Assembly (NCBI GenBank): GCA_023053575.1
Contig: JAKZAP010000010.1
Coordinates: 10,439,225-10,503,224, forward strand
DNA length: 64,000 nt
Source of the DNA: Branchinecta lynchi
Taxonomy: Eukaryota > Arthropoda > Branchiopoda > Anostraca > Branchinectidae
Direction: 5' to 3'
Below, one piece after another: positions 1 to 64,000 of this stretch; position 1 is the stretch's first letter, and each line of letters begins with the position of its first letter. Under the pieces are notes generated by a model. The model was given only the letters and a program-made list of their open reading frames with translations. It was not told the DNA's origin and did not search any database. The position numbers were made by a program, and so were the translations under genes.

Positions 1-160
1 GATACTTTTTCAGCTATATTTCGGCCCTTCTTGGCAAGGGTCTTCGTCAAGCTTACGCATTGTTTGAATAAATGTTTCCCAGTCAGCTTGGGCTTAAGGA
101 GTATTTACCTGAAGGGGACCCTTTCCAAAGGAGGGCCGAAATATCGCTAGACACCAGCTG
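1..160. repeat. Inverted pair of 'AAGGGCCGAAATAT' repeats at the left edge
   Basis: The segment around 16-42 (TATTTCGGCCCTTCTTGGCA onward) is the inverse of 116-146 (GACCCTTTCCAAAGGAGGGC onward). Arms of about 26 bp are separated by about 75 bp. Related text in one orientation occurs at 14090-14165 and 45880-45925 (GACGAGGACCCTTGACAAGA onward), so this is a dispersed element end rather than a local palindrome. The phrase resembles 3' ends of some retroelements, but I cannot assign a family. Confidence 0.6.
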
Positions 161-467
161 ACTTGAAATGTGAAGTATGATTATTCACTTTAGGATACTT
201 CTGCCTATACAGTTGCCTGTACACCCGATGAATCGGCAGTTACAATGAATCCTTACAGATAGAGATAATCTAAGAACTTTTGTAAGATTTTTGATTTTTT
301 TTTAGAAAATTGAAGCGTTAAATGTTGCAAGCTTACCAAGGCAGCCGAATTGATGTAACGTCGAAAGCGAAAAGATGATGAGCTTAACAAATCCCAAACA
401 GGTTTAGCGTGGCTCCCACCCAGTTTTCTTGATACCCATAAGTCATCTTGTGCACAACCAAGATTAG

Positions 468-1870
<1,403 letters not shown>

Positions 1871-2161
1871 AGGTAGCGTTCCAGTGACTTATTATAAGAG
1901 GAGGGGCGAGCTCTCTGGAACGAAAATAATAACAACGCGAACATCCGTCATCACTCTTACGGGAGTTCCTGCAGAAGCGACAGTTATTATAGCTTATGAT
2001 GCTCGCGACCATCGTAAGTAAATTGCAACGATCGTCACAGTTGGTGAACGAAAATAATAAGAGGGAGGAGCTAATTTATTTATTACGGCGGTCTCTGGAA
2101 CGGCAAAAATAACAAGAATAGTAACGATCGTAACTAATAATAAGTTGCTGGAACGCTACCT
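1871..2161. mobile_element. MITE, about 290 bp, terminal inverted repeats
   Basis: The ends are AGGTAGCGTTCCAG at left and its exact inverse complement at right. Similarity continues about 11 bp further (ACTTATTAT-type) with two mismatches. The interior repeats the phrase GAACGAAAATAATAA and the module 'TCTCTGGAACG'. There is no coding capacity. I see no clear target-site duplication. Superfamily is unassigned. Confidence 0.75.
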
Positions 2162-2369
2162 AAAAGTTTACAAGTAGACATACTCGCTTTGTCTGATGAG
2201 CAAGAGTGCTACCTTCCTTTAGTGTTACCTCAAGAATAACGTTCGTACCCCCTTACTTGTTTCCGACACCGCACAGCTCGGCTCAATAATTAGCTCATGA
2301 GCCCTGCTTTCTTTAAACTGGTATTGGTTCTTCCCCCAATGTTTTGCCCTAAGGCGTATCCTTGCCGTT

Positions 2370-3035
2370 CCCCGAGGACTTCTCGGGGAATCAAAGGGAA
2401 CGGCGAGAATTGAGGGAGTCCTTCCACGCGGACTCCCGAGTACAGAAAACCGCGAGAACACGGGGCATGCTTCCAAAACGGATTTTGTTCCTGTGACAAC
2501 TTTCGTCAAGGGGAGAGGCGGGAAAAGCAGTCTGGCGAAAAACAGTGTTCTTTATTCTTGGAAGTCCGGTACAATACTGCGGCTATTCCGCCAATGAGTT
2601 TATATAGCCTCGCCTGAACCGAGTTATCAGTGACTTTGATTGCGTGGGTGCTCATGCTTGGTTCAGGTGAGTGTGACACGTGATAAACATTGTATGCAAA
2701 CGTGATTAACAGAAGTGAAGAAAGATGATTAACAAAATTATATATAAAAACCATCACAGTTCCCCCAAAAAGTGCAGTTGATGAAATAAGTCTGGATCCG
2801 CTTAATTTTTGGTTTTCGTTATTCTGATTGTTTCTAATTAATTTTTCAGTGCACTGACACCAGCAAACATTGATTCCCCTCCGAATTTGAAAGGGAGTCT
2901 TTTTGGTGAGGGTGATGATAATCGAAGCATTCCCAGTCCGCGGGGACTCGCGAGAATCCCGTATTCTCATTCCCCGGGACATACAAAAACGTGGGGACTC
3001 CTCAAGTGGAGTCCTCGGGGAACGGCGAGAATAGG
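2370..3035. repeat. Cluster of GC-rich hairpins with GAGTCC/GGACTC stems
   Basis: Several perfect or near-perfect hairpins occur: CCCCGAGGACTTCTCGGGG, GAGTCCTTCCACGCGGACTC and GGACTCCTCAAGTGGAGTCC. The phrase AACGGCGAGAAT appears near both ends (about 2400 and 3017). The GC-rich ends flank an AT-rich middle. This could be a foldback-type or MITE remnant, but no family is recognised. Confidence 0.5.
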
Positions 3036-3468
3036 AGACTAAGAGTTTCTAGGATGTTTCATTTTGAATTCTGATCATCGTTTGCAGAAAGTCTTTTAAA
3101 ACCTTCGGGAGGGGGCGAGTATTGCACAGGTTGTACTTCAGTCTCGGAGCAAATAAATATGGTTTTGCAAAGCTTTCCGCGTCAAATAAACATTTGGAAG
3201 TGGGACTGCCTGAAATATTGACAGAAGGGGAATTGGATTGTATAACCGCGTTTACCTTCACGATTTCCCATGAGTAACTCCATTCGTTGCACCAATTTTC
3301 GGTGGGAAGCGTGGATTCCTATGAGGGGTCGCACCTTCCTCTTTAAACATATTTTTAGCACTCCCGCTGGCGGTGGGGGACTCACCGTTGTGACAACTAT
3401 GACGACGAGAAAATGCAGTCATCCGACGGAAACGGATATATCTACGATATTTCTTAGGATGTTTTATT
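3036..3468. other. Intronic sequence, nothing recognised
   Basis: There is no coding similarity and no repeat structure beyond a T-rich run of 'TTTTATTTTG' leading into the LINE fragment that follows. Confidence 0.5.
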
Positions 3469-3494
3469 TTGTTTTATTTTTATTTTTATTTTGT

Positions 3495-4047
3495 TTTATT
3501 TTTTCAACAAGGCCCTTCTATATCAAGGACTTACGCCATTGATCAAGTTCAAAGAAGAGCAACACAAACAGTGCTAGCCATTCGCCATCTGCCTTATGAA
3601 AACCGGCTTAAAAAACTACGATTACCTAGTTTATCTTATAGATTTCTTCGAGGTGATTTGATCGAAAATTTTAGAATTTGCCATAGTTATTATGATAACA
3701 TTAGGCCTGATGATGTCTTCACTTTCAATCACAGCGGCCTTAAAGGACACAACTTGAAACTGTGGTAAGAAATTCCGAAAAGATATGGGAAAATGGAGCT
3801 TTAGAAACCGAATAGTAGAATATTGGAATAATCTCCCAGAAAGTGTTGTAAATGCCGAAAATATCAACCAATTCAAAGCAGGTGTCTACTACCACCTGGC
3901 TGAAGTTCAATTTAGTGTGTAAAGTGTACCGATAAATTTATAGAGGCGAAAGCCTTATTATTGCAATTATATTATTAATATCATCGAAATTGCAATTATA
4001 TTATTAATATCATCGAAATTGCAATTATATTATTAATATCATCGAAA
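3495..4047 (+). mobile_element. LINE 3' fragment (family D), C-terminal end of a reverse-transcriptase ORF plus 29-bp tail repeats
   Basis: The frame from about 3535 reads IDQVQRRATQTVLAIRHLPY, then ENRLKKLRLPSLSYRFLRGD. This is the well-known C-terminal region of CR1/L2/Rex-like non-LTR retrotransposons ('VQRRATK..P.LRHL.Y..RL..L.LP.L.YRR.RGD'). After a stop/frameshift near 3768 a second frame gives 'NRIVEYWNNLPESVVNAENI', the usual 'WN.LP..VV.A...N.FK' ending, stopping near 3922. The 3' UTR ends in a 29-bp unit repeated three times (3961-4047). The element is 5'-truncated and frameshifted, so it is dead. Confidence 0.88.
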
Positions 4048-4184
4048 AAAGGCAAAACAGTACTGTTATGGGATTTTTGACTTCGAGACTGAACTATTGG
4101 CGTTTGGCGTTGATTCGGAACCTAAGGTTGCTTGGGAAAGGAACAACAAAGAATTGAACGTTGTTAGCCATAGGGTTTTCGGGT

Positions 4185-5290
4185 TTGATGATAATTTTAT
4201 TAACGCACTTAAGAAGAGGAAAATAGTGCACTATGGACAAATGAAAGGAAAAAAATACACTGAGCTTTCAATAATGTAGTAAATGCACGAGATCGAAAAA
4301 TAAACATTTAAAAAAAGAAAGAAAAGGGACTAATCGGGTCTAAAAGATCTTCTTCCTAGATGGAGTGCGGAGAAATGGCCAAGGGCAGAAACGTGAAGGT
4401 CCTGGATAATGGAAGATAACTTTGCACAAGGGTCAGAGGGCAAAAAAGTTGCAGTTTAATTCCTATATCGTCGAGGAAGGTACAAGAGAAATTTTACAAT
4501 ATTTGAAATAATAAGTCCTGATCGTTTTAAATCTTTTAGTCTCAGAATACCAAACATTCCGGAAAGGTTGCAGACAGAGGGAGAACGAAAACTATTATAT
4601 AAACTACCATGGGCTTTTCTGTTATACCTTCCTCTATTTGCAACGATTTTTTCATATCCGACACGAATGGAATCGTGAACAGCCAAAACAGCGTTATTGC
4701 AGATTTTTTTAGAGACTGTGCTAATGCTGGATAATGGAAGATAACTTTGCACAAGGGTCAGAGGGCAAAAAAGTTGCAGTTTAATTCCTATATCGTCGAG
4801 GAAGGTACAAGAGAAATTTTACAATATTTGAAATAATAAGTCCTGATCGTTTTAAATCTTTTAGCCTCAGAATACCAAAAATTCCGGAAAGGTTGCAGAC
4901 AGAGGGAGAACGAAAACTATTATATAAACTACCATGGGCTTTTCTGTTATACCTTCCTCTATTTGGAACGATTTTTTCATATCCGACACGAATGGAATCG
5001 TGAACAGCCAAAACAGCGTTATTGCAGATTTTTTTAGAGACTGTGCTATGATCGTGCCAAGCCATTTTACATAGGTGAATTGGGGAGTTTTTCATTTTGA
5101 AAAGAAATACCGGAATCTTTTGGGCTCTTTGATTTAAGATACTGACATTTAGAAATGTTAACAGAAAGACCAATTTGAGAAAGATGAATTATGTTTGATT
5201 CTAACCTAATTTTAGTTGGACTTATTAATAGAATGTCATCTGCATAAGCTTGAGATTGAGTTTGAGATTGAACGATCGGGGTTTAGTGAC
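4185..5290 (-). mobile_element. LINE 3' half (family C), minus strand, with RT motif C
   Basis: Read on the minus strand from about 5270, the sequence gives AYADDILLISP, the catalytic YADD motif of reverse transcriptase. A SVNISKCQYL stretch follows. A C-terminal domain ending 'RGRYNRKAHGSLYNSFRSPS...YLPRRYRN' then appears twice because of the internal 325-bp duplication. The RGRYNRKA region is clearly related to the LINE at 38828-39829. The 3' UTR (4185-4300) matches 60055-60192 on the other strand and ends in an (ATC)n-like tail. Several stops show that it is dead. Confidence 0.85.
4402..5051. repeat. Tandem duplication, 2 x 325 bp, inside LINE family C
   Basis: The block starting CTGGATAATGGAAGATAACT at 4402 recurs at 4727 with only a few substitutions (for example near 4552/4877 and 4639/4964). 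Both copies carry the same C-terminal LINE reading frame on the minus strand. The low divergence implies a duplication younger than the LINE insertion, or an assembly duplication. Confidence 0.92.
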
Positions 5291-5598
5291 TATTCTGAAC
5301 CTATAATTTATTGGAAAGGTCTTTCACTGTGAACGTTGGGTCTTTCACTGTGTTAGGAGGTGCAAAATCTGATCAGAAACTGGATCTTGGAAGAAATAAC
5401 ACCTTTGTGGCCTGGCTTTCTAAAAGGTACGTACGTGCACGCGCTGTCCGAAAATATCTCGCATGCGAAAAATCGCAGTCGAAACTTGCGTCACTGTTCC
5501 ATTTTTTCCATTTGTGTCTCTGCAATAAATGTCTATCTTTAGTAATTCTAGATACAGACAGTAATTTTCGCTTGTGTCGACTGAGCGTGCAGGTTACT

Positions 5599-6113
5599 TG
5601 AAGTTTAACTGAAAAGGGCTGAAGGTAGGACAATCTAGGTACCCACATCACTTGTTCACTTGAAGAGGCTCGAAGAACCGATGAAAATGCGTTGGTTCGA
5701 TGCTCCGTTATTTACGAATAGTCGGTTTTCATGTAGTGGAATTTCCCTGTCGGGTTTGTGGTACATCTATCATTTACTCCGCTTTTTCAAAATGGCGGGT
5801 TATAAATAAATTACTTACTTACTTACTATGCGATTGTTACTGTGTTGTATGCTTGACGAAAACGATTTACGACAACTAAGTCTTCAGGCAGTGATCACTG
5901 GCCACTGAAAAGCAGAGTTTGTATTGAGGTTAAAATTTTCCGAGTCATAGTAGTATTTTGCGTTGTGAGGACGGCCGTAGATATACTGAACATCAAAATA
6001 GAGCAACTTGCGGACAATAAAAAAAAATCCTTTAACACAAGCCAAATAATGCAGTGTTCTGTGTGTTCAGTTAAATGATACAAAAATAAGTCGGCTTTTC
6101 AGTTGAACTTTAA
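5599..6113 (+). mobile_element. MITE family M3, copy A, with a nested LINE tail
   Basis: The left end AAGTTTAACTGAAAAGG and the right end CTTTTCAGTTGAACTTTA are inverse complements. The interior matches the element at 7258-7709 along its length (for example GATGAAAATGCGTT, AGTGGAATTTCCCTGTC, 'CCACTGAAAAGC.GAGTTTGT', GATACAAAAATAAGT). It is non-coding. Relative to copy B it carries an extra block of about 64 bp at 5764-5827. Confidence 0.85.
5764..5827 (+). mobile_element. Extremely short LINE family B tail inserted in MITE copy A
   Basis: The block contains ACTCCGCTTTTTCAAAATGG, then CGGGTTATAAATAAATTAC and a (TTAC)n tail. This is the 3' terminus of the LINE family whose longer copy ends at 38828. 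The matching position in MITE copy B (about 7420) lacks it, so it is an insertion of only about 60 bp. Confidence 0.75.
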
Positions 6114-6192
6114 CTGAATGAGGTGACTGGGCTTTTGTAGAGGCTTTGTGGCCTGATTTTTAGCAATATATTATTATATTATTATTATTATA

Positions 6193-6400
6193 GATAAGAT
6201 AAGATTTATTTCCGTAAAAGCAAAGGGCCATGGAAACAACAAAGCAACCCCAAAACGAAACCATAAGCTCAACCACTATTTACAAAAAGCTTTCTCTGTG
6301 AATCATGGCTACCTTTAGGAATCTTGCCAAAATTTCTAATGTCTCTAAAATTTCTACTTTTCAAAATTTGGTTTAAACCTTATGGTCAATATTGCCAATG
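6193..6400 (-). mobile_element. LINE family A 3' tail, minus strand
   Basis: The block starts with GATAAGATAAGATTTATT, followed by an AAAGGGCCATGG phrase. This is the inverse of the 3' end 'GGCCTTTGGCTCTTAGTGTAAATAAATCTT(ATC)' seen in sense at 29160-29213 and 57768-57812. The text 'AGGAATCTTGCCA' also recurs at 10512. Only 3' UTR remains. Confidence 0.7.
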
Positions 6401-7257
6401 TTGACTCAGATCTGTTTTCGTTGGGTATGACGCAATCCCAGCGCATTCTCAGCATAGAGGTGGTGTGCGAAAGCTACAAAAAATTCAGAGAAACGCGTTC
6501 AGAGAAGCAGAGCTTGGCGCAGTTTTGGAGTGCAGAGCGGTAGTGCGCTCGGTTTACGGAGCTGGAAAACTCCCGCTCATTTAAATTGAGGTTTGGAAAC
6601 AAACCTTGGAATTGCCATGGGAGAAAGTTATTTTATGACTCCTGCGGGCGAAATAAAATTAACCAGACATGGGAAATAGGAAATTTCGTGAAATTGAACT
6701 CGCTCTGAATTGAAATGTAATCACCATCTGGAAATTAGACGGGAGGGGGGGGGGGGATCGAAATTTCGTTTAGACTTGCTAATCCATTCGACCTAGTTGC
6801 TCCGGGATCACACTTACCGGAGAATTTTTCGAGGTGAACAGAATAAAAAAAAAAATCCGTTGAGGTTGTGGCTACAGCGTATGCAATAAAATGTAACAGA
6901 AATAATGCGATCGTTCTCCTCTGTTTCGCACTTAATTTGTTGCTTTTCGGAATCTTGAAGTCGGAAATTTGTTGCGTTTTTGATCGAAGTTTTAAGTTAC
7001 CTTCAAACTGAAAGGTCTCTATTTAGATACCGTTTGTGGTCGCCGGTCACAGTCTCTTTGTGCTTGAAACTCTGACCTTCGTGAGCTAGCAAGTTCGAAG
7101 CTTGACTCTTCGAAGAAACGTCGAGTGGGCAAGGATCTCCGGAGTCGTAAAAACACTAATTAAGCAAACGGTGAACTTCGACGGCGTTCGAAAACGGAAA
7201 TTAAGCAACCGGCTAAGATAAAAAACGCAACTGTTGAATGTATAACACATCGAACAC
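6401..7257. other. Intronic sequence with one poly-G tract
   Basis: No coding or repeat similarity is recognised. A run of about 14 G lies near 6743-6757. Confidence 0.5.
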
Positions 7258-7709
7258 TTTAAAGTTTGACTGAAAAGGGAAGAGATGGGACAGTCTTGTT
7301 ACCCCTCCCTTATTCACTTAAAGAGGCTTGAAGACCCGATGAAAATGCGTTACTTCGTTGCTCTGCTATTCACGAATAATCTATTTTCCAATAGTGGAAT
7401 TTCCCTGTCATATTTGTGGTACTACCTGTGTCGTATGCTTGATGAAAACAATTAATTATTTTTTTTGCTCAGGTACTAAGCAGTCTTCACTAAGCTTTCC
7501 ATTGCCCACTGAAAAGCCGAGTTTGTGTTCAGATTCAAATATTCCGCGTCATAGTAAAATTTGCACTGTGGGAACAGGCGTAGATTTTCTGAACCTCAGT
7601 ACTAGAGCAGATAGTGAAAAGTAAGAAAATCTCTTAGCAGAATCCAAATAACTCAGTAGTTTCAACTAAATGATACAAAAATAAGTTTGCTTTTCAGTTA
7701 AACTTTAAG
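7258..7709 (+). mobile_element. MITE family M3, copy B
   Basis: The ends TTAAAGTTTGACTGAAAAGG and 'CTTTTCAGTTAAACTTTAA' are inverse complements. The interior aligns with copy A throughout, without the LINE tail. It has no coding capacity beyond a chance frame (7358-7624). Confidence 0.85.
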
Positions 7710-7861
7710 AGTTGGCTGAAAGTGGTTGACGACGAAAGCTTAGTTAGGATGAATGCAAGCGTTTTTCGACGATCAGGGTTTATTTGTTAAAAAGTGTTGA
7801 ATGAAGTAAACAGTTATGTCGTATGTGTATTATTGTTATAATTTACTATCATTATTTATTT

Positions 7862-7935
7862 GATTCCTTCAAAACTGATGATGATTTTATTTATGACCCG
7901 TCAAAATAAACACAAGGCATGAAGACGGAGTAAAT
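7862..7935 (-). mobile_element. LINE family B 3' tail remnant, minus strand
   Basis: 'ATTTATGACCCGTCAAAATA' followed by GACGGAGTAAATCAT resembles the inverse of the family B terminus ('ACTCCGCC...GGCGGGTCATAAATAAATTAC'). It is degenerate and its boundaries are approximate. Confidence 0.5.
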
Positions 7936-8893
7936 CATAAGGTAGAAAGAGAAAAAGAGGAAAACAAGAGAGAGAATAACTTACGAAATGCACAATACAA
8001 CTTTTACCATACAACTAAACCAAGAGGGTTTTCCAGTCGTGATCAATATTTTGGCTAGGCCTATAAGTTTCTGTTTGTTTCTCAACTGCTGTTAGTGGAT
8101 CACTAATTTAATAACGACTGGAAGTTTTAACGAACTGAAGAGTGAATATAAATTTTTTACAGATCAGTTAAATTCACTAACTAACAATTACATGAATATA
8201 AAGCAACAGTAAAACATCCCCACAATGTCCGCTGCTTTCAGTAAAATTCTTAGTACTTATAATCAAATCCTCTCATCTTTTAATGTTCTGAAGATTGTCT
8301 AAGCTACCGCAACCGACCGTGCCCTGGAGCATGGTAGGTAAGAATTTAACATTGGTAACTATTTGTTAAGTGTTGGCATGGTTTCTGTAATAGCCATGTC
8401 GCATGTTTGAATGGCGACGGTAGCTTTCAGTCACTTCACTTGATCGCAAAGAGCCTTGGCCAAGGACTGTCGGCTTTATCTCAGCTTTCAAAGGCATCTT
8501 TCCTTTGTTTCATTGGAAGGATTATACAGTTGCTCTCCGAGGATTCCATTTAATCGACTAGACACAAGAGAGTGAGACAATCTGGTTCTCTTATTTGTTG
8601 AATAAGAAGTGGATCAAATTACTGTTTTATTTACATTGATGTCGTGAGAAGAATGCACGATACACAGTGGCCCTCTTTAGTTACCAGGGGTAGAGGGTAG
8701 GCGAAGGGATAACGGCGTTGTAGGTTTTAAAGCTTCAAGATAGTGTGCTCCGCCACGATTCTCGTAAGTTCCCAAGTTGGGTTCTTGACAGCACAGTCAT
8801 CACAGTGTCTTGACCGCTCATGTCAAAAGAGCCGGTTGTATATGTCTGTGACTTTTTGTAAGAGGCTGAAACACGCCCTTGCACCGTTGGAGA
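7936..8893. other. Intronic sequence, nothing recognised
   Basis: No tandem array, inverted repeat or coding similarity is seen. Confidence 0.5.
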
Positions 8894-9072
8894 CAGGCCC
8901 GTATCCAGGAATTTATTTCGGGGTGGGTTTTGCCTTTCCGGGGGGGGGGGTTTGCCTGCTGGTTGGGCAAAAAAGTACAAAAAACACATAGATCAGAGAG
9001 AAAAGCCTGTAAAAATGATAATTTGTATGTCTGGGGGGGGGGGCAACCCCCCCCCCCCTGGATACGGCCTTG
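8894..9072. mobile_element. hAT-type poly-G MITE, copy P1, with 8-bp target duplication
   Basis: The element begins CAGGCCCGTATCCAGGAATT and ends CCTGGATACGGCCTTG, forming terminal inverted repeats. It is flanked by GTTGGAGA (8886-8893) and GTTCGAGA (9073-9080), an 8-bp duplication with one mismatch. Eight-base duplications with a CAGG start are typical of the hAT superfamily. Inside are G runs of 8-10 and a C run of 13. Three relatives occur in the window (P2-P4). Confidence 0.85.
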
Positions 9073-9944
9073 GTTCGAGAGCTTCACCAAACTCTACGAT
9101 TAAGATCAAACCGTAAGTTAGAAACAAAGGAAACAGTTCGTTCCATGAAATGGATATAATTCTCGATGCAGCATTGCTGCAGCCCTGGTCAGGAGCGGGA
9201 ATTTGTTTGCTCTGTTTACTAAAACCAAGGGCGTCCCTCATTTCAAGTTTCAAGTAATAAGTCGACTTTTCTGTAAGATTGACCCCTCGGTCACGACTGT
9301 AGCAGCTCAGCTTAATTGTATCTCTTAAGAGTGGTTTAACTTGTAGACGGGGATGGGCGCTCTTAGAATGTTTGAACTGTAGATGGGAAGGTACGGGTAA
9401 CATAAGAGCTTTTAACGGGGAGATTAATTTCCACAGTTTGACTTGGAAATTAATGTGTCTCTCCAGTAGTTTTTCCGTTTACTGCACTTCACTGGGGTTT
9501 AATAATGATTTTACCGATGTTGGGCCAGGTCCCTTTGATTTATTTTCCATTTCAAATGTTTAGTCCAAGTAGTCGAATAAGCTGGAGGTCAAACACCGAA
9601 AATAACGTACAAATGAAAGGATGAAACAACTAAATACCCTCCCCTTACCTTCAATAGTGGCCATATATTTTGTGGCTTAGAAATACGGAGGGACGAAACT
9701 TTCTACGAGAAACTGGGCCGGTTCAGGAATGTTCTAGTTGGTGTCGAACATGGTTGTTGTCGACAGTTGGTTCCCCCAAATCAGTGTTAGTAAGCATCAT
9801 GAGAGGTGCTTGAGCAGTGCCTATGTGGTAATTTTTAGCAGACTTAAGCCAAGTAATACTATGCAAATGGCTGTGTAGTGCATGGGTTTTGTTTGTTTTA
9901 TGTCATATGAAGACTTTGGGACAGGTGCCAGATACCGAATGTTT
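9073..9944. other. Intronic sequence, nothing recognised
   Basis: There is no recognised repeat or gene. Several short open frames here have no family resemblance. Confidence 0.5.
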
Positions 9945-10345
9945 TTTTTTATTTCCGTCGGTCTGTCGGCTGATCATGACTCATGAGTTAGGGTAATGCT
10001 AGATTAACTAGGGGAAGAAACGTGCCAGGCATATTTGAAACCTGTAGACTTTTAAGTTTTACGTCCCGGATTCAACCATCTGGAGGGAGGGCGATTTTAA
10101 ATTTTGTGATGCTCTCAAATGAGTGATCCGAACCGGATGAAACATGAAAGTTGGCAAGTGCACATGTGATCTTCCGTTTGCATGTCCAGACTGGAGCCGG
10201 TCGCTGTGGGGGACTTGAAGGGTGTTGCCGGAAATCTCGCTATGGAACTTGCAGTTCAAGCGCCATATACCGAACGGATTTCGAGTGGTCCGATGATCAC
10301 GAGTTCAGGAACGCAACGGGGAGCATGCCCCGCGCTCACCGAAGC
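9945..10345 (+). mobile_element. F2-family fragment (copy d)
   Basis: CCGTCGGTCTGTCGG at about 9955 is followed by F2-type phrases: 'CCCGGATTCAACCATCTGGA', a GTGATCCGAACCGG stretch, ATGAAACATGAAAGTTGGCA, 'GGACTTGAAGGGTGTTGCCG' and CCGGAAATCTCGC. This is the same module order as in the 17932-20915 element (GTC-rich start, ACCATCTGGAG, 'GATGAAACTTGGC', CCGGAAAT). It is a diverged partial copy. Confidence 0.65.
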
Positions 10346-10373
10346 TCCTGAAAATGTAATAAATCTTCTTCAT

Positions 10374-10720
10374 TAAGATAAGATAAGATACGATTTAATT
10401 GCACAAAAAAGCCAAAAGGCCATGGCAACAAAATAAACAAAAGAACAAACATCTATACAATAACCTACCTACTTTAGGCATAATTTTCGGTGTTGAAAAG
10501 CGACCCTGAGGAATCTTGCCAGCCTCCTCATATCATAAACTGACGGCTACCAATCATACTACACATCCATTTCTCATCGAACACCCTCTCCAAACAATTC
10601 ATTCCTCAGCTCTCTTAATTCTTCACATTCACACATGACATGCACCACACTTTCTTTCTCATCTCTACACATTGGACAGGAGAAATGCTGACCAGAACGT
10701 TCGGAAGAACTTCCAATATA
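10374..10720 (-). mobile_element. LINE family A 3' fragment with a C-terminal zinc-knuckle-like motif, minus strand
   Basis: The 3' end is AAGATAAGATAAGATACG with a GCCAAAAGGCCATGG phrase (plus-strand view). Read on the minus strand, the coding part gives GQHFSCPMCRDEKESVVHVM, then CECEELRELRNELFG and a stop. 'CP.C..E.E...H....C' is the cysteine/histidine motif at the C-terminus of several non-LTR retrotransposon ORF2 proteins. It is shared with the fragment at 28900-29213. The element is 5'-truncated. Confidence 0.8.
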
Positions 10721-10760
10721 CGTTAGCGTTATATACGTTACGAGCATGCAGCAAGACAGC

Positions 10761-12045
10761 TTTGTTTTGCCTCGCCACCTATTTGTATATTGTAAAAGCT
10801 GACCCAGTGGTTTAATGCGTTAGACTTCGAACGAAGACGGGTGTGAGAGAGGAGTTGACGTTGAGGAGGTAATGGTCACCGGGTGGAGGAGGAGTCGTCT
10901 CCCAAAAACTGGAAAAAAGGAAAGAAATCAGAAAAGTTGCTACGCGGGTTTAAAAAAAATTAATAGAAAAAAAAGGGCCTGAGTTAGCATCCTCGCTGAG
11001 GTGCTTGGCAGTCTACGGAACCCTGTTGCGGTTCGTTGTGAAGAGCCGCCCACACTAAAGCAGGAAGTGTCGGATGGTCTGCCCCCAACCCGCATCGCAT
11101 GCTCGGGCGAGGACAGCGAAACAGGAGACCTGTGCTACATGAACCTTCAATAGTTTATTCAAAAGTTTGCTTTGCTTTCTCTGCAGCCCATGTAAAAATA
11201 AAACTCAAGTAGAAACCTCCCCTCCTCCCGCTCGGTTATATTGACAAAATAGAGACGAGAACATTTTCAGGAATTATTAGGCTTTATGACGACAATTTGG
11301 ATCCTCCGAGGAATTGTTTAAAATAGCGGATTTTGTTTCCGGAATTGGAGAAATCTTTACAACACTGAATGGAAGTTGTAAAATTGTGTAGTGTGCAAGA
11401 ATCCATTGTGTTGTTGTTCCGTGAGTTGAGAAAAATAACGTTACTGATTGCTGAGTGATGAGAGCTTATCGTAAAAGCTCTGTATCTCTTCTGTCGTTTC
11501 TTCTGACCCGGGGGGGGGGGGGGCAGTCTTCAGATATCAAAAGTAGGAAGCTGGATAGTTTCATTGTAAGTTGGAAGGCTATGATCTAATCGGCTCCTTT
11601 TGGGCCAAGTGTTTCCTTTCTTGCTTGCTTTCTTATTGTCGTTTGCAGCCGTAGTAACCTCTGCTCTACTTTTCAAATTGCTCGACCCATTCTTGTCTAC
11701 AATATGGAAATGTCTTGTGATGTTGTCCTTACGATGTCCGTTTGGTCTCGGAGCACTTCCCCTCCAGTGGGCGTGCAGAGATTACGGGTTAAATTTGATC
11801 ACTATCAGAATTCTAGCTGATCAAATCGAGATGTGTAGAAGTCGTGATTCTTCTGAATTTAGTGGGACCCTCGAAAAGCACAACTAGACCCCAATACCCA
11901 CAAGTGTACCAAGTTTGAACTTGATACCTGAACTGGTTCACGAGTTATGAGCTCCACAAAAAACGGTGAAAACCGAAAGCCGAAAGCTCCTGTAGCGCTC
12001 GCAAGAGTGGATTGTTCATAAATGAACACTCAGCTAAAAACGGCC
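10761..12045. other. Intronic sequence with a poly-G tract
   Basis: No gene is recognised. A 14-G run lies at 11510-11523. A weak tRNA-like stretch near 10798-10840 is discussed among the rejected items. Confidence 0.5.
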
Positions 12046-12360
12046 GCCTCTATTCCAGAAACCTGGCTCTGTCCTATTGTTTCAGTTTCATTGGTCTATA
12101 TTTAAAGACAAAAAAAAATATACAAGGTAAGAAGGCTGGGTAGATTCCTAAAGCTAGCTATGGCCCACCGTTACAAGCTATGGCCCACCGTGAACTATTT
12201 TTATAGAAGTTGATTTTTTGGTTTGTGTTTGGGAGTGTATGATATTTTGTTTTTATTATTGTGTTACGTTTCCCGCCATAGCCCTTGGGCTTTATTGGGA
12301 ATAAATTCATTCATTCCTGTCAGGAAAGCACAAATGTAGTGCTTGGCTGGGGCAGGGAAA
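12046..12360 (-). repeat. Dispersed repeat split by another LINE tail
   Basis: The outer parts (about 12070-12112 and 12312-12360) are together the inverse of 27108-27200. They share the inverse of GTCTTTAAATACAGTCCAAT and of CAAGCACTCCTTTTGTGCTT. Between them is a plus-strand 3' terminus, 'CCATAGCCCTTGGGCTTTAT' with a GGGAATAAATTCATTCATTC tail. This is a LINE-like (ATTC)n end inserted into the older repeat. The short phrase 'AGCTATGGCCCACCGT' is duplicated at 12157 and 12176. Confidence 0.65.
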
Positions 12361-13360
12361 TTTTAAGCCAATTTTAAAGGGCGCCTAAGAATATGGTGCG
12401 ATTAAAACCTAGCAACTGCTCATGCACGATATTCTCCGCAAATACTAATTTCCGGTAAAATGAAGTCAAAAGAAACCATGTTATTAATCTGTTTTGCTCT
12501 TTGCTCTTTTTGTTGTCGCTTTTGCCCGCGCTTGCGACCAGGATGGCAACCAAAGATTTGCAACAGTTTTGCTTTGCCGCCCGAAACTTTCCTACAGAAG
12601 AAACGAGCATTCAAGAAAGAATACACAAATCATAGTAAAATGATTTGATTTCAGTCTATGTAAAAAAAAAAAAAAAGCTGAAACACCTGGTATTAGCTGA
12701 TATTGTTCTTTATATAATTTTTTACTTGACTGTTTTAGGGATGAAAAACGAAACGAGGGTGGTGAACAATTGTACCGTATTCTTTAAAACTGTTCTAAGT
12801 GAATATTTTTTGAAAACGGAGTTAAGTATACCATTGGAAAGAACATAGCTGATTTGGTATTCTGTTAAACTGTGCTAAGTGTTAGATGACGACATGAGCA
12901 CTATCTAACAGGTAGATTAGTTTTAACTTTCTGAGTTCCTACTTTCTTCACATAAAACTGGGCCCAAAAATTATGAAAATGTAGTTAGCACAATCTTGAA
13001 GAACACGGTACAATTTATGAAGGTGTTCAAAGAAGCGTAATCCTACTGCAGAGGAAAATAACTCTGGAGAGTAATGCGAAGACCTATCCTTCCCATGCAT
13101 AAAAAATGGGCCTCCGTCGCAGCGCCGCCCAGCTCGCTCCGCGAGAGAAGCTTCAGCGAACTGTTCGTATGTGCAGTGGCGGACTAGAGTTATTTTGCAC
13201 TGGATCAGAGCCAGCGCTCGTTGACGATTGGTCGAGTTTCAGTAGGGATGTTCGTGTCCGTTAACGGAGCTAGTGTCGCTGCGATTTGACTGTGTGTCAC
13301 TTTTTCAAAGTTCGCGCATTACTTGCTCTGCCCTACTGTAGCGTCTGCCTTTTCTTTCAG
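12361..13360. other. Intronic sequence up to exon B
   Basis: No gene is seen other than the exon that follows. There is a run of 14 A near 12662-12676. The polypyrimidine tract and AG immediately before 13361 form the acceptor of exon B. Confidence 0.5.
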
Positions 13361-13550
13361 ACCTGTTTCACTAACTGACCTTGAATCAGTCGACCCTGAA
13401 TTCAATCAGAGTGTCACCTGGCTTCAGGAGAATTCCATTGCCAACTTAGAGCTCAGCTTCTGCGTAACGGAAGAAATTGCGGGTCAGCATTTCGAACGTG
13501 AGCTTAAGACTAATGGGAAGAACATCCCAGTCACGGAAAAGAACAAAAAG
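13361..13550 (+). CDS. HECW: HECW1/2-type HECT E3 ubiquitin ligase, exon B
   Basis: Sixty-three codons continue exon A in frame. The exon starts directly after TTTCTTTCAG and ends at AAAAAG before GTAAGT, leaving a phase-0 boundary. The peptide begins [20 protein letters not shown], includes an [13 protein letters not shown] segment, and ends in [12 protein letters not shown]. This is the characteristic 'L.DLE..D.EF..S..W ... VTEKNKK' region of the HECT N-lobe that precedes the YIERLVKWR helix. Intron 1 between exons A and B is about 12.7 kb and is full of repeats. The frame happens to stay open for 23 codons past the donor site (to 13622), but that extension is intronic. The substitutions relative to vertebrate HECW are conservative, and there is no stop or frameshift, so the gene appears intact here. 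Confidence 0.95.
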
Positions 13551-15389
13551 GTAAGTCCCAAGTTTACTTACCCCAAATGGTATTGTTCTTACAAGTTCAT
13601 TCTGATCGAGAACCTGAACTGAGGAATCGAAATTTTGTCCACTGCTGGAGGGGGATGAACTATAGTAGAGGTATGCTTATGTGAACGTTTGTTACATTGA
13701 CCATTTTCATGCACCTGCTGTGTCTAAAGCTAACTACCAGTTAGCCAAAGTAGGTCTCTGAAATCTTGAAATCTGAAAACACCTGAACAGGTATTTTCGA
13801 TCTTCATTCTACCATTCATCCCAAAACTGCACTGTTCACATTAACATAACTGTTCAGTGTTCACACAAACAGACATCTACTGTAGTTACCTATGCAAGAG
13901 CGAAGCGTCTCGTCAAGCCCGAAAAATGCAAGTTGCGGTTAAAGCCATCTAGATAAATAAGTAAACCTCGAAACGTTTCACCGATACAACCACTTCCCTG
14001 CAAGGAACTCGGTCCTCGATTCTTTTGCTGCTTGCCAACTTTTCTAAGAATTGGGACTATCTCTAGAGAGGACTTGCGGCTTGCATCGGCACAAGTTCAT
14101 TTTCCAGCTTGAGGGGCTTGAGCCTGAAGAGGACCCTTGCCAAGAAGGGTGGAAACGTAGTCTAATAAAACGTAGCTGATGTATCCGTTTTGCATCGTCA
14201 AATATGATTCGCAGTCAGCTGGGATGAAGGAAGATCTAGATTAGCCTACACTTTCTTTCTTCCTTTACTGGTTGATCAACTGAGCTCGCGGAAAAAACGA
14301 AATTCTTTACGCTGGAGCCTGCTGCATGACTAACACACAAATTCACTTTTTTTTTAGTCAAAGCCTCGTATTCTCTTGATCGACTTAGCCAACTATATTA
14401 GTTACGTTTTGATCTGAATTCTCCGTTCCCCTTTCTCGCTTCTGAATTCTCGATTCTCGTACAAATTACCGTTTTGACCCTCTCGTTTCTCCATTCTCGC
14501 TTTTGACAAAACTACTAATTTGGCAGCTCGTCTGCAACCCGGTATAAATGTTTATGCATGTTGAACACTCGCTCTCTGTTGACCAATAAGGGAGGTGAAC
14601 GGAGAGAGGAGAATCGAGAACTCACTATCTGAGCAACTTGTCGAGTCTGCAGAACCGCGACGCTTTCCCCGTTTTCGATTCTGACTAAAACGCAAAAAAG
14701 GAGAATTCACTTCATCTGAGTAGTCCAAAAACGCAAATAGGAGAAGTGTGATCGCGAGGAGAATCGGGATAAAAAAGCTCAGTGAAGAAGTGACTTGGGT
14801 TGGAAAAGGGTCGGAGTAAGGAGCAGAATAAGAACAATATATTTGCAATAAAAATGACGTGTTAAATGGAAGTAGTGTGGGAGACGCACTTTGCGAAGTA
14901 AAGAGTCTAATAATTAACTTGTTGACAGCAACACCCAAGATATTTTCCCGGGAAATATGTTCTTAATTATACTGATAGGATCGCATTCTCTGGTCTCCAA
15001 TGATAATAAACTTAGGTTCCCTCATGGCCAGAAATGCCGCGCATTTTGACACAATGTGTCAACGACGACTGAAAAGAGTAACGAATGTGTGAACCGACGC
15101 TCTTAAAGTTTACGACGTGAATATGTCGGTCAGCCTGTCTGTGACCACCCGTCTCTTGCCGTGACCTCGGTAACTCTCAAGTTTCAACAGAGTTAGAAGT
15201 TTTGACGAAAACAGGTGTTGAGCGTTTCTGGTCAAGAGTGAGGTCAGATTGTCAGATGAATTGAAAGTTCGAAACAATTGACCGACTAAACTTATTGGAA
15301 GGTGGATGTAGGTAGGGGTTACGGGGTGACGATGGCTATGGCTAGATTAGCTGGGGCTATAGCATCAGGAGATCAGCACCTGCGTTCTA
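13551..15389. other. Intron 2, first part, one short dispersed repeat
   Basis: The only recognised item is the phrase 'GAGGACCCTTGCCAAGAAGG' at about 14126-14145, shared with the left edge and with 45890-45910. A long minus-strand open frame (14552-14938) has no recognisable similarity. Confidence 0.5.
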
Positions 15390-15615
15390 CCTACTACAAT
15401 ACTCTTGATGACTATCCCTCCTTGCCGATCCAAAATCTCCTTCCTCTCCGGGTATCTAGCGGAAGAAGGGCAGAAGTGGTGTCACAGCTGCTGCCAAAGA
15501 TCGCGGTGATTGATTGATACAGGATTTGAGTCATTGAGTTCGAGTCGTACGGACACGCTTACTCCTTCTTCGGATCGCTGGCGTGTTTTGGACTTAGTCA
15601 TATAGAGTATGGTCT
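15390..15615 (+). repeat. Dispersed repeat, pair of 25968-26165
   Basis: ATACTCTTGATGACTATC, 'GTGTCACAGCTGC', GGATTTGAGTCATTGAGTTC and 'GGCGTGTTTTGGACTTAGT' all recur in inverse orientation at 25968-26165 in the same order. It contains a GTTCGAGTC string like a Pol III B box, preceded in the partner copy by a small stem (ACTCA/TGAGT). It may be a SINE or a LINE 5' piece. Confidence 0.7.
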
Positions 15616-15854
15616 CTGAACCCAGTTTCGCTTCCTTTTCCCAGAAAGTCAAAACATGGATTATTTTTTAGGATTTTTTTTAGGATTCAACAACGTCACA
15701 AAAAAAAATCATTCCGGCTTGACGACCGGTTACAAACAAAGCACAGACGTGTTTGAAAAACGCAACCAATACACATTTACTACCATATTATATATCTAAT
15801 CAATCCCCAGTTTCAGATCCCACCGGAACCTCTGGTCTTGTTTATTCTGGCTTT

Positions 15855-16299
15855 GGAATAAGTTGCATTAAAATCTGGGCAGGTAGACGTTCCATTGAGT
15901 CAAATAAACCTGCAGAGGGAACTTTACCTGGAGTCGGGGAGGGGGGGGGGGGGTGAATTTGATTTGAGTACTCTTTGTCGTGCGTCATGTTAGGGACTAG
16001 CAAGGGGACAAGAAGCTTGCGTCAGCAGTCACCACAGTCTCATCACCGGAAGAGGATACAAGGGCCAAGTCCCTAAGGAATAAGTTGCAGTAAAATCTGG
16101 GCAGGTAGACGTTCCATTGAGTTAAATAAACCTGCAGAGGGAACTTTACCTGGAGCCGGGGAGGAGGGGGGGGGGGTACTTTAATTTGAGTATTCTTTGT
16201 CGTGCGTCACGTTAGGGACTAGCAAGGGGACAAGAAGCTTGCGTCAGCAGTCACCACAGTCTCATCACCGGAAGAGGATACAAGGGCCAAGTCCCTAAG
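15855..16299. repeat. Tandem duplication, 2 x about 222 bp
   Basis: The block beginning GGAATAAGTTGCA (15855) and ending AAGTCCCTAAG recurs from 16077 to 16299, nearly identical. It includes the poly-G tract in each copy (about 15942 and 16165), whose length differs slightly. Confidence 0.93.
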
Positions 16300-17931
16300 C
16301 AACCATGCTCCTTTCGTAAATCGTGGTAGCGTCGTGCGTAGGTTCAGGTCGCTTTACTTACAAAAAGTCTCGAAATATATGTTACTTTTTGGTGAAGAGC
16401 GCGACACAGAAACAGAAAAGTTCAACATGAAAAAATAAATAAAAAAATACATTCATGACCGTTAATTTCATAAATTTTGCCCTTGCTTTTCTTTACCCCA
16501 TTACTTTACCTCCGTTAGAAACAGCTCGGTGTTACTTTAACGGATGACCTGAAATTAATGAATGAATTAAGGAGTTAGGACGCACTGCCCAAGGGAGTAA
16601 GTGCAGTAGAAAAGGATAAAGAAATATAAAATAGTCGCAAAACTCCCACAAATATTTACCATGGAGGTTCACTAACTTAGAATCACATTGATGGGATCGT
16701 GAAAATTCGGGATCGTAGAACATAAATTAGAGGAGAGGGCTTCACGCGTCAACAATGGGTCGGAAATTAACACACGGCTAATTAAACAAACTAAGCTCAG
16801 GTCAGAAACGTTCTAAAACAAAGCTCCTCCTCCCCTCTATTGCCCCTTGTGAATATTATCTCTATGTGTGGAGAAATGAATGAGGATGTGTGCCACATTG
16901 TGTGTGAATGAGTTACATTTTGATGGATAAGAAATGGATTTTAAAAATGATGGGGAGTAGAATTTTTAAAGAAATAATAAATTTTTGGGAAGTTTCTCAA
17001 CTTGGCTTTCAAACACCGAATGAATTTATTTTTAAGTGATTTGACAAGTATGTAATAGTGTGATCAAAAGGCATGTAGTAGCTTTTTGGTTGCATGACGG
17101 CCTGGTGTCTTTTATGTGCAAATTAATCATCCACTCATATTTTATTTTAATAGCGAGGGGCAATATAATAAATGTAGCAATAAGTTCCCGTGCCTGAACC
17201 TTCTAAAGTCCGCTCGTGCCGGAATTTAATTTAAAATGAGCTTGGGCGGTCAGCTACGCTGCGTGCCAGCAAGAGACCCGTGCAGTCTGGTCAGGCAATG
17301 CAAAAACGGAAAAACACATATTTTACCTCCTGATGCTTCACCGGACAACTATTTTGCAACGCTCCATTAATCAGGGCTTGGATTATAAACAGGTCAAGGG
17401 TCTACTCTTCTCCGAGTGTTGAAATAGAGAAGTTGTCTAGAAACTATTATTTTTTGGCATGTCCAGTTCGCAATGCAGTGCCAAGGAGGCCAAAGTAGTG
17501 GACGATTTAAAAGCCCGGACTGACCTCATGTCGAGAAATGAGTTTGAAATGGGGCAGCTTTTCACGTTCGTGTGTACTGGTGAATCATCCTGTTGATAAC
17601 CCACCATTTGCCTGAAAACGTTATTACCTCAGTTACATTGATCGATAGGAAGAATTTCCAACTCGTAGAAATTGATTCGGTCCTAAATATTCAAATAGAA
17701 TAGCACTCGATCCATAAATAGCAAAAAATGGCGGGGGAAAATCGAACCTGAAAATTTCGATTAGGATTCTTGATCGAGGACATAAATGACTTGAAATTAT
17801 GTTAAGAGAAATTAATAAATGGGCTTGCAGGGAAATTCACGTTGTAAGAGCCCGTCACTATAGAATTTAGACGCCTTTCTGTGGATGAGTGGTTCTCGTG
17901 AATCGACTATCTGCTGCAATTTCCATTTTTA
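16300..17931. other. Intron 2 sequence, possible LINE remnant
   Basis: Around 16835-16915, 'GTGTGGAGAAATGAATGAGG' with a GTGTGCCACATTGTGTGTGA phrase resembles the Cys/His motif ('E.V.H.V.C') of LINE family A, but too weakly to assign. The rest shows nothing recognised. Confidence 0.4.
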
Positions 17932-20915
17932 TGGCACTTGAGCTTACTCAAGTGCCATATAGCGATTGTTATTTCTGTCCGTCAGTCGGTCTGTCGGTCT
18001 GTCGGTCTGTCGGTCCCGGTTTTGCTAGTTCGGGCACTTCCAGATAAGCTAGGACGATGAAACTTGGCAAGCATATCAGGAACTGGACCAGATTAAATTA
18101 GAAATTGTCGCTTCCTCGATCCGACCATCTGGAGGGGAGTGGAGGGAGGGGGAATCCGGAAAAAATAGGAAAAATGAGATATTTTTAGCTTACGAACGGG
18201 TGATCGGATCTTAATGAAACTTAATACATGGAAGGACTTCGTGTCTCAGACCCTCCATTTTAAATCCAGACCGGATCCGGTGACACTGGGGGGAGTTAGA
18301 GGGGGAAACCGGAAATCTTGGAAAACACTTAGAGTGGAGGGATCCGAATGAAACTTGGTGGAAAGTACAAGCAAAAGTCCTAGATACGTGACTGATATAA
18401 CCGGAACGGATCCGCTCACTTTGGGGGAGTTGGGGGGGGGGAGAAGTCCGAATTTGTAGTGATCCCGCGAGTTCCGTGCTTCCTGATGTGCTGGGACGAT
18501 GGAAATTGACAGGCATGTCTGGGACCCGACCAGCTTAAATAGGAAATCATCAATTCCCCGATTCGACCATCTGGGGGGGGGGAGTGGAGGGAGGGTGAAG
18601 CCAAAATTTGAGGTATTTTTAGCTTGCGCACGGGTGATCGGATCTTGATGAAAATTGATATTTAGGATGACCTCGTGTCTCAGACACCTCACTTTAAATC
18701 CGGGCCGGATCCGATGACACTAAGGGGAGTTGGAGGAGGGAACCGGAAATTTTGAGAAACGCTTAAAGTGGAGGGATCGGGATGAAACTTGGTGGGAAAA
18801 ACAAGCACAGGTCCTAGAAACGTCATTGACATAACCGGACCGGATCAGGGCACTGTGGGGGAGTTGGGGTGGGGAACCGGAAATTTTGAGAAACGCTTGA
18901 AGTGGAGGGATCGGGATGAAACTTGGTGGGAAAAACAAGCACAGGTCCTAGACACGTCATTGACATAACCGGACCGGATCAGGGCACTGTGGGGGAGTTG
19001 GGATGGGGGTCCGGATTTCTAGCAATCCCGCGAGTTCGGCATACTTCCTGGCGTCCTAGGGCGATGAAACTTGGCAGGTATGTCAAGGATCCGAACAGAT
19101 TGACTTGAGAACAGCCGTTTCCCCGACCCGACCATCGCGGGGGGTGTGGGTGGATGGGGAGTCCGGAATCTAGTGGCGTGCATAACTTTTGAACGGGTGA
19201 TCGGATCTTGATGAAAATTGATATTTAGGATGACCTTGTGTCTCAGACACCTCACTTTAAATCCGGGCAAGATCCGATGACACTGGGGGGAGTTGGAGGA
19301 GGTAACCGGAAATTTTGAGAAACGCTTAAAGTGAAGTGATCGGGATGAAACTTGGTGGGAAAAACAAGCACAGGTCCTAGACACGTCATTGACATAACCG
19401 GACCGGATCCGATGACACTGGGAGGAGTTGGAGGAGGGAACCGGAAATTTTGAGAAACGCTTAAAGTGGAGGGATCGGGATGAAACTTGGTGGGAAAAAC
19501 AAGCACAGGTCCTCGACACGTCATTGACATAACCGGACCGGATCAGGGCACTGTGGGGGAGTTGGGGTGGGGGTCCGGATTTCTAGCGATCCCGCGAGTT
19601 CGGCATACTTCCTGATGTCCTAGGGCGATGAAACTTGGCAGGTATGTCAGGGATCCGAACAGATTGACTTGAGAACAGCCGTTTCCCCGACCCGACCATC
19701 GTGGGGGGAGTGGGTGGATGGGGAGTCCGGAATCTAGTGGCGTGCATAACTTTTGAACGGGTGATCGGATTTGAATGAAACTTGTCTGGTGAGCTATCGC
19801 CTCGGACGTTCAGTGTCACGTCCGAGTCGGGTCCGATACCTGTGGGGATGGGGGGGGGGGGGTGGAAAACTCAAGAAACTCTAAAAGTAGAGGGATTGGG
19901 ACGAAACTTAATGGATGGAACAAGCATTAGGCCTAGATGAAATTGACGGAGCCAGATGGTTTCGGGGCTCTGTGGGGGGAGTTGGAGGGGGTTTCATGGA
20001 ATTCCGGTAGTCGTGAGTTAGAATAGTTCCAGATGTAAAACGACAACGAAACTTTGCAGGCATATTAGCGACCCGAATTATCTTGACTTAAAAACCTGAC
20101 ACAACGTACTCCCGGAAACTTCCGTTCCTAGATCCGAGCATTTTTGGGGGAGCAAGAGAAGAGAAATATGGACTTCTATAAATTGCGAACGAGTGGTCTG
20201 ATTCGAGTGAAACTTCATGGGTGATACGAATCGATGGCCTCGACATGTAAAACCTGCGTTCGAACCATATGCGACCACGATTAGGGGAATTGGGGGTGGG
20301 GGGACTTTTGACATGCACAAAAACCAAACGGATGGACCGAATGAGATGCAATTCGACAGTACCGAGTTTATGCGGCCTAGATTTGTTATTTGGCGTCTGG
20401 GCCGGATTCGGCCAAGGTAGGGGGGGGGGGTACTGGAAACTTGCAGACAGGCTATGCTCCAATTTCAGTCAAACTTGATGAGGGAATTAAGAGATTGGGC
20501 CCGAACCGGCTCCGACAACGTTGGTGGGAAGGGGGGGGGGGGTACCGGAACTTTCCAAAAATGCTCAGATTCGAGTGAAACTTGGTAGATGGTATAAACG
20601 AAGATGCTTTAGGTGGTCGATTTTTTTTTATTCCGAACCAGATTCGGCCACGGTAGGTGGAAATAGAGTGAGTACCGGAAATCGTGTAGCACGTCTAGGG
20701 ATCAAACAAATGGATTTATTGGGATGAAAGTTTGAACAGTCATGTGCATTTGCTACAGACAATCGAGACGATGCCGGAACTGCTCAGAAATGAGTGAAAC
20801 TAAATATCCTATTTCTATTTCCGAACCGCCTTTTTGGATGGCGGGTGTATTTTGTGACGTTTTCATCTACTTTCTTGTACAGCCTACTCGTACAAGTGCC
20901 ATATGAGCTCGTAGC
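17932..20915 (+). mobile_element. F2 element, copy a: 3-kb tandem-repeat element with hairpin ends
   Basis: The left end is a perfect hairpin, ATGGCACTTGAG / CTTA / CTCAAGTGCCAT. It is followed by GTC-rich microsatellite text ('GTCGGTCTGTCGGTCTGTCG', 17992 onward). The right end has a second hairpin (CTTGTAC...GTACAAG) and then TGCCATATGAGCTCGTAGCT, so the ends share the inverted 'AAGTGCCATAT' motif. The body is tandem modules of about 130-145 bp, each with 'GATGAAACTTGG' and a CCGGATC-type core. No transposase is seen. The GTC-rich start, tandem core and terminal hairpins are known from Drosophila mini-me/DINE-1 and bivalve 'pearl'/CvA elements (Helentron-associated), so that class is the best inference. 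Confidence 0.8.
18446..20130 (+). repeat. Higher-order tandem repeat inside F2 copy a (period about 565 bp)
   Basis: The landmark 'TCCGGATTTCTAGC.ATCCCGCGAGTTC' (or its variant) starts at about 18446, 19011 and 19574, spacings of 565 and 563 bp. Each period is built from about four related modules. Two adjacent ones share 'ACAAGCACAGGTCCTAGACA' (about 130 bp apart, at 18805/18937 and 19370/19500). Long minus-strand open frames (for example 19019-19519) are repeat translations, not genes. Confidence 0.85.
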
Positions 20916-21334
20916 TCTTGTTGTTATGAAACAGTACAAAAAGTAATCCTTACTTCAGTGGTCTTACTTCAAGTCTGGATACAATTCTACTGAAACTATT
21001 CACGCCGAACATTCAGTCTGAATGACCGAAACGGCCGATTGAAATAACGGATTGTCTTGAAGGACCTGTCTTACCTATAATACTAACGCAACCTACTTCC
21101 ATAATCACTCCGTATATTTCTAAACCCGGAAGCCACAATTGCGTACGGTACATTCTTATTGACGCTCCTGAGACAAGGAGCAAAGCTGTTCGGAAAGTTG
21201 TCCTGAAACAACCAGCACCGAATTCAAGCCAGCATTACCTACGTCCTCATTCGCACCCTATTTCGTGGAATCCTTCAGTTGTACATAGTTAATTGTCTTT
21301 AGTGCCTTAATTTGATGTTGACAATGCCAATGAT
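20916..21334. other. Intronic spacer between F2 and F1 elements
   Basis: Nothing recognised. Confidence 0.5.
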
Positions 21335-22343
21335 TTTTGGGATCCCAAAACGTAAGTGGAGGGATAACTATGACATCGTAAAGTTGTCCGTCTGTCCGTC
21401 CGTCCGTCCGTCTGTTAGCACGATAACTCTCGAAGGGGTTTAAATATTTTGATCAAACTTGGCATGAGGACTCTTTAGGTCAAAGTACAGGTCAAGTTCG
21501 AAGATGGGCAATGTAGCTCTAAATTTAGGGGTGGGGGAGGGGTTTAAAATTAAGGGGACCAAACAATATTTTTTAAAAGCTAATCAAATCGTCGAATTAG
21601 GGGTAAGGGGACATGCTGAATCCGAAAATGAAATTTATTTTCTCGCTGGAAAAATAGTTCACCCGGAATCCGGCGAAAACCGGAATATTTGTAAAAAGTA
21701 ATATGAAGTTGATTGGAGGTTCGATTTAGGGGCAAGGAAACGTGCTGAGTCCGAATATGAAAATTATTGTCTCGCTGGACAATTAGTTGGGCCGGAATCA
21801 GGCCAAAACCGGAGAATTTGTCTAAAGTAAAAGTTTATTTAAATTTGATAAGATGTTCGATTTGCGGGTAAGTAGACATGCTGAATTCGCATATGACAAC
21901 CATTTTCTCACCGGACGTATAGATCGCTCGGAATCCGGCTGAAACCGGAAAATTTGTTAAAAGTAGAAGTTTAATTGGAAGTTGATTAGAGGTTGGATGT
22001 AGGGGTATATAAGGAGACATGCTGAATTCGTTTTTGAGCTTTAGTTTTTTGCCGGACAAGTAGCTCCGGAATTCCGCCGAAACCGGAAAATTGGCAGAAG
22101 TAAGGCAGGAAGTTTCGATCTGCTTCGTCAAAATAGATATGACTTAAAGGGGTAAACACACATGCTGAATCCATATGTGAACTTGGTTTTCATATGATTA
22201 GCTAGTTTGCCTTAATCTTTTTCTAAATTCTAATAGTAAAAGTGTTCAAGGAGTCTGGCGAAGACTGGACCTGGCGAAGACAAGACCCAATTGTCTGGAT
22301 CAAATTTGAACTTTTGGGATCCCATCGAAACCTTTGGTCTTGT
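21335..22343 (+). mobile_element. F1 element, copy a (best full-length copy)
   Basis: The left end is the perfect palindrome TTTTGGGATCCCAAAA, followed by CGTAAGTGGAGGGATA and a (GTCC)n stretch (21388-21415). Next come 'GATAACTCTCGAAGGGGTTT' and a TTTTGATCAAACTTGGCATG phrase. The right end is TTTTGGGATCCCATCGAAAC followed by CTTTGGTCTTGTT. Between them are five degenerate units, with the landmark GCTGAATCC/TTCG at 21615, 21744, 21880, 22021 and 22164 (spacing 129-143 bp). Each unit has a CCGGACAA...CCGGAATCCGGC...AACCGGAAAATT core. It is non-coding. Seven related copies or fragments lie in the window. Confidence 0.85.
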
Positions 22344-23169
22344 TGTAATATTGCGGCACAGTAAACGGATTGATTGATTGATTGATTGAACCCCTCGAAC
22401 AAAACCACGTTTATTTTCTCGCTTCCCGTGTTTGCTACTTTCGATGTGTATCACGCTGTTGATGGATGTCTGCGAGAAGTTTTTCTATCTGAAAAACCGG
22501 TTGTGTAAATTGTCTGCCTGTTTTCGCTACAAGTCAACGGGTCGCGGAAAAGGCTTAAAACAGACAAAACCGTGGGTTGTTTGTTGAAAGCACAGCCTAG
22601 TTTTCAAGTATCCAAATATTTTAAAATACTGTAGGGTCCTTTAAAGTTTTTTCTCGTTTCTTTCGTGCTTTTCTCAAATTCTCTCGTAATTTTCTCAAAG
22701 CTTGGAAGAAAACCTTTATCCCTTACTGCTGTGTCGGTTCCTTCGCTCGAAGCATGTACTAGAAATTATCTCTCATTCACTCCTGTCGATTTTCCCATCG
22801 GATGGGGGTCACGTCTCGATGTAAGGACTGTGAAATGGCGGAAAGGCAAGGCGTTTGAAAGCCCGAACACGTGCTTAACTCGGTTTAGCGCTCCGCCGGG
22901 AGTGGAATATTATGGATTACCGGACATTATTCTTCGACCGAGTAGAATTATGGCTAATTTTTTAGCTGTCGGAATGAAATTTCAGGACAATTTGTGACCT
23001 TTTCAAAGAATGGAAATAGGTCATAGAAATGTTTAGCCACTTCGTTTAATCTATGCGGCGAGAAGAATTTTGTTTTTGTTTGACATAATGTGACAGAACT
23101 AGAAGAGAAAAGAATATTCACGAAGATCAAACTATTTATCATAATTCAGTTTTTAGTACTTTTCATGAC
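22344..23169. other. Intronic sequence, nothing recognised
   Basis: A (GATT)5 run at 22367-22389 may be a retroelement tail. A 110-codon open frame (22665-22997) has no recognisable family features. Confidence 0.5.
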
Positions 23170-23590
23170 ATGCACATACATTGTATGAACATTTCACTCT
23201 TGCTGTCGCCCTTGCCGGTTTTCACCGTTCTGTGGAGCCACGACAGGTATCTAGTTGAAGTTTGGTACACTTATTGGCATTGGGGTTTTGATTTGCCTGT
23301 TTGCCTCTCCCCCACACATCCATCCGGTTCAGGGGACTCCCGCTCATTCGTAACTTGAGCACCGTTCGAGTATAGGGCGGTTGAATTTCGTGAACTCGCG
23401 GGTCCTAGTGTCTGGAAGTTCCTGTTGGGAACCCCTCCCCCTCTCGAGTCTAGATGTGCCTTTTCGGCGTCCCGTCCCCCATATCCTCTCGGTTCAGGGG
23501 CAATTGGGCCATGACAGTACTCACCAATTTTGGTTTTGTAACCGTGAAAGTGTGAGCGAATAAAGTACTATTCTATATTCTATTCTATAC
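23170..23590 (+). mobile_element. Probable LINE 3' UTR with ATTCTAT tail
   Basis: The segment ends GCGAATAAAGTACTATTCTA and then repeats TATTCTATTCTATA. AATAAA followed by short ATTCTAT-type tandem repeats is characteristic of CR1-like LINE 3' ends. Two related phrases (CCGGTTCAGGGGACTCC and 'CTCGGTTCAGGGGCAATTG') suggest internal duplication. No ORF part remains. Confidence 0.5.
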
Positions 23591-24383
23591 TAAGATTAAC
23601 CAGTAACTCAAAGGGCAAAGGCCCTGAGGTTTGTACTCGAATAAACGTCATCCGGCTGCAGGAATGGGAATCATACGAACACCAGACAACGTTAACGAAC
23701 AAAAGGTTTTACACCTCGATAATGTAATCTGCTGGGGGAGGGCTGTTGGGTTTTACCCCATGATGAGTGCTTCGTCAGGATTCGGTGAAAACCGGAATTT
23801 AGGGAATTGCCTGACGGAACTGGACCAGGAATAGAATAAAAAAATAAAACGCGTTAGATAAAGTTATCCTTTTTTCTGCGAGGAACTTGCAGTAGTTGAC
23901 ACTAATTAGGGTCAATAATATTATTGTGGATAAAAACGGCCGGCTACCGCTCTTTCCGATGAGGTAAAAGAAAAAAAGATCACGTCTGGGATCCCGGAGA
24001 ATCCTTTCGTCTTGTTCTTTCGGGGATTGACAAATTTCGGTTTTCGTCGAAAGTTTTTCTTAGCTTCGATTGTCAGTAGCAGATGATTGAGTAGTGGCCC
24101 CCCAGCAGTTCATAGGAAATTGAGTCGTTTTGCTCTTTTTTCCCCGACTGCTATTATTGACGATCGCTCATTGCTAGAACGTGTTGTTTGATTGATCAGC
24201 ATCAGCATTATGTATAAGCGATTGCAGAAGGGATTATATTGAGAAACCGTTCGTAAACACTTTATTTTATCCAACTGTCAGCTAAGCAACGGCAGTGTTG
24301 CCACGCTAGAAAATATATAACCCGTCCTTGGGATCATTTTGGGGATTTTTTTTTTAGATTTTTGCGGAATTGGTACGTTGTTA
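23591..24383. other. Intronic sequence, nothing recognised
   Basis: At about 23779-23797, 'GGATTCGGTGAAAACCGGAA' is a short echo of the F1 core. No other structure is seen. Confidence 0.45.
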
Positions 24384-24873
24384 GTTAAAGTTTAACTGAA
24401 CAGGCAACTTATTTTTACATCTTGGATTCAAATATATTGAATTATTACAACACCACCTATTGGGGATTTTCGTTCTGTCCACAGTAGTCTTCAGTAGGGA
24501 CGTTGGGAATGTGGACGCTTTCCCATGGTGAATCCGTCCACAATTCGCCCGCGAAAATCACTAAACTATCACTACACAAGACACCTCACTAGCTAGCACT
24601 AGTTTTTGGCACTGCAGACTCCAGACACTTCTTTGTTTATTTGATACACAATTTATTTACTCGTTTGCTGCTGGTGTTGTTGCCAAATGTTCCAGGCACC
24701 ATAGAGATATCACAAAAACGGGAAGAGCGGCAAGCACAATGGGATAATCGATTATTTGGAAATATCAGAAAAACAAACTAACGCTTTTTCATCAGGTTTT
24801 CAAGATTATTTAAGCGAACAAGTGATGGGTAACTAGACTGTCGTATCCTAGCCCTTTTCGGTTAAACTTTAAG
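24384..24873 (-). mobile_element. MITE family M3, copy D (reverse orientation)
   Basis: The left end GTTAAAGTTTAACTGAACAG and the right end CCCTTTTCGGTTAAACTTTA are inverse complements. The first 40 bp match the inverse of the right end of copy A, and the last 50 bp match the inverse of its left end (GGGTAACTAGACTGTC versus GACAATCTAGGTACCC). The middle has diverged or been replaced. Confidence 0.72.
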
Positions 24874-25559
24874 TTTGCGCGTTTTACTTACTGATTTATT
24901 GACGTGGAATCCTATTCCGTTCGACAGAACTGAAAAAATAGGAACTATATGAGAAAGCAGGTTTTCAGTCTCATCTGTCTAAAGAGGGTCTAAAATACGC
25001 TGCTTCTCCTCTCTGTATTTGTGATACCAGTAACATTTTCTTTCCCGAAAGTACCGATACTGATAAAAATGGGCATACATTTTCTTCCTTCAAGTGGCTA
25101 TTTGCTATTGGCCAACTCATTTGCTCACCATCTGGATGCCACTTTCGGCCATCAACGCAATGCAGCACCATTGGGTAATTAGCATTGTGATTCTTGAATA
25201 TCAGCTATGTAATATGAGATTTTAGAATATTAGCATGTAATAGGTAATTATTGCGAATTTTCCATGTTTCCTTTCATGTTTATTTCTGTTCTTGGTTGAC
25301 ATTGGTTCCTATGCAGGACGATAGTCTGAAATTTTGGCTGGTATTGGTTACCTTAATTAATCGAATTTGCACTTTGGAAAGACGCGACATGAAAACTAAG
25401 TACATGGATCCAGTGTCAACTTCCAGATCGTAAGCGCCGGAGACGTCAACAGGCCTTCTCGCTAGCAGGTGCGATTTAAGGCAGGTTAAGGTAAGTTACA
25501 TTGGATTGGATGCAGATTCATGTGTATTCTACTGGAGCACGGGTTAGATGACCCGAAGT
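24874..25559. other. Intronic sequence, nothing recognised
   Basis: No coding similarity or repeat structure is recognised. Confidence 0.5.
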
Positions 25560-25965
25560 GTGCTGCGTTTCGATTGGATTCTTTTGGGGAATTTTGAGGA
25601 TTTGAAGTTTACTGCCCGGAACAGCTTCGCGTCATTTGCGTAGAGGTATATACTTATCTCCATCTCTCTAAATATGCCATTTATGTGAATGTTGAACAGT
25701 GTTTGATCAAGAACAGTTGTCTTTGGTACTCTGCTGAGGACACGTGGTTGGGAGAAGGCCTTTTCAGCTCTTGCTTCGAAAAGTCTAATCCTTTGGCGTG
25801 TCCTGTCAGGAAATCCACAAGCCAGTCAACTAGGTTGGGGTGTATTTTGCAGCAGTAAGCTTTGCTCTCCGCGTTGTATCAGGAACTTTATAAAAAGGCC
25901 TTAGCAAAGTCGAGTAGAGCTTGGTCGCTTAACACTCCTCTGACAAGTAAGACATTGATAATATC
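25560..25965 (-). mobile_element. Decayed LINE reverse transcriptase (family F), minus strand
   Basis: Minus-strand translation in shifting frames gives QALLDFAKAF (RT motif A, catalytic Asp), then HPNLVDWLVDFLTGHAKGLD. A motif-B-like RVPKTTVLDQTLFNIHINGI follows, then IYLYANDAKLFRAV at motif C, where the usual YADD reads YAND. This is the CR1/Rex/Jockey-like arrangement 'DF.KAFD...WI.DFLTGR...VPQGSVLGP.LF.I.INDI...YADD'. Frameshifts and the Asp-to-Asn change at the catalytic site show that it is dead. Confidence 0.88.
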
Positions 25966-25967
25966 TT

Positions 25968-26165
25968 AAGTTTCAATACTCTATATAACTAAGTCCAAAA
26001 CACGCCAGTGATTCTCAGGAAGAAGGAGTAAACGTGTCCGTAACGGCTCGAACTCAATTACTCAAATCCTGAGTCAGCGCAGCTGTGACACCGTTTCTTC
26101 CTTTCTTCCGCAGGTACCCGGAGATTCTGCATCGGAAGGGAGAGATAGTCATCAAGAGTATTATG
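25968..26165 (-). repeat. Dispersed repeat, inverse copy of 15390-15615
   Basis: It matches the earlier block in inverse orientation over its whole length, with indels. It lies immediately 5' of the decayed RT on the same strand, so it may be part of that LINE or an older insertion next to it. Confidence 0.7.
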
Positions 26166-27107
26166 TTCGTTCCAACACACTCCCTGGTGAAAAGGTGTTT
26201 TCCGAGCCAGTTCACTCAAGATATCGTTGACTTTTATATATCCCAGTAGTGTTTCGGCCGTAATTTTTCTAGTCAGTAGGCCACTGCCCATTTATTTTTC
26301 TGAAATGGAGATTTCACTGAGATTTGGTGGGATGAGATTGTATTGAAGCAAGATTTGGCTTATGCTGTTTTGGCATGAAGGCATGTAGGAAGAATAGGCC
26401 TTTTGACAGTGTTGCCACTTTACGCTGACGGAAACCTATGACATTTGGCCGCAAAATTGGAAGACATTAGGATTTAGGATTTAAGGGCCTATGAAACCTG
26501 TGATTAACGAGAAATCTCGCCCTTTTAAGCCTCACAGTCATTTGCTTCTGCTTTTTTTAAGCTCTCATCCTTCGCAGAACTCTGGGTCGCTTTGAGTCGG
26601 AAACTTATGACTAACTGCAGAATTCTGCTACCATTGGCAACACTGTTCGAATTCTGGCACGTAGGAACTGAAAGCTTTGCGACTCTCAGGGAAACGATGT
26701 GGTAGTCCTGATTGCGTTTAAGGAAGTGCAGGGCAGTCGCTTTTCCCACTCTTCTTCATTAATTGCTCGGTCCGTTTCTATCCCCGAAATTGTGCACTTG
26801 GTCCTGTCCGTCCGTCCTAACGACGTTTGGCTGATTTTTGCTTGTATTGCAATCGACTCCATTGGACGCTAATCATGCGTATCTTTATACCATGAGAAAA
26901 TCGTTTTGCCTCGTCTTAGGTTGCCGGGACCGAGTCCAGAACGCAAATGTTTTCAGCACATTCGAAAGTATAGTCTTCTTCCTTGAAGTTAGAGAGTATT
27001 TAGAAAGGAGGAAAATCTTATCGAAAACTGGGAAAGAAAGAGTATCTAATGCTGCGTTTCCTTAACAGCAGTTGTTCTGTTTGTTGTTTAATCATTATAG
27101 TTATTTC
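26166..27107. other. Intronic sequence, nothing recognised
   Basis: Only a short GTCC run (26805-26817) stands out. Confidence 0.45.
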
Positions 27108-27205
27108 CCTGCCCTAGCCAAGCACTCCTTTTGTGCTTTCCTGGCAGGAATGTTAATGATGTATTTGTTGTCTTTAAATACAGTCCAATGAAACTGAAAA
27201 CTGAA
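27108..27205 (+). repeat. Dispersed 3'-end repeat, partner of 12046-12360
   Basis: 'CCCTGCCCTAGCCAAGCACT' is followed by GTGCTTTCCTGGCAGGAATG and GTCTTTAAATACAGTCCAAT. These match the outer parts of 12046-12360 in inverse orientation without interruption, so this copy shows the uninterrupted state. The inverted GCCAAGCAC/GTGCTTTCCTGGC phrases form a small hairpin. Confidence 0.65.
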
Positions 27206-27856
27206 ATTCACAAGCCCTTCACTTCTGGCAAAAAGACGACATCTACAAAAGTTCGTGACATAAAATCCGTCCGTTTCACTTGAACATGTCGTCCTTTTTC
27301 TTCCCTCTGCTTGCTGTTTTAAATTTGATATGGAGCTGACAGGATGAGAAACAATAAAGTATTGAAACGGGAATGGATCCTTCGAACTTCGGAGACAGAT
27401 TGCTCAGGAAATGTTCCGTGTTTATAAACGAATGAGCCATATTTGAAAACGTCAAAGAAGCCATCCCAAATATGTGCTGAAATATTGCCACCTGCTGTTC
27501 GTCGTCTTCTTACTGTGTTTGAAAGGAGTTTGGATTAATCTCTTTATTTCCAATAAATTAGTGAAATTTTTTTTAGGTAAAGACATGTAAACGTTTAATA
27601 AGAAAGAAATTGTCTCCCAAATATAAAAAAAAAAAAAACATTATTGCCTTGATGCTGTTGGTGTGATCGAGTTACGAGCCGAGTGGTCACTCATGGTACA
27701 ACGAAATACCTTTTATGATTAAAACTCTACTATAGCTGATAAAGGGGCTCCTAAGAATACCTGAATACACATTCAGGTCTTCATTTACCATTTCGGTTAC
27801 TAGCCGCGTACCATCCTCGGTAAATGATCCGGAATTGAATCTTCTTTTCTTCACAG
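27206..27856. other. Intron 2 end, up to exon C
   Basis: No repeat is recognised. CTTCTTTTCTTCACAG (27841-27856) is the acceptor of exon C. Confidence 0.6.
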
Positions 27857-28055
27857 GACTATATCGAGCGGCTAGTCAAATGGCGCCTGGAACGAGGGGT
27901 CGGCGAGCAGATGAACTGCCTACTCCGAGGATTCACCGAAGTTGTCGACTCCCGGTTGGTCAGCATCTTTGACGCTCGGGAACTCGAGCTAGTCCTAGCG
28001 GGGACGGTTGAAATAGACGTCGGTGATTGGAGGAAAAACACGGAGTACCGCTCAG
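27857..28055 (+). CDS. HECW: HECW1/2-type HECT E3 ubiquitin ligase, exon C
   Basis: This exon encodes 66 codons plus one base. The acceptor is CTTTTCTTCACAG and the donor begins GTAGGC after CTCAG. The translation starts [20 protein letters not shown], continues through a [22 protein letters not shown] stretch, and ends near [11 protein letters not shown]. These are diagnostic HECW features: other NEDD4-family members have a different sequence at 'KWR.ERGV' and at '[16 protein letters not shown]'. The boundary is phase 1 (G joins GC of exon D to make Gly). Intron 2 (about 14.3 kb) precedes it and intron 3 (about 27.2 kb) follows. A MITE lies only about 90 bp downstream of the donor. Confidence 0.97.
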
Positions 28056-28145
28056 GTAGGCTTTTATTTGCTGAATGGGAACACTGCAAGTATGGCGAAG
28101 TTTCGGCCATAGAGGTAATAATCTAGCTTCATTAGGGCCCAGACC

Positions 28146-28542
28146 ATAGCTGCGTTTTTGCAGATACCATGGTATCTGTTACCACTGTAACTGGATCTAC
28201 AATTAGTCGTTTTTGTAGTTACGGTGGTATCCCGGGTATCTGATACCACGGTTACTCTGCAAAGACGACAATTGCCGAAATTTCGAAGTCATCCCAAAGG
28301 AAAACTGATATCCAGTAACATCACTTGCCAAACTTCTTTTCCACCAATTTGACAAAATCCTAGGCTCCATTGTTGGTGATGATGAAAGTGAGACGACTTT
28401 TTCAGATACCTCGATGACTGGCCGCAGATACCACGAGAGCTGCAAACACGCCTTTTGACCGTGGTATCTGATACCAAGGTAACTGCGAAAACGACTTTAG
28501 ACCGTGGTATCAGATACCATGGTATCTGCAAAAACGCAACTA
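28146..28542. mobile_element. MITE family M4, copy 1, made of palindromic GATACCATGGTATC modules
   Basis: The ends are TAGCTGCGTTTTTGCAGATA and its inverse (GTATCTGCAAAAACGCAACTA). Directly inside each end is the self-palindrome GATACCATGGTATC. Further modules (GGTATCTGATACCACGGT and variants) recur inside with GTTTTTGCAG/CTGCAAA... edges. It is non-coding, about 397 bp, and starts about 90 bp after the donor of exon C. Confidence 0.85.
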
Positions 28543-28698
28543 ATGTAAGGATATAAGGCCGTTTTCGGTTGTAAACTCCGTTACGGTATCCTGGCGGTTT
28601 CTTTGTTCAAGCTGAGAGTATTAAATTCCTAATTTCGATTTCTTTTATCTTGGCGAATCTGTAGGCTTTGCGTCAACTTTCTCGGATTTCTCGTATAA

Positions 28699-28841
28699 TA
28701 GTTGCGTTTTTGCAGATACCGTGGTGTCTGGCCAGGTAGTGTGGTATCTGATATTCAGATACCACGGTAAGTGCAAAAACGACTATTGAATATCCAGTTA
28801 CGGTGGTAACAGATACTATGGTATTTGCAAAAACGCAATTA
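28699..28841. mobile_element. MITE family M4, copy 2 (short derivative)
   Basis: TAGTTGCGTTTTTGCAGATA at left is mirrored by TTTGCAAAAACGCAATTA at right. The interior carries GATATTCAGATACCACGG and a diverged GATACTATGGTATT. At about 143 bp it looks like an internally deleted form of copy 1. Confidence 0.85.
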
Positions 28842-28894
28842 AAGTTTGGGGGAATCAGGGAACCATCTGCTACCCATCTCAAGGTTCAAGACTG

Positions 28895-29213
28895 TTACAA
28901 AGACTAGACTATCATATACATTACAGGAATGTTACTTGGGACGTCGCTAACTTTGAACGACGCCTAAGAATGTCCTTACCCATGTCCGATTTGTGGTAGT
29001 ATGGGTGAGAACTTGAAACATCTGTGTAAATGCGAAAATTTGAGTGAACTTCGGTTAGAAATGTTGTAGTAGATGAAAGAGTATCCCTAGCCCATAAGAA
29101 TAGGTGCTTATAGATGGTATTACTTTTGTTTGTTTGTGTTTATTTGTCATGTATTTGCAATGGCCTTTGGCTCTTAGTGTAAATAAATCTTTCTTATCTT
29201 ATGAAATCAGACC
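28895..29213 (+). mobile_element. LINE family A 3' fragment with Cys/His motif
   Basis: The plus strand encodes a CPYPCPICGSMGENLKHLCK stretch, then CENLSELRLEML and stops. This is the same 'CP.C...E...H....C..L.ELR' ending as the minus-strand copy at 10374-10720. The 3' UTR ends with CAATGGCCTTTGGCTCTTAG and TGTAAATAAATCTTTCTTAT. Stops and truncation mark it as dead. Confidence 0.8.
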
Positions 29214-31769
29214 TAGCAAATATTCATGCACAATAATTTGAAATTATAGCCATTTACTATTTTTTTCTTTTCTGCTCAGTTGCTTTTGTTGTTACATTAT
29301 GTTGTCAGAAGCATTGCAACAGTTTTGCATAATTTTCGTGTCTTAAATGAATCTGTTTTCATTCTTTGTGCCAGAAGAAACGTCTTAATTTATCGTTTCC
29401 ATTTGACTATTTTAGAAGCAAAAAAACAAAAAGCAAGGTAGTCCAAAATTCAGAGAGGTGTTCAAAGAAGCATACAGCGATTGTAAATTAGTGAAGTCCT
29501 GCAGAAAAACAAAGTTCTTGGACATGGCTTGTCTAATAATATTACAATATGAAAAAAATGATCGTATGCCTTGTCTAATACTGATTTGTTATATAAATGT
29601 AATTCTTTTCGCTTGGCATTGCGGAATCCATTAAGCGCGTTCTTCAGATCATCACGGTTGTTGGAGAGAGTTTTGATTTGTGCCTTTTTGTCTGTAAAGA
29701 TTTAAATCTTGTCGGTTATCTCTGGTATCCTGTATTCTGATATGGTATCGAGGGTGGAGATTAGGCTAGGTCTTGAATAGGGGTCACTGGGACCTTGTGA
29801 ATAGTAGTAGTATAGGTCATAATTGACAGAGGCGGGATATGGGAAGAAGCTATGCAGGCTTCTATGCCCTGGATGCTTGGAAGTTTTTGACGAGAATGGG
29901 TCTGAAAGCAGTCCATCTAAGCAGTTGAAAAGCCAATTTAGCCTTGGCTACAGTTTTTTTGGTCCAAAGCTTGTTCCTCGTCAACAAAACTATGAAATTA
30001 AAACTGCAAGAGTAAGCAAAGTAGCGTGGTCAGTAAAGGTAATGTGCTCCTCGCAGTATCCTCCTGCCAACCTATCCGATAAAAAATCGTACTACACAAT
30101 AGCCTTTTTGACCATTTCACCTATTTAACGTTTATTGCGTCGGACTTTAGAACTTTAGAAACCATTATATCAGCCATTAGAACCAATTACGATCAGAGGC
30201 GTATATCTGGAATGAGATGTAGCCCGTAAAAAGCAAACAAAGGAAGTAATAATGTGAAGTTGAATATATTAAGGTAATGAAATTGGATTCGGTTGGAGCT
30301 TTTCGTGTCTTCGGACGGGGAAGGAAACCAGACAGAGTTTCAAGCACAAAAAAACAACTCAGAAGGATATGGCTCCTATTCATCCCCATGATGGTTTGGG
30401 TGTTAATTGATGTAGATGTGAGCTCAGAACTGCTCTGGCTGAGTTCTGCGTCTGTGGTTCACGTTTGTAGACTCTGAGTGTGGCAGAAGGAGAAGACCAA
30501 AGGTTTCGGTTGGACCCCACGTACTTTATAAAGTTGGGATTTCTAGAACTGGTTTTGACATAGTGGTTCATTGGCGTTAGCTCACTAAAAGGATTCCGCG
30601 GTTATTACCCTCATCACAGCAGATCCACCGGCAAGATCTAACAGCGTTTCATGCTACTAACGGCGGTGCTTCAGAAGCTCTGGCATGGTAGAACGTGGCA
30701 ACACCGCTGAAGTAATTTTTGTGGAAGGGATAAATCCAGTTTGAGAGTTGGTTAAAAAAAGTCGTTGGCTGTCAGTTAGTGTCCTCCAAGGGTGTGATCT
30801 GCTTTGCCCTGTGTCTACCGGGAAAACCTGACAGCGTTCAAGGCTGATGGCGTCTCTTTAGAAGTTGGCACAGTTGCACATAGTAAGATAGCTGAAATTC
30901 AGATTCCTCGAGAGTCAATTTATCGGACTAGTGGACATTGCCCTGAAAGTTGGCGCCTTCCGAGCATCTTATCCACTTCGTTTGGATCATCTGTTTTCTT
31001 TCCATTGCGTCGCTGCGATAGCACGTTGAAACACTGCTTGAATGAATTCAAATTTTCTTGGACCAACTTATCGTATTCGCTTTCTCAGCTGGCGCCCTTC
31101 GAGAATCCTTAGAGTATTTCCAAATGTTACTTTCCGTTAGCGTTTCGCGAAGTCGTACGTGACAGCGGTTTTGGAAGTAAAGGCTTACTGTGACTCAGAT
31201 ATTAGGGGCCGTGTCTATTGTTTTTGTTTTTGAAGATCTTGCCGGCTTGACAGTGGATATGGCGCATTCTCTGGCAGAGGCTGGACAGCATTCACAAGAT
31301 TCAGAAAGTTTGCAACTACCGCAAACCCTCCTGGACTACCATATTGAAGTTTTCAAATCCCTGTTTTCCTCCAGGGGAACTGCAGAGTGGCAATATTGCA
31401 ATTTCGTGACACTTCCTTACACCTTTTATACGTAAAACAACGGGTTTTAGGTCCTGGTGTTATTGTTTACTGTTATATTCTTCTGCCTAAACCATGGCCG
31501 CTCAGCTAAGTTGCCTGAAAGGAAGGGCTCTTCCTTTCAGCTCACTTAGTTGTTCAGGTAGTCTTTCAACACAGTAGTGTTTTATCGAAGGCGTATTTGT
31601 TCGTATGGTTTTTGCTATGTTCAGGTTCGGGACACGTTTATTAATCTTTACTTACTGTTATGTTTTCACTTCGAGTCGTCATCGAGATCTGCTATGCTCT
31701 TCAACTATCTGCAACTATCTGCGTCACTTCTCTGCTTAGAAAATGACTAGAAAAGCCTTTTTATAGACT
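29214..31769. other. Intron 3 sequence, nothing recognised
   Basis: This is about 2.5 kb without a recognisable gene or repeat. Open frames at 29823-30128, 30804-31112 and 31190-31435 show no family motifs. Loosely similar phrases (AAGATCTAACAGCGTT and AAAACCTGACAGCGTTCAAG, with GCTTCAGAAGCTCTGGCA and 'CTTTAGAAGTTGGCAC') at 30633 and 30824 hint at an old duplication. Confidence 0.4.
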
Positions 31770-31774
31770 CTTTC

Positions 31775-32352
31775 TCTGACGTACGGTTGTTCTGTTTGGG
31801 AAAGTAATCTCTTGGTGAATTATAAAAGAACCCAAATAACGCAAAACAAAGCGCTGCGTCTCATAGGAGAATTTCAAAATTGTCGGAATACTGCGGAGTG
31901 TTTTAGAAAGAAAGGGATTTTGAATGTAGGTGAGCTTCGTGATTACCAGCTAGCGATTTTTGTTTTTCAAAGTGTAAATTAGGTAAGCCCTGAGTACTTT
32001 TATGATTTTTTTAACACTAACTCGTTTTATCACCCTTATATTTGTTCTCAGGAACATAGGTATGAGCGTCTGGAATGACCTTCCAGAATCGGTCGGAGCG
32101 GCTGTAAGTCTGGCATCATTCAAGAAAAGGGTTAAATCCCATTCTTTGAAAAGGAAATAAGTGTGATAAGAGGAAAGGGTATTTATTTAATATAATTTTT
32201 TTTTTAAAGAATAAAGGAATGATATAGTGGATTCATGGTGGTTAGAATTGCGGCCACAATCAGGATTCTTTTATCTTAAAAGTGGCCGTTAATGGCAAAT
32301 TGTTTGTTTAATTTATATGTTTTTTGATGAAATTAAAATAAATGTCTAATGT
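31775..32352 (+). mobile_element. LINE 3' fragment (family E), CR1/L2-like C-terminus
   Basis: The frame from about 31784 reads YGCSVWESNLLVNYKRTQIT, then NKALRLIGEF, and later KGILNVGELRDYQLAIFVFQ. The standard ending SVWNDLPESVGAAVSLASFK follows, with a stop near 32158. This is the post-RT region shared by CR1/L2/Jockey-type LINEs. The 3' UTR runs to AAATAAATGTCTAATGTCTA (about 32352). It is 5'-truncated and carries stops/frameshifts. Confidence 0.87.
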
Positions 32353-35300
32353 CTAACGTCACTCGCCTTGCTCAACACTCACTGATCATAGCTTGCAAAC
32401 CGCAGCTTCATCGAAGTGTTACGTAAGAACTTGTGGTGGAACTTGGTTTTCAATTCTTCTTTTAAATACTGCTGAGTTTGAAAGGTTCGGTAACAATGGC
32501 CCTTTTAAATCTGAGTTTAAAAAGGAAACCAGATGAGAACTTTGAATTTGCTAATAATAAATACATGAAGACCCTTCGTAACATACGACCACTGCTGTAA
32601 GTCAAATACAACGCTGCATAACTTTCCCTTATCCCACGTCTTATCCAAACGTTGACTGGAAAAGATGCCTATTTTCGAGTTGGGGTCCTCCGAGATCTTA
32701 CCTGCTCTGGTGACAGAATCTAACATTATTCTTGTAAAAGTTTACTATTGGCGCAAGTCTCTTGGGGTCAGGGACCGTTTCGTAAGCAGGGGCGGAATAG
32801 TAAACTCAGGAAAAATACGAGTCCCTGAGTACTTCCCTGTTAATATTTCATGTTGTTCCCTTGCATCTAACTCCTCTCTCAGCCGACCCAAGGGAAGCCC
32901 TCGTACTGAATCCGGAGGTTCCAATTACCAAGACTAGTTTTGGGCTTGGGTTTTATATTGGATTATTAAAGGTGCTGCGACAGGAGGGGACCCACTTTTC
33001 TTTTCACAGTAGGTTCGATATGATCTTGCAAAAAGTTTTGACTCATGTGCCTAGTTGCAGCGGGGGGGGGGGGGCTTCCAAAAGGAGTCCTTCGGAATGG
33101 TGGTCGGGTTGGATATGTGAAGAGACTTTCTTTTTCCACAGCCCTACGTCTCTTAGGGAGTCCCGAATAAATCATAACTAGATGCCCACTCACCCACTGG
33201 GGGGGGGGGGGGGGGTCTTATGTCTGGACGGAAGCACATTTCTGAGGAATCTTATTCATTCCCTCCCCTATGACTAATGAATAACTAAATGACTAATACC
33301 CTCCATGAACGAGAAATAAATGTAGAATCTGCAGTCGTGTAACGCTCTCTGAGATCTTCGATAATTACGAAATAAATTTGTCGGGTCGACTCCCACTCAG
33401 TAAATATAACGGAAAGAAAAACACAAGCAAGCATAAGCCGCGTAGCTGAAGCTACAGTCAACATACCAAACACTTCGGTAAATTGAGACACCGCTAATTG
33501 AGACACCGGTTCGTGTGCCTAAGGACTTTTTTGTGTGAAAATTTTTCGCTCCCGACCAGTCACCCTTCTGTAAACGAACAAATGAGTTCCAGTTAAAATA
33601 CCGTCCAGTTTTTCTTTCCTAGGTTGAAATATTATTAAGTTTGATAAATAAATTACCCGCCAGCAAAAAGCACTTCGTCAGCGGTTGGAATCCATAGGAT
33701 CGAGCCAACTTATGAACAAATCAACATTTCTAAGGATCCCAGCCGATTATTTATGCGACACAGTTTTTGGACATGGCCTGGGATTCTTTTGTGAGACTTG
33801 CTGAAGCGTGTTTTATTCTTAGTCACAGGAAAACGCGTTAGAAAAACTCGATTCGTTTTCGGAACGACGGAAGCCGACATTTTTTTTTTTATTGAGATTA
33901 GAGACTCGGTTCTGGTAATAAGGCAAGGTACTGGTCGAGTTCAGTTAGGAATTGTTCCCATCCCCTTGCGAGAACGGGGTAGTCCCATTTAATGTTCCAC
34001 TTGGAGCTGGACAGATTCCGTTACTTATGTGGCGAGTTGAATTTGGAAGAAACAAAAAAATGGAAAAAAATAATCTGGACAGATTTCGTTATTTACGTGG
34101 CGAGTTGAATTTGGAAAAAAAAAATGAAAAAAAAAAAAAATGTTCCACCGAACTCCAGTGGGATTGTGCGTTGTGTTTGTCGCGAGTTGAAAGGGATTCT
34201 TTTTTGGAAAGACCTTTGGGAAATCGTCCTGAGCACAGGTTTCCTCTCTCTTAATTTGTGGCTGAACAAAGAATCCAGAAATAAACGAAAGCCCATTTAA
34301 AGATCCTAGATCGCCATATGCGAAAACCCTGAAATCTAATTTCCGTGTTCCCACTCCCTTTGGAAATTAAGGGGGAGGGAATTTGACGTATCCCGGGTAC
34401 CATATTTAGAAGTGAGAAGTGACTTAGAAAAGAGGGACCAAACAAAACGTCAGGCCAAATAAAGGAGTTGAATCAGGGTTGAAGGGTTCTGACAGAGTCA
34501 GAGACCAGAAGAAAATTTTGGATTAAAAAAAATAGCTTCTTAAATAAGCTCCTATGGGGTCTAGTACCTTTTGGTACCCCCTCCCCCCCTCCCGGCGAAA
34601 AACCCCGGGTATCCCCTCCCCCCCGCACACACACACAAGTGTTAATAAAATAAAATATATCTTAACAGAAAGCATGTATAGAGGCGAGCCAACTAGCTCC
34701 GCCGTCACACGTTTCCATTTAATTCGCGTGTCAGGGGAAAATTCTTAAGTGCTTGCGGTCCAGAGTCGCCGTGGAGGTTTTCGTCTAGACCCTGGGTCTA
34801 GCACCTCCTGGCGAAACCGGGTTGAATGGGAAGAAGGTTTCTTTTGTTGCGATAGAAATAGAAATATTTTGTTGCGATAGCAATAGGAATAGTCAGTAGC
34901 CTACTTACTTTTACCATAAGACGATGTTTTGAAATGGTTTTCAGTTGTATTGGTCAAACTCGGAGGCGGAGATTTAAAGAAAGGTTCAGAAAGGGTAAAG
35001 TGTTCAAAGTAAAGGCGGGCTGAAATTTATAACAATACAAATGGTTCTGAATACTCGCCCTTTTAATGGCAGCCTAATAGTTTAAAAAATGTAGCCAAAA
35101 TATTACAGAGAAAACACACCTGATAAAGTTACTGTTCATTGAAGAAGGGGAAAAGATTCTGGTGTTAAAAGATTCTGTCGATTTTTCGAAACAACCCAAG
35201 TTTTGACTTTAATTTGTGGACTTGACACAAATGCGCGTGGAAATCTGTTGCCGTATTTACGTGTCTTTACAAGTCTTTCTGATAGGGAATAAAAAGCTCG

Positions 35301-36053
35301 CTTGCAGCTGTCGTTTGTTGTGCCAGTCCGAAATCCCCCCACTGTTTCTAGAACACTTACTAGCACCATCAGCCGGCCTCCTGGGCCGTAAACTGGACAA
35401 AACTGTCGATGTAATCGTAAAGTGTTGGCTTGTTTATAGTTCCAACCATGCTGTTTAATAGTAGCTGACGTACTGTCCTTAACAGCACATTCGAGCAACG
35501 TATGAAAATAAGATACAGTGTTAGAGAAGATCGTTTGCCTATCCAGACACAGGTTGATTTATTTTACAATAAACTGCAGCAACAAAGTTTGAAACGGATT
35601 GAAACCGGGAATGAAAGAACCTAGAAGCAGACTCCAACACCGCGCCGGATATGGGTGGCGTTACGCTGAAACTGAAAACAGTTAAAATATGCCCAGGAAA
35701 CGGTGCCGCGGCGATCGCCGACGCTGATACGTCCGCGGCGGCGATTTGCTTGTGTTTTGGCGTTTGCGTAAAATTTTTGAGACATTTTTGTGCTTGTGTT
35801 GTACTGACCAGCATTATTCCACACAGTCCTGCCTAAATGACATTTCGTTAGAATCCGGAATTCTTTTTTATTCCATCGTTCCTGGGCACTGACGAATTCG
35901 GTGAAGAACGCAATTGTTTTATGATTCACAGTCAGCATGGGCTGAAGAAATATTTTGCTAGATTGATGAGAATTGAGAATGTGACAAACCTTGGGCCCCT
36001 AGTTTAAAGTCATTGCGTGTTCTTCGTAAATATCGCAAGCCCTTCTCGACTGC
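32353..36053. other. Intron 3 sequence with poly-G tracts and minor repeats
   Basis: Visible items are a 14-G run (33061-33074) and a 17-G run (33199-33215). There is a direct pair of about 40 bp, 'GGACAGATT.CGTTA.TTA.GTGGCGAGTTGAAT', at 34011 and 34078. A C-rich segment lies at 34578-34623. A CpG-rich palindromic patch, GCCGCGGCGATCGCC, lies near 35703, with a second GCGGCGGCGATT near 35734. No gene is recognised. Confidence 0.45.
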
Positions 36054-37043
36054 AACAAGACCAACAGTTTCGATGGGATCCCAGACAGAAATATTTGATA
36101 CACACAATTGGGTCTGGTCATCGCAAGATACAGTCTTTGCTAGATTCTTTGAACATTTTTAGTATTAAAATTTAGAAACATAATGGCAAAATAGCTAATC
36201 ATCTGAGCAAACCAAGTTCAGATATGATTCAGCATATGTGTTTACCCCTATAAGTCATATTTGTTTTGACGAAACTGGTCGAAACTTCCTGCCCTGCTTC
36301 TGCCAGATTTCCGGTTCCGGCCGAATTCCGGGCGAACTGCTTGTCCGGCAAAAAAATAAAGCTCAAAAACTGACTCAGCGTATCTCCTTACCCCGATATC
36401 GCGAACATCTAATCAAGTTCAATAAAACTTCAACTTATGACACATTTTCCGGTTAAGCCGGAATCCGGGCGAACTATATGTCCGTGTAAAAAGCGATTGG
36501 CATATACGGATGCAGCATCTCTTCGTACCCCTTAATCAGACATCTAATCAACTTCAAATAAACTTTTGCTTTTAACAAATTTTCCGGCTGTGGCCGGATT
36601 CTGAACGATTACTTGTCCGGGTGGAAAATTATTTTCACATAAGTGTTCAGCATGTCTTCTTACCCCTATATCAGACATCTAATCAAATTCAAATAAAACC
36701 TTTACGTTACTTTTATCCGGTTCTGGCCAGATTCCTGGCGAACTACTTGTCCGGCGAGAAAGTGATTGTCTTAATCGTGTTAAGCATTTCTGCTTACCCA
36801 CCTGAATTGAGTATCTCATTAGCTGTTTAAAAATATTTTGTGTGTCCTTTAATTTGAACTCCCACCTCTAAATGTAGGGCTACAGTGCCCATCTATAAAC
36901 TCGACCTGTCCCTTGAACCAGAGAATCCTCACACCAAGTTTCATCAAAATATTTCATTCCCTTCGAGAGTTATCGTGCTGACAGACCGACGGACAACTTT
37001 TGCGATGCCATAGGTATCCCTCCACTTACGTTTTGGGACCCCA
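36054..37043 (-). mobile_element. F1 element, copy b (reverse orientation, near full length)
   Basis: It begins CAGTTTCGATGGGATCCC, which is the inverse of the F1 right end. It ends 'CCCTCCACTTACGTTTTGGG' with GACCCCAGAAAG, the inverse of the F1 left end. CCGGATT/CCGG-rich units recur inside at about 115-140 bp spacing. The module 'TTTCATCAAAATATTTCATT' with CTTCGAGAGTTATCGTGCTG precedes a short remnant of the GTCC tract. Confidence 0.82.
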
Positions 37044-38644
37044 GAAAGAAAGTAATGCTGAACATAGGCGCATCCTTATACTGAATGTTTGTGATCAGAT
37101 CGTCTGTTTGCGGGCCTGTCTGACCACAATTGTGGCCATCAGTGCCTATGTTGCGAGCTTGGGGGGAGGGGAATTTGTATTTGCGATTCGAGGCATTGCG
37201 TCGTAAATTGTGGTTTCAAGATTAATGATAATATTCGCTAACCAGGAAAGAGGTGGGGTAAAAAATTGAGGAGACGATGTCGCCCGCTGAACCACAAAAC
37301 AAAGCGACACCGACAAACAAATACCTGATCTAAAATACAAATCTGGGCAACAAATAATGTTGTGACTCACTATAGTAGACGGAGAAAATGTTATATTTTC
37401 TTGTTTTGTTGCTGTTCTTCGTGTATTTGTAGCAGTAATCATCTTAGAGCTAAATTAAATGAAGAGACAGCAGGGCAGAGTCTCAAACTTTCACCAATCA
37501 GAGAATTGCTTCCTGACAAATTTCTTTCTTTTAAATCTCCTTTTTCGTACCAAGTAGAGTCAAACAACAATTGGACAAGACTTCGGCTAGACAAGACATC
37601 TCTTGTCGATTACTCAGTTGAAAAATGGTCTGACAACCGTGACATGCAACGCTACAATTCTTCTAGCAAAAAAAAAAAAAACGGAAACTGCTTACATATT
37701 GGGATAGGGAGGGGGTAGCGTTATTGATAGCCGGTACTGACGAATTTGACTGGCGGGATTGGAGTGTTGTACTAAAGTACCGACGTTAATTTTTTTTTAG
37801 GTACTTTAGGCACTCCATTATTAAACCATAAAGGGAGAGAATGGCTCATTTAAGCCGAATTGCAGACAAGGACAAGACGTGGACGGTGCTTGCTCATGTT
37901 TCAATCCTTTTAAAGTTGTGCCGCTTCCAAGTCCAATTTGGATGTGCCAATTTGTTATACAAATTTCTGTCACTCTCTCATCAACATCACGCTTAGTTTA
38001 GAATACTGTTGCGTCAGTGTTTATAATTTCGTCGTCTAGTCCATATCTCCGATTTATCGTTCATCGCCAGAGCTCGCCATAGTCCTGGGAGAAGAAAGTG
38101 AAAACTTGACCAGCGGGGAGGGGGGGGGGGGGGCAATTTCCTGTTTCTCTTATATGACATACAAAAATCGCGACAGACTGGGGCCAGTGCAACAAAAGAG
38201 CCACCTTTGGCACTTCTCAGAAGACAGGAATTTCCCCTAAGATATGATTTACCCCGCCTCCGTGCATTACTCAGGTTAACCGCAGCCTACACAACTTAAC
38301 AACTCCGTTGCAGTTGGGCTGGTAACGAGGTCCGTGTAGTTAGTTTCCCCATCACGCTGCAACCGTACATGTGCGTACCGCATAATACCCGACTGTCACA
38401 GCTTTAGAAGGGAGGGAGGAACTAGAAGGGGAACATACTGTTTGAGAATTGTGTGTTGTTTCTTGTAAGTAATCTTATTCCAATCCTCCCCTTTGATTTT
38501 AATCTAAGACCTCAAGAGCGTCTAGCGTTGCCCCGGATCCAAGAGAGCTTTGATGTTTTCATTTGATTGCAAATCTCACAAGATGTGATTTTAGTTGCCA
38601 ACCCTACCAAATGTAATGGATGTTTATATGTTAATTCCGCACCT
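37044..38644. other. Intron 3 sequence, nothing recognised
   Basis: A 14-G run lies near 38120-38133 and an A run near 37668. No family motifs are seen in any open frame. Confidence 0.45.
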
Positions 38645-38827
38645 CTTTTGGGACCCCAAAACGTAAGTGGAGGGATACCTATGACATCGCAAAAGTTGTC
38701 CGTCTGTCCGTCCGTCTGTCAGCACGATATCTCTCGAAGGGAAAGAGATATTTTGCTGAAACTTGGTGTGAGGAGTCTTTGGGTCAAGGGTAAGGTCAGT
38801 TTTGTAGATGGACTCTGTAGCCCTATA
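38645..38827 (+). mobile_element. Outer F1 element, left part (split by LINE insertion)
   Basis: TTTTGGGACCCCAAAACGTA starts the element, followed by GTGGAGGGATACC, a (GTCC)n tract and the 'TCTCGAAGGGAAAGAGATAT' module. It breaks off at GACTCTGTAGCCCTATA exactly where the LINE tail begins. The missing remainder of the same element resumes at about 48462 in the same orientation. Together they give about 980 bp, the normal length of F1. Confidence 0.8.
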
Positions 38828-39819
38828 AGTAAGTAAGTAATTTATTTATGACCCGCCATTTTGAAAAGGCGGAGTAATGAAGAAAATAAACAAAACACAT
38901 AAACACAAAATAAAGAAAATAAACAAAACACATAAACACGCAGAAAAAGACACTTAATTTTCAATCTTCGGTCAGGAAGCAGTGGACGACGTCGTGCGCT
39001 GGTTGGTCCCTGTTGTCCATGATTTTTGAAAGCGATGAGGAAACATCCAAAAGGGTCACACTTGCATCTTGAATTTTGAATTTCTCCGTCAATGTATGGT
39101 TATGACATAATTTCGAAAAGTGAAGCAGGTGCTTCGCATATTTAAAATAACATGATCTCCTCTTTTTAATCTCCTTCTTTCGCAGAATATGAGTGACGCC
39201 AGAACGAAATAGTATAGAAGGAGCGCAGGAGGTGCTGCACAAATTTCCCAATGCTTTACGATTATAGCGCCCCCGGTTGGGGACGATGCGCCCATAGGCG
39301 CTATTTATAAACTTCCTGAACAACCAAAGAGCAAAATTGACAATGAAGATTTGAACTTTATGCCGAGCCACCTTAGAGAGTCTGTTGATTTGACGATGAA
39401 CGATCCAAGAGATCTAGAAGGTTTGGATGCATTCGAACCCTTTGACGAAGGGTTGAAATGCAGGTACTCACATTTTGACAGGTTAACTTCAAGGCCAATT
39501 TTGAGAAGTTCCGATGACAGCTTACTTGCATTTTTTGTGAGTGTGGATCGACTACAAGCTTACTAAGAGCAAGTCGTCCGCGTAGGCTATGTAGCTGAAG
39601 GCATAGTCTCTATAGAAGTAAGCAGGATGCAAAGAATCGAGACTAGAAGATATAGCCGATTTGAAGATTTAGGGAGATTAGACTCCCCCTTGGCGAACAC
39701 CAGTTCGGACAGGAATACTCTCTGACAAGCTACCTTGCCATTTGAACCTTACTGAAGAATGACCATACCAACATTTTAACAGATAGACAACAGACAGATT
39801 CACGCCAGAAGTAATGATA
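38828..39819 (-). mobile_element. LINE family B, downstream part (RT motifs B and C, C-terminus, TTAC tail)
   Basis: On the minus strand, the part just after the foldback insertion encodes LLKCWYGHSSVRFKWQGSLS and then VRTGVRQGGV (RT motif B). Two in-frame stops follow, then SYIAYADDLLLVS (motif C). A C-terminal block includes 'NSAYGRIVPNRGRYNRKALG' and ends HCFLTED. The 3' UTR ends with GGCGGGTCATAAATAAATTA and (CTTA)n, abutting the split F1 element. The upstream RT part lies at 48191-48461, beyond the foldback transposon. Stops show that it is dead. Confidence 0.92.
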
Positions 39820-39829
39820 CAAAATAGGG
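39820..39829. repeat. Target-site duplication, left (CAAAATAGGG)
   Basis: This ten-base sequence is identical to 48181-48190. It belongs to the interrupted LINE: with one copy removed, the LINE reading frame continues across the junction without a shift. Confidence 0.92.
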
Positions 39830-40394
39830 GGTCGCTGTCACTACCCCCACCCGTCAGTTCGCCCACCCGTCAGTTCGCCCACTTCCAAAATCCGACAGTT
39901 CGCCCACTCGTCAGTTCGCCCAACGTCAGTACGCCCACCCGTCACTACGCCCACCCGTCACTACTCCCACCCGTCACTACGCCCACCCGTCACTACACCC
40001 ACCCGTCACTACGCCCACCCGTCAGTTCACCCACCCGTCAGTTCACCCACCCGTCAGTTCGCCCACCGTCAGTTGACCCACCCGTCAGTTCACCCACCGT
40101 CAGTTCGCCCACCCGTCATTTCGCCCAAAAATCCGTCAGTTGACCCACCCGTCATTTCGCCTAAGAATCCGTCAGTTCGCCCAATTTTCCGACAGTTTGT
40201 CCACCCGTCAGTTGGCCCAAAAATCCGTCAGTTGACCTATCCGTCATTTCGCCTAAAAATCCGTCAGTTCGCCCAATTTTTATGACAGTCATCCACCCGT
40301 CATTTCGCCTAAGAATCCGTCAGTTAGCCCAACTTTTCCGACATTTTGTCTACCCGTCATTTGGCCCAAAAATCCGACAGTTGGCCCAACTTTG
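39830..40394 (+). repeat. Foldback outer array, left (about 32 units)
   Basis: I count about 32 units of the form CCCACCCGTCAGTTCG (16 bp). Variants have CACTAC or CATTTC in place of CAGTTC, and toward the inside there are 20-21 bp forms with an AAAAATC or AATTTTC insert (for example CCCAAAAATCCGTCAGTTGG). Unit types are ordered: CACTAC forms near the outer end, long forms inside. Plus-strand open frames through it (39814-40143) are low-complexity repeat translation. Confidence 0.95.
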
Positions 40395-41250
40395 CTAGAT
40401 CAGTAATATCTATGAAGAAGGGGCGCGAACCCAGGGGAATAATCAGAAGGAGCGAACCTTTTTTCGTTTAATTAGGGTCGATACAAAATTCCTTTGGGTG
40501 CGACTGTTCTGTTTACTTAAAAAAAAGATCCCGTTCACGTGAAGATGGGTGAAAAGAAAAGCTGTTCAAATAGTTTGTAACAAACTTTGTTGCTTGATAA
40601 AGAGGTTGTTGCTAACGCCGGCCGAGCTAACGAGCTCGTATCCCTGTCGGCCCCCAGTGATCAAAATAGATTGTCACAAAGTATTTTTGAAATAAAAGAA
40701 CCTGAACCTGAGCCTGCTAATTTTTACGGAAATTGAAAGGTTTTTGCAACGATACTCGCAAACAGACCTATCCAAAGTTCAACATCCTAGGTAGGTTTCG
40801 GAACTGTATTTCGTCGTTTTTTATGTTACTTTTTCACTATAATAATTACGTAAACATTTAGTCAGAAATATCAGAAGCTTGTTTTTAGATTCTGCATAAA
40901 ATACGAAAGGAAAATATAGAGGATGAACACAAAAGTAAAAGGTAAAAATAGAGTAACGTGCAGCGAAAGTGTTCGACTGGCAACTCGATTGGGAGTAGTT
41001 CACAAGGAAATAAAAAGTAAAAGCATAGTAGGAATAAGGGGTGGCCCGAAGGAGCGGAGATTCAACCCTCTCCTCTTTTATTTTGGCCTCATCGAGGTCC
41101 CAGACGCTCGTTTTAGTTTAAGACAATCCGATTTTTTTTTTTTTAATTGTTAATTTTGGCACTTCTGGCCAGCTTCAGTCGTAGATCCGTCCCTGTCAAA
41201 GGCAAGCCGAGTCGTTTAAACCAGGTTTCATAACCCCGTTAGGTCGGTAG
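40395..41250 (+). repeat. Foldback inner arm, left
   Basis: It contains CCCAGGGGAATAATCAGAAG, TTCGTTTAATTAGGGTCGAT and 'AATTACGTAAACATTTAGTC' (40844). Further in are a stretch to 41037 ('AAAAGTAAAAGCATAGTAGG'), GGGGTGGCCCGAA (41038) and 'TCAAAGGCAAGCCGAGTCGT' (41196). Each block has an inverse partner in 46540-47550. Around 40560-40720 an unmatched block ending GAAATAAAAGAACCTGAACC looks like a retroelement 3' end inserted into this arm. Confidence 0.8.
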
Positions 41251-41839
41251 TATGATATGATTTTGTGTGCTACAATGGTAGTGCTAAAGAACATCTGCAA
41301 AGCCTTCGTGAATTCCAGTCCCTCAGATGGAAATCAGGAAACACCTACAACTCGAAAACAATCCTTTTATTGTACGTTATTCGGAACTGTAAGCGAACTT
41401 TTCGTTCTTCAATTGCCGTGTAGAGCATCGCCCGTCGCGTATCGAGACTCGGACCTAAGTTGAGGGTTAGGTCGTAGATTTTAATGCCAAGCTTTCTCGT
41501 GTCGCCTCCTAGTATTTCTTGGAGAGAATATTAGCCCTCCTATCAAAAGTAATTGCAATGTACGAGACTGAACTCTTTACGGAAATTTTCCTCTTGTTAG
41601 TGGGAAGATGGTTTTTCTAATTCTACGTAGCCTACCAACTGAATATAAATAGGACATCAAAGATATGTGTTTATATGTGTAAGAACCGAAGGCTTTCAAA
41701 CCAGGGACCCGAATGTCCAAAAGCTACTTAACTTTTTCGAGAAATTTCGCGGATTAACCACGACAGACCAGGGTTACAGATTGCAATATTCATTGCAAGT
41801 TTTGGGATTCCATGTAATAAGAGGATATCTCTTGAGAAA
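41251..41839. other. Foldback interior, unassigned DNA
   Basis: At 41567-41640, text such as 'CTCTTTACGGAAATTTTCCT' with a CTACGTAGCCTACCAACTGA phrase is a diverged inverse match to 46945-47015 in the right arm, but displaced relative to neighbouring blocks. A 60-codon plus-strand frame at 41667-41849 contains the stretch RDPNVQKLLNFFEKFRGL. I recognise no family, and it is cut off by the next F1 element. Confidence 0.5.
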
Positions 41840-42685
41840 GAAGACCTAAGGTTTCGATGGGATCCCAAAAATCTAATGTTTGATCCCGGGAATTGGGTCT
41901 TGTCTTCGCTAGATCTAGTCTTCGCCACGCTAACCATCTGAGAAAACCAAGTTCAGATATACCTTTACAAGCCATTTCTATTTTGACGATACTGACCGAA
42001 ACTTCCTGCTTTACATCTGCCAAATTTCCGGTTTCGGCCAAATTCCAAGTGAACTACTTGTCCAGCAAAAAAAGAACAATCCAGAAACGACGTCAGCGTA
42101 TCTCCTTATCCCTATAAAGAACATCTAATAAATTCAAATAAAACTTTAACTTATACAATTTCCGGTTTCAACCGGATTCCAGACTAATTATATGTCCGGG
42201 TAAAAATGAGTGTCATATACAGACTCAGCGTCTTTTCTTAGCCCTAAATCTGTCATCTAATCAACTTCAAACGAAACTTTCGCTTTTAACAAATTTTCCG
42301 GTTTGGCCGGATTCTGGGCGAACTAGTCTGTCATCATCGCGTTCAGTATGTCTTCTTATTCCATAACAGAACATCTAATCAACTTCAAAGAAAACTTTTA
42401 ATTCTAACCAACCAACCTTGCCTTATCCGGAAAGAAAATGGTTTTCACCATCGTGTTCAGCATGTCTTTTTACCCCATAATCGACTATCGCATTAGCTGT
42501 TACACAATTTTTGTGTTGCCCCTTAATATGACCCCCCCCCCCTAAATGTAGGACTACAGAGCCCATGTACGAACTTGATCTTACCGTTGACAGAAAGAAT
42601 CCTCACACCAAGTTTCATCAAAATAGCCCATTCCTTTCGAGATTTATCGTGCTGACAGACGGACGGAAGATTACTCCATTGGAGA
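41840..42685 (-). mobile_element. F1 element, copy d (inside foldback, reverse orientation)
   Basis: It begins AGGTTTCGATGGGATCCCAA (inverse F1 right end). CCGG-bearing units recur, such as TCCGGTTTCAACCGGATTCC. It ends near the inverse of the 'TCTCGAAG' module and CTGACAGACGGACGG. The left terminus (palindrome) is missing or degraded. Confidence 0.8.
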
Positions 42686-42790
42686 CACCCCTTCTCGTTT
42701 AATTAGGATCAACACGAGTTGATTATTAGTGCAGCTTTTATGTTTTCGTAAAGAAGAGTATGAAGATGGGTGCGAAAAATTGTTGTAAGC
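42686..42790 (+). repeat. Third partial copy of a foldback arm block
   Basis: TTCTCGTTTAATTAGGATCA and ACACGAG are followed by GTGCAGCTTTTATGTTTTCG and 'TAAAGAAGAGTATGAAGATG'. This matches the right arm (inverse of 47340-47465) better than the left arm. It lies in the same orientation as the left arm, sandwiched between an F1 and an F2 element. Confidence 0.75.
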
Positions 42791-42796
42791 TCAAAT

Positions 42797-43921
42797 GGCA
42801 CTTGCAGCTGTATGTAGTAGGTAAGGGGTCTGTGAGATGTTCGGGTCCCGATATGCCTGCCAACTTTCGTCCTAAAAACGCCATCACAGGAATTCTGGAA
42901 GGCCCCCCTCCACCTCCTACCCCCAAGTGTCCTGCTCCAGTCCAATTGTGCAAACGATTTATCTAGAATAAATGCTTGTTCTTCCCAGCAAGTTTAACTC
43001 CGATCCTTCCATTCTATCCGTTTCTTGAAATTTCCGACCACCCCTCCATCAACTCCCCAGTAGCTGTTGAATCCGCTATCATAAGTTGAGATGGACCATT
43101 TGATAAAAAGTGCTTTCCGACTTTGCAGTTAACATGCGCACTTTAAGGGAGCTGGAACTTCATTTGTAAGCAAAACCCATGAAAATGTATATTTCGCTTA
43201 AAAGTATTTTTCTTACTTTACACCCAAGATTGGTACTTGAAGGAATAGTCGGATTGGAAAAGTGGCGATTTCTAAGCCAATCTTCTCGAATGTCTAATAT
43301 TCCAGCCAAGATCGTCCTAGCACATCTAAGTGCCTTAAATCGCGATCACCGGAATTCCGACACCCCCACCCTCCCCTCAAACTACCCCCACAATCGCTGG
43401 AGTCAATCCAGTTGTGAAAAAGATTTATCCAGAGCATCTTTTTCTTACTCCCAGAAAGTTCCATCCCAATCTCTCCAGTATCAGCCTTTCACGTATCCCC
43501 CCCCCATCTTCCTGACATGAAAAAGATCCCCAGAGACATGTCCTTTGTTCAATTATGAAATTTCACTCAAATCCATCACCCGTTCCAAAGTTACGCATAA
43601 CTCGATATTCCAGATTCCCCCTCCCTCCAGTCCCTCACGTCCTAGCACACCTGGAAGTACCCTAACTCGGAAACGTGTGAAAAACTGCCCTAATATTCCA
43701 GATTCCTCCGCCCCCTACTCCCCCGCAGATGGTCGGATCGAGAAACTGGTTATATCCAGGTTAGTTTGGTTGGTCCCTGATAAGTCTGCCAAGTTTCATC
43801 GTCCTAGTACATCTGGAAGTACCCTAGCTCGAAAAAGTGTGAAAAAAAACCCGGACAGACCGACAGACGGAATTACGATAGGTGTATTACATTTGAGCCA
43901 GAGGCTACAAGTGCCATAAAA
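42797..43921 (-). mobile_element. F2 element, copy b (inside foldback, reverse orientation)
   Basis: It starts ATGGCACTTGCAGCTG and ends GGCTACAAGTGCCATAAA, the inverted AAGTGCCAT termini of F2. Inside are CTGCCAACTTTCGTCC, 'TCACCGGAATTCCGACACCC', a TTTCATCGTCCTAGTACATC stretch, and near the right end GACAGACCGACAGACGG. All are inverse forms of the F2 modules. At about 1.1 kb it has fewer internal modules than copy a. Confidence 0.8.
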
Positions 43922-44343
43922 AGAAATTTAGACAGGTCGTATTAGAATTTCAGTACCTCCATTTAATCTTGCGAAAATTGTGAATATTCCTTGAAAAACT
44001 GTGAAAAATTACAAAAAATTAGAGATAAAGTTGAAAATAAGACGTTGAGCTAAAATGTGTTGTTTTTTACAAGTTGTCATGTGTCAGACAACAACTGAAG
44101 AACTCACTCAATTCCCTCACTCACCGTGTATAACTGACCAGAATCATGTCCAACAAGTAGTCCAGTCTTGTTACATTTAAAGCTCGATTTTTTTTTTACA
44201 TGTAATTTGACGTTGCCATATGCACTAAACGAGTGAGTTTCGAGTCCCGGTGTCTCCAATTACGGATATCGAACAGATCTAGTACAAAGTCGCTTTTATT
44301 GAAATCGAGACTGGTCCAACTTTCGCGTATGAATGCTTCCTTT
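43922..44343. other. Foldback interior, unassigned spacer
   Basis: Nothing recognised. AT-rich, no coding similarity. Confidence 0.45.
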
Positions 44344-45297
44344 TTGGGATCCCAAAACGTAAGTGGAGGGATACCTATGACATCGTAAAGTTGTCTTTCT
44401 GTCCGTCCGTCCGTCCATCTGTTAGCACGATAACTCTCGAAGGGGTTGAGATATTTTGATCAAACTTGGCATGAAGAGTTTAGGTCAAAATACAGGTCAA
44501 GTTCGAAGATGGGCCTTGTAGCTCTATATTTAGGGGTGGGGGAGGGGTTTGAAATTAAAGGGAACACAAAATACTTTTTAAAAGCTAATGAAATAGTCGA
44601 ATTAAGGGTAAGGAGACATGCTGAATCCGATATGAAATTTTGTTTCTCGCCGGACAAATAGTTCACCCGGAATCCGGTGAAAACCGGAATATTTGTGAAA
44701 AGTAATATGAAGTTGATTGGATTATTTTCTCGCCGGACAATTAGTTCGGCAGGAATCCGGCCAAAACCGGAGAGTTTGTTTAAAGTAAAAGTTTTATTTA
44801 AATTTGATAAGATGTTCGATTTGCGGGTAAGTAGACAAGCTGAATTCGCATATGACAACTATTTTCTCACCGGACATATAGATCGCTCGGAATCCGGCTG
44901 AAACCGGAAAATTTGTTAAAAGTAAAATTTTAATTGCAAGTTGATTAGAGGTTGGATTGAAGGAGACATGCTGAATTCGTTTTTTTAGCTTTATTTTTTC
45001 GCAGGACAAGTAGTTCCGAAATTCCGCCGAAACCGGAAAATTGGCAGAAGTAAGGCAGGAAGTTTCGATATGCTTCGTCAAAATAGATATGACTTAAAGG
45101 GGTAAACACACATGCTGAATCCATATCTGAACTTGGTTTTCTCATATGATTAGCTATTTTGCCTTAATCTTTTTCTAAGCTTTAATAGTAAAAGTGTTCA
45201 AGGAGTCTGGCGAAGACTGGATTGGCGAAGACAAGACCCAATTGTCTGGATCAAATTTGAACTTTTGGGATCCCATCGAAACCTTTGGTCTTGTTTA
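44344..45297 (+). mobile_element. F1 element, copy e (inside foldback, full length)
   Basis: TTTTTGGGATCCCAAAACGT at left and CTTTTGGGATCCCATCGAAA at right match copy a. The (GTCC)n tract, the 'ACTCTCGAAGGGGTTGAGAT' module and four to five CCGG units follow the same order. It is strikingly similar to copy a over its whole length, including the non-repeat start ('GTCAAGTTCGAAGATGGGC'). Confidence 0.87.
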
Positions 45298-45964
45298 ATA
45301 TCGTTCCACTTCTTACCTTATTGACTACAACAGTAGGCTTTCAATTAAAAAAAGAGGTAAATACGTAAAATAAAGTAACATGGATCACGTGCATATCCTC
45401 AACAAAGCTCCAGCACCCGGTGATGTTGCAGACCGATATAGCCTACTGATTCTACAAAGTTACTATGCATACCTGACTGACACCTGGTGTACGAGGGTTT
45501 CATAGGTAAGAAACCCCTATGTTTAGGCCAAGCATTATCATTTCTGCTAAGCTTATTGTAAATGTGGTTAACTGTGTGCTCTTCCTGTGACAAATAAACC
45601 AGAAGTAGAATTTGTATTAAATTGATAGATCATTGATAAACCAAGGCAGGGCCTTTATACAATCCAGCATTAACTTCTGGTTTACTTGTCGCAGTAATAC
45701 TCTCTTGTATCAAATCTGACCGTTGCGTAAAGTTTATAAACAACTATAAACAACAGTTTATAAACTCTGAATTATGCTTATGGTCATATACCTATGACAA
45801 ATATTATATATAGTATATTACAAACCTGTAATATAGATTACAGGTTTGTTTCCTTCCCCGAAGTTGAACCAGAGGATTGACAGCCTGACGAGGACCCTTG
45901 ACAAGAAGGGCCGAAATATCGCTGATAAAGAATCGTCGCTGACGTATCCGTTGTAAACATTGTT
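45298..45964. other. Foldback interior spacer with dispersed-repeat end
   Basis: The first part shows nothing recognised beyond an inverted pair, AAACCAGAAGTAGAATTTGT-type (45597) versus TAACTTCTGGTTTACTTGTC (45670). From about 45875, 'AGCCTGACGAGGACCCTTGA' with AAGGGCCGAAATATCGCTGA is the dispersed retroelement-like end also seen at 16-146 and 14126. Confidence 0.5.
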
Positions 45965-46475
45965 TGAATAAATATGCCTACGACTTCGCAAAAGTTATCC
46001 TTCTGTCCGTCCGTCCGTCTGTTAGCACGATAAATCTCGAAAGAGTAGAGATATTTTCTTGAAAATTGGTATGAGGATCTATTGGGTCAACGTACAGGTC
46101 AAGTTCGTAGATGAGCTCTGTAGCCCCATACCTAGGGGTGAGGGAGGGGTTTCAAATTAAGAGACGAAAAAAAATGTTTTAAAAAGCAAATAAGATAGTC
46201 GATATAGGGGAAAGGAGACATGCTGAATCCATATCTGAAACTGATTTTCTCGCCGAACAATTAGTTCGTCCGGAACCCGGCCGAAGCCAGAAAATTTATT
46301 AAAGGTAAAAGTTTTATTTGAAGTTGATTAAACGCTTGGTTTAGGGGCAACAAAACATGCTGAATCCGTATATGATAATTCTTTTCTACCCGGCCGAGTA
46401 TTTCGTCCGGGATCCGGCCAAAACCGGAAAAAAATTGGTAAAAGTGTAAGTTTTATTTGAAGTTGATTAGATAGA
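45965..46475 (+). mobile_element. F1 element, copy f (inside foldback, truncated both ends)
   Basis: It starts inside the left region ('GCCTACGACTTCGCAAAAGT', then (GTCC)n) without the GGGATCCC palindrome. It runs through 'GATAAATCTCGAAAGAGTAG' and about three CCGG units. It stops near GATTAGATAGATACAAATCA, where right-arm sequence begins. Confidence 0.78.
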
Positions 46476-46539
46476 TACAAATCATATACGACTAGAACAG
46501 GTTTTAAAACAAGGGTGCAATGGTACCCGTCGTTCAAGA

Positions 46540-47564
46540 AATAATCATGTCACCGCCCTGACGGGGTATTGAAACCTGATTTAAACGACTCGGCTTGCCT
46601 TTGACTGGGACGGATTTACGATGATATTAAAAAAAAAATTCAAACGACTCGGAGATTGTGTTTGACAGATGTCACCCCCACTCACCCCCCCCCCTTTCGG
46701 GCCACCCCTGGCCCCAAACTGGCAGTAGATATTGCAGTAAGCAACCCTGGGTGTGTCCTTGGTTAACAGCACAAGGGACTCAAGGTTGGAAAAGCTGTTC
46801 TGTACGAATCTACGATCATATTTTGGAAAAGCTTTTGAATATTCGGGTTTGCTGGGTTGAAAGCCGTCGGCGAAAGAAATTTATAATTCTCACATACCTT
46901 GAATCACATAACGTTGACGAGCAGTTTAAATTTAGTTTGTGGGCTACGTAAATTTAGGAAAAAAAGTTTTCCCACTGATAAGAGGACACTTTCCGTACAG
47001 AGTAGAGACTCAGACATTGCAGATAGCTTGCGAATATATTCGGAGATAGTACACGGAAGCTCGGTAGTAAAGTCCTGCATTATATTATTTCTATTATGCT
47101 TTTACTTTCCATTTCCGTGTGAACGACTCTAAATCGTATTGCCAATCAGAACCCTTTACTGCTCGTTACTCTATTTTTTTTCATCTTTTAGATTTTCCAA
47201 CTGAATTTGCCGCAGAATCTCGCAAAGCTCCCCACGTTTCTGACTAAATGTCTACGTAATTGTCGACTCCTTCTGATTATTCCCCTGGGGTCTCGGTGCT
47301 TTTTCATATAATACCTTTTTTAAACCCATCTTCATATCCTCATATCCTCAGCCTTTTTGTGCAACAAATGCTATTAAATGCTATCCTTCTTTACGTAAAC
47401 ATAAAAGTTGCACCCATAGGCATCTCGTGTTGACCTAATTAAACGAGGAAGGTCGCCTCTGTTTGAGTAATCTTCTGGGATTGCGTCCCTTTTTTTACTG
47501 ACAGGGCCGAGTTGAGCTGATTATTCCCCTGGGGTCGCGGCACTTTTTCGTGGATTTAATGATC
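46540..47564 (-). repeat. Foldback inner arm, right
   Basis: Read as inverse complement, this repeats the left-arm blocks in the same order outward-in: CCCAGGGGAATAATCAG, CCTCGTTTAATTAGGTCAAC, AATTACGTAGACATTTAGTC, 'GTAAAAGCATAATAGAAAT', GGGGTGGCCCGAAAGG, TCAAAGGCAAGCCGAGTCGT. Differences from the left arm are a second 'GATTATTCCCCTGGGGTC' block (47270 and 47519) and about 380 bp between the AAGCATA block and the GGTGGCCC block that the left arm lacks or carries elsewhere. Confidence 0.8.
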
Positions 47565-48180
47565 CTGCAAAATTGGGTCAACTGTCGGATTTTTAAATTG
47601 GGCGAAGTGACGGATGTCGGGAGTGGGTCAACTGACGGTTCAAGGAGTGGGCCAACTGACGGATTTTTGGGCCAAATGACGGGTGCCCGAACTGTCGGAA
47701 AAATTGGGCGAACTGACGGGGAGTGGGCCAAATGACGGATTTCAAGAGTGGGTCAACTGACGGATTTCAAGAGTGGGCGAACTGACGGATTTCAGGAGTG
47801 GGCCAACTGACGGATTTTTGGGCCAAATGACGGGTGGGCGAACTGTCGGAAAAGTTGGCGGAACTGACGGATTTTTGGGCGAAATGACGGGTGGGCGAAC
47901 TGACGGTAGGCGAACTGACGGTGGGCGTAGTGACGGGTAGGCGTAGTGACGGGTGGACGTAGTGACGGGTGGGCGTAGTGACGGGTGGGCGTTGTGACGG
48001 GTGGGCGTAGTGACGGGTGGGCGAAGTGACGGGTGGGTGTAGTGACGGGTGGGTGAACTGTCGGAAAAAGTGGGCGAACTAACGTTTAGGCGAACTGTCG
48101 GGAAAAGTGGGCGAACTGACGGATTTTTTAGGTGAAGTGACGGGTGGGCGAAATGACGGGTGGGCGTAGTGACGGGTTCC
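47565..48180 (-). repeat. Foldback outer array, right
   Basis: The same 16- and 20-21-bp units as the left array appear in inverse orientation (GGGCGAACTGACGG, GGGCGTAGTGACGGGT). GTAGTGACGGGTGGGC units again lie near the outer end and long AAAAAGT/ATTTTTGG units lie inward. On the minus strand the LINE reading frame runs into the array, giving a 199-codon chimeric frame (47742-48341). Confidence 0.95.
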
Positions 48181-48190
48181 CAAAATAGGG
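48181..48190. repeat. Target-site duplication, right (CAAAATAGGG)
   Basis: This is identical to 39820-39829. Both copies coincide with the LINE codons encoding the A-L-F region just after RT motif A. Confidence 0.92.
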
Positions 48191-48461
48191 CCTGAGAATG
48201 CGTTATATTGTCAAAAGCACCAGCCATATCTATAGAATATATATGTATAGAAGACTTGTCGCGGGTAGCCTGTTTCATCATTTTTGTCAATATGTGATGA
48301 GCGTGCGCACAGCTGGCGCTTGAACGGAATCCAAACTGCATTGAACCAAAGCGACATTTTTCAACTATTTCTGGAAGAAGGACGTATTCCAGGATTTTGC
48401 TTATGGTACAAGAAACTGTAATTGGCCGATAGCTTTTGCAGAGGTCCGCGTCTTTCCCTCT
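48191..48461 (-). mobile_element. LINE family B, upstream part (RT fingers and motif A)
   Basis: The minus strand reads KDADLCKSYRPITVSCTISK, then ILEYVLLPEI, FGSMQFGFRSSASCAHAHHI and HIYSIDMAGAFDNITHSQAL. These are RT motif 1 (YRPI...S...SKILE), motif 2 (QFGFR) and motif A (D.A.AFDN, catalytic Asp). It continues directly into the part at 39819-38828 once the foldback element is removed. The LINE is truncated at its 5' side near 48461, where the split F1 element resumes. Confidence 0.93.
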
Positions 48462-49259
48462 CTATATTTAGTAGTGAGGGAGGGGGTTCAAATTAAGGGG
48501 CAAACAAAATATTTGTAAACAGCTAGGGTGACAGTTGATGTGTAAGAAGACTTGCTGAACACGATGATGAAAAATATTTTCTCGCCGGACAATTAGTTCG
48601 TCCGGAATCCGGCAAAAGCCGGAAAGTTGGTTAAAATTATAAGTTTTATTTGAAGTTGATTAAATGTTCGATTATGGGGTAAGAAGACATGCTGAACACA
48701 ATGATGAAAACTATTTTCTCGCCGGACAACTAGTTAGCCTGGAATCCGGCCAAACCGGAAAATTTGTTAAAAGCGAAAGTTTTATTTGAAGTTGATTAGA
48801 TGACATAAATAGGGCTAAGAAAAGACGCTGAGTCTGCATATGACAAATATAGGGCTAAGAAAAGACGCTGAGTCTGCATATGACAATCATTTTTCACCCG
48901 GACATATAATTCGTCCGGAATCCGGTTGAAACCGGAATTTTTGTAAGTCAAAGTTTTATTTGAAGTTGATTAGATGTTCCTTTATAGGGATAAGGAGATA
49001 ACGCTGAATTCGTCTCTGAATTTTCTTTTTTTCTGGACAAGTAGTTCGCTTGGAATTCGGCCGAAACTGGAGATTTGGCAGAAGTAAAGCAGGAAGTTTC
49101 GGCCAGTATGGTCAAAATAGATATGGCTTATAGAAGTATATCTGAATTTGGTTTTTCAGATGATTAGCGTGGTGAAGGCTGGATCTGGCGAAGACAAGAC
49201 CCAACTGTCTGGATCGAATATTAGATTTTTGGGATCCCACCGAAACCTTAGGTCTTGTT
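48462..49259 (+). mobile_element. Outer F1 element, right part
   Basis: It resumes at CTATATTTAGTAGTGAGGGA, the point in F1 just after the block where the left part stops at CCCTATA (shared CTATA, a likely LINE target duplication). Several CCGG units follow, one with a 38-bp internal duplication (48802-48878, 'ATAGGGCTAAGAAAAGACGC'). The end is TTTTTGGGATCCCACCGAAA. Confidence 0.82.
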
Positions 49260-49539
49260 TTTGTGGGAACTCCCATTGTTCTCTGTTTTTGGAAGTCACG
49301 AAAGAGGTGTCTGTGTCGAAGTAGAAAGTGATGCCAGTTAAAAGAGCCAGAAGGGTCAAATTATGTCTTGCGGAACTATTACGCCCATCACAGCTAATGC
49401 TATTGTTTATGAGGTAACGTGCACTTCTCATATCGGCCTTGTACAGGTGGTCGCTTTAGCAGATTCGACTGGTGCATCGAGATGATTATTTCCTATGTCA
49501 GCTCCCAGACTTGTTGATTTCATTGTCGACTTCGAGGTT
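49260..49539. other. Intronic spacer, nothing recognised
   Basis: A minus-strand frame includes RSARYLINNSISCDG, but I cannot link it to a family with confidence. Confidence 0.4.
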
Positions 49540-49672
49540 CAGTACTACTAAGAATGGTCTTGAATTGAAAATTTGTATGTGTATTTTGTATGTGTTTTAT
49601 TCATTTTCTTTCACTTACTCCGCTTTCAAATATGACGGGTTACTGATAAATCACTTACTTACTTACATATAG
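49540..49672 (+). mobile_element. LINE family B 3' tail
   Basis: 'GTGTTTTATTCATTTTCTTT', ACTTACTCCGCTTTCAAATA, GACGGGTTACTGATAAATCA and (CTTA)n match the 3' end of the LINE at 38828-39819. Only 3' UTR is present. Confidence 0.75.
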
Positions 49673-49923
49673 GCTAATTGCAGTCGTTCAGTACCTGGCT
49701 GACCGTTTTTTAGGTGACCACTGCACTGAGCCTATGTTTCTTACTTCGCAGGTGTTATAGAGGCTCTCGGATCGCCATTTGGTACCGGATTTGGTATGGT
49801 ACTGGATTTTGGTGAAGTTGACTAAAACAGTCTAGCTACTTTTTGAAAGCAGCAGTCGTCAATAATGATGCCGTGGCTGCTGTAATAAGATTTCTCTGTT
49901 GGTTAGTAGAATTCACGCACGCC

Positions 49924-50310
49924 TTACCCTAGGTTCATACAACGTTCACACTGAGGCGATATCGGCCATCGCCGAGATTTTCGTTGCCAAAATCGGTGAT
50001 TTCTGTTGCTTCGTCTGGCGATTTTCAATGTTGGGAAAATTCAACCTTAATCGGGTGACAGTACGATTTTATGTACCCAGCAGCAACATGGACCACCCTT
50101 TTGATGATTCACTTTTAGAAAAATTCATTATTGCTATCAGTTCTACCCCATTTTTGTATGAAAAGCGAGAAAAGGGAATTTTTCAAATTTTTCGCGTTAA
50201 ATTTGCTGACGAAAATTCAGTGTGAACATCCAGGCGATACAAATCTTCTGTCGCTGCGATTGAAAAATCTCGTTCATCGCCGCGATTTGCTCTGTGTGAA
50301 CCTAGGGTTA
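49924..50310. mobile_element. MITE with CCCTAGGTTCA ends (piggyBac- or Harbinger-like)
   Basis: TTACCCTAGGTTCATACAAC at left and GTGTGAACCTAGGGTTAG at right form inverted ends (CCCTAGGTTCA) flanked by TTA on both sides. Inner parts also match in inverse (TTCACAC, CGATT/AATCG, GCCATCGCCGAGATTTTCG against CGATGAACGAGATTTTTC). TTA flanks suit a Harbinger 3-bp duplication or a mutated piggyBac TTAA. A 109-codon plus-strand frame spans most of it, with no protein similarity. Confidence 0.65.
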
Positions 50311-50612
50311 GAATTTGTTCAAATTTCCTGGCTGGAGAAACAGTTTTTGTCCTCTGCGAGTTGTCGCAGGGCCCACAGGCAGGAGTCTGCTCAGCCGACC
50401 TGGCACTGAGGCCCAAGTTCGTACTTCAGGACCCCTGTGTGTTTTATTTCTGACCTTGGAAGAATTTGTTCAAATTTCCTCGCTGGAGAAACAGTTTTTG
50501 TCCTCTGCGAGTTGTCGCAGGGCCCACAGGCAGGAGTCTGCTCAGCCGACATGGCACTGAGGCCCAAGTTCGTACTTCAGGACCCCTGTGTGTTTCATTT
50601 CTGACCTTGGAA
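50311..50612. repeat. Tandem duplication, 2 x 151 bp
   Basis: GAATTTGTTCAAATTTCCT at 50311 recurs at 50462, and the following 130 bp (including CAGGAGTCTGCTCAGCCGAC) are almost identical. It begins directly at the right end of the preceding MITE. Confidence 0.93.
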
Positions 50613-51984
50613 GCCTCAGTGTCACTCGAGTTTTGGCAAGGAGTGTAATTATGATGAGATTTCATAAAGCCACGTCTGTATTTGGAGACCGCTCTTTCGG
50701 TGTGTTGAGATATGATCTTGAATTGAAGAGTGGAAACCTATACTTTGGGTATGCGAATAATATCAGACATATTCTGGGAATAGGAAGGTTATCCGGTTCG
50801 TTATCCTAATCTGTGGCTGCAAAACACAAAGCGGTATTTTTTGATGGATTGGCGCGTCCCCCTCTGAGTCATGCTTTAAGTGCTCCTGTGGAAACGCTTC
50901 TTGGGTGGGTAAAAAATGCATGCAGTTTCCATCACGATAAAGTAAAGGGGTTGGTCACTCTGCTTTTTTGCGTACACCTGGCTCCCTTGCACCCTCCCGA
51001 TGAAAAATTTGTAGCCTGCGTAGTAGTATGGTAGTAGTACGAAAACGGATACTTCCGGATATCCTGAATAGCACTTCGGAAAGGGTTATAACAAAGGTGT
51101 GCGAGTTTATGGACGGAGCGTTGAAGCTAAGAGCGACCAAGCTTAGTAGTGAGGCTTCATAGCCGGAGGAAATTATTGTTCTTGTTTTCCTTTGTAATAT
51201 GTACTATTGTTGTATTATGTATATGGCCCCTGGGCTTTTAAATACAGTTATTATAGCACTATGTAATAGCAAAGAATACTATCATTTAATGTGCCTCAGA
51301 CTGGTCCAGTCTTATGTAGTAGTATCCAGCAGTATCCTGTCTTGCCATAGGAGCATCTAGTCTTGCTAATAGTAGCAGATAGTAGTATGCAGTAACACGG
51401 TAGCCTTGAAGTAGAAGCATGTAGTAACATCGTTAGTATTGCTTGCTACTTTTTCGTACTACTTCATAGTACTGTAAATTTTTCATCGGGTTTTGCCAAA
51501 TGTTTAAAGTTTACCTGACAGCGCTATTGACCGGATTCTTTATTCTGCCGAGGATATAGACGACCTTCCGAGCAGACCACGGCGCCATCTGAATTTTGTC
51601 GAGGGCATGTTTTTTCATTCGGTAAAATTGCGAATGACAGAAAAAAACACGCTACCATGTCCCTGGCTGCAGAGTAAGTTCAGAAGGCCTGGATTACTAG
51701 GTTGCCTGTTTGGGACATCACATTTTGTGAGGCAATTTGATGCTGCTTCCTTTGCTAATAGTTTGAAGTAACATATAGCTACCATGAGTTTGAAAGATAT
51801 AGCCTATACAAATTATATTATATAATAAAAGATATATTTTTTTAATGAAATGACGAGTCGGTTAAGATTTTTTTTTAGTGAAATTCTGGTCCTACTGTGA
51901 TTACAGGCTCGTTTCCACCACGCGCAGGGGTGTCACTAGTCTTTTATCTTGGGGGGGGGGGGGGCGCATTTTGGTTGAGATCCA
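50613..51984. other. Intron 3 sequence with a retroelement-like tail
   Basis: Near 51193-51243, 'GTATATGGCCCCTGGGCTTT' with TAAATACAG resembles a LINE 3' end (compare 'CCCTTGGGCTTTATTGGGAA' at 12286). Repeated AGTAGTA-type words occur at 51308-51480. A G-run lies at about 51950-51963. No gene is recognised. Confidence 0.45.
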
Positions 51985-52150
51985 AATTTCAGCGTCAGAT
52001 AGAACTGTTTCTTGTGAGGACGGCTGTAGATATTCTGAATTTCATACTAGAACGTGTAGTGAAAAAAAACAACTGTTAACACAATCCGTATAATTTAGTG
52101 TATTCAATTAAATGACTCAAAAATAAGCTGCCTTTTCAGTTAAACTGTAA
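51985..52150 (+). mobile_element. MITE family M3, copy C (right part)
   Basis: TTTCTTGTGAGGACGGCTGT is followed by 'AGATATTCTGAATTTCATAC', AATTAAATGACTCAAAAATA and CTGCCTTTTCAGTTAAACTG. This matches the last 165 bp of copies A and B. The left part is missing. Confidence 0.75.
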
Positions 52151-52569
52151 CGTGTACGTGCAAGTAACGTACACTCGCTATCCTATTTTTACTGGTGCGA
52201 ATTCGCCGTCGGGTCCGAAATCGGAATCTTGAGTCCGTAAAATTCTACAAGTGACCATTGTGTCCGCTTATTCGCAACCGAAATTTTCTTCTCGCTGCGC
52301 GGAAACATTAATTCACTCGCTGAATATGATGCCGTTCGCTTCGATTAACTTCGTTGACAGCAGGTCAGGCAGCTCAACAGGTGGTTGGGGAAATTTAATG
52401 GGAAAAGAAAAGAGGGGAGATTCGAAGCTGTGCCGTTAGCTTTCACAGTCGATGATATTAGAATCCTAGACTAGGGTGGCTAGTGTATTGTTGCTTGTGA
52501 GATTTTGCGGGATTTGTAACGTTCGATCCACTCCCGCCCACTGTAGGGTGATATGGATACTGTTGTCCT

Positions 52570-52790
52570 AAGGCTAATTCTTTCAAACAGCAAAGCGAGA
52601 ATCCGCCGAGCGCCAGAACCAAGAAAGTGGTTGCGCGTCTGTTGCGCTTTACATCTTCTCGCTGACGTCCCACTTTCCGCGTTCGGAGTCGATCCGTTTT
52701 CCACGTCACTTTCCAAAACTAGCGGAGCGCCAGAACAGCCTCGGAAAGCGAAGCGAGTTTTAACCGAATTGTAAGAACAGCCGGTGGATA
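52570..52790. repeat. Diverged repeat, partner of 55720-55990
   Basis: AAAACTAGCGGAGCGCCAGA and 'AAAGCGAAGCGAGTTTTAAC' correspond to AAAACTAGCAGAGCACAAGC and 'AGAGCGAAGCGAGTTTTAGC' at 55926-55972, with similar flanking text. This copy lies about 2.5 kb before exon D and the partner lies shortly after it. Boundaries are approximate. Confidence 0.55.
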
Positions 52791-53974
52791 AACCAGCGGA
52801 GCTTTTTAGACCGCCGGAATCGCCCGCTCGGTATTCCTAGGTGCGCTGGGAATGTCCTAGGCGCCGAACTCGAACGGTTCTTGCTGAATACGCTAATAAC
52901 CACAATTAAATCAGATTAGTCCCTTTGTGTGTTGCAAGCTTTGGGTTGCTGGAGAAACTGTTTACTGTCTAGCCAAATAATTTACAAGTTCAGTTGGCGA
53001 AGGAAGACTTCTACGTGTAGACAGCTCTCTCGTAACGTAAATTTTAGCATGTCATTTTAACCATGTTCATTTTTTGTATCTCGCTTCAACATGGGTCGGA
53101 TTCCCTCTTTGAACGGGTTTATGTCGTGTTCAATGACAAGTTGCTATTTTATGTTAATTCTGGAACAGAGAGATAAGAGACAAACCTGTCCGATGTTGGT
53201 GTGTATGGTTGGTGTTTGGGAGTAGCAAACTAAAGAGATGCGATGAAAAACATCATAGTCATTTGTCATAATTAGTAATTTTAAAGTGACAGCCTTGGTT
53301 AACGAATGTTCTCTTAATTCCTATTTATAACTGAAATCCAGCGAGTGCCGCGAATAGTTTTGATGCTGCGTCAGCCACTGCGTCGGCCTAGTGGGAGTTA
53401 CACTGGCTTCCTATAATTAATGTCGAAATACATTCCGGATCCGAAATTCGAATAGAAAATAACATCGCAAATAGCCATGGCAAAAAGTCCAATGGTCGGC
53501 TCGTCCGTGAGGGTATCTTCAAAATAAATTGAATTGGATTTAAGTCACGCTTCGGGTTCCGAAATTCGAACCGGAAAAGTACGCTGGAATATAGTCACAA
53601 TAGAAAAATCGAATGGTCGATCTTCTGTGAGGGTATTTTGAAAATAAATTCATAAATTTGGCCATGACTTCCGAATATTCGCATTTAAATATTATCGGAC
53701 TTCGCATGTACGCTAACCGGAATTCGGGTTTGAGTCCTCGGGTTGGCTCAGTGCTGCTAAAATACTGGAGTCCGGGTATCCAGGTGCTATTGGCAAACTT
53801 CCGGTTCCGGCTCCGAAAGCCTTTCGATAGCGTCGACCAGGCAAACTACATTGGATACTTCGTTATAGAGGGATTCACCCTACTCAACGAAAACGGATCT
53901 GAGTCAACATTGGCACTACTGACCATAGGAAAGCTGGGCCTTTACTCAAAAGTGCAAAAAACTAGATGGGTGGA
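52791..53974. other. Intron 3 sequence, nothing certain
   Basis: At 53505-53550 and 53625-53650 the phrase 'GTGAGGGTAT.TT.AAAATAAATT' repeats about 120 bp apart (with CCGAAATTCGAA nearby), a short diverged tandem. A 165-codon plus-strand frame (53658-54155) runs into the poly-G MITE and has no recognisable domain. Confidence 0.45.
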
Positions 53975-54116
53975 CAGGCCCGTATCCAGGAATTTATTCC
54001 GGGGGGGGAGGGTGCCTGCGGGTCGGACAAAAAGGTACAAAAAAGACATAGATCAGAGGAAAAAGCCTATAAAAATGATTATTTCTGTATGTTTCGGGGG
54101 GGGGGGATACCCTTTT
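53975..54116 (+). mobile_element. hAT-type poly-G MITE, copy P2 (right end lost)
   Basis: CAGGCCCGTATCCAGGAATT starts it. 'GACATAGATCAGAGGAAAAA', CCTATAAAAATGATTATTTC and a run of 10 G follow in the order of P1. The final CCTGGATACGG end is absent. Confidence 0.8.
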
Positions 54117-55249
54117 AAAAGGGCGCTGACCCTTTTAAAAATAGTAACTGATTAGGCGTAGAAATTTTTAATTCTTTGCACTTTTCGTAGGCTGGTGTGC
54201 AATCTCTCTATAATGCACGGACAAACGTAAGGTAGTTTTCAAAAGGGCAAACTTTGGCCGCTAGGAGGTTTCTACGAGATTGGTTGTGAAAGGCTCCAGT
54301 GCCTGTTCTAACGGAAGTTCTATAAAAGCCAGGCTCCAACTTCCGGATTTTCCTGATAACGATGATATCTTAAACTTAATACGAGTTTAAGAGAAAATTA
54401 AAAGAATATTTAATAAAAGATGGTTGAGAAATGTATTTATTTGTTAGGGGTAGGGGGTGGAAGGTAGGTAGGGTGGTCTGGCTGGTTGGGAGGAACGGTT
54501 GGTTGGGGGTGGTAGGGAGGAATTGGTGGATGGGTGGTAGGAAGGGAGTTGGGTTGTTGGGAGGTATATGTTTATTTTGGAGGTGATAATGTGAAGGAGT
54601 TTGGTCTGTTTTTTTTTTTTTGGGGGGGGGTCTGTTCTTTTCTTCTTCTTTTTTCTTTTTTTATTAGTTATTTATTATGTTGTTTGTTGGTGTGTTTAGG
54701 AAATGGTTAACCTTTACTACTGCACGCCAGCAAAAACGTAGGTTTTTCCATTAGTGCAGTAGATGTAAATATAGAAGAGTTAAAATGTGTTTATTAATAA
54801 AATAAGTATCCTAAGTATTATCCTAAGTATCAAGTATCCTAAGTATCTAATTTTGACCCTTTTCAACATTTCCTAGATGTCCCCTTCGCATTTCAGATAT
54901 ATGTGTATCATAATCCCTAGTGTCGATCACTCTTCTATATGTGCATATTCATTGTGTCTCTCAAACATTTTACCTCTATGGCACCTTCTAGACATCCGGA
55001 ATCTGTTCAACACCCCAGACTTCAAGACGTTTTTGGCCTAGCTTGAGCTTCCAAATCCGTCTTGACGAAAACGGCTGTCTGTAATCCAGAAGGTGAAACC
55101 TGGCTTTAAGAGCTTGCAGTCACCGACGGGCGCGCTGTGGTATCGGGTCTAGAGGCGACATGGTCACGCTTATCAACTGAATCATCTTCCATGGGTGGAG
55201 AAAGCTCTGTGGTGTCAAGTAGGATCATGAATATTTATTGTAATTGCAG
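54117..55249. other. Intron 3 end, up to exon D
   Basis: It includes a G/T-rich stretch (54440-54670) with GGTTGGG/GGTAGG words and a T-run then G-run near 54610-54630. 'TATCCTAAGTAT' is repeated at 54807-54845. TTTATTGTAATTGCAG is the acceptor for exon D. Confidence 0.55.
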
Positions 55250-55448
55250 GCTTCTTTGACGGTCATCAGGTAATCCAGTGGTTCTGGCAAGCGATGGAGA
55301 AGATGGATGACTCACAGCGATTGAAACTGCTTCAGTTCGTCACAGGAACATCCAGTGTCCCCTACGAAGGCTTCTCCGCTCTGAGAGGGTCCAATGGACC
55401 CAAGAAATTCTGTATTGAAAAATGGGGAACCCCTGACAGTCTTCCACG
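55250..55448 (+). CDS. HECW: HECW1/2-type HECT E3 ubiquitin ligase, exon D (HECT C-lobe entry)
   Basis: This exon encodes 65 full codons, with two bases shared at each side. It follows TTGTAATTGCAG and ends before GTGAGT (55449). The peptide reads [20 protein letters not shown], then [20 protein letters not shown], and closes with [13 protein letters not shown]. In HECT ligases the '[17 protein letters not shown]' block leads into the C-lobe, and the catalytic cysteine comes a few residues after 'LPR' in an 'AHTCFNR'-like motif. That motif is not in this exon, and I could not find it in the remaining 8.5 kb. The catalytic exon therefore lies to the right of the window and intron 4 is longer than 8.5 kb. 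The downstream boundary is phase 2 (CG + next exon, expected Arg). Confidence 0.97.
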
Positions 55449-55719
55449 GTGAGTCACCATTCTTGTGCTGCGGGGTAGGCGAAAAACTCAGGCCACAAAT
55501 GGCCCTTCTCACTCCCTCCAGAAATAGTTTATTCCTCTAAGCTATGACTCTAAGGAAGGTTCTAGGGTTTTCCGAAGGGTTACCGACTCCCCTTTTCTGG
55601 GACCACGCCCCTTCCCTTCCCCGATCCCACCCACATCAGCGGTGCTGAAACCTTTTCCGGCCGTAAATTCAGCGATTCATCTCTAACCATGCTGCTTTTA
55701 ATATTCTAACACGTGGAAG

Positions 55720-55990
55720 AGGGGTCGGGCACCGGCCGGGCACCACGGCACTTGTTGTACACCAAAATCGAGAGTGGGTAACCCTTGGTGTTCTCTTTGA
55801 TTCGCTTTCCGAAAAGCAAAGCGAACTGCAAGAAGTAACGGAAAGTCCTTGCGCCTCGATGACTTGCCAAAATCACTTCCGACTCCTGCAGTTTTCAGGT
55901 CGTTTTCCAGACAAGTCATTTCACAAAACTAGCAGAGCACAAGCACAACCCTGGAGAGCGAAGCGAGTTTTAGCCGAGCTGCAAGAATAG
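55720..55990. repeat. Diverged repeat, partner of 52570-52790
   Basis: See the partner entry. The AG..GAAGCGAGTTTTA.CCGA core and the upstream CGTTTTCCA motif are shared. Confidence 0.5.
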
Positions 55991-56260
55991 CAGGCATAGG
56001 CTCTAGAACCGCCCTCAATACAAAATTGATTTAAACACCACTCGTTATATCACTTGTTCGCCTTTTTTCCAAATTTAGAAGCTGTTCGGTCTTCTCATTA
56101 GTCGGAGGAAGGTGAGTCACTACCCCTTGCTCCGTCTTCAAGTGCTCATTTCGTCACATCATCATTGCTGACAGCGAAAAAGGAAGATTTGACAAAAATG
56201 TGTAAGTTTTGTGCAGATTTGGACTTCCATACGTTCTGCAGTTATTTCGATACACCGGGA

Positions 56261-56791
56261 CAGGGCCGTATTCAAGGGGGGGCGGTAGGGATCCCCCCCC
56301 CCGAAACATACACAAATAGTCATTTTTATAGGCTTTTCCCTCTGATCTATGTCACAGATTTGTACATATGTAATAATCACAGATTTGTACATATACACTT
56401 TGAACGCACACATTTTATCTTTCGTTATTTTATTTTTATCTGCATGTCGTTCTATCCGCATCTTTCTTCTGGTTTTTAGTTACATGTCGTCTTATTGTCT
56501 GTTGGTTCCGCATCGTTTTCCTGTTGTGATTGTGTTGGATTTTATGATTTAGTTTTGTTTTTTTTCGCTGAGGACGGTTTGCTGGAAGTGCAACCGAAAT
56601 ATCCGAAATTGCATTTATCCCTCGCACATCATCTTGGAGGGGTAACTAGCTGATCAAGAAAAAACACCGAAAATCTCGTTGTTTCTATCTTATTTGAAAT
56701 GAATGGTCAGCTTGCCTTCAAACCTTATATTTGATCTATGTCCACCTCTATCTATGTCTAACCCCGAAATAAATTCCCGGATACGGGCCTG
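56261..56791 (-). mobile_element. hAT-type poly-G MITE, copy P3, interrupted, with 8-bp target duplication
   Basis: The left end CAGGGCCGTATTCAAGG and the right end CCCGGATACGGGCCTG are flanked by CACCGGGA (56253-56260) and TACCGGGA (56792-56799), an 8-bp duplication with one mismatch. Reverse-oriented MITE text (GGCTTTTCCCTCTGATCTAT) runs to about 56350. An unrelated block of about 390 bp follows, then the MITE resumes at CTATGTCTAACCCCGAAATA. The insert has a direct pair CACAGATTTGTACATAT (56355, 56381). Confidence 0.82.
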
Positions 56792-56799
56792 TACCGGGA

Positions 56800-57524
56800 C
56801 AAGAGGCTAGTCCGATGTGCGCGAGACTGAGGAAAATTGAAGGGAAGATTGATGCCGATTTTTGTTCGTCTGAATTTAACTTGGCTATCGTTTAGTGTCG
56901 GTCGCACCTCTCTATCCAGATTAGGAACAAAGCAAATTAAATACTTTGTTAAATTGTTCACACATGAACCTCTGGCTCTCAGTCAACTATGCAGCGACTA
57001 GAATCATCAACTATAAATCTCCTATCAGCTCCTTGACTATAATTATTTCTAATTAACAGAGCATTCAATCCGTAATTAGTATCGTCCCGGGCGTTTATGT
57101 TTAAACCTCGCCCGTCGAAACATAAACTCACTTCAAGACGAACCAACACAGTGCCAGAGCTCGAAGGGGCTGTGTATGTAAACACAGATTTCTTTGCCAA
57201 AGGGAATTTGAATTTCTAATGGACCGGAATTACCTTATTTGAAATATTCCAACACCCACATTCTATTTTGCATAAATAGAATAAACGTGCTTTCAGGAGC
57301 GGCGGGTCGTAAATGGAGTTGTTATGATGGAAAACTGGATACATTGGTAGATTCCTTTCGAAGGAAAAATTCCTCCTAACCTACATTCAAAATCGTTGGG
57401 CTAGTAGTATTATCTGTTGGATCCATAAGGCTAGCCTAAGGCGCAGCAGCAGTTGGGGGGGGGGGACGTATGTACAGAAGAGATAAAACCAAATATTTAC
57501 ATAATAATAACAATAACGCTTGTT
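56800..57524. other. Intron 4 sequence, nothing recognised
   Basis: No gene, no HECW terminal exon, one G-run near 57455-57464. Confidence 0.5.
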
Positions 57525-57815
57525 GATTGAGCCAAAAGGCCATACAAGATTTAATACACGTTATACTTCACAGAAAAACTATTACACCTCTAGAAATACT
57601 ATGCTACGTAAACTAAGCTAAACTTTCATTTTGACTCTCATTAAGACTGAATCTTATATTAATGTCACATATTTACAAGCATCTACAATACATTTGGGGT
57701 TCGTAGATTTCAGGATGGGGGGAAGCGACATTTGTCATGTTATTTTGAGAAGACCATATATCTATGCCATGGCCTTTGGCTCTTAGTGTAAATAAATCTT
57801 ATCTTATCTTATACA
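57525..57815. mobile_element. LINE family A tails in both orientations
   Basis: TTGAGCCAAAAGGCCATACA at 57525 is an inverse family A tail. GCCATGGCCTTTGGCTCTTA (57766) with GTGTAAATAAATCTTATCTT is a sense tail ending in (TTATC)n at about 57811. The two are 220 bp apart and face each other. Confidence 0.65.
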
Positions 57816-58462
57816 ATGCTGTAAAGGTAAATTAAAAAGATTTAATCCACACCCCAGAGCGAACTGCTTCTCTTCATTGCGTGTTTGCGGGTCATGCTCC
57901 CGCCAAGCGTTGTGTCTTGTATCCACGTGCTGCGTGAGAGGAAGTTGAGAGGGGGCGCAGGACTTAACAGTGTGGGGAGCGGGGTTGCTTTGGCTGATGG
58001 CTTAGATTAATGTAGAGTCGGTCCTGTCTGTGAAAAAGAATATCACGAGGAAACAGCTCGCCACTGGATTGCCTTGAGGGCTTTGGGTGTGTTGAGGCGG
58101 TCACTTCCTTGGGACTTCTTGGGGTGAAAACCATAATGGATGCCGCCGTATGCATTTGGTTTGATCATATGTCTAAAATACTCTCGTCGTTCCGCGGGGA
58201 CTCCCTCGCATTTTGGTGGTCCCAGTGCTGGACGATATTATACACCATCATACATTGCGGTATTACCAAACTCCAGGCGAATAAAACTGGAAGTCAGGTA
58301 AACTAGTGATCACTTTTTTCTACACAAATTAAAAGGGAAAGAATATAAATATGTACTCGTCCTGCACCTCAGATTTTTAGCCCTGTAACTGTACAGACTA
58401 TACAAATATTCGTTGAGCCCAAGCTGACTGCGAATCAAATATAGAAATGACGACAAACTAAT
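57816..58462. other. Intron 4 sequence, nothing recognised
   Basis: No motif or repeat is recognised. 'AGCCCAAGCTGACTGCGAATC' (58418) is the inverse of 'GATTCGCAGTCAGCTGGG' at 14208, a short dispersed-repeat end. Confidence 0.45.
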
Positions 58463-58880
58463 GTCAGCTAATATTTTCTCCAGTGATATTTTCCCTTCTG
58501 GCGGTGGAGCAAGTCTTAACTGACTGCGCCGAAAATCGAGAAAGTCAGAATCCCTGTTCTTTTGGATTTCTTCTTCTTCTTCCTTAAGTCAGGATCCCTA
58601 TTCTGAGACAAAAATCATTAGCATCGTTCCCAGTTAGCTAAGATTTTCTCCAGCGATAATTGTTCCTTCTGGCGCTGGAGCAAATCTTAGCTGACCGCGC
58701 CGAAAATTGAGAAAGTTAGAATCTCTTGTTCTTTTTGGTTTCTTCGTCTTCTTCCTTAATTCACGAAATCTGTTCTGAGGCATCCCTGTTTTGACCCATT
58801 GGCATCGTTCCAAGTCGGCTAAGATTTTCTCCAGCGATATTTGTCCCTTCTCTAGCTGGAGAGCTTTTTCGTCATTTTCG
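58463..58880. repeat. Tandem repeat with hairpin core, about 2.5 units of 170-181 bp
   Basis: 'GCTAAGATTTTCTCCAGCGA' or close variants occur at about 58467, 58637 and 58819. Each is followed within 25 bp by GGCG(C/G)TGGAGC or a variant, so each unit has a CTCCAGCG...CGCTGGAG hairpin. Units also share CATCGTTCC and a TTCTTC-rich stretch. A degenerate fourth start occurs near 59040. Confidence 0.82.
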
Positions 58881-59420
58881 ACTATGTTCGAGTCAGTCCT
58901 ACTCTTGGGATATTTTATCTCTATAGGTGCAATCTAAATGTCTTCTATGGTTTGACGATGGCTTTTCTTCCTTCCCTCCGTTTTTCTGAGAATTTTCAAG
59001 ATCGAATTAATCAGTATTCATGAAAAATATTTTTCTTCATTAGCATCGTTCCCAGCCCATTTAGTCTGGAGGAGTTCAAGCGAATGCAGTTTATATCCGA
59101 GCCCGTTGGCAACTTTTCCAATATTCCGAGTTTTCTTCATTTACCGATGACAGTAAGAAACCTTAAATTCTGTTCTAAGGCCGAAACGTGTCCGGGATCC
59201 CAGAGAGCTGTGGGGCAATAACGTTCCTATAGGCGAGCTCTAGAGTTCCAACTCTCTTGGGTTGCTAAAGGAAGCATTAACATACCTGAAATGGCGTTTG
59301 ATTACTGGAAATTAGGGTCGGCGAATGCTGTTAGATGGAAAGTATTTTCTGTTAGTCCCCAAAAGATAATGTGGTGACGGATTGGGTAGTTTTCACGAAG
59401 GCAGGAAATAGTAAACTATT
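58881..59420. other. Intron 4 sequence, nothing recognised
   Basis: No feature is seen beyond the degenerate repeat start mentioned above. Confidence 0.45.
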
Positions 59421-59470
59421 TTTAACACGCCATTTTCAAGAGGCGGAGTAAAAAATAATAATTTATATTC
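59421..59470 (-). mobile_element. LINE family B 3' tail remnant, minus strand
   Basis: 'TTTAACACGCCATTTTCAAG' and AGGCGGAGTAAAAAATA are the inverse of the ACTCCGCC...TTTTCAAAATGGCGGGT terminus. It is degenerate and lacks the TTAC tail. Confidence 0.55.
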
Positions 59471-59848
59471 CACACAACTGATAAATTGCCAGCCAGAAAT
59501 CACTAAATAACGTCGTGTGTATATTGGGAAATGTACGCAGCAGAGAAGCGGAGTGATGGGCGCTTTCCGGAGGGACGCAGAAACTGGGTAGAAACTTCGA
59601 CCGGAGTGGCAGTCCATGGTTCTTGAACGATCGTGGTGGGCACGGTTCAGCATGCTTGGGGGAGGGGGTTCCAGATTGAAGAGTTGTTTTTTAAGCTAAT
59701 TAGATAGTCGATTTAGAGGTAAGGAGCCGCATCTAATCCATATCGGAACTTATGTTCGTGCCGGACAAGTAGTTCGCCCGGAATCCGGCCAAAACGAAAT
59801 TTGGTTGAAGTGAATTTTTATTTTGAAGTCGGTCAAACCTGTCGTTGG

Positions 59849-59947
59849 CTAGTAGGTCCGTATCCAGGAATTTATTTCTGGGGGGGGGGGTTAATACCTA
59901 TGAAAAACGAGTATTTTTGTATGTTTCGGGGGTACTGGGTACGGACC
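59849..59947 (+). mobile_element. hAT-type poly-G MITE, copy P4
   Basis: TAGGTCCGTATCCAGGAATT begins it and GGGTACGGACCAG ends it. An 11-G run and 'TTTTTGTATGTTTCGGGGG' lie inside. At about 99 bp it is the shortest copy, inserted between F1 units. No clear duplication is visible. Confidence 0.72.
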
Positions 59948-60054
59948 AGTAAGAATACATGCTGAATCCATATCAGTTATTCAGTGTATCAGGCGTTTTT
60001 CCGTAATCGGCTTACCATACGAGTATAGAGAATACTCGTGTAGAGAATACTCTC

Positions 60055-60192
60055 GTATTAATATTTATTTTATGATCTCGTGCATTACTATATTATTGAA
60101 AGCTCAGTGTATTTTTTTTCCTTTTCTATGTCTTTACTGCACTATTTTCCTCTTCTTAAGTGCGTAAATAAAATTTCATCATCATCATCAGA
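60055..60192 (+). mobile_element. LINE family C 3' UTR with (ATC)n tail
   Basis: 'TATTGAAAGCTCAGTGTATT', GCACTATTTTCCTCTTCTTA and AAGTGCGTAAATAAAATT followed by (TCA)n match the inverse of 4185-4300. Confidence 0.78.
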
Positions 60193-60492
60193 GACGTAAA
60201 AACTGGTTGGAAAGTTGGTGTACTGGAAAAGACACGATGAGTGTGGAAATACTGTTTGCTGTCATCCCGGATGGACAGTCCGGTCGGAATCCTGCCAGAC
60301 CCGGTATTTTGCGAATGAACTTAATACGATATTTTTTCGGTGAAAAGTATTATCTAATGAATATCACTAAGATATGTAAAGATTATATTACAAGTTAATG
60401 AGTTCTGTGAATCTGTTAGACCCGATTGTCTCTATCATAGAGTCCACACAGTATTCCCGTTTCGGATCCCATCGAAACCTTTGTTGGTCTGA

Positions 60493-61195
60493 TATGAACG
60501 GTCTTTACGTGATTTTGACATCGGAGGTAGCTTTGGTGGATGTCTGATCGGGGCATTGGGCAGGAAAAGGGGTCGACTTTAAAGCCGTTGGAAAGTGCGG
60601 GAATTTCAGTGCAATTTTTTATGCTGCAACCTCCTTAAGTCGTGTGTAACCAGGGAAGGTAATCAAATCGCAAGGTTTAACATTATTAGTTATACCATTA
60701 TTTGCTCGTTCTCTATTATATGGTAATGTTTGTTATCACTTATTATTTTGTTGCTCCGTCACTGATTTACATTACCTTGTTGGTTGATAGCGTGAAGCGA
60801 CTCACTTCTATCCTTAAATGAAGTTATGACCTCATAGGTGCCCTTTCACTAACGTTTCATATTAGCAAGGATAAATAAGCAATAGAACCTCCGTCTTTTG
60901 TCCCATGCACCTATGGATACCCCGGCAAAACTGAGTGGAGGTAGAGGTACTTACAGAGCTTTTAGTTGATGTCTGTTTATAACTTCGCTCGTCGCCGGTG
61001 CGCTTTTCAGAGGAAAAACTGTATCAGGCTTGCCTGACCCACTCTGCAGCATGTCACTTGTGACGTCACAGTGACAGACAACCATTCGGCTGTGACTCTC
61101 AGAATTTCTTCTCTGGGACTCTACTGTGATATATTTTATAAGTAGTGGACTGGAAGACAAAAATGCTCCTCAGCCGAGATTTGAAGAGATTTACT
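60493..61195. other. Intron 4 sequence, nothing recognised
   Basis: No gene or repeat is recognised. Confidence 0.45.
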
Positions 61196-61640
61196 CAAGG
61201 GACTTGTACCGTTACCAATAAACCATTTTTCAATCAATCAATCAATCATCGTTTTTATTCCTGAATATCTGTTTCACAACATGATAACATAGGACTGTAA
61301 ACTTATACAAAATATAATTAATGTATACAATTCATTTAAAACTTGTACGACTTCATAAATTTACAACAGAATTAAACTGTATGTCAAACATAACAAATAC
61401 AAACTATGTAATACTAGATTAATTGTCAAAATATTATACATGTCTTCACTTGTTAAGAAACTTCACAAAATATGGCACAAATGACTTAGGAATCTATCAG
61501 AAGAGTGACTAGGTGGGTTTTGTAGCGTTAGTTTCTTTGCCGTTCTGGTGCGTGCTTGTTCACCATTCTTTACTTCTTAGTCGGTCAGAATACCCCTGTG
61601 CTTTTCTGTTTTGGTCACGGTACAAGTCCCTTGTGTAAAG
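61196..61640. repeat. Inverted pair of ACAAGGGACTTGTACCG ends
   Basis: GGGACTTGTACCGTTACCAA at 61199, followed by a (TCAA)n tail (61231-61248), is mirrored by GGTCACGGTACAAGTCCCTT at 61614. These look like two copies of one retroelement 3' end in opposite orientation, with an AT-rich middle. Confidence 0.5.
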
Positions 61641-61837
61641 TGCCATCTGTATTATTACTGTGATATAGCTGTTAGTAGAGGTAACGAATTGTGATATTGG
61701 CCATATTCCTCACGTCTGAATCGGGCAGGGTATCGGGAATCTATTCGACTCTGCACGGTTGATAGAGATATGGAGGTTCTTGTGCTTATTTGTTAGAGTA
61801 GAGATGAGTAGAGATATATTTATTTAAAACAAGAGCT

Positions 61838-64000
61838 GAAAGCTCATATGGCACTTGTAAGAACAGTTAGCATGTTTGTCAGATACGGTTTGCAGTTTTC
61901 AGAGGCTGGTATCTCTCTCCCGATATTCATTTCATCAGAAAATGGGCTTGATCTAGTAGATCTGAAATGGTTATACCACTCATTGACAACTGTATCTTCC
62001 TCCAACGATGATCGGATCGGGGGAGGGACTATATTTCCAAGCCAATTTAACATGCCTGCAAAGTTTCACGGTCATAGCACATCTGGAAGTACCCTAACTC
62101 GTGATCATCGGAATTAGGGAAAACCCCCTCCAACTCCTCCCACTGTGACACGATCGGTCCTGTTTTGTCAATAATAATAATAATAATAATAATATATTTG
62201 CAAATTGAATGGCAGGCCGTTAAGGTTAAGCCTCTACAATTTATCTATGGCTTATGCTTGTTCTTCCCTCCAAGTCCCATCCCGATCTCTCGACTCGAAG
62301 CGCTTCAAGAGATTTCACCCCCCCCCCCCTTCAGCTCCTCCCGATGTTATCAGATCCGTTCCAGACTTGAAATTGATCATCTGAGTCACTTGTTCTTGAC
62401 ACTTGACAAGTTTCATGCACGTCTGATCACCTGTTCCAAAGTTATGCATGTCAATAGAATCTCCCCCATGATCATCGGATCGGGAAAAGAACTATTTTCA
62501 AGTTGACCTGGAAGAGTACCTAATATGTCTGCCAAGTTTCATGGTCCTGGTACATGTGGAAGTACCCCTCGAAGTACCCTAACTCGTGATCACCGGAAAT
62601 CCGGGTAAACCCCTTCCAACCCCTCTACTGTGACATCCCGATCCATCGACCCTAAGCATTTGACGACATTTCCGGTCCCCCCTCTAATCCCCCTCTCTTC
62701 GGATTTGGTCCAGATTTGAAACTGAAAATCTGAGACACTTGTTCTTCACAATTGTCAAGTTTTATGCATGTCCGATTATCCATTCCAGATTTATGCATGT
62801 TTCTAGTTTCCGGATTCCCCTTCCCTCCACCCCCCTCCCCGCGATAGCAGGATCGGGGAAGCGATTATTTCCATGTTAATCTGGTTGGTTCCCTCATATG
62901 CCTGTTAAGTTTTATTGTGCTAGCTTATTTGGAAGCGTTTCAACAGATTTCCGGTTTGCCCCTCCAGCCCCCCCCCCCAGTGATCGGATCTGGTCCGGAT
63001 TTGAAACTGAGCATCTGAAGCACTTGTTCTTGACATATGTCAAGTTTCTTGCATGTCTGATAACCCGTTCCAAAGTTATGCATGTTACTAGTTTCCGGAT
63101 TTCCCATCCCTCCACTCCTCCCACAATGACCGGATGGGGAAAGTGATTATTTCCAAGTTCTTCTGATCGGTTCCCTGATATGCCTGCCAAATTTCATTTG
63201 TCCTAGCTTATGTGGAAGCGTTTCATGAGATTTCCGGTGCCCCCCTCCAGCCCCCCCCCCCCAGTTATCGGATCTGGTCCGGATTTGAAATTGAGCTTCT
63301 GAAGCACTTGTTCTTGACATATGTCAAGTTTCAGGCATATCTGATTACCCGTTCAAAAGTTAGGCATGCTACTACTTTCCGGATTTCCCATCCCTCCACT
63401 GCCCCCAAGATGGCCGGATCGGGGGAAGTGATTATCGAGGTGATTATTTCCAAGTTAATCTGGTCGGTTTCCCAACACGCCTGCCAAGTTTCATCGTTCT
63501 AGCTTATGTGGAAGCGTTTCACGAGATTTGGGTGCCCCCCTCCAGCCCCCCCCCCCCCCCCAGTTATCGGCAATTGTTCTTGACATATGTCAAGTTTCAC
63601 GCAAGTCCGATTACCCGTTCTAAAGTTATGCATGTTACTAGTTTCCGGATTTCTTGTTGCTCCACCCCCCCCCCCCCCCCCCACGATGGCCGGATCGGGG
63701 AAGTGACTGTTTCCATGTTAATCTGGTTCGGTCCCTTATACGCCTGCCAAGTTTCATCGTCCTAGCTTATGTGGAAGTGCCTAAACTAGCAAAACCGGGA
63801 CAGACCGACAGACCGTCGTTTCCGGATTTCTCATCCCTCCACCCCCCCCCCCCCCCACTATGATCGTATCCGGAATATGATTATATCCAAGTTAATCTGG
63901 TCGGTTCCCTGATATTCCTGCTAAGCGTTTCACTAGATTTGTTTGACTTGGACTGACCATCTTTAAACCGTATCTATTCTCGCATTCGCTTTGTATACAT
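61838..64000 (-). mobile_element. F2 element, copy c (reverse orientation, continues past right edge)
   Basis: It begins AGCTCATATGGCACTTGTAA, the inverse of the F2 right end in copy a (AAGTGCCATATGAGCT). Repeating inverse modules follow: 'CTGCCAAGTTTCATCGT', TCTTGACATATGTCAAGTTT, 'CCGTTCCAAAGTTATGCATG', TTTCCGGATTTCCCATCCCT, and C-runs of 10-17. A GACAGACCGACAGACCG stretch at 63802 is the GTC-rich region. Module spacing is about 270-310 bp between the repeated 'TTGACATATGTCAAGTTTC' blocks (63031, 63316, 63577). There is no coding content despite several open frames. Confidence 0.8.

Follow-up and report, generated by a model that had tools for sequence, protein, structure and literature searches.

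The segment at positions 39829 to 48181 of the window, by which we mean the whole 64-kb stretch of DNA analysed here, is an 8353-bp element (no strand assigned) that begins with GGGTCGC, finishes with GGTTCCC, and belongs to a family with many copies in the same genome. We consider it likely that this is a non-autonomous, cut-and-paste foldback-type DNA transposon, and that it is probably moved by a MULE transposase acting in trans. The arguments for this reading come from the element's boundaries, from its long inverted ends of short tandem units, from the target-site duplications of its other copies, and from two MULE families found in the genome.

Results

The ends of the element were set by comparing 20 fetched copies, and the precise boundaries of an approximately 8.35-kb element in the initial annotation were confirmed by this comparison, many copies having their own duplication. 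The duplication itself had been taken to be 10 bp, and the 10-bp repeat CAAAATAGGG does occur exactly twice on the forward strand of the 64 kb (at 39820 and 48181) and is absent from the other strand of the window. However, GGGTCGC is the start of all 21 copies examined (the 20 fetched plus that in the window), and GGGTTCCC is the finish of the 17 copies in which the right end was recognised by pattern, and therefore the G and C at the two ends of the 10-bp repeat are part of the element. The duplication in the window is thus the 8-bp AAAATAGG, present on the + strand at 39821 to 39828 on the left and at 48182 to 48189 on the right, and in other copies it is sometimes 9 bp. The end motifs of the family are GGGTCGC and GGGAACCC.

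The element is inserted in a LINE on the minus strand, with the upstream part of the reverse transcriptase (RVT_1 profile 5-85) at 48190 to 48459 and the downstream part (profile 106-174) together with the 3' end at 38826 to 39828, of which the left limit is approximate. The proposal that the reverse transcriptase frame rejoins across the element holds, since the flanks join in frame to give a single RVT_1 match of 84.1 bits, compared with 42.5 and 33.3 bits for the separate halves, two stops in the joined protein having been read as X. The flanks had also been described as one minus-strand LINE; the host is indeed a LINE, but on the right side it extends for only approximately 270 bp and is followed by another dispersed repeat, a copy of G1 that the LINE interrupts (+ strand, left piece at 38646 to 38825, right piece at 48459 to 49260). 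Of 60 candidates, 7 were relatives of the LINE reverse transcriptase, and a locus related to the best of these was not found in viral contigs.

Each end of the element is an array of 32 short units, close to the 30 or so first estimated, although a stricter unit pattern gives 31 and 30 units instead. The left array (39829 to 40390, + strand, 562 bp) has the consensus CGTCAGTTCGCCCACC along with longer spacer variants of 15 to 25 bp, and the right array (47572 to 48181, - strand, 610 bp) is inverted and has its units in the same order as the left, an agreement that was equalled in none of 500 permutations. Unit positions 2, 4, 5, 7, 12, and 14 are identical in 63 to 64 of the 64 units. The 32 inverted units per arm constitute the long inverted ends of short tandem repeats that characterize foldback elements, and the two arrays with their inner arms also provide long terminal inverted repeats of the kind found in MULEs. 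For the outer 300 nt of each arm, the computed duplex is -296.9 kcal/mol compared with a shuffle mean of -114.7 (sd 6.6, 60 shuffles), and by this computation a single strand is predicted to pair end to end, as is expected of a foldback element. The array patterns gave no matches in public viral contigs or in prokaryote genome contigs, none of 1679 candidates from a protein search using the reading frame of the array reached E<=0.001, the unit sequence (in six forms) appeared in no paper of one text library searched, and the window gave no hit when scanned with Rfam (gathering scores) or for tRNAs.

Inner arms extending the inverted repeats to approximately 1.4 kb on the left and 1.6 kb on the right had been reported, and inverted arms are present, but they are mosaics in which two blocks have been reordered between the sides. 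From the outside inward on the left (+ strand), block F (40415 to 40524) pairs with 47387 to 47494 at 74%, block B (40844 to 41037) with 47085 to 47261 at 72%, block C (41179 to 41256) with 46544 to 46621 at 87%, and block D (41554 to 41806) with 46712 to 47021 at 70-76%, all of the right-hand partners being on the - strand and the order of C and D being swapped on that side. On the left the matching blocks extend to 41256 or 41806, on the right to 46544, and within the window copy the two arms are only approximately 70-87% alike. Block B of other copies, compared with that of the window, is 90-99% alike on the left and 93-96% on the right, as opposed to 72% for the two sides of the window copy. 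Left and right arms are thus less similar within the window copy than is block B on one side across copies, which places the divergence of the arms before the spread of the family; that spread is recent. The middle domain contains the dispersed repeat G1 at 41837 to 42667 (-), inverted relative to a second copy at 44336 to 45301 (+), and a partial G1 copy at 45978 to 46472 (+).

The window's own genome (575.7 Mb) contains 290 exact matches to the left-end motif and 138 to the right-end motif, compared with 0 for both ends in a reversed-pattern control. Among the copies with both ends (n=18), an exact duplication is found in 17 (8 bp in 14, 9 bp in 3), and none of 306 mismatched flank pairings reached 6 bp. 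The absence of duplications from other copies had been named as what would overturn the foldback reading; this was not borne out, and the same arrangement recurs in the copies, the 17 of 18 duplications together with the rejoined LINE reverse transcriptase, which represents the empty site, indicating that the element moves as a unit. MULE target duplications are given as 8-11 bp (PMC6446971), a range that includes the lengths seen here. The exception, L010, has both ends and no duplication, and in L012, L018, L022, and L025 the right end was not seen in the fetched stretch. One 8-kb interior is common to the copies read, and the arrays are nearly constant in most but short in a few (9 units on the right in L021 and 21 in L019). 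Elements with two right-type ends (L036 and L037) were considered as autonomous or separate forms and rejected, there being no duplication between right-type ends in either; the real pair in L037 runs from a left-type end at 2014 to a right-type end at 9025, with the duplication TCTAGATA.

Translation of the window interior in six frames gave no Pfam hit above cut-off, and neither copy L014 (six frames) nor copy L019 (three frames) gave one at E<=0.1. The search of the genome for a transposase was directed at MULEs. The initial annotation suggested looking for a transposase-bearing relative, and the genome does contain two MULE families. Of 22 MULE hits, 9 loci were read in stretches of 4.1-7.0 kb, and within these stretches neither the arrays nor the ends of the element occur, no strand having more than one unit-like match; ends could lie further out. 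MULE-A is 2934 bp, with a FLYWCH and a MULE domain that lie in separate frames, GGG ends, and the 8-bp duplication GCCTGGGT; MULE-B is 2019 bp, with GG ends and the 8-bp duplication CTTCCGGA; and both contain, close to at least one of their ends, a tandem repeat of 15-17 bp. For seven MULE hits, on C1, C4, and C6, the distance to the nearest exact end among the matches listed is at least 132 kb. The MULE-A and MULE-B proteins matched none of the 21 copies at E<=1e-3, the best match in the element having a nonsignificant E of 0.069, and the DNA of the two has nothing in common with the element at E<=0.01. The idea, from L030, that the G1 arms are MULE ends was given up, since MULE-A possesses ends and a duplication of its own. 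In L033, a MULE-B sits inside DNA 88-92% like the element's middle, in a stretch that shows no ends of the surrounding copy; the start is at MULE-B's own left end, and it is therefore read as a nested insertion rather than as a transposase of the family.

Discussion

Duplications of 8 bp, GG(G) ends, and tandem repeats near an end are shared with the two MULE families of the genome, and duplications of 8 or 9 bp are described for MULEs with such a layout (PMC5225508); together these points favour a MULE transposase. In the mechanism that we propose, a MULE-type transposase supplied in trans would bind the repeated 14-bp core (CGTCAnTnCGCCCA) many times per array, and the bound protein would pair both ends, excise the element, and insert it with a stagger of 8-9 bp. 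The arrays would then act as multi-site landing platforms, in which case the core and its polarity would have to be common to the two arms, but not their full sequence. A single strand can also fold on itself, and such folding may or may not be needed for movement.

Duplications of 8 bp are not unique to MULEs. The same kind of element could therefore owe its movement to a non-MULE transposase, whether hAT, P/Galileo-like, Merlin, or one not recognised, with a foldback layout of independent origin, and while we regard this as unlikely, it is the most serious of the alternatives. It would account for the lack of a MULE with the family's ends in the loci read, and Galileo, of the P superfamily, is described as having foldback-like ends whose tandem repeats are bound by its transposase (PMC3688188). 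Against it, the occurrence of both 8- and 9-bp duplications, together with long repeat-bearing arms, fits published MULEs, and GG(G) ends with 8-bp duplications are common to both MULE families of the genome. More doubtful still, the two arms may be stable, distinct left and right ends, approximately 25% diverged overall, in which the unit core, polarity, and variant order have been conserved while the two move as a pair and reach high copy number; if read by a non-MULE transposase, such ends would imply a foldback layout of independent origin and recognition by counting cores rather than by one terminal sequence.

That the segment is not one transposon, but a pair of unrelated minisatellites, or an inverted duplication of local origin that lies next to a direct repeat by chance, is highly improbable, for although 10-bp matches do occur within 20 bp of random points set 8.36 kb apart (6 of 3986 pairs), the left-middle-right arrangement recurs in the 18 two-ended copies, nearly all with a duplication of their own, and the host reverse transcriptase rejoins. 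Helitrons are not known to make a target duplication, and the inverted arms at both ends and the 8- to 9-bp duplications leave next to no room for a Helitron or Helentron carrying tandem arrays. A precedent for arrays inside such a mobile element is given by the satellite-like arrays of oyster (PMC7492417).

In 2013 the tandem repeats of Foldback and Phantom ends were called untested as transposase binding sites (PMC3688188). The 18 bounded copies in one genome, 17 of them with exact target duplications, make the purpose of the end arrays testable. The arrays are mostly constant but short in a few copies, and the driver may belong to, or resemble, one of the two MULE families present, so that the number of units and the core bases required by a foldback end could be tested directly.

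The sea-urchin TU elements have a foldback-type layout, with a 15-bp outer repeat and 8-bp duplications. Drosophila FB and Tetris are described as having long inverted repeats of tandem repeats around a non-coding middle, with duplications of 8-10 bp in Tetris, although the units of Tetris are 220 bp long and are accompanied by an outer flanking domain, unlike the element here (PMC4079207); the likeness to FB, Tetris, and TU is one of layout by description. Rehavkus resembles the element in its inverted repeats, a minisatellite near the end, and a relationship to MULEs, but its published description gives a 9-bp duplication, a minisatellite before the 3' end, and a PHD-finger transposase (PMC6446971), whereas here the duplication is mostly 8 bp, there are arrays at both ends, and neither the window copy nor L014 contains a Pfam domain above cut-off.

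Tm1 of root-knot nematodes and the Muta MULEs of Aedes are likewise similar to the element in layout. Tm1 has composite long inverted ends with a variable number of short tandem units of approximately 14 bp, 7-bp asymmetric end motifs, and some members without coding capacity; its duplications are 8-10 bp in 45 of 53 cases, with 9 bp the commonest (PMC3169594), whereas 8 bp is commonest here, and its unit (CGATTCAGTATCCGC) aligns with ours at a score of 6 that 735 of 2000 shuffles reached, which gives no indication of homology. Muta1 and Muta5 of Aedes aegypti share with our element 8- or 9-bp duplications and inverted ends containing short tandem repeats (9 copies of a 12- or 15-bp repeat), and they have hundreds of non-autonomous derivatives (PMC5225508). 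The Muta ends are approximately 150 bp, in contrast to the 562- and 610-bp arrays plus inner arms here, and Muta1, which is called a type 2 foldback, encodes a transposase and the interiors of most derivatives vary, in contrast to the single interior of our copies. The initial claim of a foldback family of a new type was therefore right as to foldback but too strong as to type, since 8- or 9-bp duplications around long inverted ends with short tandem repeats are described for the Muta MULEs and, with mostly 9 bp, for Tm1, and, judged without Repbase or Dfam, the family is new but its kind is known.

Insertion site and target duplication

As the initial annotation had described, the foldback-type element (8353 bp, 39829-48181) lies between two copies of CAAAATAGGG. 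This repeat occurs exactly twice on the plus strand of the window and not at all on the other. Its proposal that the interrupted LINE rejoins in frame is borne out as well, in that the flanks, joined with one copy of the duplication removed, give an unbroken minus-strand reverse transcriptase over the junction. By Pfam, one half matches the RVT_1 profile at positions 5-85 with 42.5 bits and the other at 106-174 with 33.3 bits; once joined, the protein gives a single RVT_1 match of 84.1 bits at residues 6-181. The host LINE copy is broken, since its reverse transcriptase has stop codons beyond the junction. The LINE is itself inserted in a copy of the dispersed repeat G1, whose pieces at 38646-38825 and 48459-49260 rejoin and align across the junction with three other G1 copies (67-74%). 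Because the G1 pieces rejoin around the LINE, and the LINE halves around the element, the order of nesting is G1, then LINE, then element.

Comparison of copies corrects the length of the target duplication, which had been taken as 10 bp. The first bases are GGGTCGC in all 21 copies, and the terminal bases are GGGTTCCC in all 17 copies whose right end was recognised by pattern; thus two bases of the 10-bp repeat, its outer G and C, are the element's own, and the true duplication in the window is AAAATAGG, of 8 bp. Among the 18 copies with both ends (these 17 and the left-right pair of the fetched stretch L037), it is exactly 8 bp in 14 and 9 bp in three, and it is absent from one, L010; duplication in several copies, anticipated at 9-10 bp, is therefore seen in 17 of 18, but at lengths of 8 or 9 bp. 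In a control in which each left flank was paired with another copy's right flank, 0 of 306 pairings reached 6 bp.

Terminal arrays and inner arms

Each end array contains 32 units (31 and 30 by a stricter pattern) with the core CGTCAnTnCGCCCA and a spacer of 1 to 11 bp, most frequently CC, which makes 16 bp; core bases 2, 4, 5, 7, 12, and 14 are identical in 63 or 64 of the 64 units. Both arms have their unit variants in the same order: the observed score is 339, whereas permutations average 260 (sd 16) and 0 of 500 do as well, and with one arm reversed the score is 216. From this agreement in order we infer that the two arms are copies of each other rather than separate expansions. Array size is nearly constant: among the 17 copies in which both ends were recognised by pattern, the left array measures 542-594 bp, and the right one 570-628 bp in 14 copies and 182, 397, and 770 bp in the other three.

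Inward of the arrays are blocks F, B, C, and D, 70-87% alike between sides, and the order of C and D is swapped between left and right; the arms have no other match in the 64 kb at E≤1e-5. Within the window copy, block B is 72% alike between the two arms, whereas in other copies the left block matches the window's left at 90-99% and the right block, recovered in 18 of 20 copies, matches the window's right at 93-96%. Left and right arms had therefore diverged by the time the copies began to spread, and, judging from these likenesses, exchange between them since the spread has not homogenised them.

The middle of the element contains repeats dispersed elsewhere in the window. G1, about 1 kb long and containing units of about 130 bp, is present at 21334-22351, 36053-37052, 41837-42667, 44336-45301, and 45978-46472, in addition to the LINE-split copy; it occurs inside the element and close to several MULE loci, and in the fetched stretch L030 an inverted G1 pair flanks a fragment of the transposon MULE-A. 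Tandem families at 18724-19579, 62699-63557, and 42901-43928 (periods of 134-135 and 284 bp) are related mutually and also to a section of the middle of the element. Two-copy tandem duplications at 4402-5048, 15855-16299, and 50310-50613 (periods 325, 222, and 151 bp; matches 99%, 95%, and 98%) are probably recent, and a short repeat at 1-53, 14121-14189, and 45882-45952 (79-89% identical) may be a SINE or LINE tail.

The family in the genome

The search covered a single genome, the window's own, of 575.7 Mb in 216 contigs, and 40 of 2592 first-look candidates were scored for the left arm; copy numbers are lower bounds. The left arm has at least 56 matches, with E reported as 0 in 40 of the 56, namely the window copy and 39 others at 89-96% identity. 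Twenty of these 39 were fetched as stretches of about 10 kb, and they share arms and middle with 92-97% identity (counting aligned pieces above 88% identity only), several with internal deletions. Over a 700-bp piece of the arm, the mean Kimura distance among 21 copies is 0.026 and their distances from the majority sequence are 0.010-0.020, small values that we read as a recent spread of the family. Exact end motifs number 290 (left) and 138 (right), with 0 for the reversed patterns, and for 32 of 87 left ends listed on contigs C1-C7 an exact right end lies at a distance of 2.5 to 14.3 kb, one right end being counted for two left ends.

On contig C18, L025 (24332800-24342780) holds two head-to-tail copies, and the left-arm search places three tandem copies at 24325980-24343353, spaced by about 7.8 kb, with the same right-array-like sequence before each left end seen. 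A foldback element may have expanded here into a young tandem array, or the assembly may have produced the arrangement. The oriented copy L018 has an extra 2.3-kb stretch (2136-4432), missing from the window copy, at element position ~1783-1787, the 5 bp of which are matched on both sides.

Search for a transposase source

Six-frame translation of the window copy's interior gives no protein domain (best 12.1 bits against a cut-off of 25), and Pfam at E≤0.1 gives nothing in six frames of the fetched copy L014 or three of L019. Of the 22 matches to PF10551 (MULE) in the genome, nine were read, each as a stretch of 4.1-7.0 kb, and one copy of each of two families could be bounded. MULE-A (L029, 2580-5513; 2934 bp) carries FLYWCH and MULE domains in different frames, has the ends GGGTCTAGG and GGGTTCCGG (the right one read inward), an exact 8-bp target duplication, GCCTGGGT, and, close to its right end, C-rich tandem repeats of 16-17 bp. 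MULE-B (L032, 1566-3584; 2019 bp), with a protein 29% identical to that of MULE-A, has the ends GGCTACATATCACG and GGGAGCATATCACG, an exact 8-bp duplication, CTTCCGGA, and, close to its left end, a 15-bp tandem repeat. By these features the genome has MULEs of the right habit, and none of the nine of 22 loci read has the family's ends: these stretches contain none of its arrays, and no strand has more than one unit-like match. The element shares no DNA with MULE-A or MULE-B at E≤0.01, and their proteins match in 0 of 21 copies at E≤1e-3. A MULE-B copy (L033, 1788-3779) is found within DNA like the element's middle (88-92% identical). Searches beyond this genome were by array pattern or protein only, in viral contigs, prokaryote genome contigs, and predicted proteins.

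Comparison with known foldback elements

The foldback end would act as a multi-site platform read by a transposase supplied in trans, and this mode of working is better supported than the choice of superfamily for that transposase. In Galileo, tandem repeats in the long ends are described as bound by the THAP domain of the transposase (PMC3688188). Tm1 is reported to have units of about 14 bp and duplications mostly of 9 bp (PMC3169594), and for Muta1, mobile in yeast, the duplications reported are 8 bp in 21 of 60 and 9 bp in 39 of 60 (PMC5225508). Tetris is described as a non-coding foldback element with duplications of 8-10 bp, assigned to Mutator by its authors from duplication length and earlier suggestions for foldbacks (PMC4079207). 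Because the same reasoning applies here, we place the family beside the MULEs as a working hypothesis, in the way that Tetris was placed, rather than claiming membership as proven.
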